Source: Pelomonas sp. BJYL3
GTDB taxonomy: Bacteria > Pseudomonadota > Gammaproteobacteria > Burkholderiales > Burkholderiaceae_C
DNA length: 64,000 nucleotides
NCBI RefSeq assembly: GCF_027257975.1
Contig: NZ_JANZKX010000001.1
Location: 1,054,001-1,118,000 of the forward strand
Reading direction: 5' to 3'
Position 1 is the first letter of the stretch; every line of letters starts with the position of its first letter. The notes under the pieces were generated by a model. That model saw only the letters and a list, made by a program, of their open reading frames with translations. It searched no databases and was not told where the DNA came from. Shown one piece after another: positions 1 to 64,000 of this stretch. The position numbers and the translations under genes are program-made.

Positions 1-2073
1 CTGCACCACGCCCTTGGCGTCGCGCACGCAGGAGATGGTCAGCAGCTCGGCATAGATCTCGCCGTTGCGGCGGCGGTTCCAGATCTCGCCGCGCCAGACG
101 TCGTGCGCGGCGAGGGCGCGCCACATCTCGCGGTAGAACTCGGGGCCCTGGCGGCCCGAAGACAGAATCCGGGGGCTCTGCCCCTGCGCCTCCTCCGCGC
201 TGTAGCCGGTGATGTGGCAGAAGGCGGCGTTGACCTTGGTGATGCGCATCTGGGGGTCCACCATCATGATGCCCTCCAGGCTGCTGTCGAAGACCATGGC
301 GGCCTCCCGCAGCGCCAGCTCCAGCTGCTTGCGCTCGGTGATGTCCGTGTGCGTGCCCGACATCATCAACGGCCGGCCCTCGGCATCGCGGCTGACCACG
401 CGGCCCGAGGTGCGGATCCATCGCCATTCGCCCTCCCTGGTGCGGCAGCGCATTTCCATCTCGTGGGCGTGCGTCTCGCCGGCCAGGTGCTGCTGCACGG
501 AGGCCATCACCTGCGGGAAGTCGTCGGGATGCACCAGCCGGGGCCAGTTCTCCACCGAGACGTCGACCTCGCCCGGCTCGTAGCCCAGCATGGTCTCCCA
601 GCGCGCGCTGACCTGGAACTCGTTGGTCTGCACGTTCCAGTCCCAGTAGCCAAGGTCCGAGCCTTCGAGCACGCGGCTGAGCTGGGCCTCGCGCAGCGCC
701 AGGGCCAGCTCGGCGCGCTTGCGATCGCCGATGTCCTGCACCGTGCCGACCAGGCGGATCACCGCGCCGTCCTCGTCGAGAATCGCCCGCCCGCGGGCGG
801 TGATCCATGTCCGGCTGCCGTCCGTCCTCAGGACTTCGGCGTCCACCTCATAGGGCGTGCCGTCCGAGAGCGCTCGGCGCACCGCCGCCTCGATGGCCGC
901 CCATCCCGGGGGCGTGAAATAGTGGGAGACCTCCGGCACGACGGCAGGCCCCAGTGCCGGGTCCCGCCCGTAGATGCGGAAGACTTCCGGCGACCATTGG
1001 TGCTGGTCCCGGGTCACGTCCCAGGACCAGTTGCCCACATGGGCCAGCGCCTGGGCCTCCCGCATGGCGGCGGCCGCCTCGCTCAGGGCCTGCTCACGAC
1101 GCGCCTCGCCGCTGACGTCCCGCGAGATGCCGAAGAGCCCGCGCACCGCGCCGGCCTCATCGCGCCAGGGCCCCTTGGTCACATGGAAGACCAGGGCCTC
1201 GCCCGCCTGGGTGCGCAAGGACTCCTCATGGTTGCTGGTCAGGCCCGAGGCCATGACCGCCTCGTCCCGGGCGCGGATCATGCGGGCGGACTCCGCCGGG
1301 AAGATGTCGGCATCCGTGCGCCCCTGGATGGCGTCGCGGGGCAGGCCCACAAAGCCCGCGGCGGCCTCGTTGACCATCAGATAGCGGCCCTGCGCGTCCT
1401 TCACGAAGACGGCGTCGGTGGTGCCGTCCACCACCGCGGCCAGCAGCTGACGGTTGGCCGCCATGGCCTGCAGGCTGGCGCGCAGGCGCCCCGCCAGGAG
1501 GCTCACGGCCAGGTTGTTGCCCAGCAGGAACATCAGCTGCAGCCCGTCCAGCGCCTGCAGCTGGGCCCAGCCGCCGCGCAGCTTCCACAGGGTCAGCAGG
1601 GCGGCCAGCAGGGATGTGAGGGTCGCGAAGAGGCCCGGCCCCAGGCCGCCCAGCATGGCGCTGAGCATCACAGGCAGCATGAAGAGCCCGACCAGAAGCC
1701 GCCCGTCCAGCGCGGGGCCCAGGGCCAGGTACGCCCCCATCGCCGACAGGCTCAGCACCAGGGCCAGCAGGTACCAGGGCACCGCGGACTGCGCGCCGGC
1801 CCGCATCGCCCAGGAGGTCTCGCGTTCCTGCGCCCCGATCATGGGCACGGTGCGCAGTGCCAGGTACAGCAGGGCGGCCGTCACGAAGACGAAGAAGAAA
1901 CCCTTGGCTGTGGCGGCGGCGAGACGCTGCGGCTCGTCGACCAGCAGCTCCAGCGCACGGTCCGAGAAGAAGATCCACAGCAGGGCGAAGGCAAGGTAGG
2001 CCAGACAGACCAGTCCTGCGTGGCGCGCTTGCACCGGCGACGCCCGGAGCGCACGCCTGAACCATCCCGTCAT
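1..2073 (-). CDS. Membrane-anchored multi-PAS sensor protein (3' end outside window)
   Basis: Partial gene: 691 codons are visible and the frame runs off the left edge without a stop. The N terminus has two hydrophobic segments, the first carrying the LWIFFSDR motif common at the start of PAS sensor kinases and cyclases. A further hydrophobic block containing GGLGPGLFATLTSLL resembles DUF4118/MASE-type sensors. Four PAS/PAC units follow, from about residue 210 to the edge, three of them clear from signatures such as VGTVQDIGDRK, THTDITERK and GYSAEEAQGQ. The output domain (GGDEF, EAL or histidine kinase) lies beyond position 1, so the activity cannot be read. The ATG at 2073 begins MTGWFRRALRA. 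Probably senses a membrane or redox signal; ligand unknown. Confidence 0.85.
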   Translation of the reverse strand, partial: MTGWFRRALRASPVQARHAGLVCLAYLAFALLWIFFSDRALELLVDEPQRLAAATAKGFFFVFVTAALLYLALRTVPMIGAQERETSWAMRAGAQSAVPWYLLALVLSLSAMGAYLALGPALDGRLLVGLFMLPVMLSAMLGGLGPGLFATLTSLLAALLTLWKLRGGWAQLQALDGLQLMFLLGNNLAVSLLAGRLRASLQAMAANRQLLAAVVDGTTDAVFVKDAQGRYLMVNEAAAGFVGLPRDAIQGRTDADIFPAESARMIRARDEAVMASGLTSNHEESLRTQAGEALVFHVTKGPWRDEAGAVRGLFGISRDVSGEARREQALSEAAAAMREAQALAHVGNWSWDVTRDQHQWSPEVFRIYGRDPALGPAVVPEVSHYFTPPGWAAIEAAVRRALSDGTPYEVDAEVLRTDGSRTWITARGRAILDEDGAVIRLVGTVQDIGDRKRAELALALREAQLSRVLEGSDLGYWDWNVQTNEFQVSARWETMLGYEPGEVDVSVENWPRLVHPDDFPQVMASVQQHLAGETHAHEMEMRCRTREGEWRWIRTSGRVVSRDAEGRPLMMSGTHTDITERKQLELALREAAMVFDSSLEGIMMVDPQMRITKVNAAFCHITGYSAEEAQGQSPRILSSGRQGPEFYREMWRALAAHDVWRGEIWNRRRNGEIYAELLTISCVRDAKGVVQ

Positions 2074-2213
2074 TGCCTGAAGCCTCCCACCGGTCGGGTC
2101 ATGACTTGAGAGACCATGGTCTCACGAAGTGGCTGGAACCAGGCAATAGCCGGTGCCCAGGACTGGGCAAGACAGCACGGCGTCAGCGACTTGCGCCTCG
2201 GGGCGCCGGTGCC

Positions 2214-2858
2214 TCAGCCCCGCAGGCGGCAGAGCTGGGCGGCCACCATCTCCGACATGACGAGGGCCACGGCTTCGGCGTCCAGACTGGGATCGTCGAA
2301 CAGCAGCTCCTGGGCGGCATACAGGGCGTCGATGGCCAGGCGTATGGTCAGCTTGGCCCGGACGGCGTCGGCCCCGGGATGGGCGCTCATGAAGGGCAGC
2401 AGCAGCAGGTCCGTCACCTGATCATGCGAGAGGTTGCGCACCGACTGCAGCGAGGGCACGGCCCGCAGCGCCCGCGTCACCCACACGCCGGCCGGCATGC
2501 GCTCGGTGAGGGCCAGGGTCTTGAGGAAGAGCTCGGCCACGCTGGCCGCGAACTCCGGCTCCGGCAGCTGGAAGGTGGCCGGCACCGCCCAGGGCATCAG
2601 CAGCTCGTTCTGCACCTGCATCAGCCGCGTGCCCAGCTCGTGGAGGATGGCGTACTTGTTCGGAAAGTACTGGTACAGCGCCGGCGGCGAAATGCCCGCC
2701 CGCTGACAGACCAGGTTGGTCGACAGCCGCTCGATGCCCACCTCGCCCAGCAGATCCGCACAGGCCGCGAGGATGCGCTCGTAGGTCTCCACCGCCCGGG
2801 CCTGGGTGGGGGCCTTCTTCACTTCGAGGTCGGGGGCGGCGGGGCGGGTGGCGGGCAT
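2214..2858 (-). CDS. TetR/AcrR family transcriptional regulator
   Basis: A 214-residue repressor-type protein. Residues about 25-70 form the TetR helix-turn-helix (ILAACADLLGEVGIERLSTN, then AGISPPALYQYFPNK), followed by an all-helical ligand domain. The ATG at 2858 (MPATRPAAPDLEV) is chosen because the frame upstream is low-complexity and crosses the terminator of the preceding gene. No strong Shine-Dalgarno is visible. The gene follows the RTX operon on the same strand but is separated by that operon's terminator, so it is probably an independent unit. An inverted repeat at 2877-2894 just upstream could be its own operator. Target genes are unknown. Confidence 0.85.
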   Translation of the reverse strand: MPATRPAAPDLEVKKAPTQARAVETYERILAACADLLGEVGIERLSTNLVCQRAGISPPALYQYFPNKYAILHELGTRLMQVQNELLMPWAVPATFQLPEPEFAASVAELFLKTLALTERMPAGVWVTRALRAVPSLQSVRNLSHDQVTDLLLLPFMSAHPGADAVRAKLTIRLAIDALYAAQELLFDDPSLDAEAVALVMSEMVAAQLCRLRG

Positions 2859-2876
2859 GGGCGGGAGTCTATGCGA

Positions 2877-2894
2877 GCAGGCGCGCACGCCTGC
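2877..2894. promoter_or_regulatory. Inverted repeat upstream of the TetR gene, possible operator
   Basis: GCAGGCG and CGCCTGC form perfect 7-bp arms around a 4-base spacer, 19 bases upstream of the TetR ATG. TetR regulators often bind such repeats at their own promoters. In GC-rich DNA a chance palindrome is also plausible. Confidence 0.3.
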
Positions 2895-2898
2895 GCTG

Positions 2899-2930
2899 AA
2901 AAAAGGAAATGGCCCTTGACGGGCCATTTC
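2899..2930 (-). terminator. Rho-independent terminator of the RTX operon
   Basis: GAAATGGCCC (2906-2915) and GGGCCATTTC (2921-2930) form a perfect 10-bp stem with a 5-base loop. Read on the minus strand, the stem is followed two bases later by six T (2899-2904). It lies about 60 bases past the RTX stop codon. Confidence 0.85.
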
Positions 2931-2959
2931 AAGCCGGCCTGGGCCGGGACGGACCGCAA

Positions 2960-2983
2960 GCCGGCCGCAAATCAGCGGCCGGC
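2960..2983. other. Second hairpin between RTX stop and terminator
   Basis: GCCGGCCGC (2960-2968) and GCGGCCGGC (2975-2983) form a perfect 9-bp stem around AAATCA. No T run follows on either side. It starts ten bases from the RTX stop codon and may protect the mRNA 3' end or assist termination. Confidence 0.5.
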
Positions 2984-2992
2984 ATGAACGCG

Positions 2993-5900
2993 TCACGCCA
3001 TGGTCGAGACCCCCAGCTGTGGCAGCTGATGCAACGCGGGCCTGTCGCCCTCGAAGTGCACCGCCGGGCCGCTGGAGAAACCTGCCATGGCCGACACCAA
3101 GGCCTGGACCTGGGTGTTGGTCAGCACGTCACCGTTGGCAAAACGTAACTCCTCGACCTGGTTGGCTGCGTTGAGATACCAGTCCTGCAGGGTCAGGCTG
3201 TCCGTCGTGCCATTGACCGAGGCCACGAGGTGGTTGCCGCTGCGGCTGAACGTCAGGTCGGCGGCCGACAGGCCTGCGCCCAGCTGGACCACGTCCTTGA
3301 CCCCTGCCGTGGCGTCGTTCTCCACGATGCGGTCACTGCCATAGCCCCTGTCGAAGACATAGGTGTCAGCGCCCGCACCGCCGGTCAGCAGGTCGTTGCC
3401 CAGGCCACCGTTCAGTGTGTCCTGGCCGCTGTCGCCGGTGAGCGAGTCGTTGCCCGCGTCGCCCAGCATGCGGTTGGCATAGCCGGCCAGGGCCTTGAGC
3501 GTGTCGTCGCCGGAGCCGCCCGCGACCAGCGCCACCGTCTTGGCACGAATCGCGGTCTGGTCCCAGTTCACGCCGTCGGCAAACTGGATCTGGTTGATCC
3601 GCGCTTGCCACCAGGTGTCACTGTTGTAGTAGTTCGTCAAGCTCAGGCTGTCACCCGTCTTGAAGGTGATCACCAGGTGGGCGCCTACACGCTCGAAGCT
3701 CTTCAGGTCCGTGCTGGCCAGGTCGGTGAACTTCACCACGTCCCAGCGGCCGCTGCTGCCGTCGTTCTGGTTCAGCACGTCCTGCCCGAAGCCGGAGGCG
3801 AAGACGAAGGTGTCCTTGCCGAGACCACCGTCCAGCGTGTCATTGCCGGTGCCGCCCTGGAGCACGTCGTCACCGTCGTCGCCATACAGCGCATCGGCTC
3901 CTTCGCCACCATGCAAGGTGTCAGCGCCAAAGCCGCCACCCAGGGTGTCATTGCCTGCCCCTCCGTCCAGCGTGTCGTCGTCATTGCCGCCGAACAGGAC
4001 GTCATTCCCCTGGTCGCCGGTCAGCAGATCAGAGCCGTTGCCGCCCAGGACGGTGTCGTTGCCATTGCCACCCGACAGCACGTCATTGCCGTCGCGCCCG
4101 TCAATGGATTGGTCTTGATCATTGCCCACCATCAGGTCAGGTCGCGAACCACCGATGAGGTTGCCGTCGGCCGCTGAGGCGAAACGCACAGTCCAGCTGC
4201 TCAGCTCTTCTGTGAATGCACTGACCTTGGCGGCGTCGGGGATGGCAATCAACTTAGCGTGCAGGTATGCAATGCTGTCCCACCCTTGCAACAACGCCTT
4301 CTTTTCGCCAAAGGCGCTGATGAACTCCGTCAGCGCGACGATGCCGTCTACGGGGTACACCTCAATGTAGGCATCAAAGAAGGCTTGCAAACGCGCGTAG
4401 TCATAGCGTCCATCCTTCTTGGCAGGATCGACAAGGAAGCTGGCGTACCGGGTCGGCAGCAGCAGTGATTCGTACACGTCCGTCTTGAAGCGCTCGTAGG
4501 CCAAGCTGATGTTCGCCACCTGCTCCGCCGACAGGGAGACGCTCATCAGTCCTTCGCTACCGGTCAACGCGGTGAATCGCGGCTGTCCGCCGGCACCACC
4601 ATAGGTAAACCCCATGAAGCGCTCGACCACGCCAAGCTTGCGCAGGAATTCCTCATATGCCGGGGTGCCTGCGGTGAGTCCTGCCAAGTTGTAGGCGAGC
4701 TTGACACCGCGCGAAGCCAGCGCTTCCGCCTGGCTCTTTAGCGGCTGGAGGTCAGACGTCTTGGCCCAGGATTCCAGCAAAGCGTCCAGGCGATCCGCCT
4801 GCATCCCCCTAGTGGCCAGCCGGGAGTATTCGCCCAGCAGTCGACCAAGTTCAGGAGACAGGCTCACAGCCTCGTTGAGATCCCGCACCCGTCCGGAACC
4901 GCGAAGCGACGGGAGGCGCTTGGCCAGATCCGTAAGAGGAATGCGGTCAGTGAACTTTCGATAGAAAGTATTGACCAGCAAATCCAGGTTGGCCGCCGCA
5001 CCGTTGGTTTCGCCCGCCACCCCGGCGGCCCCATCAGCTCGAGTGAAGACGCCGGCCGCAGTTTGAATATTGCCGTTGCCTAGATCCACTCGAACTGCCT
5101 TGGGATTGACCCCAATCGAAGAAATACCCAAGGAGGCCAGACCGATCAATTCTTCAGCCTGGCTCACGCCATCCTGATTCAAGTCACGCCAGACCTTCAG
5201 CTGGGCAAAAGCTGCGTCAAGCGCATCGATCTTCCCATCGCCGTTGTCATCCAGATCACCGAGAGCATCAAAGCCATCTGTGGCGAACTTTCCATCTTTC
5301 TTGAGCGTATCAACGCCAAAGAGCTCGCGCCCGGAGTTGATGGCGCCGTCGCCATTGCGATCCAGTGTCAGCCAGCCGTCGTCAGGCAGCACCCAGCCCG
5401 TGCCGGTCTTGACTCCGTCACCATCATGATCAAAGAGGACCACGGCGCCCGTCCTGGTGCCGGTGGTTTCAATGCCGTCACCGTCCAGATCCAGCACCAG
5501 GGGATCCCTGCGAGGGGGCGTACTGCCGGCAGAGCCAGCTCCTGCGCCGCCCGCGCCTGTACCGCCAGCGGAGCCATGCCCGCCGCCATCGCCACCGGCA
5601 CCGCTGCCGGCGCCTGCGCCACCCGAGCCACCCGAGCCACCATCGCCGCCGTCGCCGCCCGAGCCGCCGTCGCCGCCCGAGCCGCCACCGCCGTCTGATC
5701 CGCCGTCATCAGGAAGCGAAAGATCGCCGTCCGTGTCATACAGATCAGTTTCAACAGCTGTTTCTGGCATCGTCTGAATGTTCTTCTCACCAGGCCGGCG
5801 GCCGTACAAATGTTCAAGCGCCCGAACTTGAATAGCTCGCATAGTATCCGGCTGCTTCTGCATTTGCCTCTTATATGCAGCCGCCAGCCCATTCATAAAC

Positions 5901-6277
5901 GAATCATAAGTTTCCGCAGGACCCGGCTTCGAAGCAAACTCCAGGTATATTCTTTCCGCATCGCTATATCTTATATACCCCATTTCACCTGGGGCAGACA
6001 AGCCAGAAGTATATTGAAATGCGACAGCCATAGCCTCTCGACTAGCAATCGCATCAGCCAACCCTGCAAGATCCCTATCCGATTCCGCGCGCGTCAATTC
6101 AGCCTTCTTGTATCTCCTAAACAGGACGTGTCCAATTTCATGAGAGAAATCAGATAGCAGTCGACCATCGTTCTGATCTGGTCGCATTGAAATTGTAAAA
6201 TTTCCGCACCCATCTTCACGCGTCTCAGAATATTTACCGGGCTCACCCCAAACCACTCTAATTGGAGCACCCTTCAA
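2993..6277 (-). CDS. RTX-type calcium-binding secreted protein with N-terminal HExxH domain
   Basis: 1094 residues as opened at the TTG at 6277. Order: an N-terminal domain with HEIGH at residues 46-50 and a possible third zinc ligand E81 (gluzincin-like); a Gly/Ser linker, about 192-251; an acidic DxDxDG calcium-binding region from about 258 (DLDGDGIET); an uncharacterised helical region; then two blocks of GGxGxDxLxG repeats (about 712-826 and 922-972) with haemolysin-type Ca-binding-related segments after each. RTX repeats plus the upstream HlyB/HlyD genes imply export by type I secretion, with folding in external calcium. TolC is not in the window. No Shine-Dalgarno precedes the TTG; the best start is the ATG at 6373, which is separated from this frame by a TAG. 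The gene may therefore be disrupted, read through, or translated by re-initiation. Confidence 0.85.
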   Translation of the reverse strand: MKGAPIRVVWGEPGKYSETREDGCGNFTISMRPDQNDGRLLSDFSHEIGHVLFRRYKKAELTRAESDRDLAGLADAIASREAMAVAFQYTSGLSAPGEMGYIRYSDAERIYLEFASKPGPAETYDSFMNGLAAAYKRQMQKQPDTMRAIQVRALEHLYGRRPGEKNIQTMPETAVETDLYDTDGDLSLPDDGGSDGGGGSGGDGGSGGDGGDGGSGGSGGAGAGSGAGGDGGGHGSAGGTGAGGAGAGSAGSTPPRRDPLVLDLDGDGIETTGTRTGAVVLFDHDGDGVKTGTGWVLPDDGWLTLDRNGDGAINSGRELFGVDTLKKDGKFATDGFDALGDLDDNGDGKIDALDAAFAQLKVWRDLNQDGVSQAEELIGLASLGISSIGVNPKAVRVDLGNGNIQTAAGVFTRADGAAGVAGETNGAAANLDLLVNTFYRKFTDRIPLTDLAKRLPSLRGSGRVRDLNEAVSLSPELGRLLGEYSRLATRGMQADRLDALLESWAKTSDLQPLKSQAEALASRGVKLAYNLAGLTAGTPAYEEFLRKLGVVERFMGFTYGGAGGQPRFTALTGSEGLMSVSLSAEQVANISLAYERFKTDVYESLLLPTRYASFLVDPAKKDGRYDYARLQAFFDAYIEVYPVDGIVALTEFISAFGEKKALLQGWDSIAYLHAKLIAIPDAAKVSAFTEELSSWTVRFASAADGNLIGGSRPDLMVGNDQDQSIDGRDGNDVLSGGNGNDTVLGGNGSDLLTGDQGNDVLFGGNDDDTLDGGAGNDTLGGGFGADTLHGGEGADALYGDDGDDVLQGGTGNDTLDGGLGKDTFVFASGFGQDVLNQNDGSSGRWDVVKFTDLASTDLKSFERVGAHLVITFKTGDSLSLTNYYNSDTWWQARINQIQFADGVNWDQTAIRAKTVALVAGGSGDDTLKALAGYANRMLGDAGNDSLTGDSGQDTLNGGLGNDLLTGGAGADTYVFDRGYGSDRIVENDATAGVKDVVQLGAGLSAADLTFSRSGNHLVASVNGTTDSLTLQDWYLNAANQVEELRFANGDVLTNTQVQALVSAMAGFSSGPAVHFEGDRPALHQLPQLGVSTMA

Positions 6278-6280
6278 CTA
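6278..6280 (-). other. In-frame TAG interrupting the RTX gene near its 5' end
   Basis: An ATG at 6373-6371, preceded by GGAGG with a 9-base spacer, opens a frame of 31 codons (MAIETPIEFLQ ... YIRALIE). It then meets TAG at 6280-6278 and continues without a break into the 1094-residue RTX frame (TTGAAGGGTGCT). A CAG to TAG change would explain it, giving LIEQLKGAPIRV. The ATG also overlaps the stop of the lipoprotein gene by 11 bases, as expected for coupled genes. Confidence 0.75.
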
Positions 6281-6362
6281 TTCAATCAGCGCACGAATGT
6301 ACTGCCGCTGATACTCAGTCGTAGCTCCGTCGAGCAGTCTTTGAAGAAACTCAATTGGTGTC

Positions 6363-6950
6363 TCAATTGCCATTTACATCACCCTCCATGTCAATCCCAT
6401 AATTAAACTGAAAGCCGCGCAACGTGCCAGTACATAAATAGCCATCTCTTATTGAGTCAATTTCGATAGAAAAGCCCCACGCGCCCATCCCGTCGGGCTT
6501 TGATTCAGAAGTACCACATGGAGTTCTGTAGAATTTTTTCTGATGATTACTCAGTATCGAAGTCCACCCCTCCATCTCGCGGTACATTTCATGCAAATGG
6601 ACGGGAGCATCGGCTTTGTATAGAAAATACATCCGAAAGCCAGAATATTGAGAATACCTTCGGTGCTCGTAAAATACTGCCCGCCAGCTCACTCGATATT
6701 TATGCCGCCCCACCTCCACATCACATTCCTGAGAACTAGGAATAGAGCCTTCGGACTTTTCAGGATCGAAGCCACAGTCAACAGGCGACCCGAACAAATC
6801 CTCAAAAAACAATCGACTAGGCACGCCTTTTAGATTACCAATCCTTATAAACTCTCTGAGTACAACATTCGGTGCAGAACGGTCCGCATCGCCAGCTGAT
6901 AAGCAGCTGGATGCGCAAAAAGCAAGCAGTAGACAAAATATATATTTCAC
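6363..6950 (-). CDS. Small lipoprotein of the RTX operon, function unknown
   Basis: 195 residues with a short signal peptide ending in a lipobox-like ASSC (MKYIFCLLLAFCASSCLS), so probably lipid-anchored or periplasmic. It contains several Cys residues and no recognised family. The start is GTG at 6950, with AGAGGG four bases upstream, 12 bases after the glycosyltransferase stop. The stop overlaps the strong ATG of the RTX gene by 11 bases, and the RTX Shine-Dalgarno lies inside this gene, so the two are translationally coupled. Base composition is low-GC, like the RTX N-terminal domain and unlike the transporter genes. A cognate immunity or chaperone role for the RTX effector domain is possible but unproven. 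Confidence 0.75.
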   Translation of the reverse strand: MKYIFCLLLAFCASSCLSAGDADRSAPNVVLREFIRIGNLKGVPSRLFFEDLFGSPVDCGFDPEKSEGSIPSSQECDVEVGRHKYRVSWRAVFYEHRRYSQYSGFRMYFLYKADAPVHLHEMYREMEGWTSILSNHQKKFYRTPCGTSESKPDGMGAWGFSIEIDSIRDGYLCTGTLRGFQFNYGIDMEGDVNGN

Positions 6951-6962
6951 AACACCCTCTGA

Positions 6963-8246
6963 TTAATTTGAATCACAAAAAATCTTAAAGAAAGATCTCC
7001 CGTATTTTCTTGCAGTAGCAACCGATCGCAGTTGCTGGCCTCCGGTGCCTTGACTAATAGGCGGTATCTGCGCCAGGCCGCCCCCTATTGCCTCCGGCCT
7101 GAGCCCATCCACCAGCATCCCGCGGTGCCCTTCCGCTTCCGGATCCAGCACCTCCCTCACCGGCGCCGTATCTGAGCCCACTAGATAGCACCCTGTCGCC
7201 ATCGCCTCCAAACACGACCAACTCAGCACAAACGGGTAGGTCAAATACACATGCGCTGACGACACCTGCAGCACCCGCTTGTAGTCCGCATAAGGCACTT
7301 TGCCGAGGAAGTGCGTGCGCGTCGGGTCCAGCTGGTTCCCCACCTCGGCGAGCATCTTTTCGCGCCAGTGCTTGGCGTCCTTGGGCCGCGCGCCATAGCT
7401 GACGTCGTCGCCCCCCACGATCACCACATGCGCATTCCTATGCTCCCGCTGCACCGCCGGCAGCGCCCGCATGAAGGTGTGGAAGCCGCGGTAGGGCTCC
7501 AGGTTGCGCGCCACATAGGTGATGACCGGCTTGTCGGGATCGTTGGCACGCAAAACCTCGCCGCTGGGGGTCTTGATGACGGCGTTGGGGTCCGGGCCCA
7601 GGTTTTCGGTATCGATACCCTCGTGCGCCACCGTGATCTTGTCCAGATAGGCCGCGGGATGCTGGGCCTTCTGCCAGTGGGTGGGGCTGATGCCGGCATC
7701 GCAGTTCTGCAGGTTCAGCAGGTGCAGGGCGTTCCAGCTGCGGATGCGGGCGAGGTCATCGAAGGTGACGGGGAACTCGGGGTCGAAGCCCACGTCGGCA
7801 TAGGGCCAGGTGGCGCGGTCGAGCTGGTCCAGGCCGTCCAGCGGCGGGGTGTTGTAGAACCACTCGCAGTAGTGCACGAGGCGGGTGTGGGGGAAGACGT
7901 CCTTGGCGTAGAGCGTCTCGCCCCAGCCGGGGTGGGCCAGGATCACGTCGGGCGTGAAGCCCTCCTTCTTGAGCTGCAGCAGCACGCGCGCCACGGCCTG
8001 GCCGTGCAGCACGGCGTCTTCCATGCGGCGCAGGTAGTGGTGCTGCTCGCGGTGCACGCCGCGATGGGGCTTGTAGCGGATCAGGCGCAGGGCGCCGGCG
8101 CCGGTACCGATGTCGGTCAGGCCAGGCAGGCCCGGCGCGGTGTCCCGCCCGATGCCGACGACCTGCCAGCCCGGGCGGCGGGCCCACTCCGCCGCCACAT
8201 GGCGGAACTGGCCGGGGAAGTTCTGGTGGATGAGCAGGATGCGCAT
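6963..8246 (-). CDS. GT4-like glycosyltransferase
   Basis: 427 residues, beginning RILLIHQNFPGQFRH, the characteristic N terminus of a glycosyltransferase group often found beside RTX/T1SS genes. The GT-B C-terminal half is visible in VITYVARNLEPYRGFHTFM and in the donor-binding region around AMATGCYLVGSDTAPVREVL. Expected role: transfer of an activated sugar in the cytoplasm, possibly to the RTX protein or a surface polymer. It lies between hlyD and the lipoprotein gene in the same operon. The last about 35 residues are encoded by low-GC DNA and do not look like the normal family end, suggesting the 3' end was replaced by recombination. The ATG at 8246 lacks a clear Shine-Dalgarno. Confidence 0.85.
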   Translation of the reverse strand: MRILLIHQNFPGQFRHVAAEWARRPGWQVVGIGRDTAPGLPGLTDIGTGAGALRLIRYKPHRGVHREQHHYLRRMEDAVLHGQAVARVLLQLKKEGFTPDVILAHPGWGETLYAKDVFPHTRLVHYCEWFYNTPPLDGLDQLDRATWPYADVGFDPEFPVTFDDLARIRSWNALHLLNLQNCDAGISPTHWQKAQHPAAYLDKITVAHEGIDTENLGPDPNAVIKTPSGEVLRANDPDKPVITYVARNLEPYRGFHTFMRALPAVQREHRNAHVVIVGGDDVSYGARPKDAKHWREKMLAEVGNQLDPTRTHFLGKVPYADYKRVLQVSSAHVYLTYPFVLSWSCLEAMATGCYLVGSDTAPVREVLDPEAEGHRGMLVDGLRPEAIGGGLAQIPPISQGTGGQQLRSVATARKYGRSFFKIFCDSN

Positions 8247-8318
8247 GCGTGAGGCAGACAGGAGGGCCCGCGGGAGGCGGGCCAGGCATAGGAAAAGTGA
8301 GGGGGCGTGGGGGCGCGC

Positions 8319-9791
8319 TCAGCGCTCTCCCAGGCTTTCCTGCACATGCTGCTGCAGCGGACTCAGCAGGTAGTCGATCACGCGGCGCCTGCCGGTCTTG
8401 ATCTCGGCCGTGAGGTTCATGCCCGGGGCCAGTTTGATGGTCTTGCCGTCCACGTTCAGCTGGTGGCGTTTGAGCACCAGCGTGGCGGGAAAGATGGCGC
8501 CGCGCTTCTCGTCGTTGACCGCATCGGCGCTGATGTGCCGCACCTGCGCCTCCACCGTGCCGTAGCGGGTGTAGGGGAAGGTCTCGAGCTTGATCTCGGC
8601 CACCTGGCCTTCGCGCACAAAGCCCACGTCCTTGTTCTCCAGCACCACCTCGGCGGTGACTTCCGAGTCGTCCGGCACCAGCACCAGCAAGACCTGCGCA
8701 GGCGTCACCACGCCACCGGGCGTGTGCACGGCCAGCTGCTGCACGGTGCCGGCCACGGGCGCGGTGAGCCGCGTCAAGGCATCGCGCTTCTGGGCCTTGA
8801 CGGCTTCCTCGCCCAGCTCGCGGGTCTTGAGGTCAGCCTGCGCCAGGCGGTCGCGCCAGCTGCGCTCGGTCTCGGCGACGAAGCTCAGCCGGCCGTGCTC
8901 GCTCTCCTTCAGCGCGGCTTGCGCCTCCTGCAGCCGGGCCTGCGCAGTGGCCAGGTCCCGCTCCAGCTCGATGCGCTCGCGCGTGCGGTCCTGCCCCGCG
9001 TGACTGGACATGAAGCCCTGCGTGGAGAGCTGCTGGTAGTCCTTCTCCCGGGCCTGGGCCAGGGGCAGCGTGGTCTGCAGCTTGGCCACGGTCTGCTCGG
9101 CGGTGCGGATCTCGGCCTGGCGGCGCGCGAGCTCGGCCTGCAGCCGCGCCTGCTTGGCGGCGATGTCCGACCAGTCGCTGCGCAGCTGGGTGCGCGCGGC
9201 GGCGAGCTCGGCGGTGCTCAGTTCGGGGACCGGGCTGAGCGTGGGCAGCGGCCCGCCGCCCAGCGCCTGTAGCACGGCCTGCGCCCGCAGCTTCTCGGAC
9301 CACGCAGCGGCGCGCTCCTGGGCCACGCGGCTGGCGTCGGCCGCGGTGAGCGTGGCGTCCAGCTCGATCAGCAGCTGCCCGGCCTGCACCTTGGCGCCGT
9401 CCTGCACATGGATGGCCTTGACCACGCTGGTCTCCAGCGGCTGCAGGGTCTTGCTGCGCTGGCTGACGATGATGCGGCCTTGCGCCACGGCCACGATGTC
9501 CAGCTGGCCCAGGCAGGCCCACAGCAGGGCGATGAGGAAGAGCCCGCACAGCACCCAGGCCGCGCGGCGCGGCGCGGGGTGCGGGGGCGTCTCCTGCAGG
9601 GCCATCGCGGCGGGCAGGAAGGCGCGCTCGTCAGCCAGGCGTTTGGGGCCGGCCAGCTCCTCGCGCATGGCCCAGGCGGCGCGGAAGATGGCGGCGTAGC
9701 GGGCGAGCAGTTCGCGCACGGGGTGGCGTGGGGTGTTGTTGGCCTGGGCTGGCGTAGCAGCGTTCACGGTGGTCTCCGGTGCCGTGCTCAT
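8319..9791 (-). CDS. HlyD-family type I secretion periplasmic adaptor
   Basis: 490 residues: cytoplasmic N terminus, one membrane segment (about residues 78-95, WVLCGLFLIALLWACLG), a biotinyl-lipoyl-like strand region with VVKAIHVQDGAKVQAGQLLIEL, a long coiled coil (about 150-330) and a C-terminal beta barrel, as in HlyD/LapC membrane fusion proteins. It bridges the inner-membrane ABC exporter to a TolC-type channel. The start codon (9791-9789) overlaps the exporter stop in ATGA, a typical coupled pair. The usual length of the family is 430-490. The TolC partner is not encoded nearby. Confidence 0.93.
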   Translation of the reverse strand: MSTAPETTVNAATPAQANNTPRHPVRELLARYAAIFRAAWAMREELAGPKRLADERAFLPAAMALQETPPHPAPRRAAWVLCGLFLIALLWACLGQLDIVAVAQGRIIVSQRSKTLQPLETSVVKAIHVQDGAKVQAGQLLIELDATLTAADASRVAQERAAAWSEKLRAQAVLQALGGGPLPTLSPVPELSTAELAAARTQLRSDWSDIAAKQARLQAELARRQAEIRTAEQTVAKLQTTLPLAQAREKDYQQLSTQGFMSSHAGQDRTRERIELERDLATAQARLQEAQAALKESEHGRLSFVAETERSWRDRLAQADLKTRELGEEAVKAQKRDALTRLTAPVAGTVQQLAVHTPGGVVTPAQVLLVLVPDDSEVTAEVVLENKDVGFVREGQVAEIKLETFPYTRYGTVEAQVRHISADAVNDEKRGAIFPATLVLKRHQLNVDGKTIKLAPGMNLTAEIKTGRRRVIDYLLSPLQQHVQESLGER

Positions 9792-12025
9792 GCCGTCCTC
9801 CCGGCCGTTTGCAAGGGATGCGGCTGCTCCACGACGGGTGCCTCCTCGGCATCCACCCCGCCCTGCGCCTGCATGCGCCACAGATGCGCGTAAAGCCCTT
9901 GGGGGCGCTGCAGCAGCTGCTCATGCGAGCCCATCTCCACGATGCGGCCGCGCTCCATCGCGATGATGCGGTCGGCGTGACGCACCGCGCTGAGCCGGTG
10001 GGCGATGATGAAGACCGTGCGCCCCTGGCAGATCTGGCGCATGTTGTGCTGGATGATGGCCTCGCTCTCGTAGTCCAGCGCGCTGGTGGCCTCGTCGAAG
10101 ATCAGGATGCGCGGCTGCGCAAAGAGCGCCCGCGCGATGGCGATGCGCTGGCGCTGCCCGCCCGAGAGCCCCGCGCCCTGCTCGCCCACCACCGTGTCAT
10201 AGCCCTCGGGCAGCTCGCTGATGAACTCGTGCGCCCCGGCCAGCTGCGCCGCGCGCATCACCAGTTCCAGCGGTGCAGCCGGGTCGGCGATGGCGATGTT
10301 CTCGCGCACGCTGCGGTTGAAGAGCATGTTGTCCTGCAGCACCACGCCCACCTGGCGGCGCAGCTGCGCGGCGTCGATCAGGGCGATGTCCTGCCCGTCC
10401 ACCAGCACGCGGCCGGCCTCGGGCACATAGAGGCGCTGGATGAGCTTGGTCAGCGTGCTCTTGCCCGAGCCGCTGCGGCCCACGATGCCGATCACCTCAC
10501 CGGGCTTCACCTCCAGGCTCAGCTCCTGCAGCACCGGCGGCGCGTCGGGCCGGTAGCGGAACGTGACGCGCTCCAGCGCCACGCGCCCCTGCAGGCGCGG
10601 CAGCGGGCTGGCGCTGTGCGCCGGGAGTTCGGTGCGGGTGTTGAGGATGTCGCCCAGGCGGGCCATGGAGAGGCCCGTCTGCTGGAACTCGGTCCACATA
10701 TTGGCCAGGCGCATGATGGGCTGCGCCACGCGGCCCGCGAACATATTGAAGGCGATGAACATGCCCAGGGTCAGTTGGCCGTCCATCACCAGGTGCGCAC
10801 CCCACCACAGCGTGGCGGCGTTGACCAGCTTGCCGATGAGGTTCACGGCCTCGTTGGCGTACTGGGCCAGAGTCTGGGTGCGGAAGCTCGCGGCCACGTA
10901 GGCCGCCAGCTGCTCGTCCCAGCGCCGCGCCATCTGCGGCTCCAGGGCGCTGGCCTTGACCGTCTGGATGCCCGTGATGGTCTCCACCAGCAGGCTCTGG
11001 TTCTCCGCGCTGCGGGCGAACTTCTCGTTGAGCCGCGCACGCAGCACCGGCACCACCACCAGGCTTACCGCGGCATACAGCGGCAGCGAGAGCAGCACGA
11101 TGAGCGTCAGCGTGCCGCTGTAGGCCAGCATCATCGCGATGAAGATCACCGAGAACAGCACGTCCAGCAGCAGGGTCAGCGCATTGCCGGTGAGGAACTG
11201 GCGGATGTTCTCCAGCTCGCGCACCCGCGCCACCGAGTCCCCCACGCGGCGGGCCTGGAAGTAGGCCAGCGGCAGGTGCATCAGGTGGCGGAAGAGGCGC
11301 GCGCCCAGCTCCACGTCGATGCGGCTCGTGGTGTGGCTGAACACATAGCTGCGCAGCACGGTGAGCGTGCTCTCGAACAGCATGATCACCACCAGGCCGA
11401 TCACCAGCACGTCCAGCGTCGAGAGGCCCTTGTGCACCAGCACCTTGTCCATCACCACCTGGAAGAACAGCGGGCTCACCAGCGCGAAGAGCTGCAGGAA
11501 CAGCGACACCAGCAGCACCTCGCCCAGCAGCCGGCGGTGCTTGACGATGCTGGGGACGAACCAGCTGAAGTCGAACTTGGCCAGCGCCCCGGCGAGGCTC
11601 GCGCGGCTGCTGATGAGGATGAGCTCGCCGGACCAGGCGGCGGCGAAGTCGGCCAGCGGCTCGATGGTGGGCCGGGCGCCGGCGTCAACGCCCGCACCGG
11701 CGGCGCCTTGCGCCGGGTCCATGAACAGCACCCGCTGGCCGTCCGTCTGCGCCAGCACCACCACCCGGCCGTCCTTCATCAGGGCCAGCGCCGGCAGGGG
11801 CACCAGGCCCAGCCGCTCGGCGCTGCTGCGGCTCAGCTTGGCGCTCAAGCCGAGGTGCTTGGCGGCCAGCAGCAGGTCCTGCGTGGAGCCCGCCTGATGC
11901 TCGCCCAGGCCCAGCTGATGGCGCAGGGCCTGCGGCTCTGCCGGCACCTGGTGCAGGCGGGCGATGATGGCCAGGGCCTGGAGGCAGGCATGCGGCGGCG
12001 GAACTTCCCCCCCTGTGGAACTCAT
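9788..12025 (-). CDS. HlyB-type type I secretion ABC exporter (peptidase-like domain + permease + ATPase)
   Basis: 745 residues. Residues 1-130 form a C39-like domain in which the catalytic Cys position is replaced (HACLQALAII, where active C39 exporters have DCG), so it should bind RTX substrates without cleaving them. A six-helix ABC transmembrane domain follows, then an ATPase with Walker A GRSGSGKST, signature LSGGQRQR, Walker B ILIFDEATSALD and H-loop AHR. This is the HlyB architecture. The start ATG at 12025 has GAGG about 12 bases upstream. It is the first gene of the operon leading to hlyD, the glycosyltransferase, the lipoprotein and the RTX gene. It drives ATP-dependent export of the RTX protein. 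Confidence 0.94.
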   Translation of the reverse strand: MSSTGGEVPPPHACLQALAIIARLHQVPAEPQALRHQLGLGEHQAGSTQDLLLAAKHLGLSAKLSRSSAERLGLVPLPALALMKDGRVVVLAQTDGQRVLFMDPAQGAAGAGVDAGARPTIEPLADFAAAWSGELILISSRASLAGALAKFDFSWFVPSIVKHRRLLGEVLLVSLFLQLFALVSPLFFQVVMDKVLVHKGLSTLDVLVIGLVVIMLFESTLTVLRSYVFSHTTSRIDVELGARLFRHLMHLPLAYFQARRVGDSVARVRELENIRQFLTGNALTLLLDVLFSVIFIAMMLAYSGTLTLIVLLSLPLYAAVSLVVVPVLRARLNEKFARSAENQSLLVETITGIQTVKASALEPQMARRWDEQLAAYVAASFRTQTLAQYANEAVNLIGKLVNAATLWWGAHLVMDGQLTLGMFIAFNMFAGRVAQPIMRLANMWTEFQQTGLSMARLGDILNTRTELPAHSASPLPRLQGRVALERVTFRYRPDAPPVLQELSLEVKPGEVIGIVGRSGSGKSTLTKLIQRLYVPEAGRVLVDGQDIALIDAAQLRRQVGVVLQDNMLFNRSVRENIAIADPAAPLELVMRAAQLAGAHEFISELPEGYDTVVGEQGAGLSGGQRQRIAIARALFAQPRILIFDEATSALDYESEAIIQHNMRQICQGRTVFIIAHRLSAVRHADRIIAMERGRIVEMGSHEQLLQRPQGLYAHLWRMQAQGGVDAEEAPVVEQPHPLQTAGRTA

Positions 12026-12352
12026 ATCCAGCAATTTCCTCGCTTTGACGGCAGCTCTTGTGTCAGTTGGCACCGTCTTTGAATTCGATAGCGACGCGCC
12101 GCCCTTCAGGGCTGCGTCGCAAAGTCGCAAATTGTTCCAGCCGCTGTTCGCCCTCGCCTCCCACTTTTGGGGGTATCCAGCAATAGAACTCAACAAATCG
12201 GCTGAAAACTACCGCCGAATTGATCCAAGTCGAGACAGTACGCAGCCCTCCCCCCGCGCATCCATGCGCATTTGCCCCAGAGCGGAAGTCTTTCTCATTA
12301 AATATAGTCATAACTACATTAAGGAGCCACCCCGGCCACCAGGAGACTGCCC
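12026..12352. promoter_or_regulatory. Divergent intergenic region between T1SS operon and TonB receptor
   Basis: 327 bases with no convincing gene. Promoters for both divergent units must lie here. An AT-rich patch around 12293-12325, just upstream of the TonB-receptor Shine-Dalgarno, is the likeliest core promoter on the plus strand. No clear -35/-10 pair or palindrome could be fixed by eye. Confidence 0.5.
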
Positions 12353-14806
12353 ATGCCCACGATCCACCGGCGCCTGCAGCGGCGTCAGACCTTGCTGCCC
12401 CACGCCCTGTGCCTGGCCATCGGCGCGCTGGCGGCCCAGCAGGCGGGTGCGAAGGCCGCCGAGCCGGCCGAGAGCGCGGACAAGGCCAAGCTGGAGGCGG
12501 TGGTGGTCTCCGGCCAGGGCCGGGTGCAGCAGCTGCAGAGCGTGCCCATCCCCATCCAGGTGCTGGGCGCCGAGCAGCTGAAGAAGAGCGGGGCGGCCAA
12601 TCTGGGCGACATCGCCGCCACGGTGCCAGGTCTTGCCATGGACACCACCCAGGCCACCCAGCCCAGCCTGAGCCTGCGCGGCATCGGCACGCTGGACTTC
12701 GGCATCGGCACCGATTCGCCGGTGGGGATGTATGTGGACGGCGTCTATGCCGGCAAGACCGGCGGTGCCCTGCTCAACTTCAACGACGTCAAGCGCATCG
12801 AGGTGCTCAAGGGGCCGCAGGGCACGCTCTTCGGCCGCAACAGCGCCGGCGGCGCGATCAGCATCGTGACGAACGAGCCCGAGTTCGAGCGCAAGGGCAG
12901 CGCCCTGCTGCGCCTGGGCGAGCGCGGCCAGCGGGATGTGCAGCTGCTGGTGAACGAACCGCTCAACGCCGACCTCGCCCTGCGCGCCACCCTGGTCAGC
13001 CAGCGCAGCGACGGCTTCACGCAGGACGCCGGCACGGGCCAGCGCTTTGGTGGCGACCACAGCTGGGGCCTGCGCGCCAGCCTGCTGTGGCAGGGCGAGT
13101 CCGCCCGCGCCGTGCTGAGCCTGGAGCAGGAGACGCTGAAGCAGAACGCGCGTCCGGCCATCGGCCTGGTCCCGCTGCAATCGGGCGTGCCGCCCTTTCC
13201 TGCCGACCCGACGAGCTATGCCAACCCGCTCACCACGCCCTGGCGCAACGACGTCGCCGACCAGGGCGAATCCCGCGACTACCAGGGCGCCACCCTGCGC
13301 CTGAGCTGGCCCCTGGGCGGCTGGCTGGCGGGCGCGGAGCTGCAGTCGCTCACCGCCTGGCGCCACTTCAACAGCCGCAACCGCCAGGACAACGACGGCA
13401 CCGCCAACCCCGCCCTCTACCTGGCCACCACCAACCGCGAGGGCAACACCAGCTGGCAGCAGGAGTTCCGCCTCAGCGGCAAGAACAGCCTCGTGGACTG
13501 GATGGCCGGCCTGAGCTTCTACCGCGAGCAGGCCCGCCAGGGCGCGGACGTGGACAGCAGCACCACCGCCCTGGACACCCTCTCCGGCAATGTTCTGGGC
13601 CTGCCGCTGTTCAGCACGGTCAACGGCCTGATCGACGCCGTGGGCATCCCCGGCCTGAACCTGCGCGAGCAGGCCTGGCACGAGCAGATGGACAACCGCG
13701 GCGCCTTCCGCGCCGTGGCCGTCTATGGCGACCTGATCTGGACGCTCGCCCCCGCCACCCGCCTCACCACGGGTCTGCGCCTGACGCAGGACCGCAAGAC
13801 CTTCAGCTGGTCCAACCCGCTGCGCAGCGCGCCGGGGCTGGATGCGCAGCTGGCGGCGCTGGACGCCGCCGGCTTCTTCCCCGGCCTGGTCGCGGCCGGC
13901 GCCCTGAGCGAGGAGCAGGCCGCGCAGCTGCAGGGCGCCATGGCGGGCAATGTGCTGATCGCCACCAGCGGCGCCAGCACCGCACCGGTGGAGCGCCGCC
14001 AGCGCTGGCATGACGCCAGCCCGCGCCTGGTGCTGGATCACCGCCTGAGCCAGGACCTGATGGTCTACGGATCCTGGAGCAAGGGCTACCAGGCCGGCGG
14101 CTTCAACAGCCTGCAGGTCAATTCGGTCTACGAGCCCGAGCATGTGCGCAACATCGAGCTGGGCGCCAAGGGCCGGTGGGCAGACGCGGGCCTGAGCTAT
14201 GCGGCCTCGCTGTTCCAGTACCGCTTCGACAACCTCCAGACCCTGCAGCTGGTGCCCAACGCCGGCGGCGGCATTCCCGCCTACCAGGTCACGATCAGCG
14301 ACCAGCAGGCCCACGGCGCCGACCTGGACCTGCGCTGGCAGCCCGCCCGCAGCTGGCAGCTCTTCGCCAATGTGCAGTGGCTGGACCAGACCTACCGCCA
14401 CGGCCAGAGCAGCCTGGGCCATGCGCTGGACGGCCAGCCCGCGGGCGCGCCCAAGGTCCAGGCCAGCGCCGGCTTCGAACATGGCTGGGCCATGAGCGGC
14501 GGCCTGGCGAGCCTGCGCCTGCAGTGGAGCCACCAGAGCGCCACGCGCTGCAGCGAGGAGTCCTATGTGCAGGGCCTGTGCCTGCAGGGCCAGGGCTGGC
14601 GCGTGGGCGGCAGCCGGCAGCGCCTGGACGGCCGCCTGGCCTGGGAATCGGCCGATGCCCGCTGGGGCCTGGCCCTGGTCGGCCGCAATCTGCTGGACCG
14701 GCGCGAGATCCAGCGGGTCTGGTACGAGGCCACGCCGCTGGGCGCCGCCTACGCCACCCTCGCCCGGCCCCGCAGCCTGGCCCTGGAAGCGCGGGTGAGC
14801 TACTGA
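12353..14806 (+). CDS. TonB-dependent outer-membrane receptor
   Basis: 817 residues. The signal peptide ends near AAQQAGAKAAE. The plug domain follows, with VVVSGQGRVQQLQSVPIPIQ, the SLRGIG motif and VEVLKGPQGTLFGRNSAGG-type residues (seen as IEVLKGPQGTLFGRN), then a 22-strand barrel ending in a C-terminal aromatic-rich strand. It imports a substrate across the outer membrane using TonB energy; sequence alone does not give the ligand. AGGAG stands ten bases before the ATG. Its stop overlaps the next ATG by one base (TGATG), linking it to a cytochrome, a flavin oxidase and a PLP enzyme. That context suggests uptake of an organic substrate oxidised in the periplasm rather than plain iron uptake. 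Confidence 0.93.
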   Translation: MPTIHRRLQRRQTLLPHALCLAIGALAAQQAGAKAAEPAESADKAKLEAVVVSGQGRVQQLQSVPIPIQVLGAEQLKKSGAANLGDIAATVPGLAMDTTQATQPSLSLRGIGTLDFGIGTDSPVGMYVDGVYAGKTGGALLNFNDVKRIEVLKGPQGTLFGRNSAGGAISIVTNEPEFERKGSALLRLGERGQRDVQLLVNEPLNADLALRATLVSQRSDGFTQDAGTGQRFGGDHSWGLRASLLWQGESARAVLSLEQETLKQNARPAIGLVPLQSGVPPFPADPTSYANPLTTPWRNDVADQGESRDYQGATLRLSWPLGGWLAGAELQSLTAWRHFNSRNRQDNDGTANPALYLATTNREGNTSWQQEFRLSGKNSLVDWMAGLSFYREQARQGADVDSSTTALDTLSGNVLGLPLFSTVNGLIDAVGIPGLNLREQAWHEQMDNRGAFRAVAVYGDLIWTLAPATRLTTGLRLTQDRKTFSWSNPLRSAPGLDAQLAALDAAGFFPGLVAAGALSEEQAAQLQGAMAGNVLIATSGASTAPVERRQRWHDASPRLVLDHRLSQDLMVYGSWSKGYQAGGFNSLQVNSVYEPEHVRNIELGAKGRWADAGLSYAASLFQYRFDNLQTLQLVPNAGGGIPAYQVTISDQQAHGADLDLRWQPARSWQLFANVQWLDQTYRHGQSSLGHALDGQPAGAPKVQASAGFEHGWAMSGGLASLRLQWSHQSATRCSEESYVQGLCLQGQGWRVGGSRQRLDGRLAWESADARWGLALVGRNLLDRREIQRVWYEATPLGAAYATLARPRSLALEARVSY

Positions 14807-15171
14807 TGGGCAAGACCTGGCCCCACGGCCTGGCGCTGCTGGCCGCGGCCCTGCTGTGCGCCTGCGGGCAGGCGCCGCAGCCGCCCGGCCCCGCTGACGT
14901 CGAGCGTGCCGAACGGGCCCGCCCCGCCGACGCCCGCCTGGCCCAGCGCTACGAGCAGGCCTGCGTGCTGTGCCATGCGCGGCCCGACAGCGGCGCCCCG
15001 CTGAGCCACCATGCGCCCAGCTGGTCCGCCCGCCTGGAGCGCGGCCTGCCCGCGCTGGTACAAAGCGTGCAGGCCGGCAAGGGCGGCATGCCCGCTGGCG
15101 GCCTCTGCGCCGACTGCAGTCCGCAGGACCTCGAATCCCTGACCCGTTTCATGAGTGGCCCCTCGCCATGA
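14806..15171 (+). CDS. Lipoprotein mono-haem cytochrome c
   Basis: 121 residues. The signal sequence ends in the lipobox LLCAC (MGKTWPHGLALLAAALLCAC), so it is probably lipid-anchored in the periplasm. There is one haem-binding CVLCH motif at about residue 50, and a possible distal Met in GGMPAGG. Its size suits a small class I c-type cytochrome. It overlaps the TonB receptor by one base and the flavin oxidase by four (ATGA). In this operon it is the natural electron acceptor for the Tat-exported flavoenzyme encoded next. The second Cys pair (CADC) near the C terminus lacks the following His and is not a second haem site. Confidence 0.88.
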   Translation: MGKTWPHGLALLAAALLCACGQAPQPPGPADVERAERARPADARLAQRYEQACVLCHARPDSGAPLSHHAPSWSARLERGLPALVQSVQAGKGGMPAGGLCADCSPQDLESLTRFMSGPSP

Positions 15172-16667
15172 CTTCACGACGCGATTGCCTCAAGACCGCG
15201 GCCGCCCTGGGCGGCGGCCTGGCCCTGCCCGCGCTGGCACAGACGGAGGCGGCTTCCGCGGCCCCCGCGGCCAGCGCCGCTGCTGCACCCCGCCCCCGTG
15301 CACCCCAGCGTCCGGCCGTGCCGGCTGCCGGCACGGCGGCCTCCGCCGCGCCTGCCGCCCCTGCCATCCCGCCGCTGGCCGCCCAGCCTGCGCGCGCCTG
15401 GCAGAACTGGTCCGGCCTGCAGCGCTGCGAGGCCGCCTGGCTGCTGCCCACGTCCGAGGAGCAGCTGGCCGCCAGCCTGCCCGCGCTCCAGGGCCCGATT
15501 CGCTGCGTGGGCGCCGGCCACAGCTTCACCGCCCTGGTGCCCACGCCGGGCACCCTGATCTCCCTGGACCGCCTCAGCGGCATCGTCGAGGTGGACAAGG
15601 CCGCGATGACCGTGCGCGTGAAGGCCGGCACCCGGCTGGGCACGCTGGCCCGCGAGCTGGACGCGCAAGGCCTGGCCCTGCACAACCAGCCGGACATCGA
15701 CGTGCAGACCCTGGCCGGCGCGCTGTCCACCGGCACCCATGGCACCGGCCTCACCCTGCCGGCCCTGCATGCCGAGGTCCAGGCCCTGCGCCTGCTCACG
15801 CCCCAGGGCGAACTGAAGGAGGCCAGCCGGCTCAAGGAGCCCGAGCTCTTCGATGCCGCCCGCGTCTCCCTGGGAGCCCTGGGCGTGATCACCGAGTACA
15901 CCCTGCGCGTGCGGCCCCGCTACATGCTGCGCCGCAAGGTCTGGCTGGAGCGCACCGAATCCCTGCTGGAGCGCGCGCCGACCCTGGCCCGCGAGAGCCG
16001 GCATTTCGAGCTCTATGTGCTGCCCTTCACCGGCTACGCGGCCGGCATCACCCACATCGAGGTGCCGCCAGGCGCGCCCGAGCGCCCGCACAGCGCCGAC
16101 GAAAACGTGCTGGCCGACCTGCAGAAGCTGCGCGACTGGCTGGGCCGCTGGCCGCAGCTGCGGCGCTGGGCCGCCGCCAAGCTCATCGACCCGGCGCAGA
16201 CCGAGCACGCGCTGGACTGGTCCCACAAGCTGCTGTCCACCGCGCGCCCCACGCGCTTCAACGAGACGGAGTACCACCTGCCGCGCGAGCAGGGCCTGCC
16301 CTGCCTGCGGGCCGTGGTGGCGCAGCTCGAGAAGCGCAACGAGGTCTTCTTCCCGCTGGAGTTCCGCTGGGTGCGGGCCGACCACGCCTGGCTGAGCCCC
16401 TTCTTCGAGCGCGACAGCTGCTCGGTGGCCGTGCATGCCAAGGCCGGCGAGGCCCATGACTACCTGCTCGGCGAGATCGGCCCGATCTTCCAGCGCCACG
16501 GCGGCCGCCCGCACTGGGGCAAGCTGCACACGCTGGGCGCGCGCGAGCTCGCCGCGCTGTATCCGCGCTTCAAGGACTTTCAGCAGCTGCGCGAGCAGCT
16601 GGACCCGCGCGGCCGCCTGCTCAACAGCCATCTGCAGCAGATCTTCGCAGGAGCCCCCCGTGCCTGA
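15168..16667 (+). CDS. Tat-exported FAD-linked oxidase, D-arabinono-1,4-lactone oxidase type
   Basis: 499 residues. A twin-arginine signal (MTSRRDCLKTAAALGGGLAL) and an Ala/Pro-rich spacer precede the FAD_binding_4 (VAO/PCMH) domain. GAGHSFTAL carries the His expected to bind FAD covalently, and ALSTGTHGTG is the second flavin loop. The C-terminal half matches the sugar-lactone oxidase (ALO) domain, with HWGKLHT near the end. Such enzymes oxidise aldonolactones, alditols or related alcohols. Export as a folded flavoprotein, next to a periplasmic cytochrome c, suggests a dehydrogenase passing electrons to the respiratory chain. The substrate is unknown. The start overlaps the cytochrome stop; the stop overlaps the next gene. 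Confidence 0.88.
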   Translation: MTSRRDCLKTAAALGGGLALPALAQTEAASAAPAASAAAAPRPRAPQRPAVPAAGTAASAAPAAPAIPPLAAQPARAWQNWSGLQRCEAAWLLPTSEEQLAASLPALQGPIRCVGAGHSFTALVPTPGTLISLDRLSGIVEVDKAAMTVRVKAGTRLGTLARELDAQGLALHNQPDIDVQTLAGALSTGTHGTGLTLPALHAEVQALRLLTPQGELKEASRLKEPELFDAARVSLGALGVITEYTLRVRPRYMLRRKVWLERTESLLERAPTLARESRHFELYVLPFTGYAAGITHIEVPPGAPERPHSADENVLADLQKLRDWLGRWPQLRRWAAAKLIDPAQTEHALDWSHKLLSTARPTRFNETEYHLPREQGLPCLRAVVAQLEKRNEVFFPLEFRWVRADHAWLSPFFERDSCSVAVHAKAGEAHDYLLGEIGPIFQRHGGRPHWGKLHTLGARELAALYPRFKDFQQLREQLDPRGRLLNSHLQQIFAGAPRA

Positions 16668-17967
16668 GACGCCCCCGCCCCAACGCTGGAACCGCCGCTG
16701 GAGCCGCCGCCGCTGGCTGGGCACCGGCGCCCTGCTGGCCGCCGGGAGCGCCTGGCTGGCCCGCCCTGCCGACCGCGGCGGCCCCGCCGAGCCCTACTTC
16801 CAGGGCCTGTCCCATGCCCTGCAGGCTGAGGGCCTGGCCCAGGCCCGCCTGGTGGTGGACCTGCCCCGGCTGCGCGCCAACCTTGCCCGCATCGGCGCCC
16901 ATCAGCAGAAGACCGGCATGGCCCTGCGCGCCGTGCTGAAGTCCCTGCCCTGCCTGCCCCTGATGGATGAGGTCGCCAGCGCCTGGGGCAGCCGCAAGGT
17001 CATGGCCTTCAACGCCGCCCAGACCGCCGCCTTGCTGCAGGCCCGCCCGGACGCCCAGGTGCTGCTGGGCAAGCCCTTCCCCGTGGCCGCCGCCGCGCAG
17101 CTGCTGGACCAGCTGCCGCCGCCGCGCGTCGCCGCCATCGAATGGCTGGTCGACACCGAGGCGCGACTGGCCCAGTACCGCCAGCTCGCGCAGGCCCGGG
17201 GTCAGGTCTTGCGCATCAACCTCGAGATCGACGTAGGCCTGCACCGCGGCGGCTTCGAGGACGAAGCCAGCCTGGGACGCGCCCTGGCTAGTTTCAAGTC
17301 CTCTCCCGGCCTGCAGTGGCGTGGCTTCATGGGCTATGACGCCCACGTGGCCGCACTGCCGGACGTCGCGGGCATGCGCAGCACGGCCTGGGCGACGGCC
17401 CGCCAGCGCTACGAGCGCGCCTGGGCGCTGGCGCAGCAGCTGCTGGGCCCGCAGCGCCGGCAAGACCTGACCCTCAACACCGCCGGCTCGCCCACCTTCC
17501 GCCTGCATGACGGCCAGGGCGTGCCCAACGAGGTCTCGGTGGGCTCCGCGGCCGTGCTGCCCTCGGACTTCGACAAGCCCCTGCTGTCCGACCTGCAGCC
17601 CGCCCTCTTCATCGCCACGCCCGTGCTCAAGGCCTGGCCGCGCTTTCGCCTGCCCGAGGGCGCGACCTGGCTGAGCCGCGCGGCCCAGGCCTGGGACCGC
17701 AACCAGGAACGCGGCTACGCCATCCACGGCGGCCACTGGCTGGCCGACCCGGTCTCCCCGCCGGGGCTGCAGGCCAGCGGGCTCTACGGCCCCAGCTCCA
17801 ACCAGCAGGTGATGGTGGCCAGCGACTCGGTGGAGCTGCAGGCCGACCAGCTGGTCTTCTGGCGGCCCCGCCAGAGCGAGGCCCTGCTGCTGCAGTTCGG
17901 GGACCTGCTGGTCTTCGACGGCCAGCGCATCACCGGCGCCTGGCCCGTCCTGCCCGCCTCCGCCTGA
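16660..17967 (+). CDS. Tat-exported DSD1-family (alanine racemase N-domain) PLP enzyme
   Basis: 435 residues. The GTG start at 16660 is fixed by AGGAG six bases upstream and overlaps the oxidase gene by 8 bases. A twin-arginine signal (SRRRWLGTGALLAAG) is followed by a type III fold barrel. LRAVLKSLPCLPL holds the likely PLP lysine and NLEIDVGLHRGGF is a typical barrel strand; a C-terminal DSD1-like beta domain follows. Family members are D-threonine aldolases, D-serine dehydratases and amino-acid racemases. A periplasmic location is unusual for this fold and implies export with the cofactor bound. The operon context suggests conversion of an amino-alcohol or D-amino-acid compound, but the reaction cannot be named. 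Confidence 0.82.
   Translation: MPETPPPQRWNRRWSRRRWLGTGALLAAGSAWLARPADRGGPAEPYFQGLSHALQAEGLAQARLVVDLPRLRANLARIGAHQQKTGMALRAVLKSLPCLPLMDEVASAWGSRKVMAFNAAQTAALLQARPDAQVLLGKPFPVAAAAQLLDQLPPPRVAAIEWLVDTEARLAQYRQLAQARGQVLRINLEIDVGLHRGGFEDEASLGRALASFKSSPGLQWRGFMGYDAHVAALPDVAGMRSTAWATARQRYERAWALAQQLLGPQRRQDLTLNTAGSPTFRLHDGQGVPNEVSVGSAAVLPSDFDKPLLSDLQPALFIATPVLKAWPRFRLPEGATWLSRAAQAWDRNQERGYAIHGGHWLADPVSPPGLQASGLYGPSSNQQVMVASDSVELQADQLVFWRPRQSEALLLQFGDLLVFDGQRITGAWPVLPASA
17199..17211 (+). repeat. Dispersed 13-mer copy 1 (GGGTCAGGTCTTG)
   Basis: Exact copy inside the DSD1-type gene; extended match GGGGTCAGGTCTTGCG at 17198-17213. Confidence 0.75.
17461..17473 (-). repeat. Dispersed 13-mer copy 2 (inverted)
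   Basis: Exact reverse complement CAAGACCTGACCC, also inside the DSD1-type gene, 250 bases from copy 1. Confidence 0.75.
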
Positions 17968-18136
17968 TCCCCCGATGGGGTGTGGCGCCGGCGCCGATGA
18001 CTTCAGTCATGCCTCTCCCGGGCATGCCTAGAATGCGCGCACTTTGCATTCGGCCCCGTCCCGGGGCGGCATGCCAAGACTGGCCGGCGGCACAGCCCGC
18101 CGGCAAGACAAGCATTCAACTCAAGAGGGAAAACTC

Positions 18137-18667
18137 ATGAAGAAACTGATGGCCCTGGCCATGGCCGCCGCATTCGCCGCTCCCGCCTTCGCTGGCGACT
18201 TCTACGCTGGCGCCGACATCGGCCGCGGCAAGATCGACGGTCACACCGAAGTCATCGGCGGCACCACCGTCACCATGGCCGACTGGAAGGACACGACCTA
18301 CTCCATCTTCGGCGGCTACCAGCTCAACGAGACCCTCTCGTTCGAACTGGGCTATCGCGGCATGGGCAAGAACACGGTCTCCGTGGGCACCAAGTCCGTT
18401 GAAGTGAAGGGCTCGGCCATCCAGGCTTCGATGCTGGCTTCCCTGCCCGTGGGCAATGACTTCAGCGTCTTCGGCCGCCTGGGCGTGAGCTCCTTCAAGG
18501 CCAAGGCCAGCTACAACGGCAACAGCAACAGCAGCAGCGAGTCCAAGGCCCTGGTGGGCTTCGGCGTCCGCTACGCCGTGAGCAAGGAAACCAACATCCG
18601 CGCCGAATTCCAGAAGCTGGCCTCCGACGCCAGCGCCCTGACCGTGGGCGTGGACTTCAAGTTCTGA
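18137..18667 (+). CDS. Small outer-membrane beta-barrel protein (OmpA/OmpW-like)
   Basis: 176 residues. A Sec signal peptide MKKLMALAMAAAFAAPAFA is followed by alternating strands (GDFYAGADIGRGK, YSIFGGYQLNETLSFELGY) and a terminal aromatic strand LTVGVDFKF, which is the BAM recognition signal. The size fits an eight-stranded barrel without a periplasmic OmpA domain. AAGAGGG lies about eight bases before the ATG. A TAGAAT-like -10 sequence occurs at about 18030. It is monocistronic, closed by a strong terminator. It probably has a structural or small-molecule role in the outer membrane; no specific ligand is indicated. Confidence 0.88.
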   Translation: MKKLMALAMAAAFAAPAFAGDFYAGADIGRGKIDGHTEVIGGTTVTMADWKDTTYSIFGGYQLNETLSFELGYRGMGKNTVSVGTKSVEVKGSAIQASMLASLPVGNDFSVFGRLGVSSFKAKASYNGNSNSSSESKALVGFGVRYAVSKETNIRAEFQKLASDASALTVGVDFKF

Positions 18668-18693
18668 TGTCCTGAATCAGCATCGCTGATTTG

Positions 18694-18720
18694 AAAGCCG
18701 GGCCTGGTGCCCGGCTTTTT
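18694..18720 (+). terminator. Rho-independent terminator after the barrel protein
   Basis: GCCGGGC (18697-18703), loop CTGGT, GCCCGGC (18709-18715), then five T. The flanking AAA/TTT can extend the stem. It may also serve the convergent universal stress gene, weakly. Confidence 0.9.
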
Positions 18721-19154
18721 CATTTGACGATCAGCACCGCCACCGGCGACAGCGTCAGCACCTTCTGCGCCACGCTGCCCAGGATCACCGCATCAAGCCC
18801 GCGGCGGCCATGCGAGCCCATGATGATGAGGTCCGCCCCGCTGGCCCGTGCCTGCTCCACCACCGCCACCGCCGGGCCGTGTTCGCGCAGGATCAGGCTC
18901 TCGAAGGGCACGCCGGCCGCCTCGGCCTGCTGGCGGGCCTGGGCGATGCCCTCGTTCGCCGCCTGCTCCGCGGCCTCCAGGTAGTAGGCCAGGGCCTCGC
19001 CGCCGCCTTCCGGGAAGGCCACGAAGGGCACCGGGTCGATGACGCTGACGACCTGCAGGGTGGCGCCGTAGCGGCGCGCCATGTCCACGGCCACGCCGCA
19101 GGCCTTGAGGGCGGTGGAGGAACCGTCGGTCGGGAAGAGGATGCGCTGGAACAT
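18720..19154 (-). CDS. Universal stress protein UspA family
   Basis: 144 residues. MFQRILFPTDGSSTALKA is the usual UspA N-terminal strand and phosphate-contacting loop. The ATP-binding signature of the family, G-x2-G-x9-G-(S/T), is seen as GSHGRRGLDAVILGSVAQ near the C terminus. The protein is a cytoplasmic dimer that supports survival under stress. The ATG at 19154 follows AGGAG with a 6-base spacer. It converges with the barrel protein, and its stop lies within the T run of that gene's terminator. Confidence 0.93.
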   Translation of the reverse strand: MFQRILFPTDGSSTALKACGVAVDMARRYGATLQVVSVIDPVPFVAFPEGGGEALAYYLEAAEQAANEGIAQARQQAEAAGVPFESLILREHGPAVAVVEQARASGADLIIMGSHGRRGLDAVILGSVAQKVLTLSPVAVLIVK

Positions 19155-19285
19155 GGGGAGCTCCTGGATCTGTGCAGAGGGTTCGGGGTGCCGGCCGCAG
19201 CGGGCGCGTGCCAGGCCGAGCTTAGCCCTGCCGCGGCTCGCGCCCAAGCAGGCCAGGGCCGCAAGCCCGCTTCGATTGATTCAGC

Positions 19286-19789
19286 TCAAGCCTGGCCCGG
19301 CAGCGGTGCCGCGCGCACGCGCTGCACGCACAGCTGCAGCAGACGGGCATCGCTGCTGGCACGGTGGCGATCAGGGCGCAGCTCCTCGCGCAGGGCGCGC
19401 AGGCTGTGGTCCCAGCCGCCCAGTTCCCGCTCGCTGAGCAGGGTGCGCACGTCCTCCAGGCGGAAGGCCGGGTTCAGCTCAGCCTCGTCAAAGAGCCGGG
19501 CGACCCAGGGATAGTCATGGGCCCAGCCGTCGCAGTAGACGGTCTGGCCGGCCAGGCGGCGGTTCAGTTCCGCGGCCACCCAGTCCACCGGCCGGCCGTG
19601 GCGCTGCAGCAGCTCGCGGCTGATGCCGTGAAGGGTCTCGGCGGCAGGGTCCCAGTGCAGCCAGGCCGGCGCGGGCCGGACCAGGGTGCAGAACAGGGCG
19701 CCGGCGGGCTCCACGAAGCCGATCTCGATGGGATAGCTGCCACGGCCGAAGCCGGAGGCTTCCACGTCGAGCACGGTGGGCAGCAGCAT
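19286..19789 (-). CDS. DnaQ-like 3'-5' exonuclease
   Basis: 167 residues. The N terminus, MLLPTVLDVEASGFG, carries the DxE motif of DEDD exonucleases, and later acidic residues lie in CDGWAHDYPW and HRASSDARLL (the last Asp of the family). It probably removes nucleotides from the 3' end of DNA or RNA using two metal ions. The ATG at 19789 places the DxE motif at the very start, as in RNase T-like proteins. No operon partner. The precise substrate is not indicated. Confidence 0.8.
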   Translation of the reverse strand: MLLPTVLDVEASGFGRGSYPIEIGFVEPAGALFCTLVRPAPAWLHWDPAAETLHGISRELLQRHGRPVDWVAAELNRRLAGQTVYCDGWAHDYPWVARLFDEAELNPAFRLEDVRTLLSERELGGWDHSLRALREELRPDRHRASSDARLLQLCVQRVRAAPLPGQA

Positions 19790-19959
19790 GGGCGGGTGGG
19801 CAGGAGGGATGGGCACAGTGTAGGCCGCCTGCCGGGCGCGCACAGCGTGTGGAGTCACCGGATCCGGGGGCGCTCGGGGCAAGCCAGGACCCCCGGCCGT
19901 GGCGCGGCGGTGTCCAATGGCCTTTTCCCAGCAAGGGCTCAGGCAGGCCCGGCAAGACC

Positions 19960-21198
19960 ATGCACGACTTTCCCCTGACCGGACTGGTCCTCAGCGGAGG
20001 CGGTGCCCGTGCGGCCTACCAGGTCGGCGTGCTGCAGACCCTCATGCGGCTGCGGCGCGAGGCCCAGGGCGAGGGCAGCGGCCGCAGCAACCCCTTCGGC
20101 GTGATCGTGGGCACCTCGGCCGGTGCCATCAACGGCACGGCCCTGGCCTGCGGGGCGGACCAGTTCGACGGCGCGGTGGAGCGACTCGCCCACGTGTGGC
20201 GCCACTTCCGCGCCGAGCAGGTCTACCGCAGCGATTCGCTGGGCGTGGCCGGCAGCGGCGCGCGCTGGCTGACCATGATGTCCTTCGGCTGGGCCATGGC
20301 GCGGCTGCGACCGCAGTCCCTGCTCAACAACGACCCGCTGCAGGACCTGCTGCACGAGCTCGTGCCCATGGACCGCCTGCCGGCCATCCTGGGGCGGCGC
20401 CACCTGCACGCCCTGGCCGTCACCGCCTCCAGCTACAGCAGCGGCGAGCACGTGACCTTCTATCAAAGCGCCCGGCCCATCGAGCCCTGGGTGCGCTCGC
20501 AGCGCCTGGCCGTGCCGGCGCAGCTGAACCACCAGCACCTGCTGGCGAGCGCGGCCATCCCCTTCATCTTCCCGGCCAAGCAGCTGGGCAGCGAGACCGA
20601 CCGCGGCTGGTTCGGCGACGGCTCCATGCGCCAGAGCGCGCCGCTGTCCCCCGCCATCCACCTGGGCGCCAAGCGCCTGCTGGTGATCGGCGCCGGGCGC
20701 ATGCACGAGCCGCAGGGCCGCCGGACGCCCGACCAGGGCTATCCCAGCCTGGCCCAGATCGCGGGCCATGCGCTGTCCAGCATCTTCCTGGACGCGCTGG
20801 CGGTGGACATCGAACGCATGCAGCGCATCAACCGCACGCTCTCCCTGATGCCCGCCGAGAGCCGCAAGTACAGCCCGCTGCAGCCCATTGAATGCCTGGT
20901 GATCTCGCCCAGCCAGCGCCTGGACGACCTCGCTGCGAAGCATGTGGAGGACCTGCCCAAGCCCATCCGCCTGCTGCTGCGGGCCGTGGGCGTGCAGCAA
21001 GGCCAGGGCCAGGGCGCGGCCCTGGCCAGCTACCTGCTCTTCGAGGCCCCCTACACCCAGGCCCTGATGGACCTGGGGGAGCAGGACACGCTGGCCCAGA
21101 AGGAGCGCGTGCTGGCCTTCTTCGGCTGGGACCAGGCCCCGCAGCGCGCGGGGCAGACGCAGACGCAGACGCAGGCGGCGCTGGCCGCCGGGCGCTGA
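19960..21198 (+). CDS. Patatin-like phospholipase
   Basis: 412 residues. The oxyanion loop GGGARAAYQVG, the nucleophile elbow GTSAG and the second dyad residue in FGDGS match patatin lipases (Ser-Asp dyad). The C-terminal third continues as a helical extension (LPKPIRLLLRAVG) seen in bacterial patatin family proteins. It hydrolyses acyl esters of phospholipids or lipids. No signal peptide, so it is cytoplasmic or membrane-peripheral. The ATG at 19960 is chosen because it sits directly before the first patatin strand. A short tandem Gln-Thr repeat (QTQTQTQ) near the C terminus comes from a (CAGACG)n-like run. Ends two bases before the EcsC-like gene on the other strand. Confidence 0.9.
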   Translation: MHDFPLTGLVLSGGGARAAYQVGVLQTLMRLRREAQGEGSGRSNPFGVIVGTSAGAINGTALACGADQFDGAVERLAHVWRHFRAEQVYRSDSLGVAGSGARWLTMMSFGWAMARLRPQSLLNNDPLQDLLHELVPMDRLPAILGRRHLHALAVTASSYSSGEHVTFYQSARPIEPWVRSQRLAVPAQLNHQHLLASAAIPFIFPAKQLGSETDRGWFGDGSMRQSAPLSPAIHLGAKRLLVIGAGRMHEPQGRRTPDQGYPSLAQIAGHALSSIFLDALAVDIERMQRINRTLSLMPAESRKYSPLQPIECLVISPSQRLDDLAAKHVEDLPKPIRLLLRAVGVQQGQGQGAALASYLLFEAPYTQALMDLGEQDTLAQKERVLAFFGWDQAPQRAGQTQTQTQAALAAGR

Positions 21199-21199
21199 G

Positions 21200-21772
21200 T
21201 CAGTCCGGCAGCGAGGCGAACAGCGCCTGTGCGCTGCGCCCGACCTGCCGGGTGTCCCACCAGGCATAGGCCCCCACACCGGCCGCACCCGCCAGGGGCA
21301 CCCAGCGCGCCACGGCGCTGCCCAGGCTGCGCTCGCCCAGCTTGACGCCGATGGCCTGCAGCACCCGCTGCAGCACCGCCTGGCCGGCACGCTCGCCGGC
21401 TCGCACGGCCAGGTCGCGCACGGCCTGCGCCGCGGTGTGGCGGAAGAGGCAGTAGAGCATCTGGTCCCGGCCGAGTTCGGCACTGTGGCCGTGCAGGGCG
21501 GCCACGTCGGCCACCAGCTGGGACTGGATGCGCCAGACAGCCAGCAGCTCGGGCAGGACCGTCAGCCAGCCCAGGGGCCCGGGAGGCAAGGCCAGGCCGG
21601 CCGCGGTGGCGGCGGCCTTGCGCGCCGCAGCCTCGGTCAGCGCGCGGGCCCGGGCCTCGCGCTCGGCCAGCGGGCGCTGCGCCTCGTCCGACGCGGGCTT
21701 GCGCGCCACCAGCTCCAGCAGGGCATCCGACCAGGCCCGATGGGCCTCCGGCAGGGCAGGCAGGGTGTTCAT
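21200..21772 (-). CDS. EcsC-family protein
   Basis: 190 residues. The segment LPPGPLGWLTVLPELLAVWR, followed by QSQLVADVAALHG, matches the conserved core of EcsC proteins, with a hydrophobic C-terminal stretch (WVPLAGAAGVGAYAWW). Function in this family is poorly known; members are often membrane-associated. Start at the ATG at 21772. The gene is convergent with the patatin gene and divergent from the GMC operon. Confidence 0.7.
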   Translation of the reverse strand: MNTLPALPEAHRAWSDALLELVARKPASDEAQRPLAEREARARALTEAAARKAAATAAGLALPPGPLGWLTVLPELLAVWRIQSQLVADVAALHGHSAELGRDQMLYCLFRHTAAQAVRDLAVRAGERAGQAVLQRVLQAIGVKLGERSLGSAVARWVPLAGAAGVGAYAWWDTRQVGRSAQALFASLPD

Positions 21773-21955
21773 GGGGCCATTGTGGCGTCTCCAGCCCCGG
21801 CCCGAGGCCTGGCGTGGATTTAGGCGGGAGACTCTATCTACGCGTGCACCCTCTTGGTGTGCCCGGCCTCTTGCGACTAGGCTGAGCCCAACTTGGATAC
21901 ACACGGCCCGTGCCGGCGCGCCAGACCGGTGCGCCGCGGGCCCTCGCCGACCGCC

Positions 21956-22480
21956 ATGCAACGTCGAACCCTCATGAAGCTGGGCCTGGGCAGCGGACTC
22001 CTGCTGACCCTGGCCGGCCTCGGCCTGCGCGGCATCGAGCCCGGCCTCCAGACGCCGGCCGACGGCCCCGTCCGCCAGAGCCCCCGCAGCCGCGCGCTGA
22101 TGGGCGCCATCGCCCTGGCCGTGCTGGACAGCGCCTGGCCTGCCGATGCCACCCAGCGCAGCCGCGCCCTGCAGGCCCATCTGGACCTGGTGGATGGCGC
22201 CATCGCCGGCTTCCCGCCGGCCATGCAGGCCGAACTGGGCCAGCTGCTGACGGTGCTCAGCAGCGCCGCCGGCCGCCGCGGCCTGGCGGGCCTCGGCACG
22301 GACTGGCCCGAGGCCGCCACGCCCGCCGTGCAGGCGGCCCTGCAGTCGATGCGCGACTCGCGCCTCAGCCTGCGCGAGCAGGCCTACCAGGCCCTGCGCG
22401 ACCTGCACTGCGCCGTCTTCTTCAGTGCCCCGCAGCACTGGTCCCTGATGGGCTATCCCGGCCCGAAGTCCTTCGAATGA
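21956..22480 (+). CDS. Tat-signal small subunit of GMC oxidoreductase
   Basis: 174 residues. MQRRTLMKLGLGSGLLLTLAG is a twin-arginine signal. The rest is helical, like gluconate 2-dehydrogenase subunit 3 proteins that pair with GMC flavoproteins. It precedes the GMC gene by 10 bases, so the two are co-translated. The GMC partner lacks its own signal. The likely job is to carry the folded flavoprotein through the Tat pore and hold it at the membrane. Start at 21956, immediately before the Arg pair. Confidence 0.75.
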   Translation: MQRRTLMKLGLGSGLLLTLAGLGLRGIEPGLQTPADGPVRQSPRSRALMGAIALAVLDSAWPADATQRSRALQAHLDLVDGAIAGFPPAMQAELGQLLTVLSSAAGRRGLAGLGTDWPEAATPAVQAALQSMRDSRLSLREQAYQALRDLHCAVFFSAPQHWSLMGYPGPKSFE

Positions 22481-22490
22481 GGCCGCGCCC

Positions 22491-24110
22491 ATGAGCATGT
22501 TCCAAGACCCCATCCGCGAGGGGCTGGCCCAGGGCTGGCGTGTGCTGGGCGGCGGCCACGCGCCCCTGCCCGCGCAGCTCGACTGCGACGTCGCCATCGT
22601 GGGCAGCGGTGCGGGTGCCGGCATCAGCGCCGAGCTGCTGGTCCAGGCCGGGCTGAAGGTCGTGATCATCGAGGCCGGCCCCCTGCGCTCCAGCAGCGAC
22701 TTCAAGCAGCGCGAGGCCGATGCCTACACCACGCTCTACCAGGAAGGCGCCGCCCGCAAGACCGCCGACAAGGCCTTCAACATCCTGCAGGGTCGCTGCG
22801 TGGGCGGCTCCACCACGGTCAACTGGACCAGCAGCTTCCGCACCCCGGCCGACACCCTGGCCTTCTGGGGCCGCGAGTTCGGCCTCACGGACCTCGGCGA
22901 GGCCGCCATGGCGCCCTGGTTCGCCCGGGCCGAGGCCCGGCTCAACGTGCACGACTGGGAAGGCACCCCCAATGCCAACAACAGCGCCCTGGAGCGCGGC
23001 CTGCAGGTGCTGAAGCTGGAGGCCAAGCGCATCCCGCGCAATGTGAAGGGCTGCTGGAACCTGGGCTCCTGCGGCCTGGGCTGCCCCACCAACGCCAAGC
23101 AGTCCATGCTGCTGACGACGATTCCTGCGGCCCTGGCCGGCGGCGCCACGCTGCTGGTGCAGACCCGCGCCGAGCGCCTGGAATGGTCGGGCGACACGGT
23201 GCAGGCCATCGTCTGCCGCCCCGTGGCGCTCAACGACGCCCCCGCCGGCCCCGAGCTGCGCGTGCGGGCCCGGCACTACCTCGTGGCCGGCGGCGCGATC
23301 AACTCGCCCGCCCTGCTGCTGCGCTCACAGGCGCCCGACCCCCACCAGCGCCTGGGCCGCCGCACCTTCCTGCACCCGGTGGTGATCTCGGCGGCGATGT
23401 TCGACGAAGCCATCGAGGGCTGGGCCGGCGCGCCGCAGAGCGTCTACACCGACCACTACCTGCACACCGACCCCATCGACGGCCCCCTGGGCTTCAAGCT
23501 GGAGGTGCCGCCCCTGCACCCGGCCCTGATGGCCTCCACCCTGGTGGGCCTGGGCGAGGGCTATGTGCAGACCCTGAAGCAGTTCCCGCATGCCCAGGCG
23601 GTGCTGGCCCTGCTGCGCGACGGCTTCCATCCGGAGTCGCCCGGCGGCCGCGTGCAACTGCGTGGCGACGGCAGCCCGGTGCTGGACTATCCCATCAACG
23701 CGACCCTGCTGGACGGTGCCCGCCGCGCCCTGCTGGCGATGGCCGAGCTGCAGTTCGCGGCCGGCGCCCGCACCGTGATGCCTCTGCACGAGCAGGGCCG
23801 CTTCGTGAAGAGCTGGGCCGAGGCCCGGGCGCAGATCCAGGCCCTGCCCCTGGGCGCGCAGCAGCTGCGCCTGGTCAGCGCCCACGTCATGGGCGGCTGC
23901 GGCATGGCGGCCGACGCCTCGCGCGGCGTGGTGCGCCCGGACGGCCGGCACTGGCAGCTGCGCAATCTCTCGGTGCATGACGGCTCCCTCTTCCCGACCA
24001 GCATCGGCGCGAATCCGCAGCTGTCCATCTACGGCCTGGCCACGCGCTTGACGGTGGGACTGGCCCGCGAGCTGGGCGGCCGGGACCTGAGCCACCCGGG
24101 CGCCGCCTGA
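22491..24110 (+). CDS. GMC-family flavin alcohol oxidase/dehydrogenase
   Basis: 539 residues. The ADP-binding motif VAIVGSGAGAGISAELL lies at about 35-50 and is followed by the GMC signature region GRCVGGSTTVNWTSSFR. A Cys-rich loop CWNLGSCGLGCPTNAK, typical of fatty-alcohol-oxidase-like members, follows. The C-terminal catalytic His region is in SAHVMGGCGM and GANPQLSIYGLATRL. It oxidises primary alcohols, perhaps long-chain ones, to aldehydes. It is exported with the Tat small subunit encoded upstream (inference). A 94-base gap separates it from the alkyl-DHAP-synthase-like gene, with which it may form a lipid-alcohol pathway. Confidence 0.9.
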   Translation: MSMFQDPIREGLAQGWRVLGGGHAPLPAQLDCDVAIVGSGAGAGISAELLVQAGLKVVIIEAGPLRSSSDFKQREADAYTTLYQEGAARKTADKAFNILQGRCVGGSTTVNWTSSFRTPADTLAFWGREFGLTDLGEAAMAPWFARAEARLNVHDWEGTPNANNSALERGLQVLKLEAKRIPRNVKGCWNLGSCGLGCPTNAKQSMLLTTIPAALAGGATLLVQTRAERLEWSGDTVQAIVCRPVALNDAPAGPELRVRARHYLVAGGAINSPALLLRSQAPDPHQRLGRRTFLHPVVISAAMFDEAIEGWAGAPQSVYTDHYLHTDPIDGPLGFKLEVPPLHPALMASTLVGLGEGYVQTLKQFPHAQAVLALLRDGFHPESPGGRVQLRGDGSPVLDYPINATLLDGARRALLAMAELQFAAGARTVMPLHEQGRFVKSWAEARAQIQALPLGAQQLRLVSAHVMGGCGMAADASRGVVRPDGRHWQLRNLSVHDGSLFPTSIGANPQLSIYGLATRLTVGLARELGGRDLSHPGAA

Positions 24111-24204
24111 CGCCAAATCACAAGCCCCGCGTCGCCAAAGACCAAGCCAGGCGGCCCGCCGCTCCTTAAGCTTCAAGCCCATCTGATCATGAGGGGAAGA
24201 CGCG

Positions 24205-25836
24205 ATGCGACGCTGGAACGGCTGGGGCGAAGAATCCATCCACGCGACCATTGACGAGGGCGCCCGGGGCTTTCTGGAGGAGGCCCTGGGGTCGGGCGCG
24301 CCGCCGCAGGACGCGAGTCTCGCGGCGGCGCTGGCACGGCTGCCGGCCTCGCGCCTGAGCGCCGCGCAGCTGCATGGCGCCCCCGTGCCCCTGAGCATCG
24401 AGGCCGAGGACCGCCTGCGCGCCAGCTTCGGCCAGAGCCTGGGGGACTGGCTGCGCCTGCGCTTCGGCCAGATCGGCCCGGTCTGCGACGCCGTGGCCTC
24501 GCCGGACGCCGTCGAGCAGGTCCGCCCGCTGCTGGACTGGGCCCGCCAGCAGGGGCTGGTGGTGATCCCCGTGGGCGGCGCCACCAGCGTCGTTGGCCAC
24601 CTCACGCCGCCGGCCGGCGAACGGCCCGTGCTGATGCTGTCGATGCAGCGCCTGCGCCGCCTGCTGAGCCTGGATGCCGCTTCGCAGCTGGCCCGCTTCG
24701 AAGCCGGCGTGCTGGGCCCGGACCTGGAGGCGCAGCTGCGCGCCGAGGGCTGGATGCTGGGGCACTATCCGCAGAGCTTCGAGTACGCCTCGCTGGGCGG
24801 CTGGATCGCCACCCGATCCTCGGGCCAGCAGTCGGCCCGCTACGGGCGCATCGAGGCGCTCTTTGCCGGCGGCCGCGTGGAGCTGCCGTCGTCCACGCTG
24901 GACATCCCCACCCTGCCCGCCACCGCCGCCGGCCCTGACCTGCGCGAATGGGTGCTGGGCTCGGAAGGCCGCCTGGGCGTGATCACCGAGGCCAGCGTGC
25001 GCATCAGCCGCGTGCCCGAGCGCGAGGACTTCGTCGCCTGGTTCCTGCCCAGCTGGGAGCGCGGCCAGGCCGCCGTGCAGGCGCTGGCCCAGGCCCGCCT
25101 GGGCCTCTCGATGATGCGCCTGGCCAATGCCACCGAGACCCTCACCACGCTGAAGCTGGCCGGCCACGCTGGCGCGATCGCCTGGCTGGAGCGCTACCTG
25201 GCGCTGCGCGGCTGCGCCGAGGGCAAGGTCCTGCTGATGCTGGGCTTCACAGGCGGTGCCGCGCAGGTGCGCGCGATGCAGGCGCTGGCGAGGCCGCTGC
25301 TGCGCGCGCAGGGCGGCGTCTCCACCGGCACCCTGCTGGGCCGCAAGTGGGCCGCCAAGCGCTTCCGCGGTGTCTACCTGCGCAATGCGCTGTGGGAGGC
25401 CGGCTATGCGGTCGACACCATGGAGACGGCCTGCGACTGGCCGCGCGTCACGCCCATGATGCAGGCCATGGAGCACGCCGGCCGCAGCGCGCTGGCGGGC
25501 CATGGCGAGCGCTGCCATGCCTACACGCATCTCTCGCACGTCTACCCGCAGGGCTCCAGCGTCTACAGCACCTTCGTCTTTCGCATCGGGCCGGACTTCG
25601 ACGGCGCCTGGGCGCGCTGGCAATCGCTCAAGGCGGCGGTCAGCGAGGCCATCGTGCGCGAGGGCGGCACCATCAGCCACCAGCATGGCGTGGGCAAGGA
25701 CCACGCGCCCTACCTCGGCGCCGAGAAGGGCGCGACGGGCCTGCGCCTGATCGACGGCCTGATCCGCGAGGCGGATCCGGGCGGCCTGCTGGACTCCGGC
25801 AATCTGCGGCCCTCGACGGCCCGCGCCCAGCCATGA
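24205..25836 (+). CDS. FAD-binding oxidase of the alkyldihydroxyacetone-phosphate synthase type
   Basis: 543 residues. The FAD_binding_4 domain is close to alkyl-DHAP synthase (AGPS): VVIPVGGATSVVGHLTPP, then GHYPQSFEYASLGGWIATRS and the SGQQSARYGRIE stretch. The C-terminal domain contains the His-rich end SHQHGVGKDHAPYL, where AGPS has its catalytic His residues. AGPS swaps the acyl chain of acyl-DHAP for a fatty alcohol, making the ether bond, and the chemistry is reversible. GAGGGG precedes the ATG by about eight bases. The stop overlaps glpD-like by four bases (ATGA). Context favours ether-lipid metabolism; direction is not known. Confidence 0.88.
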   Translation: MRRWNGWGEESIHATIDEGARGFLEEALGSGAPPQDASLAAALARLPASRLSAAQLHGAPVPLSIEAEDRLRASFGQSLGDWLRLRFGQIGPVCDAVASPDAVEQVRPLLDWARQQGLVVIPVGGATSVVGHLTPPAGERPVLMLSMQRLRRLLSLDAASQLARFEAGVLGPDLEAQLRAEGWMLGHYPQSFEYASLGGWIATRSSGQQSARYGRIEALFAGGRVELPSSTLDIPTLPATAAGPDLREWVLGSEGRLGVITEASVRISRVPEREDFVAWFLPSWERGQAAVQALAQARLGLSMMRLANATETLTTLKLAGHAGAIAWLERYLALRGCAEGKVLLMLGFTGGAAQVRAMQALARPLLRAQGGVSTGTLLGRKWAAKRFRGVYLRNALWEAGYAVDTMETACDWPRVTPMMQAMEHAGRSALAGHGERCHAYTHLSHVYPQGSSVYSTFVFRIGPDFDGAWARWQSLKAAVSEAIVREGGTISHQHGVGKDHAPYLGAEKGATGLRLIDGLIREADPGGLLDSGNLRPSTARAQP

Positions 25837-27425
25837 AGCGCGCCGACAGCTGGGCCGCCCTGCGCCTGCACGAGACCGAGCCGCTGGACCTGCTGGTCAT
25901 CGGCGGCGGCATCGCCGGGGCCGGCGTGGCGCTGGAGGCCGCGCGCTGCGGCGCCCGCGTGGCCCTGGTCGAGGCGCGGGACTTCGCGGGCGGCACCTCG
26001 TCCAAATCGTCCAAGCTCGTGCACGGCGGCCTGCGCTACCTGGCTCAGGGGCAGATCGGCCTGACCCGCGAATCCGTGCGCGAACGCAAGGCCCTGCTGC
26101 GCGACATGCCGGGCCTGGTGACGCCTCTGCGCTTCCTGCTGCCGGTGCGCCGCGGGGATCGCAAGGGCCGGCGCATCCTGGGCCTGGGTCTCGCGATGTA
26201 CGACTTCTTCGCCGGCCGCCGCACGCGCCAGTGGCACGCGCCCGCCGCGGTGCTGGCGCAGGCGCCGCATCTGCAGGAGCAGGACCTCGCGGGCGGCTGG
26301 TCCTACCTTGACGCCCAGACCGACGACGCCCGCCTCGTGCTGCGCGTGCTCGCCGAGGCCCGGCTGCACGGCGCGCTGACGCTCAACCACGTGGCCGCCG
26401 AGAGCCTCATCGAGGCCGAGGGCCGCGTGCAGGGCGCCTGCCTGCGCGATGCGGCCAGCGGCGAGACCCGCGTGGTGCAGGCCCGCGTGGTCGTCAACGC
26501 CACCGGCGCCTGGGCCGACCGCCTGCGCCAGAACCTGGGCGAGGGCCCCAAGCTGCGGCCCCTGCGCGGCAGCCACCTCGTCTTCGAGGCCTGGCGCCTG
26601 CCCGTGGCCCAGGCCCTGGCCTTCTTCCATCCGAGGGACGGCCGGCCCGTGTTCGCCCTGCCCTGGGAGGGACGCACCCTGCTGGGTACCACGGACCTGG
26701 ACCACCGCGACCCGCTGGACCGTGAGCCCGGCATCAGCGCCGCGGAATTCGACTACCTGATGCAGGCGGTGCGTGCCGCCTTCCCCAGCCTCGACCTCGG
26801 CCTGGAAGACGTGGTCTCGACGTTCTCAGGCGTGCGGCCGGTGCTGGACTCCGGGGACCAGCGTGACCCGTCCAAGGAAGCGCGCGAGCACCTGATCCTC
26901 GCCGAGCGCGGCCTGCTGACCGTCAGCGGCGGCAAGCTCACCACCTTCCGCGCCAGCGCCATCCAGGCGCTGCGCCGCGTGCAGGGCCGGGTGCCCGCCC
27001 TGCAGCGCCTGCGCCCCGATGCGCCCCTGCTGCGCACGCCCGGCATCGCCAGCCTGCAGGCCGCGCGTGCGCTGCCGCCGGCCCTGCGCGAGCGCCTGCT
27101 GGCCCGCTATGGCGACGCCACCGCCACCCTGCTGGCCGAGGCCCGGCCGGGCGAGCTGCAGGACATCCCGCATGCCCAGTGCTGCCTGGCCGAGCTGCGC
27201 TACGCCTGCCGCCACGAGGCCGTGCTGCATCTGGACGACCTGCTGCTGCGCCGCAGCCGCATCGGTCTGCTGCTGCGTGACGGCGGCGCGGCCCTGCTGC
27301 ACACGCTGAGGCCCCTGGTGCAGGAGACCCTGGGCTGGAACGACGAGCGCTGGGACGACGAGTGCCACCGCTACCGCGACCGCGTGTTGCGCTGCTACGG
27401 CATTCCCACAGAATGGCGCCCATGA
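25833..27425 (+). CDS. GlpD-like FAD glycerol-3-phosphate dehydrogenase
   Basis: 530 residues. The N-terminal FAD motif LLVIGGGIAGAGVALEAA is followed by GGTSSKSSKLVHGGLRYL, both diagnostic of aerobic glycerol-3-phosphate dehydrogenase. The middle has ATGAWADRLR and the C-terminal helical domain has SGGKLTTFR. It oxidises sn-glycerol-3-phosphate, or here perhaps a 1-alkyl analogue, to the DHAP form, passing electrons to quinone. The ATG overlaps the upstream stop, and the stop overlaps the downstream kinase, so it is the middle of a three-gene coupled unit. The substrate change to alkyl-glycerol phosphate is inference from neighbours. Confidence 0.9.
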   Translation: MKRADSWAALRLHETEPLDLLVIGGGIAGAGVALEAARCGARVALVEARDFAGGTSSKSSKLVHGGLRYLAQGQIGLTRESVRERKALLRDMPGLVTPLRFLLPVRRGDRKGRRILGLGLAMYDFFAGRRTRQWHAPAAVLAQAPHLQEQDLAGGWSYLDAQTDDARLVLRVLAEARLHGALTLNHVAAESLIEAEGRVQGACLRDAASGETRVVQARVVVNATGAWADRLRQNLGEGPKLRPLRGSHLVFEAWRLPVAQALAFFHPRDGRPVFALPWEGRTLLGTTDLDHRDPLDREPGISAAEFDYLMQAVRAAFPSLDLGLEDVVSTFSGVRPVLDSGDQRDPSKEAREHLILAERGLLTVSGGKLTTFRASAIQALRRVQGRVPALQRLRPDAPLLRTPGIASLQAARALPPALRERLLARYGDATATLLAEARPGELQDIPHAQCCLAELRYACRHEAVLHLDDLLLRRSRIGLLLRDGGAALLHTLRPLVQETLGWNDERWDDECHRYRDRVLRCYGIPTEWRP

Positions 27426-28999
27426 CTGCCGAGACTACCCCCGCCCACCCGGATGAACTGATCCTCAGCCTGGACTGCGGCACGCAGAGCGTGCGCGCCC
27501 TGCTCTTCGACCTGCAGGGCCGGCTGCTGGCCAAGTGCCAGCAGTCGCTGGACGATTACGTGAGCCTGCAGGAAGGCTGGCTGGAGCATGACGCCGAGGC
27601 CTTCTGGCAGGCCGCGTCCGGTGTCTGCCGCGGCCTGTGGCAGACGCACCCGCAGCTGAAGGCCGCGGTGAAGGGCCTGGTGGTCACCACGCAGCGGGGC
27701 AGCCTGGTGCCGGTGGATGCCGGGGGTCAGGCCTTGCGCCCCTTCATCATCTGGCTGGACCAGCGCCGCGCCAGCCGTGCGCGCCCCATGGCGCCATGGT
27801 GGCGCCTGGCCTTCAAGGCCGCGCGGGTCGACGGCACCATCGACTACTTCAGCCGCGAGGCCGAGATCAACTGGATCGCCGAGCACGAGCCCGAGGTCGC
27901 GCGCCGCACGCACAAGCTGCTGCTGCTCTCGGGCTGGTTCCACTACAAGCTGACCGGGCGCTTCGCCGACTCCGTGGCCTGCCAGGTGGGCTATCTGCCC
28001 TTCGACTTCAAGCGCCAGGACTGGGCGGCCAGCTGGGACTGGAAATGGCAGGCCCTGGCCACCACGCCCGAGCAGATGCCCGAGCTGCTGCCGGTGGGCT
28101 CCACCATTGGCGGCCTGACCCGCGAGGCCGCCGCCGCCTGCGGCCTGCCCGAGGGCCTGCCGGTGATCGCCGGGGCCGCGGACAAGGCCTGCGAGATCGT
28201 CGGTGCCGGCGCCATCACGCCGGACATCGGCGCGCTGAGCTATGGCACCACGGCCACCATCGACATCACGACGCCGCGCTATGTCGAGGCCCTGCCCTTC
28301 ATCCCGCCCTACCCGGCCCTGCTGCCGGGCCAGTACAACACCGAGGTGCAGATCTTCCGCGGCTACTGGATGGTCAGCTGGTTCAAGGAGCAGTTCGGCC
28401 ACCCCGAATGCGTGGCGGCCGGCGAGCAGGGCGTGATGCCCGAGGTGCTCTTCGACCAGCTGGTGCGCGCCGTGCCACCCGGCAGCGAGGGCCTGATGCT
28501 GCAGCCCTACTGGACGCCGGGCATCCGCCACCCGGGGCCGGATGCGCGCGGGGCGGTGATCGGCTTCTCCGATGTGCACACCCGCGCCCACCTCTACCGC
28601 GCCATCCTCGAGGGCCTGGCCTACGCGCTGCGCGAGGGCGCCGAGCGCATCCAGCGCCGCGGCAAGACGGCCATCACCAGCCTGCGGGTCTCGGGCGGGG
28701 GCTCGCAGTCCGACGCCGCGCTGCAGCTGACGGCCGACATCTTCAACCTCCCCACCTCGCGCCCGCACACCTACGAGACCTCGGGCCTCGGGGCCGCCAT
28801 CGCCGGCGCCGTGGGCCTGGGCCTGCACCGCGACCACGCCAGCGCCGTGGCCGCCATGACGCGCCTGGGGCAGACCTTCGAGCCCGTGCCCGCGCACGCC
28901 GAGCGCTACGAGGCGCTCTACCAGCGCGTCTACAAGCGCATGTACGAGCCGCTGCGGCCCTTGTACGCCGAGCTGCAGGACATCCTCCACCCGCGCTGA
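27422..28999 (+). CDS. FGGY-family carbohydrate kinase
   Basis: 525 residues. The N-terminal phosphate-binding strand LILSLDCGTQSVRALLFD and the later ALSYGTTATIDI and LRVSGGGSQSDAAL segments mark the two actin-like domains of FGGY kinases (glycerol kinase, xylulokinase). It transfers phosphate from ATP to a polyol or sugar. In this operon a glycerol or alkylglycerol substrate would make sense, feeding the GlpD-like enzyme. The ATG at 27422 overlaps the upstream stop by four bases. Sequence alone does not separate glycerol, xylulose or other substrates. Confidence 0.88.
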   Translation: MTAETTPAHPDELILSLDCGTQSVRALLFDLQGRLLAKCQQSLDDYVSLQEGWLEHDAEAFWQAASGVCRGLWQTHPQLKAAVKGLVVTTQRGSLVPVDAGGQALRPFIIWLDQRRASRARPMAPWWRLAFKAARVDGTIDYFSREAEINWIAEHEPEVARRTHKLLLLSGWFHYKLTGRFADSVACQVGYLPFDFKRQDWAASWDWKWQALATTPEQMPELLPVGSTIGGLTREAAAACGLPEGLPVIAGAADKACEIVGAGAITPDIGALSYGTTATIDITTPRYVEALPFIPPYPALLPGQYNTEVQIFRGYWMVSWFKEQFGHPECVAAGEQGVMPEVLFDQLVRAVPPGSEGLMLQPYWTPGIRHPGPDARGAVIGFSDVHTRAHLYRAILEGLAYALREGAERIQRRGKTAITSLRVSGGGSQSDAALQLTADIFNLPTSRPHTYETSGLGAAIAGAVGLGLHRDHASAVAAMTRLGQTFEPVPAHAERYEALYQRVYKRMYEPLRPLYAELQDILHPR

Positions 29000-29046
29000 G
29001 GCCGGACCGGGCGAAGGGCCGCCGCGCTTGCGGCACACTTCGGCCC

Positions 29047-30135
29047 ATGCCCGACCATTCGGCCCTCGCCTCCGCGGAGTCCCACCCGCTGCAACGCCTG
29101 CCTGGCGCCGCCCACGCCCGCGTGGTGGGTGCCTACGCACGCACCGCGGTGGAGACGGCCCAGTCGCTGGGCGTGGACCTGACCGCCCTCGCCCAGGCCT
29201 GCGACTGGCCGGCCCTTGCGGCCCAGCCTCTGCAGCTGCCCGAGGCGCTGCCCGTGGACCGCTACATCGCCTTTCTGCACGAGGCCGCGCTGCAGCTGGG
29301 CCACCGCCGCTTCGGCCTGGAAGTGGGCCGGCGCATGCAGCTCTCCACCTTCGCCAGCTACGGCCTGGTGCTGTGCGCCTGCCCCGACGTGCGCTCGGCC
29401 CTGGTCCAGACCCAGCGTTTCGAGGGCCTGGCCCACGACCTGGGCCGCAGCGAGCTGAGCGTGGAGGGCGACACGGCCGTCTACCGCTGGCACAGCCCCT
29501 GGCTGGACCGCCCCGGCGCGGACCAGCTCGTGGAGAGCGTGATGATGGGCATCTACAGCTTCGGCCACTGGCTGGTGGGCCGCCAGCTGCCCCTGAGCCA
29601 GCTGCGCTTCGCCCATGTGCCTTCCGAGGCGGACACGGCCGCGTGGTACGGCCAGCTGCTGGGCGTGCCGGTCGAGTTCGGCGCCGCGATCACCGAGGCC
29701 CGCTTCCCCGCCGCCCTGCTGGACCTGCCCCTGGCCAATGCCGACGCCAGCATGTTCCCCGCCCTCGCCCAGGCCGCGGAGGCGCGGCTCTCGGCCCGCC
29801 TGCGCGAGACCCAGGAGCCCGCCCTGGTCCAGGCCCTGCGCCAGGACATCGCCGCCCAGCTGATGCAGGGTCGCGCCACCCTGGCCCTGCTGGCCGAGAG
29901 CCGCCAGCTCTCCGCGCGCAGCCTGCAGCGGCGGCTGGCGGAATCGGGCCACAGCTTCAGCCAGCTGCTGGACGAGGTCCGCAAGGAGCTGGCCCAGCGC
30001 TACCTGCGCCAGCCCGAGCTCTCGCTGACCGACGTGGCCTTCCTGCTGGGCTTCAGCGAGCAGAGCAATTTCAACCACGCCTTTAAGCTGTGGTTCGGCG
30101 CCTCGCCCGCGGCCTGGCGGGCGCAGCAGCGCTGA
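29047..30135 (+). CDS. AraC-family regulator with arabinose-binding-like N domain
   Basis: 362 residues. The N-terminal PF12625-type ligand domain (about 20-210) includes FGLEVGRRMQLSTFASYGLV. The C-terminal AraC DNA-binding domain has two helix-turn-helix units and the signature ending LSLTDVAFLLGFSEQSNFNHAFKLWFG. It lies 47 bases after the kinase on the same strand and is the likely activator of the GMC/AGPS/GlpD/kinase genes. Members of this subfamily often sense lipids or hydrophobic compounds. The ATG at 29047 lacks an obvious Shine-Dalgarno. No operator could be picked with confidence. Confidence 0.9.
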   Translation: MPDHSALASAESHPLQRLPGAAHARVVGAYARTAVETAQSLGVDLTALAQACDWPALAAQPLQLPEALPVDRYIAFLHEAALQLGHRRFGLEVGRRMQLSTFASYGLVLCACPDVRSALVQTQRFEGLAHDLGRSELSVEGDTAVYRWHSPWLDRPGADQLVESVMMGIYSFGHWLVGRQLPLSQLRFAHVPSEADTAAWYGQLLGVPVEFGAAITEARFPAALLDLPLANADASMFPALAQAAEARLSARLRETQEPALVQALRQDIAAQLMQGRATLALLAESRQLSARSLQRRLAESGHSFSQLLDEVRKELAQRYLRQPELSLTDVAFLLGFSEQSNFNHAFKLWFGASPAAWRAQQR

Positions 30136-30144
30136 CGCGCCGGC

Positions 30145-30978
30145 TCACTCCCGCGACGTTCGCAGCCAGCCGGGGGCCGGGTCCCCGGGCACATGGATGC
30201 GTGCCTTGATGTGCTTGAGCTGCGCCACCAGGGTGAAGCTCATCAGCACCAGCAGGCTCCAGGCACTCCACTTGCTGACATGCACCGTGGCCCAAGCGCC
30301 CAGCTGGTTGGGGTAGCGCCACAGGCCCAGGAAGGTGCCCAGGTTCTCGGCCAGCCAGATGAAGAAGCCGATCAGCACGAGCGCCAGCGGCAGCGGCATG
30401 CGCAGGTCGCGCTGCCAGGGGCGGAAGACTACGGTCGAGCGCGCGTAGAGGCCCAGCGCGCCAGCGGCCAGGTACCAGCGCCAGTCGCCGATGTAGTGCT
30501 GGGTGAAGAAGTTCAGGTAGAGCGCGCCCGCCATCGCACCGGCCATCCAGTACGGTGGGTGATGAAGGATGCGCAGGTCGAAGAGCCGCCAGGCCTGGAT
30601 GATGTAGCTGCCCACCGCGGCATACATGAAACCCGAGAACAGCGGCACGCCGAAGAGCTTGGTGTAGGCCGCTTCCGGATAGCTCCAGGACCCGATGGCC
30701 GAGGAGGTCTTGAACAGCTCCAGCGCCAGGCCCAGCAGGTGGAAGGCCGCGATGGCCTTGATCTCGTCCAGCGTCTCCAGGCCCAGGCGCCACAGGCCCC
30801 ATTGCAGGGCCAGGGCGATGCCCAGCAGCAGGTCGTAGCGCGGCACGCCCAGCACGCCGCCACGGGGCACCAGGAAGACGGCCAGGAAGAAGAGCCCGGC
30901 GAAGATGCAGGCCTGGGCTTCCTTGCGGGTGAAGTGCCAGAGTTCAAGGGCCGGCACGCGCCAGCCTTCAGCGCTCAT
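30145..30978 (-). CDS. DUF817 multi-pass membrane protein
   Basis: 277 residues with about eight hydrophobic helices. The opening, ELWHFTRKEAQACIFAGLFF, matches DUF817 (COG3739). Several conserved aromatic and charged motifs follow, such as NFFTQHYIGDWRWYL and WLAENLGTFLGLWRYP. The family is an integral inner-membrane group of unknown function. Its ATG overlaps the stop of the secreted protein gene upstream by 11 bases, so the two are coupled. Convergent with the AraC gene. Confidence 0.85.
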   Translation of the reverse strand: MSAEGWRVPALELWHFTRKEAQACIFAGLFFLAVFLVPRGGVLGVPRYDLLLGIALALQWGLWRLGLETLDEIKAIAAFHLLGLALELFKTSSAIGSWSYPEAAYTKLFGVPLFSGFMYAAVGSYIIQAWRLFDLRILHHPPYWMAGAMAGALYLNFFTQHYIGDWRWYLAAGALGLYARSTVVFRPWQRDLRMPLPLALVLIGFFIWLAENLGTFLGLWRYPNQLGAWATVHVSKWSAWSLLVLMSFTLVAQLKHIKARIHVPGDPAPGWLRTSRE

Positions 30979-31447
30979 CTGTGCGTGACTCCAGAGCCTT
31001 GATCTTCACACCCAGCAGGGAGCGCACCAGCTTGAGCTCGTCCTGCGCCTGGATGTGCATCTCCGGCAGGTTGGGCGCGGTCAGCGTGATGTTGGCGGTG
31101 TAGCGCAGCTTCGCCTCGGTCCAGGGGAAACCGCCGCGCTGGACGGAGAAATCGGCAAACTCGGTGTGCACCGAGGCGCCCAGCAGCACATAGGCGGCCG
31201 AGGCGTGGCGGTAGTAGTCGCAGAGCTCCGCCTTGCCGCCCTCGACTTCCCAATGGCCCTTGCGCTCCTCCGCCCACAGCGTGACCTCGACGTCGTCGGT
31301 GTAGGCATCACAGGCGGTGGAGTCACCGGCATAGATCTGCATCTGGTGACGCATGACCCAGGGAATCAGCCGGGACTGCGCAAACAGCTGCTGGCCATGC
31401 ACGAACCAGGCCGCGAGCAGGAACAGCGGCCAAAACAGTTTCTTCAA
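30968..31447 (-). CDS. Secreted protein of unknown function
   Basis: 159 residues from TTG at 31447, chosen because GGAGG lies about six bases upstream and the frame before it is not protein-like. The signal peptide KKLFWPLFLLAAWFVHGQQLFAQ predicts export. The rest is mixed strand and helix with two Cys residues that could pair (ACDAY, LCDYY). No family recognised. It is coupled to the DUF817 gene by an 11-base overlap, so a partnership with that membrane protein is possible. Confidence 0.7.
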   Translation of the reverse strand: MKKLFWPLFLLAAWFVHGQQLFAQSRLIPWVMRHQMQIYAGDSTACDAYTDDVEVTLWAEERKGHWEVEGGKAELCDYYRHASAAYVLLGASVHTEFADFSVQRGGFPWTEAKLRYTANITLTAPNLPEMHIQAQDELKLVRSLLGVKIKALESRTDER

Positions 31448-31612
31448 GGGGACCCTCCTCAGGCAATCCGGGGCATGTGCTGTGGATGGCGAGGCCTGCC
31501 CATGCCATGGCGGCCACGCTGCGGCCGGCATGGTAGCGGGTCTGTCACCCGATGGGATGGGCAGCGCTCCCCAGCACGCAGGCGGGGGATCTCAAGCCTT
31601 AAGCCCCAAACC

Positions 31613-31840
31613 TCAGGCCTCAGGCAAGGGCAGCGGCCCCAGCCCCTGCGCGCAGCGCGGGCACAGGCAGGCCTGCATGCGCAGCTCGGGCGGCACGCGG
31701 GCCAGGGCCTCGGGGCTGATGGGCGCGGTGCGGCACCAGCAGTCGCCCTCGAAGCTGCCGGTGCGGGCCGGCGTGCACTCGTTGTTCCCGCCGCACAGGG
31801 GGCAGCGGGTGTTGGGCAGGGGCATCGGGGCTGAGCTCAT
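31613..31840 (-). CDS. Cysteine-rich CWC family small protein
   Basis: 75 residues with the CWC pattern: RCPLCGGNNEC, then GDCWCRTAPI, and a C-terminal CLCPRCA. The paired Cys residues probably hold a zinc ion. The function of the family is unknown. The ATG at 31840 overlaps the stop of the GFA gene (ATGA), so the two are translated together. Confidence 0.85.
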   Translation of the reverse strand: MSSAPMPLPNTRCPLCGGNNECTPARTGSFEGDCWCRTAPISPEALARVPPELRMQACLCPRCAQGLGPLPLPEA

Positions 31841-32244
31841 AGCGGGATCCATCGTGTGGCGCGGCGGCGCAGGCGCTCGTCCAGGGCCTCGCCGTCGAAG
31901 CTCACCTCGGCGCGCTGCAGCAGGGCGGGGTCGACACCATCGAAGGCGTTGACGCTGACGACGGCATAGCGGCGCCCCTCGATCTCGCTGACCACCCAGG
32001 GCGCGACGCCGCAGCGCGTGCACAGGTGGAAGTCCGCCGTGCGGGTCTCGAAGGCATAAAGGGTCAGGTCTTGCGGATGTTGGACCTGCAGGTCCAGCTG
32101 CGCGCCCGGATGGGCCGTCCACACCCCGCCGTGCTTGCAGCAGAAGCTGCAGCCGCAGGCGCGCGCGGGGATGGGCAGGGCGTCATCCGGCCACTGCAGG
32201 CGAAAGCGCAGGTTCTGGCAATGGCAGCTGCCGTGGATGAGCAT
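31837..32244 (-). CDS. GFA/CENP-V domain protein
   Basis: 135 residues. HGSCHCQNLRFRLQ and CGCSFCCKHGG, plus a later LCTRCGVAPW, are the zinc-binding Cys pattern of the GFA (glutathione-dependent formaldehyde-activating, Mss4-like) fold. Most family members have no proven reaction, so a link to formaldehyde is only a name. The 5' end overlaps the upstream lipoprotein gene by 62 bases; the ATG at 32244 is fixed by the conserved HGSCHC start. Contains one copy of the dispersed 13-mer. Confidence 0.85.
   Translation of the reverse strand: MLIHGSCHCQNLRFRLQWPDDALPIPARACGCSFCCKHGGVWTAHPGAQLDLQVQHPQDLTLYAFETRTADFHLCTRCGVAPWVVSEIEGRRYAVVSVNAFDGVDPALLQRAEVSFDGEALDERLRRRATRWIPL
32061..32073 (+). repeat. 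Dispersed 13-mer copy 3
   Basis: Exact GGGTCAGGTCTTG, antisense within the GFA gene. Confidence 0.75.
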
Positions 32245-32791
32245 GGCGAGGGCACTCCTGCAGTCGGGCGTCAGGGCTGGACGGGGTGGACATCGGCAGC
32301 GGCGCGCGCCGCGGCTGGGGCCGGCCCGGGCATTGGTCGAAGCCGACCTCGGCCTCGTACTGGGCCTCCAGGCGGTCGGCCTCTGCGGCCTCCGCCGGAT
32401 CCAGGGGACGATAGTAGCGCCCGTAGGCCCAGCCATAGCCCCAGCGGAAGCCGGTGGGCCACAGGGCGCTGCCGCCCATGCGCACGCCTTGGAACATCGT
32501 CGCGGCACGGGCTGGGTCGTCCGTGCGCTCCAGCACGCAGGCGCGCAGGGCCTCGTCGGCCTTCAGGCGTTCGGCCTCGGTGCCGCCGCGCCAGTAGGCC
32601 CGGTCATGGGCCACGCAGCAGGTGCACCAGTCCTTGCCCGTGCTCGCGGAGCGGTCGGGGTAGAGGCTGCAGCCATCGGTGGTGAAGGGGCGCAGGGTGT
32701 TCGGTGAGGCGCAGCCGGCCAGCAGGCTGGACAGCGCCAGCAAGCCCATCAGGCCGCGACGATTTCTCCGTGGAACTTCTGCGCAACTCAC
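32183..32791 (-). CDS. Lipoprotein with a phospholipase-A2-like CCxxHD motif
   Basis: 202 residues. A signal peptide ends in the lipobox LLAGC (MGLLALSSLLAGC). The core reads DGCSLYPD, then DWCTCCVAHDRAYWRGG, a pattern that recalls the Cys-Cys-x-x-His-Asp active site and calcium loop of secreted phospholipase A2. Downstream are TEAERLKADEALRACV and a Tyr/Gly-rich stretch. Start is GTG at 32791, preceded by GAGGAGG. The last about 20 codons overlap the GFA gene and look non-conserved, so the true 3' end may have drifted. Possible periplasmic lipase or a non-catalytic relative. Confidence 0.72.
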   Translation of the reverse strand: MSCAEVPRRNRRGLMGLLALSSLLAGCASPNTLRPFTTDGCSLYPDRSASTGKDWCTCCVAHDRAYWRGGTEAERLKADEALRACVLERTDDPARAATMFQGVRMGGSALWPTGFRWGYGWAYGRYYRPLDPAEAAEADRLEAQYEAEVGFDQCPGRPQPRRAPLPMSTPSSPDARLQECPRHAHPRQLPLPEPALSPAVAG

Positions 32792-32891
32792 GGCTGATCC
32801 TCCTCTTCAAAGACTGGGGCCAGGTCTTGCCTGGCCCGCGTGCTTACGGCGGCGGGGTGCGGAGTCTTGCGCAGACAGGGACGCGGGCCAA

Positions 32892-33368
32892 TCACAACAG
32901 CTCCAGCACGGCTTGCGGTTCCTGGCCGGTCGACGCCACATGGCGCACCTTGAAACGGCAGCGAGCCTTCGGCAGGCCCTGCGCAGGGATGTCAACGTCC
33001 AGGCGCCCATTGGCCTCGGCGTGCAGCTCCAGGTGCGTCAACTGTCCATCCGCCAGCGCGAAGACCAGGGCCTGGTGCCCCGCAGGCACCGCCTCGAAGC
33101 GCACGACGCGCCCGCACTGGTTCCGCTTGGCGCCGATGAACCGGCACAAGGCGCTGCGAGGAGTCCCCGCCTTGAGCACGAAGAGGCGGTCCCACCCGAA
33201 GCTCGTGAGGACCGCCAAGTCCAGCTCCCGACTGTCGGGCGAGCGGGCGATGCCCCCGATGCGCTCGCTGATCTGCCCCGCCGAGTCGGCCGCCAGGCCG
33301 CAACTGGACAAGGCCCCGCAAGCAAGGACCCAGCCTGCCAGGCTGCGGATGCCTCGAGCGTTGCTCAT
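32892..33368 (-). CDS. Putative lipoprotein, unknown function
   Basis: 158 residues. The N-terminal GWVLACGALSSCG is a likely lipobox. A hydrophilic strand-rich domain follows, with two Cys that may form a disulfide (ALCRFIGAKRNQCG). No family recognised. The ATG at 33368 overlaps the stop of the upstream hypothetical gene by four bases (ATGA). Part of the minus-strand run of small genes. Confidence 0.7.
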   Translation of the reverse strand: MSNARGIRSLAGWVLACGALSSCGLAADSAGQISERIGGIARSPDSRELDLAVLTSFGWDRLFVLKAGTPRSALCRFIGAKRNQCGRVVRFEAVPAGHQALVFALADGQLTHLELHAEANGRLDVDIPAQGLPKARCRFKVRHVASTGQEPQAVLELL

Positions 33369-33733
33369 GGCAAAACCTCGTCGAAGCACGCGGCCAGCCG
33401 CCGTGCCGCCGCCTCGCTGAGCCCCACGATCTTGTCCGTGGCCTGGAGATCGACGGTCAGGCTCACACGGGGTGTCTGGCGTGCCAGGCCCGGACGCGGC
33501 GGGCAGGCGCTCACCGCACGGACGTCGCCGCGCGCCACCCGGCCGCGTCCGCCGCTGTTCTCGCTGGCAAAGAGGTAGACCACGTCCCCCGCGGCGATGT
33601 GCTGGCCGCCGTACATGGTCTTCTGCGCCCCAAAGTGCCCGCTGGCAGCGCCAGCGTCCGGCAGCGCTGCCTTGAGCGCATACGCAACCCTCGCGGCTGG
33701 CGCGGGGTCAGGTCTTGCGCCGTGCGTGGCCAT
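33365..33733 (-). CDS. Hypothetical protein, 122 aa
   Basis: No family recognised with confidence. The middle (GDVVYLFASENSGGRGRVARG) looks like a beta-rich PUA/EVE-type barrel. The end is helical (LSEAAARRLAACFDEV). The ATG at 33733 overlaps the DUF924 stop by one base, and the stop overlaps the next gene by four, so it is firmly in an operon. The fourth dispersed 13-mer lies inside its first codons, reading ARPDP, so the repeat contributes coding sequence. Confidence 0.65.
   Translation of the reverse strand: MATHGARPDPAPAARVAYALKAALPDAGAASGHFGAQKTMYGGQHIAAGDVVYLFASENSGGRGRVARGDVRAVSACPPRPGLARQTPRVSLTVDLQATDKIVGLSEAAARRLAACFDEVLP
33705..33717 (+). repeat. Dispersed 13-mer copy 4
   Basis: Exact copy, extended to GGGGTCAGGTCTTGCG at 33704-33719, the same 16 bases as copy 1. 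Lies antisense in the 5' end of the hypothetical gene. Confidence 0.75.
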
Positions 33734-34269
33734 CAGAAGCTGGACCCCGGCTGCTGCAGGAAGGCCAGCTCCTCTGGCGTCGACTCGCGCCCGAGGATGG
33801 CATTGCGATGCGGGTAGCGGCCGAAGCGGTCGATGATGGCCTTGTGGCGCCGCTCGAAGTCGAGATTGCTTGCGGGCGCCCATTGCTCGAAGAGGCGCTC
33901 GGCGGTCTCATGGATCCGGCGCGACTCGCTGTGCATGAAGGGCATCAGCAGGAAGTTGCGCTCGTCCGGCGACAGCGCCTCCAGCGCGCCCGCGGCCACG
34001 GCCTCCTGCGACAGCGCCAGGGCCAGCGGGTCCTGGGCGAAGGCGCGTGGCGTGCCGCGGAAGATGTTGCGGGAGAACTGGTCCAGCACGATCACCTCGG
34101 CGAGGCGACCCTGCGGCGTGTGGCGCCAGTCCTGCAGCTCCGCCTGCGCGGCCCGCTCCAGCAGGGGCAGGAAGCGCTCGCGCAGCTGCGCATCGAAGGC
34201 GGGGTCGACGGCCCACCACTGGCGGGGTTCGATCTCCCGGAACCAGAAATCCAGAATCTGCTGAGGCAT
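33733..34269 (-). CDS. DUF924 family protein
   Basis: 178 residues that match DUF924 throughout: ILDFWFREIEP at the start, VIVLDQFSRNIFRGTPRAFA in the middle, and RHKAIIDRFGRYPHRNAILG followed by RESTPEE at the end. The family is helical (tetratricopeptide-like) and of unknown function. The ATG at 34269 is right for the family. The stop overlaps the next ATG by one base. Confidence 0.93.
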   Translation of the reverse strand: MPQQILDFWFREIEPRQWWAVDPAFDAQLRERFLPLLERAAQAELQDWRHTPQGRLAEVIVLDQFSRNIFRGTPRAFAQDPLALALSQEAVAAGALEALSPDERNFLLMPFMHSESRRIHETAERLFEQWAPASNLDFERRHKAIIDRFGRYPHRNAILGRESTPEELAFLQQPGSSF

Positions 34270-34325
34270 GTGAGTTCCTGTGAGTGGCGCGACGGTCGGG
34301 GCCAGGCCCTGCGGCGGTCCGGCCG

Positions 34326-34802
34326 TCAGTGACGGGTGTCGAGCAAGGCCAGCAGGACGCTCACCCCGCTCGCCAATGCGGTGAGGGCCAGCAGCACGGC
34401 GACAGCGATCAGGACCGGCTCCACCCACCCCTTGCGCGGATAGCCCCGCCCGAAACGTGCCAGCACGCGGGTGGTCTGCGCCTTGCCCGAACCGTAGTAC
34501 CAGGCCACCAGCAGCGTCAGGCTGGCCAGATTGCACAGCAGGTCCATGGCTCGGTTCCCCACAGCGAACAGGCTCACGAGCAGCAGCAGGCCCATCGCCA
34601 CCGCCATGCCCACGGCCCACTGGCGGGACTGCGCGGCGCGGGCGTGCTCGCCCATCGCCTCCCAGTTCTTCATGTGCAGGATGGCTCCGAAGACGGGGCT
34701 GAAGAACAGGCTCCAGGCGGCCGCGGCGTTGGGATTCCAGAGCCTGGGCGGGCGGGTGGGCGGGGGTGTGGCGCCTTGCTGGGTCGCTTGTGTTGCATCC
34801 AT
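34326..34802 (-). CDS. Small inner-membrane protein, unknown
   Basis: 158 residues with about three hydrophobic helices after a Pro-rich N terminus. The region RLWNPNAAAAWSLFFSPVFG, followed by KNWEAMGE, is a recurring pattern in uncharacterised membrane proteins of related bacteria (from memory, not searched). Start ATG at 34802 with a GGGAGAAG Shine-Dalgarno just upstream. Downstream of a second small membrane protein on the same strand. Confidence 0.7.
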   Translation of the reverse strand: MDATQATQQGATPPPTRPPRLWNPNAAAAWSLFFSPVFGAILHMKNWEAMGEHARAAQSRQWAVGMAVAMGLLLLVSLFAVGNRAMDLLCNLASLTLLVAWYYGSGKAQTTRVLARFGRGYPRKGWVEPVLIAVAVLLALTALASGVSVLLALLDTRH

Positions 34803-34825
34803 TTGCTTCTCCCTCTTGCTTGTCT

Positions 34826-35158
34826 TCAGGGGGTGGGCGCGGCCACCTCGGTGGGAGGGCTGCGCCGGCGCAGCCGCTGCCAGCCCGCGCCTGCCAACAT
34901 GGCCAGGGGCAGCACGATGGGCGCCAGGAACCAGACGGCCAGCGCGGCGCAGTAGAAGCCGGCCTCGAAGCCCGGTCTGGCGGAGCCGTGCAGGAAGGTG
35001 AAACCGAACAGGAAGCCGTAGACGAAGGGCAGCAGCAAGACCAGCACGACGCCGGCGGCCAGGCCGCCCATCGCTGCACGGCGGTATCGCGAATGCCAGA
35101 GCCGCCAGCCCAGCCAGGCCAGGCCCGCAAGCAGGAGCGCCATCAGCAGGAGATACAT
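34826..35158 (-). CDS. Small multi-pass membrane protein
   Basis: 110 residues with three to four hydrophobic segments (MYLLLMALLLAGLAWLGW, GGLAAGVVLVLLLPFVYGF, and a later helix) and a basic C-terminal tail. No family recognised. The ATG at 35158 overlaps the YbjQ stop by one base. Confidence 0.65.
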   Translation of the reverse strand: MYLLLMALLLAGLAWLGWRLWHSRYRRAAMGGLAAGVVLVLLLPFVYGFLFGFTFLHGSARPGFEAGFYCAALAVWFLAPIVLPLAMLAGAGWQRLRRRSPPTEVAAPTP

Positions 35159-35511
35159 CAGCCGCCGGCCCCCGACGGTGTGGGCACCAGGCGCTCGGCC
35201 ACCACCGCAGTGCCGCAGGCCGTGACCATCAGCAGGCTGCCTTGCGGCCCCACGGTCTCGTGGTCCAGCTTCACGCCGACGACGGCATTGCCGCCCAGCT
35301 CCATGGCCTGGGTCTGCATCTGCCGCAGGGCCTGGCTGCGGGCCTGCGCGAGCTTGCGCTCGTAGCCTCCCGCGCGGCCGCCGTAGCGGTCCCGGAAATC
35401 GGCCACCATGTCCTCGAACAGGTTCGTGCCCAGCACCACCTCGCCGGTGACGATGCCCAGGTAGCGGGTGATGACGGCGCCATCAATACCCGTCGTGGTG
35501 GTGGTGATCAT
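35158..35511 (-). CDS. YbjQ/UPF0145 family protein
   Basis: 117 residues. GIVTGEVVLGTNLFEDMVADF, then ALRQMQTQAMELGGNAVVGV and the closing CGTAVVAERL are the conserved blocks of YbjQ, a homo-oligomeric beta-rich fold sometimes called heavy-metal-binding. The ATG at 35511 (MITTTTTGIDG) is the normal family start. The cellular role is unknown. Confidence 0.93.
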   Translation of the reverse strand: MITTTTTGIDGAVITRYLGIVTGEVVLGTNLFEDMVADFRDRYGGRAGGYERKLAQARSQALRQMQTQAMELGGNAVVGVKLDHETVGPQGSLLMVTACGTAVVAERLVPTPSGAGG

Positions 35512-35592
35512 GCCCTGCCCTCTCCTGGCCGCTGTCTGCAGCAGCCGTCTCATGTATGGACTGCATGGTAGCGGAAGGCCTTGCCCCGCCGC

Positions 35593-35973
35593 TCAGGCGG
35601 GGCGATGCTCCGTGCCCTCGCCCCAGGTGATGAAGAGCAGGCGGCTGGGTGCGGCGACCTTGGCGGTATGCCAGCAGCCGCGCGGCACGATCACCGCGCC
35701 CCGCCCGCTGAGGCGCGTGCGCTGCAGCCCGCCGGCCTGCTCGATGAGCATCTCCACCTCGCCGTCCAGCAGGTAGACGAACTCATCGCCGCCGGGATGG
35801 CGCTCCCAGCTGGACCAGTCCTCGCTGCAGCAGAACTCGGAGACCAGCCAGGCCCGGCCCAGCGCGTCCAGCTCCTGCGGGAGCCGGGACCAGAAGGCCG
35901 CGCCACCGGGCATGGCCTCGATGGCGCCTCCGGCCCGCAGAAGTGCGTAAAGCTGTTCAGGATCAATGGACAT
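35593..35973 (-). CDS. Cupin-domain protein
   Basis: 126 residues. A single cupin barrel: WERHPGGDEFVYLLDGEVEM is motif 1 (with the metal-binding His and Glu), and VIVPRGCWHTAKV is motif 2 with its His. It probably binds a divalent metal and a small ligand, as in ChrR-like or quercetinase-like cupins; the reaction is unknown. The ATG at 35973 is set by the MSIDPEQLYALL start. It sits 16 bases after the 2H phosphoesterase gene on the same strand. Confidence 0.85.
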   Translation of the reverse strand: MSIDPEQLYALLRAGGAIEAMPGGAAFWSRLPQELDALGRAWLVSEFCCSEDWSSWERHPGGDEFVYLLDGEVEMLIEQAGGLQRTRLSGRGAVIVPRGCWHTAKVAAPSRLLFITWGEGTEHRPA

Positions 35974-35986
35974 GGGGACGCTCCAG

Positions 35987-35999
35987 GGGTCAGGTCTTG
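35987..35999 (+). repeat. Dispersed 13-mer copy 5
   Basis: Exact copy; it spans the stop codon (35990-35992) of the 2H phosphoesterase gene and the gap to the cupin gene. Confidence 0.75.
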
Positions 36000-36535
36000 C
36001 CTGATGGGTCTGCGGCGACGCCATGCCCCAGCATCCGCTGGTGCAGGCGCCGCCAGGCCGAGGCACCGGTCTGCTCGATGAGGGAGACGCTTGCCAGCGT
36101 GAGCCGCAAGGGCGGGGCCTTCGCGCAGGCGGCGAAGGCCGGCTCGTCATTCCCCGCGGCGACCGGGTTGCGGGGATGGGCCAGTGTCAGGTGGGCCGGA
36201 TGCATGCGTACCGACTCGTTGCGCAGCACCCAGCGGCGCAGGGCCTGGAAGCCGTCCGCGCCCGCCGTGCAGGGTCGCAGGAGGCCATGCCCCTGGAATC
36301 GCTCGGCCGGGCCGAACACCAGGACCAGGGCACCGAAGGGCCAGCAGTCCAGCCGCTCCTGCAGCTGCGGCCAGCCCATCGCCTGGATCTCGTCCTCGCG
36401 GCACAGGGTGACATGGGCCGCGATCAGGCCGGCCTGGACCGGGTCGAGCCGCGCGCGCAGCGCATCGAGCGCCGGCCCCTCGGGAGGCGGGACGAAGAGC
36501 GTCAGCTGGCGGCGCACACAGGGGGCATCATTCAT
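35990..36535 (-). CDS. 2'-5' RNA ligase/2H phosphoesterase family protein
   Basis: 181 residues with the two HxTx signatures of the 2H superfamily: AAHVTLCR near residue 40 and PAHLTLAHP near residue 118. Members hydrolyse or make 2',3'-cyclic phosphate or 2'-5' bonds in RNA or nucleotides. The start ATG at 36535 fits the family length. Its stop codon lies inside a dispersed 13-mer. Confidence 0.88.
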   Translation of the reverse strand: MNDAPCVRRQLTLFVPPPEGPALDALRARLDPVQAGLIAAHVTLCREDEIQAMGWPQLQERLDCWPFGALVLVFGPAERFQGHGLLRPCTAGADGFQALRRWVLRNESVRMHPAHLTLAHPRNPVAAGNDEPAFAACAKAPPLRLTLASVSLIEQTGASAWRRLHQRMLGHGVAADPSGKT

Positions 36536-36708
36536 GGAGATGGGGGGGCTTGGCGATCAACGCAGGCGGCCCACGAAGCCCTCGGCAGCCTGTCGCGCTG
36601 GCGCGATACTGCCCGGACTCGCGGTCCGCGTCCACCAAACCCGGCCCTGCCCCGTTGAGGGCTGGGCATGCGGGCCGCGCCCATGAGCCCCAGCCCCGGA
36701 GAAGAACC

Positions 36709-37680
36709 ATGAACTACAGAAGACAGCTGCTGCAGGCCAGCCTCGCCACCGCCCTGCTGGGCCCCTTCGCCCGCCCGGCCCTGGCCGACCGCGACGACGG
36801 CGACTACAAGATCCTGCAGGCCCGCTACGGCACGGCCGATCGCAATGTGGACGTCACGCCCCGCCTGCGCGAACTGGCCCGCGAGGACCGCCGCGTGCGC
36901 ATCACCAACGACCTCTTCGGTGTCGACCCCGCACCGGGCCATCGCAAGACCCTGCGCATCATCGCCCAGGGCCCGGACGGCCGCACCCGGACCTTCGACT
37001 ACGAGGAGTTCAGCCACATCGACGGCAACCAGTTCATCGGCTGGGGCCGCGGCAACTGGGGGCATGACAACTGGAACGGCGGCTGGAACGGCGACCGCCG
37101 CGATCCCGAGGTGCCCCGCCGCAACGGCGACGACGGCGACTACCAGATCCTCCAGGCCCGCTACGGCACCTCCGAGCGCAACATGGACGTGACGCCGCGC
37201 CTCAGGGAGCTGGCGCGCAGCGACGCCCGCGTGCGCATCACCAACGACCTCTTCGGCGCCGACCCCGACCCTGGTCACCGCAAGACCCTGCGCATCTATG
37301 CCCGCGGCCGCGGCGGCGACGTCCGGACCTTCGAGTACGAGGAGTTCAGCCATATCGACGGCAATCAGTTCACCGGCTGGGGCGGCGGCAACTGGGGTGA
37401 CAGCAACTGGCGCGGCGGCTGGCATGGCCGCGAGGAGCGCGGCAATCTGCGCATCCTGCGCGCCACCTACGGCGCCAGCGGCCGCGACTGGGACATCACC
37501 GACCGCCTGCGCAAGCTGGTCCGCAACGGCCAGAGCCTCGAGGTCTACGTGGACAACCAGCTGGGCGGGGGCGACCCCTACCCCGGCCAGCGCAAGATCC
37601 TCATCGTCAGCTACAGCTTCGGCAACGGGCCCGCGCAGGAGCTGCGCGTGGAAGAGCGCGAGACGCTGCGCCTGCCCTGA
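36709..37680 (+). CDS. Exported protein with three tandem DUF3395-like domains
   Basis: 323 residues. A signal MNYRRQLLQASLATALL with an Arg pair (Tat-like) is followed by three copies of one domain. Each begins with a Leu-rich strand and ARYGT- or TYGAS-type turn (ILQARYGTADRNVDVTPRLR, ILQARYGTSERNMDVTPRLR, ILRATYGASGRDWDITDRLR). Each then has DP-PGHRKTLRI or YPGQRKILIV. The pattern matches DUF3395, known from the C terminus of DNAJC11-type proteins. Repeats 1 and 2 are nearly identical and separated by a Trp/Gly/Asn-rich linker. Probably a secreted or periplasmic binding protein. A hairpin (37692-37717) follows the stop. Confidence 0.75.
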   Translation: MNYRRQLLQASLATALLGPFARPALADRDDGDYKILQARYGTADRNVDVTPRLRELAREDRRVRITNDLFGVDPAPGHRKTLRIIAQGPDGRTRTFDYEEFSHIDGNQFIGWGRGNWGHDNWNGGWNGDRRDPEVPRRNGDDGDYQILQARYGTSERNMDVTPRLRELARSDARVRITNDLFGADPDPGHRKTLRIYARGRGGDVRTFEYEEFSHIDGNQFTGWGGGNWGDSNWRGGWHGREERGNLRILRATYGASGRDWDITDRLRKLVRNGQSLEVYVDNQLGGGDPYPGQRKILIVSYSFGNGPAQELRVEERETLRLP

Positions 37681-37691
37681 TCTGACCCTGT

Positions 37692-37717
37692 GAAGGCAGT
37701 CTCCAAGGGCTGCCTTC
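37692..37717 (+). terminator. Hairpin after the DUF3395 gene, possible terminator
   Basis: GAAGGCAG (37692-37699) pairs perfectly with CTGCCTTC (37710-37717) around a 10-base loop. No T run follows, so it may be Rho-assisted or only protective. Confidence 0.45.
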
Positions 37718-37885
37718 CTGTCGTCAGCCCCGCCTGGCCGGCGCCCCCTATTGGCGCCGCAGCCCTCCCATCCTGCCCGCCGCCGGCGTGCGCCCAGGAC
37801 CCACTTCTGCCGCGAGCCGGTGCCAGGCGGGCCTCTCCCGTGACGGCTTTCACGCGGCCACCGGCCCGGCGCTGACCCCCTTCGC

Positions 37886-37914
37886 TTGACAACTGACCGC
37901 CGGTCATTTCAAAT
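37886..37914 (+). promoter_or_regulatory. Sigma-70 promoter of the SDR operon
   Basis: A perfect -35 box TTGACA (37886-37891) and a 4/6 -10 box TCAAAT (37909-37914) are 17 bases apart. The spacer is filled by operator 1. Confidence 0.75.
37891..37909. promoter_or_regulatory. TetR-type operator 1
   Basis: AACTGACCGCCGGTCATTT: a TGACC/GGTCA inverted repeat lying between the -35 and -10 boxes. Identical to operator 2, 33 bases downstream. The likely binder is the TetR protein encoded third in the operon. Confidence 0.8.
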
Positions 37915-37923
37915 TCACGCATC

Positions 37924-37942
37924 AACTGACCGCCGGTCATTT
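37924..37942. promoter_or_regulatory. TetR-type operator 2
   Basis: An exact 19-base duplicate of operator 1, lying in the 5' leader just upstream of the SDR start. The 33-base spacing is close to three helical turns, so two dimers would sit on one face of the DNA. Confidence 0.8.
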
Positions 37943-37958
37943 ACAGATGGAGCAAGCG

Positions 37959-38753
37959 ATGAGCAAGAAGAGCGAGTGGTCCGGCCAATGGGCCCTGGTG
38001 ACGGGCGCGTCCAGCGGCTTCGGCGTGGATTTCGCCACCCTGCTGGCCGAACAGGGCGTGAACCTGGTGCTGGCGGCGCGTCGCACCGAGCCCATGGAGG
38101 CGCTGGCCGCCGAACTGCGGGCCCGGCATGGTGTCGAGGTGGTGGTGGAAGGCGTGGACCTGGCCCAGCCGGGCGCGGGCAGCGCGCTGAAACGCCGCCT
38201 GGACGGGCATGGCCTCCCCATCGACATCCTGGTCAACAACGCCGGCTACGGTCTCTATGGCCCCTTGCTGGCGCAGCCCCTGGATCGCACCCTGGACATG
38301 CTGCAGCTCAACACGGCCAGCCTCACCGAGCTGACCCACGTCTTTGGCGCCGACATGGCGCGCCGCGGCCACGGCCACATCCTGCTGGTGGCCAGCATCG
38401 GCGGCTACCAGGCCACGCCCACCTATGCAGCCTATTCGGCCAGCAAGGCCTATGTGCTGCTCTTCGGCGAGGCGCTCAATGCCGAGCTGGCGCCGCAGGG
38501 CGTGAAGGTGAGCGTGCTCTCGCCCGGCATCACCGCCACGAACTTTCTGGCGGTATCCGGCCAGCGGCCGACGCTCTACCAGCGCCTGCTGATGATGAAG
38601 TCCCGCCCCGTGGCGGCCACCGGCCTGCGGGCGCTGAAGGCGGGCACACCCAGCGTGGTGCCGGGCCTGGGCAACAAGCTGACGGTCTGGAGCGCCCGCC
38701 TGGTGCCGCGCCGCGTGCAGACCTGGATGGCCCAGCGCCTGATGGCCAACTGA
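37959..38753 (+). CDS. Short-chain dehydrogenase/reductase
   Basis: 264 residues. The Rossmann glycine motif is TGASSGFG, NNAGYG follows, and the catalytic Ser and Tyr-x-x-x-Lys are in VASIGGYQ and YAAYSASKAY (classical SDR, NAD(P)H). ALVTGASSGFGVDFATLLAE and the long C-terminal tail resemble the DltE/YqjQ-type reductases of acyl or keto substrates. The ATG at 37959 is chosen over the one at 37947 because GGAG lies six bases upstream. First gene of a three-gene operon under a TetR-controlled promoter; the substrate is unknown, perhaps a xenobiotic or a lipid carbonyl. Confidence 0.9.
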   Translation: MSKKSEWSGQWALVTGASSGFGVDFATLLAEQGVNLVLAARRTEPMEALAAELRARHGVEVVVEGVDLAQPGAGSALKRRLDGHGLPIDILVNNAGYGLYGPLLAQPLDRTLDMLQLNTASLTELTHVFGADMARRGHGHILLVASIGGYQATPTYAAYSASKAYVLLFGEALNAELAPQGVKVSVLSPGITATNFLAVSGQRPTLYQRLLMMKSRPVAATGLRALKAGTPSVVPGLGNKLTVWSARLVPRRVQTWMAQRLMAN

Positions 38754-38820
38754 GGCCGAGCGCCCGGCTACCATCGGGCCTCCCGCACCGTACCGCCTTC
38801 CCTGCAGCAGCATCCCGGCC

Positions 38821-39459
38821 ATGAGCACCCTCCTCCTCCTCGGCAGCACCGGCCTGGTCGGCCAGCAGCTGCTGGCCCTGGCCCTGGCCGACCCCGCCGT
38901 GCGCCAGGTCGTGGCACCCACGCGCCGGCCCCTGCCTGCGCAGGAGCGGCTGCTCAACCCGCAGGTCGACTTCGACCAGCTGCCCGCCGACGCGCCCTGG
39001 TGGCGGGCCGACGCCGTGCTCTGCGCCCTGGGCACCACCCTGCGCCTGGCCGGCTCGCCCGAGGCCTTCCGGCGCGTGGACCACGACTACGTGCTGGCTG
39101 CCTGCCGCCTGGCCCGCGGGGCCGGCACGCCCCGCTGCGGCTTCGTGTCCTCGCTGGGCGCCGATGCGCACAGCCGCGGCCTCTACCTGCGCGTCAAGGG
39201 CGAGACGGAACGCGACCTCCAGGCCCTGGGCTTCGAATCGCTCGCCTGCATCCGCCCCTCCTTGCTGGACGGCGGCCCGCGGCCGGACAAGCGCACCGGC
39301 GAGGCCCTGGCCCTGGCCCTCAGCCGCGGCCTCATGCCCCTGCTGCCGCGCCGCTGGCGGCCGGTCAGCACGGCGCGCGTGGCGCAGGCTCTCTATGACG
39401 CCGTCCGTGAGGGCCGCCCCGGGCTGCACCTCATCCCCTCGGAGGCCCTGCAGCCATGA
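38821..39459 (+). CDS. NAD(P)-binding oxidoreductase, TIP30/HTATIP2-like
   Basis: 212 residues. LLLLGSTGLVGQQLLALAL is the N-terminal Rossmann motif. VAPTRRPLP and VLCALGTTLRLAGS follow, and FVSSLGADAHSRGLYLRVKG contains the family Tyr/Lys residues. It is an atypical short-chain dehydrogenase, related to TIP30. The stop overlaps the TetR start by four bases (ATGA), so the redox genes and their regulator are co-translated. Confidence 0.85.
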   Translation: MSTLLLLGSTGLVGQQLLALALADPAVRQVVAPTRRPLPAQERLLNPQVDFDQLPADAPWWRADAVLCALGTTLRLAGSPEAFRRVDHDYVLAACRLARGAGTPRCGFVSSLGADAHSRGLYLRVKGETERDLQALGFESLACIRPSLLDGGPRPDKRTGEALALALSRGLMPLLPRRWRPVSTARVAQALYDAVREGRPGLHLIPSEALQP

Positions 39460-40148
39460 GCAAGCCCCGGACACCACCGCCGCCCGCCGCCCCGGCCCGC
39501 CTGCAGAAGGCGCGCGCCCTGGATGGCGAGGACAAGGCCGTCCGCCGCGCCGACATCCTGGCCGCCGCCCGCGCCCTGTTCATCGCCGACAGCCGCCAGC
39601 TGCCCTCCGCCGCCCAGATCGCGCAGGCGGCGGGCCTGGCCAAGGGCACGGTCTACCTGTACTTCAAGACCAAGGAGGAGATCTTCGTCGCCCTCCTGGC
39701 CGAGGACTTCGCCGGCCTGCTGCAGGCCGTGCAGGAGGCCTTTGCCGCGCCAGCCTCGCCGGCCCTCGCCCTGGCGCATTTCGTCGACGGCTTCGTGGCC
39801 TACCTTGACGCGCGGCCCGAGCTGCTGCGCCTGGACGCCATGGCCTACAGCGTGCTGGAGCAGAACCTCAGCGACGCGCAGCTGCGCCAGTTCAAGATGG
39901 ACCTGGTGCAGGGCCTGACCCGCGTGGGCGCCACCCTGGAGGCGGCGCTGCAGCTGCCCGCCGGGCGCGGCGTGAGCCTGCTGATGCGCAGCTACGCCCT
40001 CACCCGCGGCCTGTGGCAGACCCTGGACTACCCGCCGCAGCTGCGCTCGCTGCTCAGCGAACCTGACTTCGCACCCATCCGCCCCGACTTCCGCCAGGAG
40101 CTGCGGGCCGCGCTGGCAGAGTACTGGCGGGGCGCCCTGTCCGCCTGA
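39456..40148 (+). CDS. TetR/AcrR family regulator of the SDR operon
   Basis: 230 residues. A Pro-rich N-terminal arm is followed by a TetR helix-turn-helix (ILAAARALFIADSRQLPSAA, then AGLAKGTVYLYFKTKEE). A helical ligand domain ends about residue 225. It is the last gene of the operon it probably represses through the two AACTGACCGCCGGTCATTT operators at 37891 and 37924. Autoregulation by co-transcription would give a self-limiting switch. The ligand is unknown. Confidence 0.9.
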   Translation: MSKPRTPPPPAAPARLQKARALDGEDKAVRRADILAAARALFIADSRQLPSAAQIAQAAGLAKGTVYLYFKTKEEIFVALLAEDFAGLLQAVQEAFAAPASPALALAHFVDGFVAYLDARPELLRLDAMAYSVLEQNLSDAQLRQFKMDLVQGLTRVGATLEAALQLPAGRGVSLLMRSYALTRGLWQTLDYPPQLRSLLSEPDFAPIRPDFRQELRAALAEYWRGALSA

Positions 40149-40155
40149 CCGCGGC

Positions 40156-40656
40156 TCAGTCGACGTTGCCGGCCTGCGAGGAGGAGGCCTCGCGCCGGTC
40201 CAGCTGCAGCACCACCATGGCGATCACGACCAGGCGCTCATCGCCCGCCAGCACCTCGATGGTGTGCCGGTCGCGCAGTGTCAAGACCTGACCCTGCGCT
40301 CGGGCCAGCAGCCGGCCATGCTGCGCGAGCTCGAAGCTGTAGTCGAAGAAGCTGCCCTTGAGCGCCGCGCCATCGGCCGGGCCGCCCAGCACACGGTACT
40401 GGCGCGTCCAGGACAGCAGCTTGCGCTGGATGAGAAAGGGCCCCAGCTCGCCGTCCACCTCCCAGGTCGGCCGCCAGCTGAGCAGCCGGCGCCGCACCTG
40501 GGCGACCTCCCGACCGGCCGCCTCGATGCGCCAGGTCGGCGACCACAGGGCGAACTCGCCGCGGGCCTCGTAGGCAAGGCCCCCCGCTTCATCGGTGATG
40601 GCGATGCGGCCGCGCAGGGACAGCAAGGTGTTGGCAAGGCTGAGGGTACGGGGCAT
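40156..40656 (-). CDS. LURP-one-related (LOR) family protein
   Basis: 166 residues. Tubby-like LOR barrel pattern: LANTLLSLRGRIAITDEAG, then YEARGEFALWSPTWRIEAAG and VRRRLLSWRPTWEV. The family is thought to bind membranes or lipids. The ATG at 40656 fits the family start. Convergent with the TetR gene (7 bases between stops). Contains an inverted copy of the dispersed 13-mer. Confidence 0.83.
   Translation of the reverse strand: MPRTLSLANTLLSLRGRIAITDEAGGLAYEARGEFALWSPTWRIEAAGREVAQVRRRLLSWRPTWEVDGELGPFLIQRKLLSWTRQYRVLGGPADGAALKGSFFDYSFELAQHGRLLARAQGQVLTLRDRHTIEVLAGDERLVVIAMVVLQLDRREASSSQAGNVD
40282..40294 (-). repeat. Dispersed 13-mer copy 6 (inverted)
   Basis: Exact CAAGACCTGACCC within the LOR-family gene; it reads sense with respect to that gene. 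Confidence 0.75.
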
Positions 40657-40775
40657 GGGCGAAGGGGCAGAAGCTGCGCAAGGGTCGAGCCGCGCATCTT
40701 CGCAGAGTGGCGAGCGAGCGGCGGCGGGGCTGCGGGCAGGCAGGGACCCCGAGGTCTCTTTGCCGACGCTCCCGT

Positions 40776-41738
40776 TCACCGGGCCAGATGGCGGCTCAGG
40801 AAGTCCCGCAGGCGCGCGCCCACGAGGTCTGCGGCGCTGCCGAAGTCGGCATGCCCGGCGTCCGGAATCACCCACAGCTCGGCGGGAACGCCCAGGCGCC
40901 GGGCCTCGGCATGCAGTTGGCGGGACTGCGCCACCGGGACCACGGCATCGCGCTGCCCGTGCACGAGAAACAGGGGCGGTGCATCCGCCCGCAACCAGCG
41001 CAGCGGGCTGAGCGCGGACTGATGCGCCGCATCCGGGGCCCGCCCCAGCAGGGCTCGCAGGTTTTCGTGCTGCCCCTGGCTGAAGGCCGACGGAGCCCCG
41101 GGCGGTTCCCGCAGCTCATAGCCGCCCCCGTGCAGGATCAGGGCCTGCACGGACTCGTCCTCCCCGGCCCAGGGCGCATCGGCGCTCAGGGGCGTCCGTG
41201 GCTGCAGCGCCACCAGCGCCGCCAGATGGGCCCCGGCCGAGCCGCCCAGCAGGGCGAGACGATGGCCGCGACCGCTCCACTGCGCCGCATGGTGGCGCAT
41301 CCAGCGCAGGGCGCAGCGGATGTCCTCGCCCTGGGCGGGCCAGTGCGCCTGCGGGGCCAGCCGGTAGTCCAGGCTGGCCGCCACCAGGCCCCAGCGGGCC
41401 AGGCTGCGGATCAGCGGCGCATAGTCCTGGCGGGAGCCGGCCACCCAGCCGCCGCCGTGCACCAGCAGGATCATGGGGCGCCCGCCCGGCGGGGCTGGCG
41501 CCCCGGGCACGGCCAGGTCCAGGTGCAGGGGCTCGACGCCCGCCCGAGGGCAGTACTCGATCCCCTCCTGGACCCGGGGCTCCGGCGTAGCCGCGTCCGC
41601 CTGGGCCGGGCGCCCGGCCCCCAGCAGTGCCCACAGCAACGCCCCCAGCAGCACCACACCGCCCAGGGTGCCGCCCAGGGTGCCGCCCCAGGACCCGAAC
41701 GGGCCGGACCATCGCTGTGGCATGCGGATTGAAGTCAC
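40776..41738 (-). CDS. Exported alpha/beta hydrolase (esterase/lipase)
   Basis: 320 residues from GTG at 41738, chosen because GGAGAGGGA stands just upstream; an in-frame ATG at 41723 is the alternative. An N-terminal hydrophobic segment is followed by ILLVHGGGWVAGSR (oxyanion HGGG), the nucleophile elbow LLGGSAGAHL, and a later Asp and His (VHGQRDAVVP, PDAGHADFG). This is the hormone-sensitive-lipase-like family. A short tandem duplication gives GGTLGGTLGG in the signal region. Probably a periplasmic carboxylesterase. Confidence 0.85.
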   Translation of the reverse strand: MTSIRMPQRWSGPFGSWGGTLGGTLGGVVLLGALLWALLGAGRPAQADAATPEPRVQEGIEYCPRAGVEPLHLDLAVPGAPAPPGGRPMILLVHGGGWVAGSRQDYAPLIRSLARWGLVAASLDYRLAPQAHWPAQGEDIRCALRWMRHHAAQWSGRGHRLALLGGSAGAHLAALVALQPRTPLSADAPWAGEDESVQALILHGGGYELREPPGAPSAFSQGQHENLRALLGRAPDAAHQSALSPLRWLRADAPPLFLVHGQRDAVVPVAQSRQLHAEARRLGVPAELWVIPDAGHADFGSAADLVGARLRDFLSRHLAR

Positions 41739-41919
41739 TCCCTCTCCCTGGACAACACGGCGCAGACGCTGCCCGCCTGCGCACGATACACGGCCCCCCG
41801 GCTGCCGGTGCATTCGCCTGCTGCGGAGCCTGCCCTGCCAGCTGGCGCTGAGCGGCCCGTCCCACCCGCCCTACGATGCATGCCCACGCCCCTTCACCCT
41901 CGGGGGCAGGAGCCAGCCC

Positions 41920-42699
41920 ATGACAACGCTCATCACCCGTGAGCCAGCCCAGGACCTGCAGGGCTACGAAACCACCTTCGTCGCCGCCCAGTCCATCCAC
42001 CTCGACGCCGCCGCCCGCCAGCACCAGGCCTATCGCGACACACTGGCCAGCAGCGGCATCGAGGTGATCGCCCTGCCCGCCCAGCCCGGCCTGCCGGACA
42101 GCCTCTTCGTCGAGGATGTGGTGCTGGCCCTGCCGGAGTGCGTGGTCCTGACCCGCCCCGGCGCCGCCTCACGTCAGGCCGAGGTCGCGCTCTTCGCGGC
42201 CGACCTGGCCCGCCACGGCCTGTTCGACGGGCGCCCCGTCCACGTGCTGCAGGCGCCTGCCACCCTGGAGGGCGGCGACGTGCTGCGCCTGGGGCGCACG
42301 CTCTATGTCGGCCTGTCCTCGCGCACCAACGCCGCGGGCGTCGCCCAGCTGCGGGACTGGCTCGCCCCCATGGGCTACACAGTGCAGGCCGTGCCGGTGA
42401 TGGGCTGCCTGCATCTCAAGACCGGCGTCACGGCCCTGGACGAGCACACCGTGCTGGCCCAGCCGGACTGGGTGGACCTGTCCGCCATGCCCGGCCTGAC
42501 GGTGCTGCACGCCGCGCCCGGCGAGCCCTGGGCGGCCAATGTGCTGAAGATCGGCCCGCGGCTGTTCATGAATGCGGCCAGCCCGCGCACGGCCGAGACC
42601 CTGCGCGCCCGCGGTCATGCCGTGCAGTCGATCGACATCGGCGAGTTCATGAAGATGGAGGCCGGTCTCACGTGCATGCACGTGCTGTGGCGGGACTGA
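41920..42699 (+). CDS. Dimethylarginine dimethylaminohydrolase (DDAH)
   Basis: 259 residues of the pentein fold. The Asp of FVEDVVLALPE, the His of GCLHLKTGV and the nucleophilic Cys near the C terminus (MEAGLTCMHVLW) are the DDAH set. GGDVLRLGRTLYVGLSSRTN is the conserved middle block. It hydrolyses N-methylated arginine to citrulline and dimethylamine. AGGAG lies seven bases before the ATG. Stands alone, divergent from the esterase. Confidence 0.93.
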   Translation: MTTLITREPAQDLQGYETTFVAAQSIHLDAAARQHQAYRDTLASSGIEVIALPAQPGLPDSLFVEDVVLALPECVVLTRPGAASRQAEVALFAADLARHGLFDGRPVHVLQAPATLEGGDVLRLGRTLYVGLSSRTNAAGVAQLRDWLAPMGYTVQAVPVMGCLHLKTGVTALDEHTVLAQPDWVDLSAMPGLTVLHAAPGEPWAANVLKIGPRLFMNAASPRTAETLRARGHAVQSIDIGEFMKMEAGLTCMHVLWRD

Positions 42700-42726
42700 G
42701 CGGCGGGTGACGGGGCGGCGGAAGAC

Positions 42727-43128
42727 CTACCAGGCCTTGACCGGCTTGCCGACGACGGTGGCAATGCGTGCGGCGGCGATCGACGCATCCACGTCGTACT
42801 CGCTGGAACCCACGCGGACATCGGCGAACCATCCCTTCACGTGCAGGTCCACGGACCAATACGCCGGATGGTCGTCGCCCCCCCGGTGGTGCGCAAGCCG
42901 GACCTGGCTGATCGCCTCGAAGCTCGCGACCACACGCCCGGCCTTCTTCACAACGTGACGGCGGCGCTCGAAGCACAGGACGCCATCACAGCCCCGGATC
43001 AAGAGCTGTTCCTCATCGAACCGCAGGATCTCTAGTGGGGGCTGCGCAGGCTGCTGGGCCGTTTGCGGCGTCAGGGCTCGCGCCAGCTGCGCCAGTCGTG
43101 CAAGAAGCCGTTCCATGGTGGACCGCAT
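42727..43128 (-). CDS. Hypothetical protein, 133 aa
   Basis: No family recognised. It is acidic and strand-rich in the middle (LEILRFDEEQLLIRGCDGVL, then YWSVDLHVKGWFADVRV). The N-terminal helix is basic. Another ATG, four codons in, is possible as start. Convergent with the DDAH gene. Confidence 0.55.
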   Translation of the reverse strand: MRSTMERLLARLAQLARALTPQTAQQPAQPPLEILRFDEEQLLIRGCDGVLCFERRRHVVKKAGRVVASFEAISQVRLAHHRGGDDHPAYWSVDLHVKGWFADVRVGSSEYDVDASIAAARIATVVGKPVKAW

Positions 43129-43229
43129 GGTAGCGCGCCCTCCGGAGAAAGCTCCCGGGAGGCGTCACCTCCGGCAGGCCCTGTGCTGACACCTACACTG
43201 CGCGCTCCCGAATCCGAGCCTTCCAGCCC

Positions 43230-44591
43230 ATGCCCGCGGTGCCCCCCTCTGCCGATGCCTCTTCCGCCCTGACACCGCCGTCATTCTGGCAACGCGCGGG
43301 CCGCCGCACGGTCCTGCTGCTGGCGGTGGTGGCAGCGGTCGCGGGCCTGCTGGTCTGGGCGATCCCTTCCCCGCCGACGCAGCTCACCATCGCCACGGGT
43401 TTCAAGGGCGGCGCCTACGAGCACTTCGGCCAGCGCTATGCCCAGGCCCTCGCCGCCTCCAAGGTGCGGGCCACGCTGCGTCCGACGCAGGGCACGCTGG
43501 AGAACCTGGCCCTGCTGAGCCGCGCCGACCACCCCGTGCAGGCGGCCTTCGTGCAGGGCGGCGTCGGCGATGCCGCGGCCTATCCGGGCCTGGTCTCGCT
43601 GGGCCGCGTCAACCGCCAGGTGCTGTGGATCTTCCAGCGCCCCGGCCTGCAGCTGCAGCGGCTGCAGGACCTCGCCGGCCTGCGCCTGGCCCTGGGCCCC
43701 TCGGGCAGCGGCACCCGCATGCTGGCCGAACGGCTGCTGTCGCTGTACGACCTCGACGACCAGCGCACGCGGCTGCTTCCCCTGGCCGGGGACGAGGCCG
43801 CGCAGGCCCTGGTCGACGGTCGCGTGGACGTGGTCTTCATGGCTTTCGCGGCCGACGCTCCGGTGGTCCAGCGCCTGCTGCACCGGCCCGACATCGCACT
43901 GATGAGCGTGCCCCAGGCCGAGGCCATCAGCCGCCGCCTGCCCTTCCTGGAGCGCGTGACCCTGCCGCAGGGCGTGGTCGACCTGGCGCGCTCGCTGCCG
44001 AAGCAGGACATCGAGCTGCTGTCCACCAGCAACGCCGTGCTGGTGCACGAGGACCTGCATGAGGACCTGGTCCAGGAGCTGGTGGAGGTGCTGCGCCGCG
44101 AGCACGGGCAGCCCAGCTGGCTGGACCGTCCCGGCGAGTTCCCCAAGGCCAGCGACCCCGAATACCCGATGTCTGGCGCCGCCCTGCGCTACTACCGCCA
44201 GGGCCCCAGCCTGCTGCAACGCCTGCTGCCCTACTGGCTCACCGCCCATGCCGAGCGCCTGCTGGCCCTGCTGGCCGCCAGCGCGGCCTTGCTGCCCCTG
44301 CTGAGCCAGGGGCCGCGCCTGTATCGCTGGTATCTGCGCGAGCGCATGCGGGGCCTCTACAAGCGCCTGCGCGGCCTGGAGGCGCAGCTGGACGCCCTGC
44401 CCGGCCCCGCGGCGCAGCAGACCCTGCGCCAGGAGCTGGACGCCCTGCACCGGGCCGTGCGCCTGCTGCAGGTGCCCATCCGCCACTCCGACCTGTTCTT
44501 CGAGCTGCTGCACGGCATCCAGCTGGTGCGCCGGCGGCTTGACGAGCTGGGCATGGTGGCGCATCCTGCCGCCGCAAGTAACAGTAGGTGA
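43230..44591 (+). CDS. TAXI-family TRAP solute-binding protein with membrane anchors
   Basis: 453 residues. A first hydrophobic helix (VLLLAVVAAVAGLLVWAI) is followed by the TAXI domain: LTIATGFKGGAYEHFGQRYA is the ligand-loop signature, and LRLALGPSGSGTRMLAERLL a second. Unlike soluble TAXI proteins it has a second membrane region (about 335-355) and a cytoplasmic helical tail. No TRAP permease genes adjoin it. It may be a sensor or a scaffold rather than an uptake receptor. Confidence 0.85.
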   Translation: MPAVPPSADASSALTPPSFWQRAGRRTVLLLAVVAAVAGLLVWAIPSPPTQLTIATGFKGGAYEHFGQRYAQALAASKVRATLRPTQGTLENLALLSRADHPVQAAFVQGGVGDAAAYPGLVSLGRVNRQVLWIFQRPGLQLQRLQDLAGLRLALGPSGSGTRMLAERLLSLYDLDDQRTRLLPLAGDEAAQALVDGRVDVVFMAFAADAPVVQRLLHRPDIALMSVPQAEAISRRLPFLERVTLPQGVVDLARSLPKQDIELLSTSNAVLVHEDLHEDLVQELVEVLRREHGQPSWLDRPGEFPKASDPEYPMSGAALRYYRQGPSLLQRLLPYWLTAHAERLLALLAASAALLPLLSQGPRLYRWYLRERMRGLYKRLRGLEAQLDALPGPAAQQTLRQELDALHRAVRLLQVPIRHSDLFFELLHGIQLVRRRLDELGMVAHPAAASNSR

Positions 44592-44781
44592 CGGTGGCCC
44601 ATTCAGCGGATTCCATCGCGGTTTTCGCTGGCAATCACCCGGGAGGGCTGCTGCATGTCCTCAGCGGGCCAGGGGCGAGCTAGGATGCCCGGCGAGTGCC
44701 GCGGCAGCGCCGCCGCGCCCCTACAGATCACCGCCACGCCAGCCCTTCGCGCCCGGCGCGGCGCCCCGACGGAGACGCCTC

Positions 44782-45915
44782 ATGAAACTGACCCGCCGCC
44801 CCCGGCTCCAAGCCCTTGCATCGACCTTTCTGCTGGCCTCGGCCCTGGCCTGCGCGCCCGTGCGTGCCGACATCGTGGTCGGGCAGACCATCGGCGTCAC
44901 CGGCCAGGCGGCTGCCACGGTCAAGGAGGCGCTCAACGGCGCGCAGCTGTGGATCGAGCACATCAACGCCCAGGGCGGGATCAAGGGCGAGAAGATCCAG
45001 CTGCTGACGCTGGACGACGAGTTCGACGTGCAGAAGGCTGCAGCCAACGCGCGCGTGCTCATCGAGCAGAAGAAGGCCGTGGTGCTGTTCATGAACCGCG
45101 GCACGCCGCACACCGAGGCCATCCTGCCCCTGCTGCAGCAGCATGGCATCGCGCTGGTCGCCCCCTCCACCGGCGCCATGCTGCTGCACAATCCGGTGCA
45201 GCGCTACGTCTTCAATGTGCGCGCGCCCTATCAGCGCGAGGCCGAGAAGGCCATCGAGCATCTGCACTCCACGGGCACCACCCGCATTGCGGTGGTCCAT
45301 GTGGACGACTCCTTCGGGCGCGATGCCATGGAAGGCGCTTCCAAGGGCTTTGCCAAGACCCGGCTGCAGCCCGTGGCCGTGCTCAAGGCCGATCGCGAGA
45401 AGCCCGCCTATGCCAGCCTGGTGCCCGCGCTGGTCAAGGCCGAGGCCCAGGCCGTGCTGTGGGTCGGCTCCAGCCAGGTCGTCGCCGAGGGGGTCAAGGC
45501 CCTGCGGGCCGCCGGCTCCAGCGCCCAGGTGGTCACGCTGTCCAACAACGCCTCGGCCGGTTTCGTCAGGCAGCTGGGCGATGCCAGCCGCGGCGTCATC
45601 GTGAGCCAGGTCTACCCCGGTGAGCGTGCCGTCAAGTACCCCCTGGTGCAGGAGGCCCTGAAGCTGGCCAAGGCCAAGGGCTACGACGAGCTCACGCCCG
45701 CGATGCTGGAGGGCTTTGCCGCGGCCAAGGTGCTGGCCGAGGCCCTGCGCCAGGCCGCGCCGCAGTTCACCCGCGAGAAGGTGCTGGCGGCCCTGGAGGG
45801 CCTGCGCCGCTTCGACCTGGGCGGCCTGGAGATCAGCTACGGTCCGGGCGACCACAGCGGCCTGGACTTCGCCGACCTGGCCATCATCGGAGCGGACGGG
45901 CGCTTCGTGCGCTGA
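44782..45915 (+). CDS. Periplasmic branched-chain-amino-acid-type ABC substrate-binding protein
   Basis: 377 residues. The signal peptide ends near ACAPVRA. The type I periplasmic fold begins DIVVGQTIGVTGQAAATVKE, with LTLDDEFDVQKAAANARVLI and VAPSTGAMLLHNP in the ligand cleft. This is the LivJ/Peripla_BP_6 family. GGAG lies about eight bases before the ATG. No permease or ATPase genes flank it, so it is an orphan receptor. It may feed a distant transporter or a sensor protein. Confidence 0.88.
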   Translation: MKLTRRPRLQALASTFLLASALACAPVRADIVVGQTIGVTGQAAATVKEALNGAQLWIEHINAQGGIKGEKIQLLTLDDEFDVQKAAANARVLIEQKKAVVLFMNRGTPHTEAILPLLQQHGIALVAPSTGAMLLHNPVQRYVFNVRAPYQREAEKAIEHLHSTGTTRIAVVHVDDSFGRDAMEGASKGFAKTRLQPVAVLKADREKPAYASLVPALVKAEAQAVLWVGSSQVVAEGVKALRAAGSSAQVVTLSNNASAGFVRQLGDASRGVIVSQVYPGERAVKYPLVQEALKLAKAKGYDELTPAMLEGFAAAKVLAEALRQAAPQFTREKVLAALEGLRRFDLGGLEISYGPGDHSGLDFADLAIIGADGRFVR

Positions 45916-45955
45916 GGCCGCGGCCCAGGCGTGAACAGAGGCACGGCAGCTGGGC

Positions 45956-46312
45956 TCACCAACGCCCAGGTGACGCAGCCGTGCGCCCTCTCTTGCCCAC
46001 GGCCACCACCTGCCCGAAGGCCCCCACGGTGGTGAGATCCCGGTCGTGCCGCGTCCAGGACAGCAGCCCAACGCTGTGATAGCTCACCGGCAGATCCGCC
46101 AGCTCCTGTGCGCCGAAGCCCGCAGCCACCGGATGCTGCGCGTCGATGGCCTGGCGCAGGGCCTCGCGGTGGCGCGCCTCGTCCGGATTGAGCAGCAGGG
46201 CAAGCGGCAGCAACAGAGCGGGCAGGCCCCAGTTCCACAGCTTGCGCCATGGCGGCCGCCTGCCGCCAGAGCCGCCTGAGCCGGGCGCTGCGCTGCTGTC
46301 CGGAGGGGCCAT
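45956..46312 (-). CDS. Small single-pass membrane protein, possibly DUF4359-like
   Basis: 118 residues from the ATG at 46312, which has GGAG seven bases upstream; longer frames to 46342 or 46396 are possible. One hydrophobic segment (LPALLLPLALLLNP) is followed by EARHREALRQAI and a conserved-looking tail with YHSVGLLSWTRH and TVGAFGQVVAV. The tail recalls DUF4359, but the match is from memory only. Confidence 0.6.
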   Translation of the reverse strand: MAPPDSSAAPGSGGSGGRRPPWRKLWNWGLPALLLPLALLLNPDEARHREALRQAIDAQHPVAAGFGAQELADLPVSYHSVGLLSWTRHDRDLTTVGAFGQVVAVGKRGRTAASPGRW

Positions 46313-46620
46313 CAGGGCGCTCCGCTCAAGCTCGTCATGCATGGGGCTGGGCCCGGCAGGGTCGGCACGATGCCCGCTGCCGGCGGCACGCAGCACGGCA
46401 AGCGATGGCGATGGAGGGGAAGCAGGGAAGCTGGGTCATGACAGGGCCTCGGGCGCCAAGCATACGACTCCAGCACAGGGCGGGCGCCAGGACAGCGCAG
46501 GATAGGCGCCTGGGCCCGCCAACCGGCGCATGCCATGCCCCGCGCGCCCACCGGTGTCAGCCGGGATGCGCGCGGGGCCGGGTCAGCGCCTGGCAGCGCG
46601 GCCGCGGAGCGCTCGGCCCC
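46313..46620. other. Intergenic stretch with no recognisable gene
   Basis: 308 bases of GC-rich DNA between the small membrane protein and the fasciclin gene. Open frames here have no protein-like composition. No promoter, hairpin or repeat could be supported. Confidence 0.5.
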
Positions 46621-47556
46621 TCAGGGCTTGGGCAGGATGACGGTGTCCAGCACGTGGATCACCCCATTGCTGGCCAGCACGTCGGTGGCCGTGATGCCGG
46701 CCTTGCGGCCCCGGCCATCGGTGATGGCCAGCGAGCCGTCGACGGTGAAGGTCTGCCCCTGCAGCGTGGTGATGGCGGCGCCCACGGGCACCTCGGCCTT
46801 CAGCACGCGCCCCGGCACCACGTGATACGTCAGCACCTGGGTCAGCAGCGCCTTGTTGGCCAGCAGCTGCTCCTTGCTCACGCCCAGCTCGGCCAGCAGC
46901 TTGGCAAAGGCGGCGTTCGTGGGGGCGAACACGGTGTAGGGACCGGCGCCGTTGAGCGCGTCCACCAGCCCGGCCGCCGCCACGGCTTCGACCAGGATGC
47001 TGAAGTCCGGCAGGGCCTGCGCCGTGGCCACGATCGTCCGGTTGGCCGGCAGCAGGACCTTGTCGATCACATGCACCACGCCGTTGGAGGCCATGACATC
47101 CGTGGCCAGGATCCTGGCCTGCCGGTTGCGGCCGTCCGTCACGACCAGGCCGCCAGGCGTGCTGTCGATCTTGAAGATGCCCCCCTGCAGCGTCGTGATG
47201 GCCTTGCCCACCGGCACGCTGGCCTTGGGCACCTGCGCGCCCAGCACGTGGTACTGCAGCACCGTGCGCAGGAGCGCCTTGTCGGCGAGCAGCTGCTGCT
47301 TAGTCATGCCCAGCTCGGCCAGCAGGGCCGTGAAGGCGTCGTCCGTCGGTGCGAACACCGTGAACGGGCCGGTCGCGGACAGCGTGCCGGCCAGGTCGGC
47401 CGCCACGACGGCCTCGGCGAGCACGCTGAAGCGCGGATCGCCCTGGGCAACGCCCACCACCGTGGGCTCCGAATCGTCACTGCCACTGCCGCAGGCGCTG
47501 AGCAGGCCGGCAACGCACACCGCGGCGAGCCAACGCCACCAACTGGTTTTACGCAT
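46621..47556 (-). CDS. Lipoprotein with two fasciclin (FAS1) domains
   Basis: 311 residues. The signal peptide ends in the lipobox LLSAC (VCVAGLLSACGSG). Two FAS1 repeats of about 130 residues follow, each with the H1 box TVFAPT(D/N)xAF (GPFTVFAPTDDAF, GPYTVFAPTNAAF) and an H2 box ending NGVVHVIDKVLLP or NGVIHVLDTVILP. FAS1 proteins take part in adhesion and surface attachment. AAGGAG stands six bases before the ATG. The gene is divergent from a TetR regulator, and its promoter is overlapped by a palindrome that regulator may bind. Confidence 0.92.
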   Translation of the reverse strand: MRKTSWWRWLAAVCVAGLLSACGSGSDDSEPTVVGVAQGDPRFSVLAEAVVAADLAGTLSATGPFTVFAPTDDAFTALLAELGMTKQQLLADKALLRTVLQYHVLGAQVPKASVPVGKAITTLQGGIFKIDSTPGGLVVTDGRNRQARILATDVMASNGVVHVIDKVLLPANRTIVATAQALPDFSILVEAVAAAGLVDALNGAGPYTVFAPTNAAFAKLLAELGVSKEQLLANKALLTQVLTYHVVPGRVLKAEVPVGAAITTLQGQTFTVDGSLAITDGRGRKAGITATDVLASNGVIHVLDTVILPKP

Positions 47557-47654
47557 CGTCTTCTCCTTGATCCTGAATGTCCGACGGGACGGAAGGTGCC
47601 GGTCTGCCCCTCCCGGACGGATCCGCCGAGGGGGGAAAGACTGGTCAGGCCGCA

Positions 47655-47682
47655 ATTTGAACTGCTCAGTTCATTTTGTCAA
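47655..47682 (-). promoter_or_regulatory. Promoter of the fasciclin gene
   Basis: On the minus strand: -35 TTGACA (47682-47677), a 16-base spacer, then a -10-like TCAAAT (47660-47655). The palindrome at 47659-47672 lies in the spacer and overlaps the -10. Confidence 0.65.
47659..47672. promoter_or_regulatory. Palindromic operator 1 (GAACTGCTCAGTTC)
   Basis: A perfect inverted repeat GAACTG-CT-CAGTTC inside the fasciclin promoter. It shares the outer GAAC/GTTC arms with operator 2. Confidence 0.75.
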
Positions 47683-47699
47683 CACGTCAGTTCTTTCAC

Positions 47700-47713
47700 G
47701 AACCAATTGGTTC
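47700..47713. promoter_or_regulatory. Palindromic operator 2 (GAACCAATTGGTTC)
   Basis: A perfect 14-base palindrome, centred 41 bases (about four helical turns) from operator 1. It is a typical TetR-family site and lies between the two divergent genes. Confidence 0.75.
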
Positions 47714-47764
47714 ATTTGCATACAGTCAAGTCTTCGTTGGCATCAGGGTCATAGAATCCGCGGC

Positions 47765-48367
47765 ATGCAACGTCCACGGTTTCGCGATCAGGTGCTTCAG
47801 GCCCGGGAGGACGCCATCGTGGCCTCCGTCAACCGGCTGCTGGCCGAGAAAGGCTTCGAGGCCATGACGGTCGACGAGGTCGTGGCCGAGGTGGGCATCG
47901 CGAAGGCGAGCCTCTACAAGCACTTCACGTCCAAGGAAGACCTGGCGGCGGCGGCCATGGTGCGCGTGCTGGACCGGGCCCTTGAGGAATGCCGGCGCCT
48001 GCAGGCCCTGCCGCTGGACAGCAAGGCCCGGCTGAAGGCGCTCATGCAGTGGACCTATGGCGAGCAGCTGGGCGGCCGCATGCCGGCCCTCCCCGCGCAG
48101 AATTCGAGCCTGCGAGCCGCCCTGATGGTCAACCCGGCCTACATGGACCGGCTGAACAGCCTGTCGGAGCTGCTGGGCGAATGGATCGTCGAGGCCCAGA
48201 AGGCGGGGCAGCTGGATGTCAGCCTGCCGCCCGAGCTGGTGCTCTACACCGTCTTTGCCCGCGCCTGCGACCCCGTCCTGCCCGTCATGCGCGCCACAGG
48301 CGCCCACACCGACGCGCAGATCGTCGACTGGCTGGTGCTGACCTGCCTGCGAGGGCTCGGCGGCTGA
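47765..48367 (+). CDS. TetR/AcrR family regulator
   Basis: 200 residues. The helix-turn-helix region reads VNRLLAEKGFEAMTVDEVV, then GIAKASLYKHFTSKEDLAAA. A C-terminal helical domain of the TetR_C type follows. A TAGAAT -10 box at 47752-47757 is only 8 bases from the ATG and no Shine-Dalgarno is present, so the transcript may be leaderless. It probably represses the divergent fasciclin gene and itself through the two GAAC-palindromes. Confidence 0.9.
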   Translation: MQRPRFRDQVLQAREDAIVASVNRLLAEKGFEAMTVDEVVAEVGIAKASLYKHFTSKEDLAAAAMVRVLDRALEECRRLQALPLDSKARLKALMQWTYGEQLGGRMPALPAQNSSLRAALMVNPAYMDRLNSLSELLGEWIVEAQKAGQLDVSLPPELVLYTVFARACDPVLPVMRATGAHTDAQIVDWLVLTCLRGLGG

Positions 48368-48390
48368 GCCGTTTGCAGAGCGCCCTCAGA

Positions 48391-48403
48391 GGGTCAGGTC
48401 TTG
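48391..48403 (+). repeat. Dispersed 13-mer copy 7
   Basis: Exact GGGTCAGGTCTTG in the short gap between the convergent TetR and DUF4124 genes. Confidence 0.75.
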
Positions 48404-48424
48404 AGGGGCTGGTGTGCCGGCCGC

Positions 48425-48904
48425 TCAGCGCAGCCGCGGCGCGCAGCTCAGGCCGGCGCGCAGGCCCAGCTGTTCCAGGCCGGCGCGGTCGTTGCGCAGG
48501 GCCATGCTCTTGACCCGCTCGAAGTCGCTGAGCGAGTTGTCGGCCACACATTCGCAGAAGTCGCGGAACTTGCCGGGCTGGCTGGCGGCCAGGCGGCGCA
48601 GGGTGGCGTCCCCCCGGGTGTTCACGCTGCTGGCACAGGCGGACACCAGGGCCTGGCGCATCTCGCCCGGCGTCACCGAAGGGGAGAAGTTCGCCGAGCC
48701 GGTCAGGCTGGGCAGGGCCGATGAGGTCCAGCGCAGGTCCAGCTCCGCGCTCTTGGTCGACTCCGGGCAGGGCTGGGACTGATAGGCCGTCTTGCCGCTG
48801 CTGTCGGTGCATTTGAACACCTGGGCGGAGGCTGGCACGGCGGCGGCCAGCAGGCAGACCAGGGCCAGGTGACGTGGGCGCGGGAGCAGGGATTGGAGCA
48901 GCAT
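48425..48904 (-). CDS. DUF4124-domain exported protein
   Basis: 159 residues. The signal peptide ends near AVPASA. The DUF4124 motif follows directly: VFKCTDSSGKTAYQSQPC. The C-terminal half has four further Cys (ACASS, DFCECV, LSCAP) likely paired in the periplasm. The family is common in Betaproteobacteria and of unknown function. The start ATG at 48904 is set by the signal peptide. Confidence 0.88.
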   Translation of the reverse strand: MLLQSLLPRPRHLALVCLLAAAVPASAQVFKCTDSSGKTAYQSQPCPESTKSAELDLRWTSSALPSLTGSANFSPSVTPGEMRQALVSACASSVNTRGDATLRRLAASQPGKFRDFCECVADNSLSDFERVKSMALRNDRAGLEQLGLRAGLSCAPRLR

Positions 48905-49071
48905 GGATGACAGCCAAGACGCCCGGTCATGCCGTGACCAGCTGCGTTTCTGGATGCTGGATTGTGCCGCTGCCGCCACGAGCCGTGCACCGGCGACGGG
49001 CCGCTGATGGCGGGACGCGACACTCGCGTCTGCCACCGGCCCCCTCGTCCGGCCCCGCCCGCGCAGCGCCC

Positions 49072-49920
49072 TTACTTCAGGCTCAGCACCTCGCCAAATC
49101 GATCGGCGGCCTCGGTGCCCGCCAGGCGCAGGGACTCGAGCGCCGGCAGACGCAGTCGCGGCAAGACCTCGGCCAGGCCGTCGGCAGGCAGGCCCGTATG
49201 ACTGAGGTCCAGCCGCTTCAGCCTGGGGAAGGCTTCGGCCGTGAGCAGGACGTCGAGCGCCTGGGTCGTGAGCGGATTGCTGGAGAGGTCCAGCGCCTCG
49301 ACCACGCGGGCCAGGGGACAGGCCGCCAGCGCCACCAGGTCAGCGGAGGCCAGATCGGCCGAGTTCAGCTGCAGTGACTTCAGCGCCACCAGGCCAGCGC
49401 CGCCCAGGGCCTCGCTCACGCCGCCGGCGAGGCGGATGCCGGACAGCTCGAGCGACTCCAGCCGGCCCAGCGACTCGCTGCGCGTGAGCGGGGCCAGGCC
49501 TTGCGCAAGGGTCTCGACCCTGTGCAGGCGCAGCCCGCGCAGGCCAGCGATGTAGGGGTGCTCGCACAGGGCGCGAACGGTGAATCCGTGCAGGTCCTCC
49601 ATGCGGTGCAGGACCAGCATCCCCACGAGGGCCAGGGCCACGCCCCGGTCACGCGCCAGCACGGCGGCATTGTGGTCCAGCCGGCGGATGCGCCAGTCCC
49701 ACTGCCCCAGCGGTGCGGCGGCACGAGCCACGACGGGCTCGATGGACTCGCCCGTGGGCCAGTGGAAGAGCAGTTCCAGCCAGGCGCCCCAGGCCGCCCT
49801 GGAGGCAGGCACCGTGAGCAGCCTCTCCAGAAGGGTCCTGCGGTCATCGGGGGACCAGCGCTTCAGGGCTGCCGCGTCGGCAAAGCCTGCCAGGTATTCG
49901 GAGTGCGACAAGACGTCCAT
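49072..49920 (-). CDS. Leucine-rich-repeat protein
   Basis: 282 residues. The N-terminal about 100 residues form a helical domain with a conserved-looking WLELLFHWPTGES segment. About six leucine-rich repeats follow (LRGLRLHRVETLAQGL, LESLELSGIRLAGGV, LKSLQLNSADLASADL, VEALDLSSNPLTTQAL, LKRLDLSHTGLPADGL, LESLRLAGTEAAD). No signal peptide. Precedes nothing on the same strand; the DUF4157 gene ends 189 bases upstream, also on the minus strand. LRR proteins of this kind bind other proteins, including as effectors. Confidence 0.85.
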   Translation of the reverse strand: MDVLSHSEYLAGFADAAALKRWSPDDRRTLLERLLTVPASRAAWGAWLELLFHWPTGESIEPVVARAAAPLGQWDWRIRRLDHNAAVLARDRGVALALVGMLVLHRMEDLHGFTVRALCEHPYIAGLRGLRLHRVETLAQGLAPLTRSESLGRLESLELSGIRLAGGVSEALGGAGLVALKSLQLNSADLASADLVALAACPLARVVEALDLSSNPLTTQALDVLLTAEAFPRLKRLDLSHTGLPADGLAEVLPRLRLPALESLRLAGTEAADRFGEVLSLK

Positions 49921-50109
49921 GGTGCACGAAACCTCCAGATTGCCAGTCAAGCCTGGGGCAGCGGGCCTGTGCCCCCGCCACCCACCGGGCATGACTTGCG
50001 GCCCGTCGAGGGCTGCCTGCCATTGTGGGACCTGCCGGCCAGGCACTGCCGCGGGCAGGGAGATGCGCAGCGGCGGCCGCCTTCTCGCTGGAAGCTGGCC
50101 GGCTCCCGG

Positions 50110-52449
50110 TCATTTGTCTTCGTCCTTCTTGGTCCGGCGCTTCTTGTCCTTGACCGCTGTATCTTTCACGACCTTCTTTTCCTTCTCCGCGTCCTTCCGG
50201 GCCCCCTTCTCGGCGCTCTTCAGGGGGCGCTCGCCACTCCCCCGCCCCTCGGCCTTGCGCTCCTTGCCAAGGCTGCGCTTGCGTTCCTTCTCCCCGGAGG
50301 CCTTGCGCTTCCCCTCCCGGGCCTTCTTCTCTTTGCCCCCCTCGGGCGGGCCATCCTTGCCGCCGCCGATCAGCTTTCTCGCCGCCTCGTCCTCCTTCTC
50401 GAAGTGGGTCAATGCGGCTTCGAGCACGATCAGGTCGCCGTCGGTATAGCGCCGCTGGTGCGGGGCAGGCTCGGCGCCCTCGGCCGCGGCTTCCTTGAGG
50501 GTCTTCGCGGGCGTGAGGAAGCCTTCTTCTTGCAGGAGACCGCCCAGCTGCTTCGACAGGCCCATGTTCCGGCTTCGCAGCCACCAGATCCTGTCCTGGA
50601 CCTTCTGGAGCCGGTCGCCGAGCCCGACCTTTCGACGGGCCTCGGTGACGTCGCCGTGACTGCCGATGTCGACGTCGGACACATTGGTGGCGCGGATGAA
50701 GACCTCGAAGGGATCCGACTTGTCCACCCCCGCAATCTCGCCTTCGCCGGAGGCCTTGGCCCCTTTCTCCTCGGGCAGCAGGCCCGCCATGGCGTTGTTC
50801 ACCGCAGCCTCGAAGGAGCGAAGCGGGGGAATCTTCTCGCTCTTCACGCTGCCGCGGTCGACCGCCGCCCCAGCGCTGATGGCATACACGGCCAGGGGCG
50901 GCGCGTCGAGGTTGGCGTCGATGTCGAACTTCTCGGGCATGAAGCGGATGTACTGCTTCGGCGCGCTCTTGTAGCCCTTGGCCAGGCTGCCGATGTAGTC
51001 GAGGTCCCCCAGCATCCTGGGATTCATGTAGCTCAGCCCCTCTTCCCGCTTGCCCGTCATCCACGCCTCGATCTGAGGCCTGTAGGTGCTCCACAAGCTG
51101 CCCAGACGCTCGTTGACGGCCTGGACCGAGGCCCACCAGCGATCGCGCCAGATCGCCTCGCCCTGCTCGCTGCGAGCTCCCTGGACGTGCCCCTGAGCCA
51201 GGGCGGCGAGCGCGCCGCCACCGCTCGGGGCTGAGTGCGCGAGCATTTCCTTGCTCAGGGCCTCCACCTTCACGGTCACTTCCCTGAGCTGGCCGAAGTA
51301 CACGTCCTGCAGGGCGCTGACCTCCTCGGTCACTTCGAAACTCCGCACCTGCTTCTTGTAGGCCAGCGAATGGGCCTTCACCTCGCCGGCATAGTCCAGC
51401 AGCCGGTCGCCGTAGTGGTGCTCGGCATTGAACTGCGCGAAGGCCGGCCAGTCCCGCTCCAGCGCCAGCTTGATGTTGTGCGCCTCGTGGAAGGCCTTGC
51501 GGAAGGGCTGGTAGAGCGGCGGGTCCTCCGGCCGCGCCGAGCCCTCGCGCCTGGATGGACGCCAGATCCCGACGTCCTTGCTGATGTCCGCCCTACCCTT
51601 CTTGCCGTCCTTGTCCGTCGTCTCTCTGAGGTCGATGCCCATGCGTTGCGCATCGTCCTCGTCCTCCACGAACTCCCGCAGCTTGTTGGGGTCGAGGCGA
51701 TGGAGGCGGTTGCGGTCGCCGAAGGCCTCCATGTCGATCACGCGCCGGTTCTTGCGCGTCCCGTCGCGACCGTAGTAGCCGAACTCCTTGCTGTTGACGT
51801 CGTCCCGCCCGAGCTGGGCCGGCATCGTGCCGCCGCTGCCTGGGGCGCTCGTCGTGGTCGACGCCGTGGCCGCCTTGCGCTGCGCCGGTCCGGCGGCCGC
51901 CTTGGCCCCCATCACGTCGGCCTCACGCTCCAGACCGGCGTTGTCGTTGACCGCCGTGCCGGCGACCTGCGTCGTGGCCTTCACCCGTCCCTGGCGCTGC
52001 TGCACCAGATGCCAGGCCTCGTGCGGCAGGTGCCGCTCCTGCCCAGGTCCGAGGTGGATGTCATTGCCCTGCGCATAGGCCGACGCGTTGAGCTGAGCAG
52101 GCTTGCCCGAGGCCCGATGCACGCGGACGCCCGACATGTCCAGGCCGGACAGCGATTCGATGCCCGCCTTGAGCGAGTCCGGCAGGCCCGTGCGGTTGAC
52201 GTCCGGCGCGGCCTGGGCCGGCGCCGCCTCGCTGCCATCGGGCTGGCGCTGCGCGGGCACCTGGGGCGATGCATAGCCCTGCACGACGCGCCGCTGCGCC
52301 TGCATCTGCGGCGACTGCGCGATGGAGGCCTGCAGCTGGGCGAGCCGTCCATCCGCGACGGCGGCATCGGGCCGCGCGGCGTCGCGCTCGCCGGCCGCGG
52401 CGGCGGGCTGGCCGCGCCGATGCCGGTCTGGCGTTTGGGGAATCTTCAT
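50110..52449 (-). CDS. DUF4157 (eCIS core domain) protein with lysine-rich C-terminal tail
   Basis: 779 residues. Residues about 60-190 hold the eCIS-core/DUF4157 domain: LPDSLKAGIESLSGLDMSGV, RVHRASGKPAQLNASAYAQG, and the HExxH-type motif in HLPHEAWHLVQQRQGRVKAT. This domain marks proteins linked to extracellular contractile injection systems. A large middle region (about 200-690) has no recognised fold. The last about 85 residues are extremely basic (many KK, KRK and RK runs, for example KKRRTKKDEDK), as in DNA- or nucleus-targeted effectors. The ATG at 52449 (MKIPQTPDRHR) is chosen because the frame upstream is not protein-like. No sheath, baseplate or tube genes are present in the window. 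Confidence 0.82.
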   Translation of the reverse strand: MKIPQTPDRHRRGQPAAAAGERDAARPDAAVADGRLAQLQASIAQSPQMQAQRRVVQGYASPQVPAQRQPDGSEAAPAQAAPDVNRTGLPDSLKAGIESLSGLDMSGVRVHRASGKPAQLNASAYAQGNDIHLGPGQERHLPHEAWHLVQQRQGRVKATTQVAGTAVNDNAGLEREADVMGAKAAAGPAQRKAATASTTTSAPGSGGTMPAQLGRDDVNSKEFGYYGRDGTRKNRRVIDMEAFGDRNRLHRLDPNKLREFVEDEDDAQRMGIDLRETTDKDGKKGRADISKDVGIWRPSRREGSARPEDPPLYQPFRKAFHEAHNIKLALERDWPAFAQFNAEHHYGDRLLDYAGEVKAHSLAYKKQVRSFEVTEEVSALQDVYFGQLREVTVKVEALSKEMLAHSAPSGGGALAALAQGHVQGARSEQGEAIWRDRWWASVQAVNERLGSLWSTYRPQIEAWMTGKREEGLSYMNPRMLGDLDYIGSLAKGYKSAPKQYIRFMPEKFDIDANLDAPPLAVYAISAGAAVDRGSVKSEKIPPLRSFEAAVNNAMAGLLPEEKGAKASGEGEIAGVDKSDPFEVFIRATNVSDVDIGSHGDVTEARRKVGLGDRLQKVQDRIWWLRSRNMGLSKQLGGLLQEEGFLTPAKTLKEAAAEGAEPAPHQRRYTDGDLIVLEAALTHFEKEDEAARKLIGGGKDGPPEGGKEKKAREGKRKASGEKERKRSLGKERKAEGRGSGERPLKSAEKGARKDAEKEKKVVKDTAVKDKKRRTKKDEDK

Positions 52450-52719
52450 CTCGCGTCTCCCGAGGTCGGCATCCAGCCGCCACCAAGCGCGAGCGTATCG
52501 ACATCGCCTGCCCGCAACCATCAGCAGAATGCTGAGAAACGCCTGGGAGCCGGGCCGCGCGAACGGCCCGGCTTCGCTGAAGCCTGCGCACAGCGGCCGG
52601 GCGCCTGGCCCGACATCGCGGATCCGGCCGCGCAGCGCTCCTACACTGCAGGGCGGACGGCCGCCTGGACCGGCGCTTGCGCTCCTGCCTGTCCCGCGCC
52701 CCACGCCCATCAGGACCCC

Positions 52720-53274
52720 GTGAACCTCTACAGCCGAACAGCCGTCATCCTTGCCGCATGCACGGCAAGCCTCGCCGCCTTTGCCGCAAGGCCGACGCCC
52801 CTCAAGCAGCTGTTCGTCCTGGTCGCACTCATCCTGCTGGCCGCGATCTTCTTCAGAGGCAGCTGGCAAGCGTTCAGGTCGTGGAAGGTCCGCCGTGTTG
52901 CCGCGCTTGTCGTTCCCCTCTTGGCGGCCTGCGCCATCCCTGCCGGCCTCGGACTGGGCCAGGCATGGCGGGCCTGGGCGTTTTCACTGGATCAGCCCAT
53001 GTATGCCCAAGCCGCCCAGTGGGCCGTGTCGAAGGCGAATGGCGGCAGTGACGTGCTCCTGCAACTGCCCACGGAATTCCAGGATCTCGCGTATGCCGTT
53101 CATGTGCAGGACGACCCCCTGTGCGGCACCGTCGTGGACTTCGTGTGGGGCAGCGGCTTTCCCGTCAGACACATCATCCGCCGCACTGTGCCGGCGTCAT
53201 CGCCAGCCAGCTGCCGCTCCCCGCACGGCCACGCTCACCCGATTGGCGAGCACTGGTACGAGTACGTCCACTGA
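52720..53274 (+). CDS. Membrane protein of unknown function
   Basis: 184 residues from GTG at 52720, with AGGA five bases upstream. Two to three hydrophobic helices (AVILAACTASLAAFAA, LFVLVALILLAAIFF, VVPLLAACAIPAGLGLG) are followed by a polar C-terminal domain containing one Cys and a His-rich end. No family recognised. Divergent from the DUF4157 gene. Confidence 0.6.
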   Translation: MNLYSRTAVILAACTASLAAFAARPTPLKQLFVLVALILLAAIFFRGSWQAFRSWKVRRVAALVVPLLAACAIPAGLGLGQAWRAWAFSLDQPMYAQAAQWAVSKANGGSDVLLQLPTEFQDLAYAVHVQDDPLCGTVVDFVWGSGFPVRHIIRRTVPASSPASCRSPHGHAHPIGEHWYEYVH

Positions 53275-53390
53275 ATGCGCCCTACGTCCATGCAGCGCCG
53301 GCAGCGGCCACTCGGGGTTCATTCGCACCCATCGGCACCGGAACGCCATCAATGCAAGGCTCAGCGGAATCAGCCCTTGCCAGCGTGACC

Positions 53391-54323
53391 TCAAACCACC
53401 AGCTGCCCTCGCGTCCGCGCCACGCAGACCGTCACCTCCACGCCTGCCGTGAAGCGGAGGAAGTCGGCCTCCATGCCGTCCGAGAAGATGACGCCGTGCT
53501 CCGGCATTCTGGACCGCAACCTCAGCGGCGCAGCGGCCGTCACCTGGCCGTAGACCATGGTGGCTTGCGTGCGTTGCGTGGGAAAGGGCTCGCGCACGGC
53601 AAAGGTAAGGTGATCGGTGTCCCAGCTCATGGGCGTGTAAGCCCCGCCCCCCTGAGCGCCGGCCGCCGAGGCCAGCGCCAGGGACCCGGTCATCACGCTC
53701 TTGAGCCAGGCCGTGGAGCCCAGCCCGGTCGACACGATGACGCCCGACGACGACTGCTGCTCCTGCCGCTCACCCAGCGCGATGTCGTACAGCGCCGACG
53801 TATGGCTGCGCGGCCCGATGAACAGGTCGTTGACGGCCCGCAGGGTCTGCCCATCGGACAAGCGGGCCTCGGCCATGGTGACGGTCTTGGTCGGGCGCCG
53901 CTCGCGCGCCACATCGCGCAGCAGGGCATCGAGATGCCCGGGCTCGAAGGGCAGCAGCACGCCGTCCCAGCGCGAGGGCTCGGGATTCACGCCGATCAGC
54001 GGCTGCCCCTCCAGGTACTTCATCGTGTTGGCCACCAGGCCATCCTGGCCCAGCGCGATCACGATGTCGTCCGGCGCAAAGACGAAGTTCGGCAGCAGCG
54101 ATCGATCCAGCACCTGGTGCCGCCCCCAGTCCCGCAAGACGGCGCTGACCCGCTGCAGGCTCTGCGCATAGGCCATGTTCTCCTGGACGTAATCGGTGAA
54201 GTCCGCGCCCAGGTGCTCGAGGTAGAAGCGGGCCTGCTGCAGCGTGTGGTACTTAGCGACCAGCTCCTCCAGCCGGGTCTTGCGGGTCACCAGCACCACC
54301 TTGCGGTCAGCGGGCGCGTTCAC
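53391..54323 (-). CDS. NAD(+)/NADH kinase-like protein
   Basis: 310 residues. KVVLVTRKTRLEELVAKYH opens a diacylglycerol/NAD-kinase-like fold. The nucleotide loop reads IALGQDGLVANTMKYL, where classical NAD kinases have GGDGT, so this is a variant. NPEPSRWDGVLLPF and VIVSTGLGSTAWLKS are the other conserved blocks. GTG at 54323, with AAGGGGG five bases upstream, overlaps the SPFH stop by 17 bases, so the pair is coupled. It probably phosphorylates NAD or a related nucleotide; whether the altered motif retains activity is unknown. Confidence 0.8.
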   Translation of the reverse strand: MNAPADRKVVLVTRKTRLEELVAKYHTLQQARFYLEHLGADFTDYVQENMAYAQSLQRVSAVLRDWGRHQVLDRSLLPNFVFAPDDIVIALGQDGLVANTMKYLEGQPLIGVNPEPSRWDGVLLPFEPGHLDALLRDVARERRPTKTVTMAEARLSDGQTLRAVNDLFIGPRSHTSALYDIALGERQEQQSSSGVIVSTGLGSTAWLKSVMTGSLALASAAGAQGGGAYTPMSWDTDHLTFAVREPFPTQRTQATMVYGQVTAAAPLRLRSRMPEHGVIFSDGMEADFLRFTAGVEVTVCVARTRGQLVV

Positions 54324-55359
54324 GCTGGCCCCCTTGCGGCTCCGAGCTCGTGTGCCCCAGCAAGGCCTGCAGCAGCTCTGGCGCCATATTGAACTGGCCG
54401 ATGCGCTCGGCGTTCTCGGCAATGCCGCCGAAGGCCTGCGCAATGAGCTGGGCCGGCTGCATGCCCACGGCGGCCAGGGCCTGCACGACACGCGTGTCGG
54501 CCTGGCTCAGCGCACTCATCACGCTGGCGACGCGGTGCGCTTCGGCCTCGGCCAGCGTGCGGCTGTTGGCCGCCTGGCCGGAGACAAAGGCCTTGCGGCT
54601 TTCCTCCAGCTCGATGTCTGCCGTCATCTGCTCGGCGCGCAGGCCGTTGTCCTTGCGCATGAGCGCGGCCTTGGCCTCCAGCTTGGTCTCGCTGATCTCG
54701 CGGCGCTTGTGCTCGACGGCGATCTCGGTGTCCAGCTCGTTCTGGCGGATGGCGCGTTCCTTCTCGACGGCAGACATGCGGCGCGCATACACGGCGTCAT
54801 CGGCTGCACGCAGATTGGACTCGCGCGCCTCCGCCTCCAGCGCACGGGCGATGTCGGGCGTGGGCTTCACGCTGAGGATGGACACGCCCAGGATCTCCAG
54901 CCCCAGCGCCTGGATCTCGGGCTGCACGCCCAGCTCGCGCTGCGCGGTGCGCGCGATCAGGGCCGAGGAGCGCAGCGCCTGCTTCAGGTCCAGCGCCTGC
55001 ACAGCCTGCTGCACGATGACCTCGGCCTGCTGCGCCACGCGATCCGCCAGGCGGGCCGGGTCTTCAGAGGCATAGGTCTTGCCGTCCGGCCTCAGCGAGA
55101 AATCCATCAGGGCCGCGGTGCGCTGCGGCTCGCTGATGCGGTAGGTCACCTGCCCCTGCACCGTGACGCTCTGGAAGTCCGAGGTCACCAGGTCCAGCAT
55201 GAAAGGCCGGTCGTGGCTGGCCACGGGCACCGCGACGAGCGTGGTGGTCGGGGCGTAGTAGTAGAAGGACAGGCCCGCACCCTGGCGCGCCAGCTTGCCG
55301 CCGCGGAACTGCATCAGGTGCGTGGTGGGTTGGGACTTGATGAAGCGAATGCCGAACAT
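54307..55359 (-). CDS. SPFH/band-7 domain protein
   Basis: 350 residues. The SPFH core (about 20-190) includes VQGQVTYRISEPQRTAALMD and ILGVSILSVKPTPDIARALE. A long helical coiled coil with Glu/Arg-rich repeats follows. Stomatin-like proteins form membrane rings that scaffold other proteins. No N-terminal transmembrane helix is evident. AAGGAGG precedes the ATG by six bases. It is the first gene of a two-gene unit with the NAD-kinase-like protein, divergent from an NrtR-like regulator. Confidence 0.9.
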   Translation of the reverse strand: MFGIRFIKSQPTTHLMQFRGGKLARQGAGLSFYYYAPTTTLVAVPVASHDRPFMLDLVTSDFQSVTVQGQVTYRISEPQRTAALMDFSLRPDGKTYASEDPARLADRVAQQAEVIVQQAVQALDLKQALRSSALIARTAQRELGVQPEIQALGLEILGVSILSVKPTPDIARALEAEARESNLRAADDAVYARRMSAVEKERAIRQNELDTEIAVEHKRREISETKLEAKAALMRKDNGLRAEQMTADIELEESRKAFVSGQAANSRTLAEAEAHRVASVMSALSQADTRVVQALAAVGMQPAQLIAQAFGGIAENAERIGQFNMAPELLQALLGHTSSEPQGGQRERAR

Positions 55360-55389
55360 GTGGAACCTCCTTCTCCTATAAGTTGCTCA

Positions 55390-55411
55390 GTACATCTTGC
55401 ATAAGGTGTAC
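55390..55411. promoter_or_regulatory. 22-bp palindrome between SPFH and Nudix-regulator genes
   Basis: GTACATCTT (55390-55398) and AAGGTGTAC (55403-55411) form an inverted repeat with one mismatched pair in nine and a 4-base centre. A further half site GTACAACCT follows at 55413-55421. It lies in the 93-base divergent promoter region and is the likely binding site of the NrtR-like regulator. Confidence 0.75.
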
Positions 55412-55452
55412 AGTACAACCTACATTACGGAGCGTCAAGAGGCCAAGCAAAA

Positions 55453-56214
55453 ATGACCCGCAAGATTTCCTCCAGCCACGCAAGCAAGTCGGCAGGCGCT
55501 GCAGCCGCCAATGACTTTCCTCGGCCCTTCACCACGGTGGACGTGGTGATCTTCACCGTGCTGAACGACGCTCTGCAGGTGCTGCTGGTGCAGCGCCCCT
55601 CGGACGCCGCCGACCCCTTCCCCGGGCACTGGGCCTTGCCCGGCGGCTTCGTCAACGTGAGCCTCGATGACAGCCTGCTGGCCTGTGCGCGCCGCAAGCT
55701 GCTGGAAAAGACCGGCGTGGCCTCGCCCTATCTGGAGCAGCTGGGAAGCTGGGGCGGCGCCTCGCGGGACCCGCGCGGCTGGTCCGCCACGCATGCCTAC
55801 TTCGCGCTCATCCCTGCGCAAGACCTGGCCCTGGCCAAGGGCGCCAATGCGGCGGACGTCGCCTGGTTCCGGGTCGACGAGGTGCTGCAGGCGCCGCAGC
55901 TGGCCTTTGACCATGGCGAGATCCTGCAGGCGGCGGTGGAACGCTTGCGCAGCAAGGTCGAGTACACCTCGCTGCCGGCCTTCCTGCTGCCGGAGCCCTT
56001 CACGCTGCCGCAGCTGCAGCGCATGTATGAGGTCGTGCTCGGCCGGCCCGTCGACAAGAGCGGCTTTCGCACGCGCATGCTGGCCGCGGACTTCCTGGAA
56101 GAGGTGGGCCACATCGAGAGCGAGTCCAACCGGCCGCCGATGGGCTACCGGCTGAAGGATCGATCCGCGCCCGTTTACTTCCCGCGCACCTTCAGCCCAC
56201 GCCATGGGAGCTGA
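55453..56214 (+). CDS. NrtR-like Nudix transcriptional regulator
   Basis: 253 residues. The N-terminal Nudix fold (about 25-165) has FPGHWALPGGFVNVSLDDSL, but the catalytic box is degenerate. The usual GX5E, RE and EE acidic residues are replaced (seen as ARRKLLEKTGV). The C-terminal winged helix (about 180-240, FLLPEPFTLPQLQRMYEVVL, then RPVDKSGFRTRMLAADF) is the NrtR DNA-binding domain. NrtR senses ADP-ribose/NAD metabolites and represses NAD genes. The degenerate box fits a sensor without hydrolase activity. It faces the SPFH-NAD kinase unit across a palindrome and is followed by a macrodomain gene. Confidence 0.88.
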   Translation: MTRKISSSHASKSAGAAAANDFPRPFTTVDVVIFTVLNDALQVLLVQRPSDAADPFPGHWALPGGFVNVSLDDSLLACARRKLLEKTGVASPYLEQLGSWGGASRDPRGWSATHAYFALIPAQDLALAKGANAADVAWFRVDEVLQAPQLAFDHGEILQAAVERLRSKVEYTSLPAFLLPEPFTLPQLQRMYEVVLGRPVDKSGFRTRMLAADFLEEVGHIESESNRPPMGYRLKDRSAPVYFPRTFSPRHGS

Positions 56215-56262
56215 GCCCGGCATGGGTCTCAAGCCTGACGTCGAATCCTCAAGGAGTTGTTC

Positions 56263-56796
56263 ATGAGCCCACTGCGAGCCCTTCGCGCCGACATCACCAC
56301 CCTGGCCGTGGATGCCATCGTCAACGCGGCCAACTCATCGCTGCTGGGCGGAGGTGGCGTCGACGGCGCCATCCATCGTGCCGCAGGACCGGAGCTGCTG
56401 GAGGCCTGCCGGGCGCTGGCCGGTTGCAAGACGGGGCAGGCCAAGATCACGCCCGGGTTCAGGCTGCCGGCGTCGTACGTGATCCACACCGTGGGCCCGG
56501 TCTGGCAAGGGGGTCACAAAGGAGAGGCGGCCCTGCTCGAGAGTTGCTACCTCAGCTGCCTGCGCATCGCCCGAGAGAAGCGCTTGCGTTCGCTGGCCTT
56601 CCCGAGCATCAGCACGGGCGCCTATGGCTACCCCATCCAGCAGGCAGCCCGGATTGCCGTGGCCTGCGTCCGTCAGGGCTTGAGTGCCGAGGATGGGCCG
56701 CTGGACGTCACCTTCTGCTGCTTCTCTGCGGCGGATCTGGCGATCTACGAAGCGCTGCTCGGCACCGCCCCCCAGGCCGAGAGCGGCCCGCGCTGA
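56263..56796 (+). CDS. Macrodomain protein, O-acetyl-ADP-ribose deacetylase type
   Basis: 177 residues. [26 protein letters not shown] is present as [20 protein letters not shown], the ADP-ribose-binding signature. [11 protein letters not shown] and [12 protein letters not shown] are the other loops of YmdB/MacroD-type enzymes. It removes ADP-ribose from proteins or acetyl from O-acetyl-ADP-ribose. AGGAG lies six bases before the ATG at 56263. It is 48 bases after the NrtR-like gene on the same strand, giving an ADP-ribose/NAD theme to the locus. Confidence 0.92.
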
Positions 56797-56875
56797 GCAC
56801 GACCCAGGGCACGGCGTCTGAGCACGGGCCCGGGCGAATCGCTCAGGAAATGCCAGGCCGGGCGGGCACCGGGAC

Positions 56876-56908
56876 TCCAAAGAAGAAAGACCCGGAGGCC
56901 GGGGCTTT
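56876..56908 (-). terminator. Terminator of nrdJ
   Basis: On the minus strand, AAAGCCCCGG, loop CCT and CCGGGTCTTT form a stem with one mismatch, followed by a T-rich tract (TTTCTTCTTT). It lies 12 bases past the nrdJ stop. Confidence 0.75.
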
Positions 56909-56920
56909 CAGGGCGCGTTG

Positions 56921-59866
56921 TCAGCCGCACTGCCCCACGTACCCGCAGGCCGTGCAGAAATCGCAGCCGTCCTTGTGGATCATGGTGGCATTGCCGCATT
57001 CCGGACAGGGCTTGCCGGCCATGGCGGGGACGGTGGCGCCGCCGCCGCTGAGCTTAGGGGCAGGCGCCTGCAGCAGGCCCATCTCGACCAGGGGCATGCC
57101 ATGCTCGTCCAGGATGCCCAGCATGGCGTAGCGGTGGATCACCAGGCGAGCCACATAGGCCACGGTGGAGGGCCAGATCTGCTGGCGTCGCTCACCGCTG
57201 AGGGTAGGCACCGGCGCCATGAAGTGGCCCAGGGGCTCGCCCACATTGAGCAGCTTGCGCAGCTTCATGCCGATCCAGGCCGGATCCATCACGCGCATGT
57301 CCAGGGACAGCAGGCGCGCCATGCCGTCCAGGGCCTTGGGATAGTTGCCCGAGAAGCCCATGGCGCAGGGGCGGGTGATGTGGCCGCCGTCCGGCGTGGG
57401 CAGGGTCACCTCCTTGAGCGTGAGGGTGAACTGCTCGCCGGTGGCGGGATTCTCGACGTCCACGGCCCAGGCCAGGGTGCCCATGGTGCTGGTGCGGGGT
57501 TCCTCCCGGCTGAACATGGCATCCAGCACGGGCGTGGGGCCGCCTTCCTGCAGAGCGCCCAGCTGCTCGCAGCGCCAGCGGATCACGGCCGCGGTGGCAG
57601 CGACCACACCGGGGAAGAGGCGACGCTCGCCGCCCGGCGGCACGGGCATCTCGAAGGAGCGCTCCTCGGCCACGGTGGCCAGCGCGTCCAGCTTGAGACG
57701 CAGCCAGGCCGCGTCATTGGTGCGCAGGTCCATGGACAGGGTCTTGGCCACGGCAGACAAGCCGCGCGGCTGCTCGGCGCCGTTGACCCACACCTCGAAG
57801 GGCAGGTTCTTGCCGAAGAGGCCAGCATCCGGGCCTTCGGCGGGCAGCTCGCCCACGAAGAGCGCGAAGTCGCCATGCGGGTGGCGGATCATGTAGCTCC
57901 AGGCCGGGTTGCCGTTGGGCAGCTCGGGCCGGCTGGGCCAGCGCAGCGAGGCCAGCACCGCATTGGGCAGGCGTTCCAGGCGCAGGCGGCGGTTGGTGCC
58001 GTCCTCCTCGGACACGGGCTTGAGCGGCTCCGGCGTGGCCGTGGGCTCCACGCTCAGCACGGAACCGAGCACGCTGTTGGGGCGGTAGGTGGCCAGGCCC
58101 TTGAGCCCGCTCTTCCAGGCCTGGGTGTAGAGGTCCTGGAAGTCGGCATAGGGATAGTCGGCCGGCACGTTCACCGTCTTGGAGATGGCCGTGTCCACAT
58201 AGGGCGCCACCGCGGCGACCATGGAGGCATGGTCCGAGGCGGAGAGCTCCAGCGCGGTCACGAAGGCGTCCGACAGCGGGGCGTCCTTGCCGAAGAGGTG
58301 CCGGTACAGGCGCCAGGCATGGTCCTCGACGGCGTATTCCTTGAAGCTGCCATCGGGCATGCGCTTCTTGCGGGTGTAGCTCCAGCTGAAGGCGGGCTCG
58401 ATGCCGTTGGAGGCGTTGTCCGCGAAAGCCAGGCTGATGGTGCCGGTGGGCGCGATCGACAGCAGGTGCGAATTGCGCAGACCCTGGGCACGGATCTTGT
58501 CCTTCAGGCCTTGCGGCAGTCGCGAGGCGAAGTTGCCGCCCGACAGGTACAGGTCCGCATTGAACAGCGGGAAGGCGCCGCGCTCCAAGGCCAGGTCCGC
58601 GCTGGCGTCATAGGCAGCATTGCGCATGACCTCGCTGATGCGGCGGGCCATCTCGCGGGCGGCCTCGGTGTCATAGCGCAGATTCAGCATGACGAGGGTA
58701 TCCCCCAGGCCAGTGAAGCCCAGGCCCACGCGGCGCTTGTTGCTGGCCTCATGGGCCTGCGCGGGCAGGGGCCAGGGCGTCACGTCCAGGACGTTGTCCA
58801 GCATGCGCGTGGCCGTGCGGCAGACCTCGGCAAAGCCTTCCTCGTCGAAGCGGGCATCGGGGCCGAAGGCGTCCTGCACGAAGAGCGTGAGGTTCACCGA
58901 GCCCAGGCAGCAGCAGCCGTAGGGCGGCAGGGGCTGTTCGGCGCAGGGGTTGGTGGCGTCGATGCGCTCGCAGTAGTAGAGGTTGTTGTCGTTGTTGATG
59001 CGGTCCAGGAAGAGCACGCCTGGCTCGGCGTGGTCATAGGTGGACTGCATGACCTGGTCCCACAGCTCGCGGGCGCGCAGCTTGCGGTAGACCCACAGGC
59101 CGTCACCGCGCTGGTAGGCACCGGCCTTCTTGAGCTTCTTGCCGGGCTCGGCCTTGTGGGTGAGTTCGACCTCGGCATCGGCCTCCACGGCCTCCATGAA
59201 GGCGTCAGTCACGCCGATGGAGATGTTGAAGTTGCGCAGGTCGCCCTGGTCCTTGGCGTGGATGAATTCCTCGATGTCCGGATGGTCGCATCGCAGCACG
59301 CCCATCTGGGCGCCACGGCGGGCGCCGGCGGATTCCACGGTCTCGCAGCTGCGGTCGAACACGCGCATGTAGCTCACCGGACCGGAGGCACTGCTCTGGG
59401 TGGAGCCCACCCAGGCGCCCTTGGGGCGGATGCGGGAGAAGTCATAGCCCACGCCACCGCCACGGCGCATGGTCTCGGCGGCTTCGGTCAGCGCGGTGTA
59501 GATGCCGGGCACACCGTCATCGGCCAGGGCGATGGAGTCGCCCACCGGCTGCACGAAACAATTGATCAGCGTGGCGCTGAGCTCGGTGCCGGCAGCGGAG
59601 TTGATGCGGCCGGCCGGCACAAAGCCTCGGCGCTGGGCTTCGAGGAACTTGGCTTCCCACTGGGCGCGGGCCTCGGGCGCCTCGGCCTGGGCCAGGGCTC
59701 GGGCCACGCGGGCGCGGAGTTCGTCCAGGGTCTGCTCGTCGCCCTTGGCGTATTTCTCCAGCAGCACCTCGGCGCTGATGTCCTGGGCCGGCAGCGATGC
59801 CGCGGCAGCCAGGGGCATGAGAGAGGTGGTGGGCAAGTCGAGGGAGGCCTGGTTGGGCGGGGGCAT
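56921..59866 (-). CDS. nrdJ: Adenosylcobalamin-dependent (class II) ribonucleotide reductase
   Basis: 981 residues. Class II large-subunit layout: [40 protein letters not shown] (the central catalytic Cys and active-site loop), [20 protein letters not shown], and a C-terminal zinc ribbon [20 protein letters not shown] with CGYVGQCG. It reduces ribonucleotides to deoxyribonucleotides using vitamin B12 and needs no oxygen. The ATG at 59866, with GGAGAG five bases upstream, is chosen; the frame before it is not conserved. A terminator follows the stop. No cobalamin riboswitch could be identified in the 414-base leader. Confidence 0.95.
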
Positions 59867-60280
59867 GGAATCTCTCCGGATTTCTGATCGGTGATCGTTC
59901 GAATATGGCAGCGAATGCTCGTCGCAGGGGCTGCCGCGGGTTTTGACCCTGATCACTGAGCATGCATCCGGGCACCGCCCCGGGCAAGCCCCCAAAAATG
60001 CTTGTGAGTGGCCACTCGCGCTGGGTGCATTGTCCACCCGGAGCTCATCGAAAACCCCGAGAGCCCGGGGCTTGACGGACACCCCCGCAGGGGTGAGGGC
60101 TGCAGGGGCAGGCACAGAGATTGATATACCGGCCCGCCATACCCGGCATGCAGCCACTCCAGGCCTGCAAGCGCGGCGGCCGAGCTTGCGCGGCATCGCC
60201 CGCAAGAATCGGGGATCCCCCGAAAGACGCCGAAAGCGCCCGGCCGCAGATCGGCCGCGGGTCGGCCGATCGCCCTCGCC
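59867..60280. promoter_or_regulatory. nrdJ upstream region
   Basis: 414 bases between nrdJ and the DUF1134 gene. It holds the DUF1134 terminator (60051-60070), a perfect 12-base palindrome GAGTGGCCACTC (60006-60017) and several GATC sites close to nrdJ. No gene and no certain promoter were seen. Confidence 0.5.
60051..60070 (-). terminator. Terminator of the DUF1134 gene
   Basis: On the minus strand, CCCCG, a 6-base loop and CGGGG (60070-60055) are followed by TTTT (60054-60051). Confidence 0.6.
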
Positions 60281-60898
60281 TCAGAAGGGGTTGTAGGACT
60301 TCTCGCGCCGGTAGTGGATGTAGCCCACGCTGGCCCCGGTGCGCAGGCCCACGCCGAGGCGGATCGGGGCCAGGGTGACCCCGTTGAGCCGCTGGTAGTT
60401 GATGCCGGCGCCGCCGATGTAGTACAGACTGCCCTCGACGCCGGGGAAGCGCTGGAAGATGGCCGCGGTATTGGGCAGGTGGTAGCACAGGGTGAAGACC
60501 TTGGACGCATTCGCGCCGAAGTCGAAGCCGATGGAGGGCCCGGCCCAGTAGACACGGGCACCGCCGCCGCCCTTCATGATCAGCTGGCCGTCGCCGTAGC
60601 GCAGACCCACGGTCACCGCGGCCCCGGCTTCCTCGCCCTTGATGTAGGCATTGGGCCGGCCCTGCTCCTTGAAGGCCTTCTCGATGACCTTGGCCAGGCC
60701 CTCGGTGGTGCTGCCGAAGAACTCGGTGGCGGCCGTCAGGATGGAATCCTCGTCATAGGTGTCTTCCTTCTTGTCAGCGGCCAGGGCCAGGCCCGGCAGC
60801 AGCAGGCCGGCCCCCAGCGTGCCCAAGCCCTGCAGGGCCTCGCGGCGCGCCGGGTCTGGCAAGGTTTGCAGGGATGCGTGGTGTCGGTTTCCGCTCAT
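60281..60898 (-). CDS. DUF1134 family protein
   Basis: 205 residues. GEEAGAAVTVGLRYGDGQLI, RVYWAGPSIGFDFGANASKV and PIRLGVGLRTGASVGYIHYR are the conserved blocks of DUF1134 (COG5400), an exported protein of unknown function. The N-terminal leader ends near LLPGLALAA. Start ATG at 60898. The gene ends in the family's typical NPF. Independent of nrdJ by its own terminator. Confidence 0.9.
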   Translation of the reverse strand: MSGNRHHASLQTLPDPARREALQGLGTLGAGLLLPGLALAADKKEDTYDEDSILTAATEFFGSTTEGLAKVIEKAFKEQGRPNAYIKGEEAGAAVTVGLRYGDGQLIMKGGGGARVYWAGPSIGFDFGANASKVFTLCYHLPNTAAIFQRFPGVEGSLYYIGGAGINYQRLNGVTLAPIRLGVGLRTGASVGYIHYRREKSYNPF

Positions 60899-61167
60899 CT
60901 AGGCCTCCTCGGCGAATTGGATTGCGCAACAATAGCGCAGACTTTGGCGCCGGGAAAACCATCAGCCGTGCCACACACAAACCGTGACAAAGCACCAGCC
61001 CCGGCACTCGCGGCCGGGCAAGGGGCAGACCTACACTGCCGGGCACAAAAGTACAGGAGAGAGGGCACAAGATGTCCGGAGGGATACTGCTTGCCGAGCG
61101 ACCGTCAGCCACGCGAAGTGCTGCACCGTCGCCCATCCCATTTGCCACCCCACCGCGCGCACGCACC

Positions 61168-61602
61168 ATGAACGCTGACATGCCCAAGCTGGCCCTGGCG
61201 CTTGAATATGCAGACATCGCGGCCGGCCTCTACATCGACGGCGGCAGCGATCACGCGGCGCGCCTGCTGGCGGGTGCGGCGGAAAAGCTCCTGGGTGACC
61301 TGGGGCGTCTGGTGATGTCCATGCCGGCCAAGGAGGAGGTCCAGCATCTGCTGACCGAGGTGGCACTGAGCCACGAGGCCCCGGTGGAGCTGCCGCGCAG
61401 CCACCTGAGCTCGCGCAACCGCCAGCCCTCGCTGGACCGCGTGAGCGAGCTGGGGGCCCTGCTGGACAGCGAGGCTCGCCAGGAGACCAGCGCCCTGCTG
61501 CGCGCCTGCTGGTACACCCTGGAATCCCTGGGCCTGGAGGCGGTCGCCCCCGACCGACTCGAGGAAGCCATTGAAATGAGCACGATCTACGCGCCGGATT
61601 GA
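61168..61602 (+). CDS. Hypothetical helical protein, 144 aa
   Basis: Mostly helical (KLALALEYADIAAGLYIDGG, then LLAGAAEKLLGDLGRLVM). No family recognised. The ATG at 61168 is chosen on codon use: third positions upstream of it are not GC-biased. An in-frame ATG at 61072 has a better Shine-Dalgarno (GAGGG six bases away) and would add 32 residues, so the start is uncertain. Precedes a PilZ gene on the same strand. Confidence 0.65.
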   Translation: MNADMPKLALALEYADIAAGLYIDGGSDHAARLLAGAAEKLLGDLGRLVMSMPAKEEVQHLLTEVALSHEAPVELPRSHLSSRNRQPSLDRVSELGALLDSEARQETSALLRACWYTLESLGLEAVAPDRLEEAIEMSTIYAPD

Positions 61603-61675
61603 GCCGGGCGCAAGGCACACGGGCCCAGGCCCCTGCTAGCATGGTCTCATTGAAGTGCCACGGTCGGAGACCGCC

Positions 61676-62044
61676 ATGAACAAGCCCCAGGAACGCCGTC
61701 AGTTCGCCCGTGTCAGCTTCGACGCGCCGGCCGAGCTGGTCACCGTCGACGCCCGGCTCAGCGTGGGCGTGCTGGACCTTTCGCTCAAGGGCGCACTGCT
61801 GAAGCTCTCGGGCACCGACCTCGTCGGCATGGGCGAGCCCTGCCTGCTGTGCGTGCGCCTGGACGGCGGCGACCAGCGCATCGTGATGGGCGCCGAGGTC
61901 GCCCACCTCGAAGGCGATCGGGCCGGCCTCATCCTTCGCAGCATCGACATCGAGAGCGTCACCCATCTGCGCCGCCTCATCGAGGTCAACCTGGGCGAGG
62001 CCTACCTGCTGGAGCGCGAGCTCAAGGCCCTGCTGGCCACCTGA
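61676..62044 (+). CDS. PilZ-domain c-di-GMP-binding protein
   Basis: 122 residues. RRQFARVSF is the RxxxR motif, and DLSLKGALL is the D/NxSxxG motif of PilZ, which together bind cyclic di-GMP. The rest of the protein is the PilZ barrel and a C-terminal helix. GGAG lies seven bases before the ATG. A single-domain adaptor of this kind links c-di-GMP to a partner protein, which is not evident from neighbours. Fourteen bases before the GFA gene. Confidence 0.9.
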   Translation: MNKPQERRQFARVSFDAPAELVTVDARLSVGVLDLSLKGALLKLSGTDLVGMGEPCLLCVRLDGGDQRIVMGAEVAHLEGDRAGLILRSIDIESVTHLRRLIEVNLGEAYLLERELKALLAT

Positions 62045-62058
62045 GCGCGCGCCACGCC

Positions 62059-62502
62059 ATGGCTGCCACGCTCCATGGCTCCTGCCTGTGCCGGGGCGTG
62101 CGCTTCGCGCTGGACAGCCCGCCCCTCTTCATCAACCTCTGCCATTGCAGCCTGTGCCGCAAGCTCAGCGGCAGTGCCTTCGGCAGCTTTGTGCATGCCG
62201 ATGGCCTGGGCTTTCCCTGGCTGGAGGGTCAGGCCCTGGTGCGCAGCTATGAGTCCTCGCCCGGCAACTGGCGCGCCTTCTGCACGCGCTGCGGCAGCCT
62301 GATGCCCGTGCTGGAGGACGAGGGTCGCCACGCCATCGTGCCGGCAGGCAGCCTGGACGACGACCCGGGCCTCAGGCCGCTCGTGCACATCCACTGCGCG
62401 TCCAAGGCCCCCTGGTACGCGCTGCCCGAGGACGGCCTGCCGCGCTTCGAGGCCTTTCCGCCCCCGGACTTCTGGCCTGCCACCCCAGGCGCGGAGGGCT
62501 GA
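62059..62502 (+). CDS. GFA/CENP-V domain protein
   Basis: 147 residues. HGSCLCRGVRFALD and NLCHCSLCRKLSGSAFG, with FCTRCGSLMP later, give the zinc-binding Cys pattern of the GFA (Mss4-like) fold. It is the second GFA protein in the window, clearer than the one at 31837. The ATG at 62059 is fixed by the family start. The reaction is unknown; naming after formaldehyde is historical. Confidence 0.9.
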   Translation: MAATLHGSCLCRGVRFALDSPPLFINLCHCSLCRKLSGSAFGSFVHADGLGFPWLEGQALVRSYESSPGNWRAFCTRCGSLMPVLEDEGRHAIVPAGSLDDDPGLRPLVHIHCASKAPWYALPEDGLPRFEAFPPPDFWPATPGAEG

Positions 62503-62511
62503 GCGCCGCGT

Positions 62512-63360
62512 TCACTCCAGGATGAAGCGCCGCAGCCGCTCGAAGGCGGCGGCGGGTTCATCGCGCCACACCCCATGGCCACAGGCCGGGAAGCGGGCCA
62601 GCTGCATGCAACGCGAAGGCAGGGCCTCCGCGATCTCCAGCGCATCCTGGAGCGGGCAGACGGGGTCTTCCTCGCCGGCCACCACGAGCACGGGGCAGCG
62701 GGCCCGGCTCAGGCCGGGCAGCAGCTGCATGTCCTGCATCTCGCCGCGGATGAAGTGCAGCAGGATGTCCAGCTTCAGCAGCGTGCGCTGCGCGGCCATG
62801 GGGTCGGTCTGCGGGGTCGCTGTGTAGAGGTCGCGGCAGGCCTCCCAGTAGGCCGCAAAGGTCAGCGGCGTGGGCTCGGTCCAGAGGCCGCGCACCTTTT
62901 CGCGCACGCCCTCACCCCCGCGGCGCACGAAGCCCTCGATCTTGCGGTCCAGGCCCATGTGGTGCGAGGTGCTGGACAGGATCACCTTGCCCGGATGCTC
63001 CGGATGACGCTCGATGTAGCGCTGGGCCACGAAGCCGCCGAAACTCTGACCCAGCACGATGGGCTTGACGATGCCCAGGGCGTCGCAGAGCCGGACGATG
63101 TCGTCGGCCCAGGTGTCCAGGGTCCATTCGCTGCTGGGGCGGGGGTCGCTGCGGCCATGGCCGCGGTGGTCGTAATAGACGATCTGCGCCACATCGGCCA
63201 GGGCACTGAAGGCCGGCTTGAAGGCACTGTGGTCAAAGCCGGGCCCGCCATGCAGCAGGATCAGCGTGGGCTTCTCCCGCATCCAGGCGCCATCGGGCAC
63301 CAGGCCTTCTCCCTCGATATCCACGAACAGGTGGACACCGGGTTCAATCTCGATTCTCAT
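62512..63360 (-). CDS. Alpha/beta hydrolase, proline iminopeptidase-like
   Basis: 282 residues. LILLHGGPGFDHSAF is the oxyanion loop and VLGQSFGGFVAQRY the nucleophile elbow. VVAGEEDPVCP and FPACGHGVW carry the Asp and His of the triad. Closest to the proline iminopeptidase/epoxide-hydrolase-like group. Cytoplasmic, no signal. The start ATG at 63360 is the family-type start. Convergent with the GFA gene. Confidence 0.9.
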   Translation of the reverse strand: MRIEIEPGVHLFVDIEGEGLVPDGAWMREKPTLILLHGGPGFDHSAFKPAFSALADVAQIVYYDHRGHGRSDPRPSSEWTLDTWADDIVRLCDALGIVKPIVLGQSFGGFVAQRYIERHPEHPGKVILSSTSHHMGLDRKIEGFVRRGGEGVREKVRGLWTEPTPLTFAAYWEACRDLYTATPQTDPMAAQRTLLKLDILLHFIRGEMQDMQLLPGLSRARCPVLVVAGEEDPVCPLQDALEIAEALPSRCMQLARFPACGHGVWRDEPAAAFERLRRFILE

Positions 63361-63571
63361 GCTTCTCCTACTTCTCCGGGGGCGGGAGTCTATGCAAGTT
63401 CGACGACATCCGGCGCCCTCTGCACCGCACTTACATCTGCTTGCACTCCCAACCCCAGCCTCTCATGGTTGATCCTGAGCCGCTGCTGTCGCCTGGATGA
63501 CGCTCGCGCGGCCTTCGCTGACCACAATGCATCCAGGCCCCATCCGGATGACTGCCCCAGAGGAAACCCCG

Positions 63572-64000
63572 ATGAACACGCGTGAAACGAACGCACCGCG
63601 CGGACACTACCGCATCTGCCCCCTGTGCGAAGCCTGCTGCGGTTTACAGGTGCAGACGGCCGGCGGCCGTGTCACAGGCATCCGCGGTGCCCAGGACGAC
63701 CCGTTCAGCCAGGGATTCCTGTGCCCCAAGGGCATCTCGCTGAAAGACCTCCATGAGGACCCCGACCGCCTGCGCCAGCCACTGCTCAAGCGCGATGGCC
63801 GCCACGAGCCCGTCAGCTGGGAGCAGGCCTTCGAGGAGATCGAGCGCCGCCTGCGCCCGCTGATCGAGGCCCATGGACCAGACGCCGTGGCCCTCAGCTT
63901 CGGCAACCCGGCCGCGCACAAGGTGGGCCTGCTGGCCTACACGCCCCGCCTGGCCCGGGCCCTGGGCACGCGCAATGTCTTCTCGGCCTCCACCCTGGAC
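63572..64000 (+). CDS. Molybdopterin-dependent oxidoreductase, 5' part
   Basis: 143 codons visible; the gene runs off the right edge. CPLCEACCGLQVQTAGGRV followed by FLCPKGISLKDLHEDPDRLR is the N-terminal [4Fe-4S] and molybdopterin signature of the DMSO-reductase superfamily. HEPVSWEQAFEEIERRL and DAVALSFGNPAAHKVGLLAY continue it. The ATG at 63572 has AGGAAAC upstream. Substrate and electron partner lie beyond the window. Confidence 0.9.
   Translation, partial: MNTRETNAPRGHYRICPLCEACCGLQVQTAGGRVTGIRGAQDDPFSQGFLCPKGISLKDLHEDPDRLRQPLLKRDGRHEPVSWEQAFEEIERRLRPLIEAHGPDAVALSFGNPAAHKVGLLAYTPRLARALGTRNVFSASTLD

What the first reader, a model, noticed from the sequence alone, without database searches (positions are those of the whole stretch)
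21956..30135. Candidate ether-lipid (alkylglycerol) catabolic locus
FGGY kinase, GlpD-like dehydrogenase and an alkyl-DHAP-synthase-like flavoprotein are coupled by ATGA overlaps. They lie next to a GMC alcohol oxidase with a Tat small subunit, and are followed by an AraC regulator. A coherent route: the kinase makes alkylglycerol-3-phosphate, the GlpD-like enzyme oxidises it to alkyl-DHAP, the AGPS-like enzyme runs backward to release fatty alcohol, and the GMC oxidase oxidises the alcohol. The reverse, ether-lipid synthesis, is the alternative.
Basis: inference. Interest (0 to 1): 0.7.

Follow-up and report, generated by a model that had tools for sequence, protein, structure and literature searches.

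The report
Likely oxygen-free ether-lipid breakdown operon
A bacterial gene set, found in many aerobic and anaerobic bacteria, looks built to break fatty ether lipids into ordinary sugar-phosphate and fatty alcohol by running a known ether-making enzyme backwards, a route that would need no oxygen and has not been tested.

Summary
The genes are real. Window 21956-30135 (+) holds a twin-arginine small protein, a GMC oxidoreductase, an AGPS-like flavoprotein, a GlpD-like dehydrogenase, an FGGY kinase (order AGPS-GlpD-FGGY, both junctions ATGA) and an AraC regulator. The core matches the published GliR/PA3026-PA3024 operon of Pseudomonas aeruginosa, whose function is unknown; its authors guessed synthesis.

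(1) GlpD adjoins AGPS in 86 of 89 clade loci over several phyla; FGGY is in 76. (2) AGPS keeps R419/R515/Y578/H615/H617; H616 is Q in 83 of 88. (3) The kinase keeps GlpK's R84/W104/D246 but loses E85, Q247 and F271 (76 of 76). All 14 family genomes tested carry another GlpK and another GlpD-like gene. (4) GMC plus Tat protein resemble LaoA/LaoB (53%/27%), a long-chain-alcohol dehydrogenase. In four other loci an AdhE, Fe-ADH, ALDH or different GMC follows the kinase. (5) A phospholipase C (one locus) and FadR-type regulators (five) stand in front.

Limits: LaoBA adjacency is confined to close relatives. I found no assay of any enzyme of this clade; cleavage by AGPS is inferred. If true, it is an O2-independent ether-lipid degradation route.

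The parts
21956..22480 (+). LaoB-like twin-arginine small subunit (174 aa)
   Evidence: RR near the N-terminus, C-terminal GYPGP; aligns over its length with four proteins that precede GMC genes (46-53%) and with the PA7 protein between ALDH and GMC genes (27%); BLAST alone did not find the PA7 one
22491..24110 (+). LaoA-like GMC long-chain-alcohol dehydrogenase (539 aa)
   Evidence: Pfam GMC_oxred_N/C; 53% identity over residues 6-530 to the GMC gene of the P. aeruginosa PA7 ALDH-Tat-GMC locus
24205..25836 (+). AGPS/ADPS-like flavoprotein, proposed alkyl-DHAP ether-cleaving enzyme (543 aa)
   Evidence: phmmer to Dictyostelium ADPS 2uuu 7.5e-69 and guinea-pig AGPS 4bby 5.1e-54; active-site residues kept, SHQHG for SHHHG
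25833..27425 (+). GlpD-like FAD dehydrogenase, proposed alkyl-glycerol-3-phosphate dehydrogenase (530 aa)
   Evidence: NF008899 308 bits, under cut-off 360; 3da1 6.6e-79; R54, Y55, R317, R332, K354 of E. coli GlpD are among columns conserved in both sets
27422..28999 (+). FGGY kinase, proposed alkylglycerol kinase (525 aa)
   Evidence: FGGY_N/C; below the cut-offs of all 12 NCBIfam families matched; GlpK R84/W104/D246 kept, E85, Q247, F271 changed
29047..30135 (+). AraC-type regulator, GliR/QhpR-like (362 aa)
   Evidence: Arabinose_bd + HTH_18; NF049968 QhpR 190 bits (cut-off 250), NF050186 GliR 154 bits (cut-off 570); homologue within 5 kb of AGPS in 47 of 89 clade loci
19960..21198 (+). patatin-like phospholipase, possible accessory deacylase (weak link; an opposite-strand gene lies between)
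   Evidence: Pfam Patatin 6.3e-23; 757 bp upstream of the Tat gene; also in L047

Best explanation
A catabolic operon for 1-O-alkylglycerols, the core of alkyl ether lipids. The FGGY kinase phosphorylates 1-O-alkyl-sn-glycerol at C3. The GlpD-like flavoenzyme oxidises the C2 hydroxyl to a ketone, giving alkyl-DHAP, with electrons to the quinone pool. The AGPS-like flavoenzyme binds alkyl-DHAP on its FAD and releases the fatty alcohol, AGPS run backwards, with water (or a fatty acid) taking the place of the alcohol, so DHAP (or acyl-DHAP) is formed. The LaoAB-like pair then oxidises the long-chain alcohol, and the AraC regulator switches the set on. Shown here: the genes, their conservation, the residues, the contexts. 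Inferred: substrates, direction, regulation.
For: AGPS identity and active site (residue roles from PMC3509576 passages). GlpD-like enzyme keeps R54, Y55, R317, R332, K354 (their role is recalled). Kinase keeps R84, W104, D246 in 76 of 76 while E85 is G/A/S/T/D, Q247 is K and F271 is T or S in 76 of 76. 14 of 14 clade genomes of the family carry another FGGY over the GlpK cut-off and another GlpD-like gene: 9 over the cut-off, 5 below it; in 13 on the same contig within about 11 kb of GlpK, in G065 on another contig. LaoA/LaoB homologues in the window. Gene right after FGGY is AdhE-like (L109), Fe-ADH (L113), ALDH (L118) or GMC (L049, then an ALDH); 3 of 13 lineages by a strict count, P 2.7e-4 at an assumed 1% base rate, post hoc (base rates, GMC rate not measured). 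PLC in front in L048, one gene between; GliR overproduction raises phospholipase C PA3464 mRNA and GliR binds its promoter (PMC8151288). FadR_C regulator (L104 by Pfam, four more by homology) in front in 5 loci. No FAR/GNPAT domain among the clade neighbours that I scanned (a chosen part), unlike the M. xanthus AGPS operon (PMC9131029 passages).
Against: AGPS biochemistry on record runs towards synthesis. H616-to-Q is not strict: 5 of 88 keep H, among them L109 and L113, which sit beside alcohol dehydrogenases. LaoBA adjacency is limited to 3 of 89 loci, close relatives, and the GMC gene usually lies without AGPS. Of 65 clade loci with FGGY in the run, 29 have no co-directional follower within 200 bp; of 36 followers only 4 are alcohol/aldehyde enzymes, some being unannotated. 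P. aeruginosa deletion had no phenotype in the media and BIOLOG plates tested. GliR worked in E. coli without added ligand, and cloned PA3464 promoter fragments were not activated there. LaoAB homologues of P. putida were dispensable for growth on C16/C20 alcohols. Kinase position Y136 could not be judged.
Confidence: 0.7

Rival explanations
1. Ether-lipid synthesis, as the GliR authors suggested: kinase and GlpD make DHAP from glycerol, an acyltransferase makes acyl-DHAP, and the AGPS-like enzyme swaps in a fatty alcohol.
For: AGPS homology and chemistry; published proposal (PMC8151288).
Against: Another GlpK in 14 of 14 and another GlpD-like gene in 14 of 14 genomes make the first two genes redundant; recalled glycerol-pocket residues of the kinase lost; no GNPAT or FAR domain among the clade neighbours scanned (a chosen part); alcohol-oxidising genes beside it would destroy the substrate; the known alkyl-DHAP reductase is an SDR (PMC13256971, abstract start in the listing), not a GlpD type.
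Confidence: 0.12
2. Breakdown of a different, non-lipid glycerol ether or glycoside, or of a polyol, with the AGPS-like enzyme cleaving another C-O bond.
For: Distant sets (AGPS 27-31% identical, R515 lost, HHH) sit with MFS sugar-type or ABC transporters and one G3P antiterminator (L044, L045, L190, L191), so the set is not tied to lipids in every family. One clade locus, L105 (no FGGY found), has an MFS_1 gene in front of AGPS.
Against: The window clade keeps R515 and is a separate group in the tree (97/99); apart from L105's MFS_1 and a TonB receptor near FGGY in L054, no transporter was seen among the clade neighbours scanned, but LaoAB, AdhE, Fe-ADH, ALDH, PLC and FadR_C genes were.
Confidence: 0.12
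3. The triad and the GMC/Tat pair are unrelated neighbours; the GMC pair serves alkanol or surfactant oxidation only.
For: GMC homologues in 45 of 150 family genomes; 12 of 12 contexts read have the Tat partner and no AGPS within the stretch.
Against: Same strand, 94 bp gap, kept in 3 closely related loci; it is the only match at E 1e-40 in this genome; four other triads have other alcohol/aldehyde enzymes. This rival does not touch the triad's own reading.
Confidence: 0.25

Closest known systems
GliR regulon PA3027-PA3023 of Pseudomonas aeruginosa (PMC8151288)
   Same: AraC regulator next to AGPS-like, GlpD-like and FGGY genes in the same order; the P. aeruginosa PA7 locus L072 is in the clade (55% AGPS identity)
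   Different: AraC lies downstream and co-directional here; no YegS/DAGK homologue found within the 20 kb searched; LaoBA pair added; proposed direction reversed
Alkyl-DHAP synthase (ADPS/AGPS, EC 2.5.1.26)
   Same: Homology over most of the length; R419, R515, Y578, H615, H617 kept
   Different: H616 is Q; no FAR/GNPAT partners seen; the clade excludes the two eukaryotic enzymes in the tree
[quoted passage not shown] 2021; originals not held, seen only as cited in passages of PMC13291428, PMC6107682, PMC10779009)
   Same: LaoA 53% identity, LaoB-like Tat partner directly in front
   Different: No ALDH (LaoC) or recognisable TetR (LaoR) beside it in the window
Myxococcus xanthus MXAN_1676 operon (PMC9131029 passages)
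   Same: AGPS homologue in a bacterium
   Different: There with a FAR-GNPAT protein and a minor role in synthesis; here with kinase, GlpD-like enzyme and alcohol oxidation
Alkylglycerol monooxygenase (AGMO)
   Same: Would also lead to ether-lipid breakdown
   Different: AGMO is a tetrahydrobiopterin-dependent monooxygenase; the route here would use no O2 at the cleavage step

Membership tests
AGPS/ADPS (EC 2.5.1.26) | homology over most of the length to solved ADPS/AGPS | tested here: met
   2uuu 7.5e-69 over residues 68-506, 4bby 5.1e-54 over 59-534
AGPS/ADPS (EC 2.5.1.26) | catalytic R419, R515, Y578 (D. discoideum R352, R447, Y508) | tested here: met
   89 of 89 clade proteins; residues named in PMC3509576, positions matched by me in the alignment
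AGPS/ADPS (EC 2.5.1.26) | HHH motif (H615-H617) | tested here: not met
   SHQHG here; middle residue Q in 83 of 88, H in 5
AGPS/ADPS (EC 2.5.1.26) | alkyl-DHAP synthesis activity | not testable with these tools
   needs an assay
Glycerol kinase GlpK | TIGR01311 score over 590 bits | tested here: not met
   146 bits
Glycerol kinase GlpK | glycerol-contact residues R84, E85, D246, Q247 (recalled from GlpK structures) | tested here: not met
   R84 and D246 kept, E85 and Q247 lost in 76 of 76
Glycerol-3-phosphate dehydrogenase GlpD | NF008899 over 360 bits | tested here: not met
   308 bits; that model also misses the second GlpD-like gene of 5 of 14 genomes
GliR operon | AraC + AGPS-GlpD-FGGY cluster | tested here: met
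GliR operon | regulator over NF050186 (GliR) cut-off | tested here: not met
   154 of 570 bits
LaoAB | GMC subunit plus Tat-signal small subunit, adjacent | tested here: met
   Tat signal judged by eye from the RR start
LaoABCR | LaoC ALDH and LaoR TetR in the cluster | tested here: not met
   neither among the eight proteins scanned around the pair; the ninth, 21200-21772 (-), shows no real similarity to the PA7 TetR-like protein (E 0.06 in a single comparison)

The most novel reading that the evidence does not exclude
Kinase, GlpD-like enzyme and AGPS-like enzyme form a general cassette that cleaves glycerol ethers without oxygen: phosphorylate the free end, make the ketone, then use the FAD adduct to expel the alcohol. 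One branch (the window's, in aerobes and in lineages of anoxic habitats such as Desulfosporosinus, Desulfohalobiaceae and Anaerolineales) takes alkylglycerols and releases fatty alcohol; a distant branch with sugar-type transporters takes soluble glycerol ethers or glycosides and releases a sugar. The FGGY enzyme would be a gene for alkylglycerol kinase.
Probability: 0.3. Interest if true: 0.85.

Novelty: new variant of a known kind. Interest (0 to 1): 0.66.

Why it matters
Two papers call AGMO, a monooxygenase, the only known enzyme that breaks alkylglycerol ethers (PMC7911779, abstract and passages; PMC9192799, abstract start). A kinase-dehydrogenase-AGPS route would do it with no O2 and no pterin, and the clade includes lineages of anoxic habitats, where how ether lipids are degraded is an open question (my own view of the field, not searched in depth). 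It would give a function to the GliR operon of P. aeruginosa, whose published reading is the opposite direction; in the sections I read its deletion was not tested on an alkylglycerol. Clean tests are possible with one substrate such as batyl or chimyl alcohol.

Tried and rejected
PF07993 (fatty acyl reductase domain) as a test for a fatty-alcohol supply: it matched in 14 of 14 genomes and in all 14 controls, so it says nothing. Promoter/terminator scan: 0 promoter-like sites (0.2 expected) and 2 terminator-like sites (1.0 expected), nothing usable. Kinase residue Y136: alignment off by one residue, not used. The idea that HQH strictly marks breakdown: weakened by five HHH members that are not one clade in the tree. 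The idea that the GMC gene is part of the conserved cluster: rejected, 3 of 89 loci only. The 190-aa opposite-strand gene 21200-21772 as a LaoR: no similarity worth the name. Identity of a 436-aa protein beside FGGY in six loci: only weak zinc-phospholipase-C-like matches, low model confidence (mean pLDDT 55). Many scanned neighbours were housekeeping or regulatory genes and are not support. Family scans covered chosen neighbours only, not all 138 run-neighbours listed. Paper searches for a published breakdown route showed none in their listings; the library lacks most subscription papers.
Full report
OBSERVATION. The window lies in a 5.24-Mb genome, contig C1; nearest named AGPS relatives are Mitsuaria sp. 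WAJ17 (95%) and Roseateles subflavus (91%). On the + strand: Tat-type small protein, GMC oxidoreductase, AGPS-like, GlpD-like, FGGY kinase and AraC genes. AGPS/GlpD and GlpD/FGGY overlap as ATGA; Tat-GMC gap 10 bp, GMC-AGPS 94 bp, FGGY-AraC 47 bp.

CONSERVATION. A scan of genome contigs gave 78 loci. Together with 18 regions L028-L045 of the own family and the window, and after leaving out two duplicates (L028, L034), a fragment (L123) and five distant homologues (L041-L045), 89 clade loci remain (the short contig L018 was not taken in). A GlpD homologue adjoins AGPS on the same strand in 86 of 89; FGGY is in 76, in 74 of these on the same strand within 3.5 kb. L064 and L116, without GlpD, are short contigs of 4.8 and 4.2 kb. 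Named members in the tree are Pseudomonadota, Bacillota, Chloroflexota, Acidobacteriota, Myxococcota, Thermodesulfobacteriota, Nitrospirota and Vulcanimicrobiota (37 of the 89 were put in the tree). The set is sparse: 18 of 150 family genomes have a match at 1e-30, 14 of them of the clade type. In 398 Pseudomonadota genomes 24 have a match at 1e-25; apart from the window 15 loci are of the clade (43-56% identity), and 15 of 15 have the SHQHG/SHQHGIG motif and a GlpD gene on the same strand.

ENZYMES. AGPS: phmmer 7.5e-69 to Dictyostelium ADPS. R419, R515, Y578 are kept in 89 of 89; H615 and H617 in 88 of 88 (one row has a gap); H616 is Q in 83 and H in 5 (L087, L109, L113, L114, L115). The residues said to matter in ADPS are R352, Y508 and R447 (PMC3509576 passages); by position in the alignment they answer to R419, Y578 and R515 (the 2uuu chain numbering is 3 lower throughout). 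Guinea-pig numbers were counted from that alignment. The mechanism there is ping-pong through an FAD N5 adduct of DHAP, with oxidised flavin, so a reverse run that expels the alcohol is chemically plausible; that it happens here is inference. GlpD-like: R54, Y55, R317, R332 and K354 of E. coli GlpD are among 71 columns conserved alike in both sets, while 24 columns (5 of them gaps) differ between six canonical and 85 cluster sequences (site roles recalled). FGGY: R84, W104, D246 kept in 76 of 76; E85 replaced in 76 of 76 (G 53, A 14, S 5, T 2, D 2); Q247 is K in 76 of 76; F271 is T in 75 and S in 1; six GlpKs compared. E85, Q247 and F271 are recalled as glycerol-pocket residues of GlpK. All 14 clade genomes of the family have another FGGY gene over the GlpK cut-off and another GlpD-like gene: 9 over the cut-off, 5 below it (275-311 bits); in 13 within about 11 kb of GlpK, in G065 on another contig. 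This differs from the GliR paper, which found no glpK/glpD in its strains outside Pseudomonas.

ALCOHOL OXIDATION. The window GMC is 53% identical to a P. aeruginosa PA7 protein. That locus reads TetR-like, ALDH (50% to the ALDH of L150, which is PF00171), Tat small protein, GMC; the TetR name is mine, by look and place. It is the layout given for PP_5119-PP_5122 in PMC13291428 (passages), whose last two are homologous to LaoB and LaoA. [quoted passage not shown] original papers not held). Against a general role: in P. putida deletion of the homologues did not impair growth on C16/C20 alcohols. The window small protein aligns with LaoB-like proteins over its length, sharing RR and GYPGP, 27% to PA7, though BLAST did not find it. 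GMC homologues occur in 45 of 150 family genomes; 12 contexts were read: in 12 of 12 a Tat homologue is present and no AGPS is in the stretch, and 3 have an ALDH in front. So the pair is a movable alcohol-oxidation module, placed beside the triad in the window and two close relatives (3 of 89 loci).

OTHER CONTEXTS. After FGGY on the same strand: AdhE-like 887 aa (L109), Fe-ADH (L113), ALDH (L118), GMC with an ALDH further on (L049); L100 has GMC pieces upstream on the other strand. Of 65 clade loci with FGGY in the run 36 have a follower within 200 bp; by lineage (70% AGPS identity) these are 13, of which 3 are purely of this kind and a fourth counts if L049 is taken (1 of 6 loci of its lineage). 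P for 3 of 13 is 2.7e-4 at 1% and 2.0e-3 at 2%. Base rate: 3-17 ALDH plus Fe-ADH matches per genome of 1.9-4.8 Mb among the five genomes with such neighbours; GMC rate not measured. The count was made after seeing the data and some followers were not annotated. FadR_C regulators stand in front in L084, L100, L104, L112 and L118 (Pfam on L104; the rest by homology, 45-77%). A phospholipase C stands in front in L048 with one gene between. YegS/DAGK lies behind FGGY in 14 loci, all Pseudomonas. An AraC homologue lies within 5 kb in 47 of 89 (L049 matches by its C-terminus only). Not fitting either reading: an MFS_1 gene before AGPS in L105, a TonB receptor near FGGY in L054, and many housekeeping or regulatory neighbours.

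KNOWN WORK. Kotecka et al. 2021 (PMC8151288; abstract, sections 2.5 and 3 and passages read) show that GliR overproduction raises PA3026-PA3023, PA3464 (phospholipase C) and PA3342, propose glycerol to alkylglycerone phosphate, and find no effect of the operon deletion on growth in rich medium, citrate, glycerol or BIOLOG plates. No test on alkylglycerols appears in the parts read. A phospholipase C in the regulon fits breakdown: PLC and lipase would free alkylglycerol from ether phospholipid (inference). In M. xanthus the AGPS homologue sits with a FAR-GNPAT protein instead, and its loss lowers ether lipids only slightly (PMC9131029 passages).

A SECOND KIND OF SET. L044, L045, L182/L189, L183/L190 and L187/L191 have AGPS-like proteins (27-31%), R515 lost, HHH kept, with FGGY (all five) and GlpD-like genes (not found in L044) in other orders, MFS or ABC transporters in four (L189 not scanned) and a G3P antiterminator in one. 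They form their own branch (99/94) with L184 (long branches, placement unsure). They suggest the chemistry is general and are also the best ground for the non-lipid rival.

VERDICT. Observation confirmed. Breakdown of alkylglycerols is the best reading at about 0.7. The core is a known but functionally unsolved operon; the direction and the O2-free ether cleavage are, as far as my searches show, new and untested.

Noticed in passing
L044, L045, L189, L190, L191: A distant FGGY/AGPS-like set, with a GlpD-like gene in four of five, in shuffled order and with MFS or ABC transporters in four; L190 also has a G3P-responsive antiterminator. Possibly a pathway for soluble glycerol ethers or glycosides.
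   Followed up: partly
L068:12996-14306 (also L070, L075, L086, L038, L039): A 436-aa protein without Pfam match follows FGGY; the ten best profile matches are zinc-dependent phospholipases C, all weak (E 0.018-0.06), with a helical low-confidence model.
   Followed up: partly
L148-L159: The Tat+GMC (LaoBA-like) pair occurs in other family genomes with ALDH in front in 3 of 12 and an acyl-CoA-synthetase-like gene nearby in 7 of 12.
   Followed up: partly
L068, L070, L075, L086; L083, L088, L117: DUF1302 and DUF1329 genes, or a BNR/sortilin-like protein, flank the triad; possibly uptake of hydrophobic substrate.
   Followed up: no
L114, L115: Nitrospirota members have reversed order GlpD-AGPS, the HHH motif, no FGGY found, and are basal in the clade.
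   Followed up: no
window 4001-8000: G+C falls to 0.55-0.61 against about 0.70 elsewhere, perhaps a foreign stretch.
   Followed up: no
window 16435-17967: Alanine-racemase-N-domain protein, weakly like BhcC 3-hydroxy-D-aspartate aldolase, with an N-terminal part that may be mis-started.
   Followed up: no
window 30145-30978 (-): DUF817 membrane protein directly behind the AraC gene, opposite strand; function unknown.
   Followed up: no
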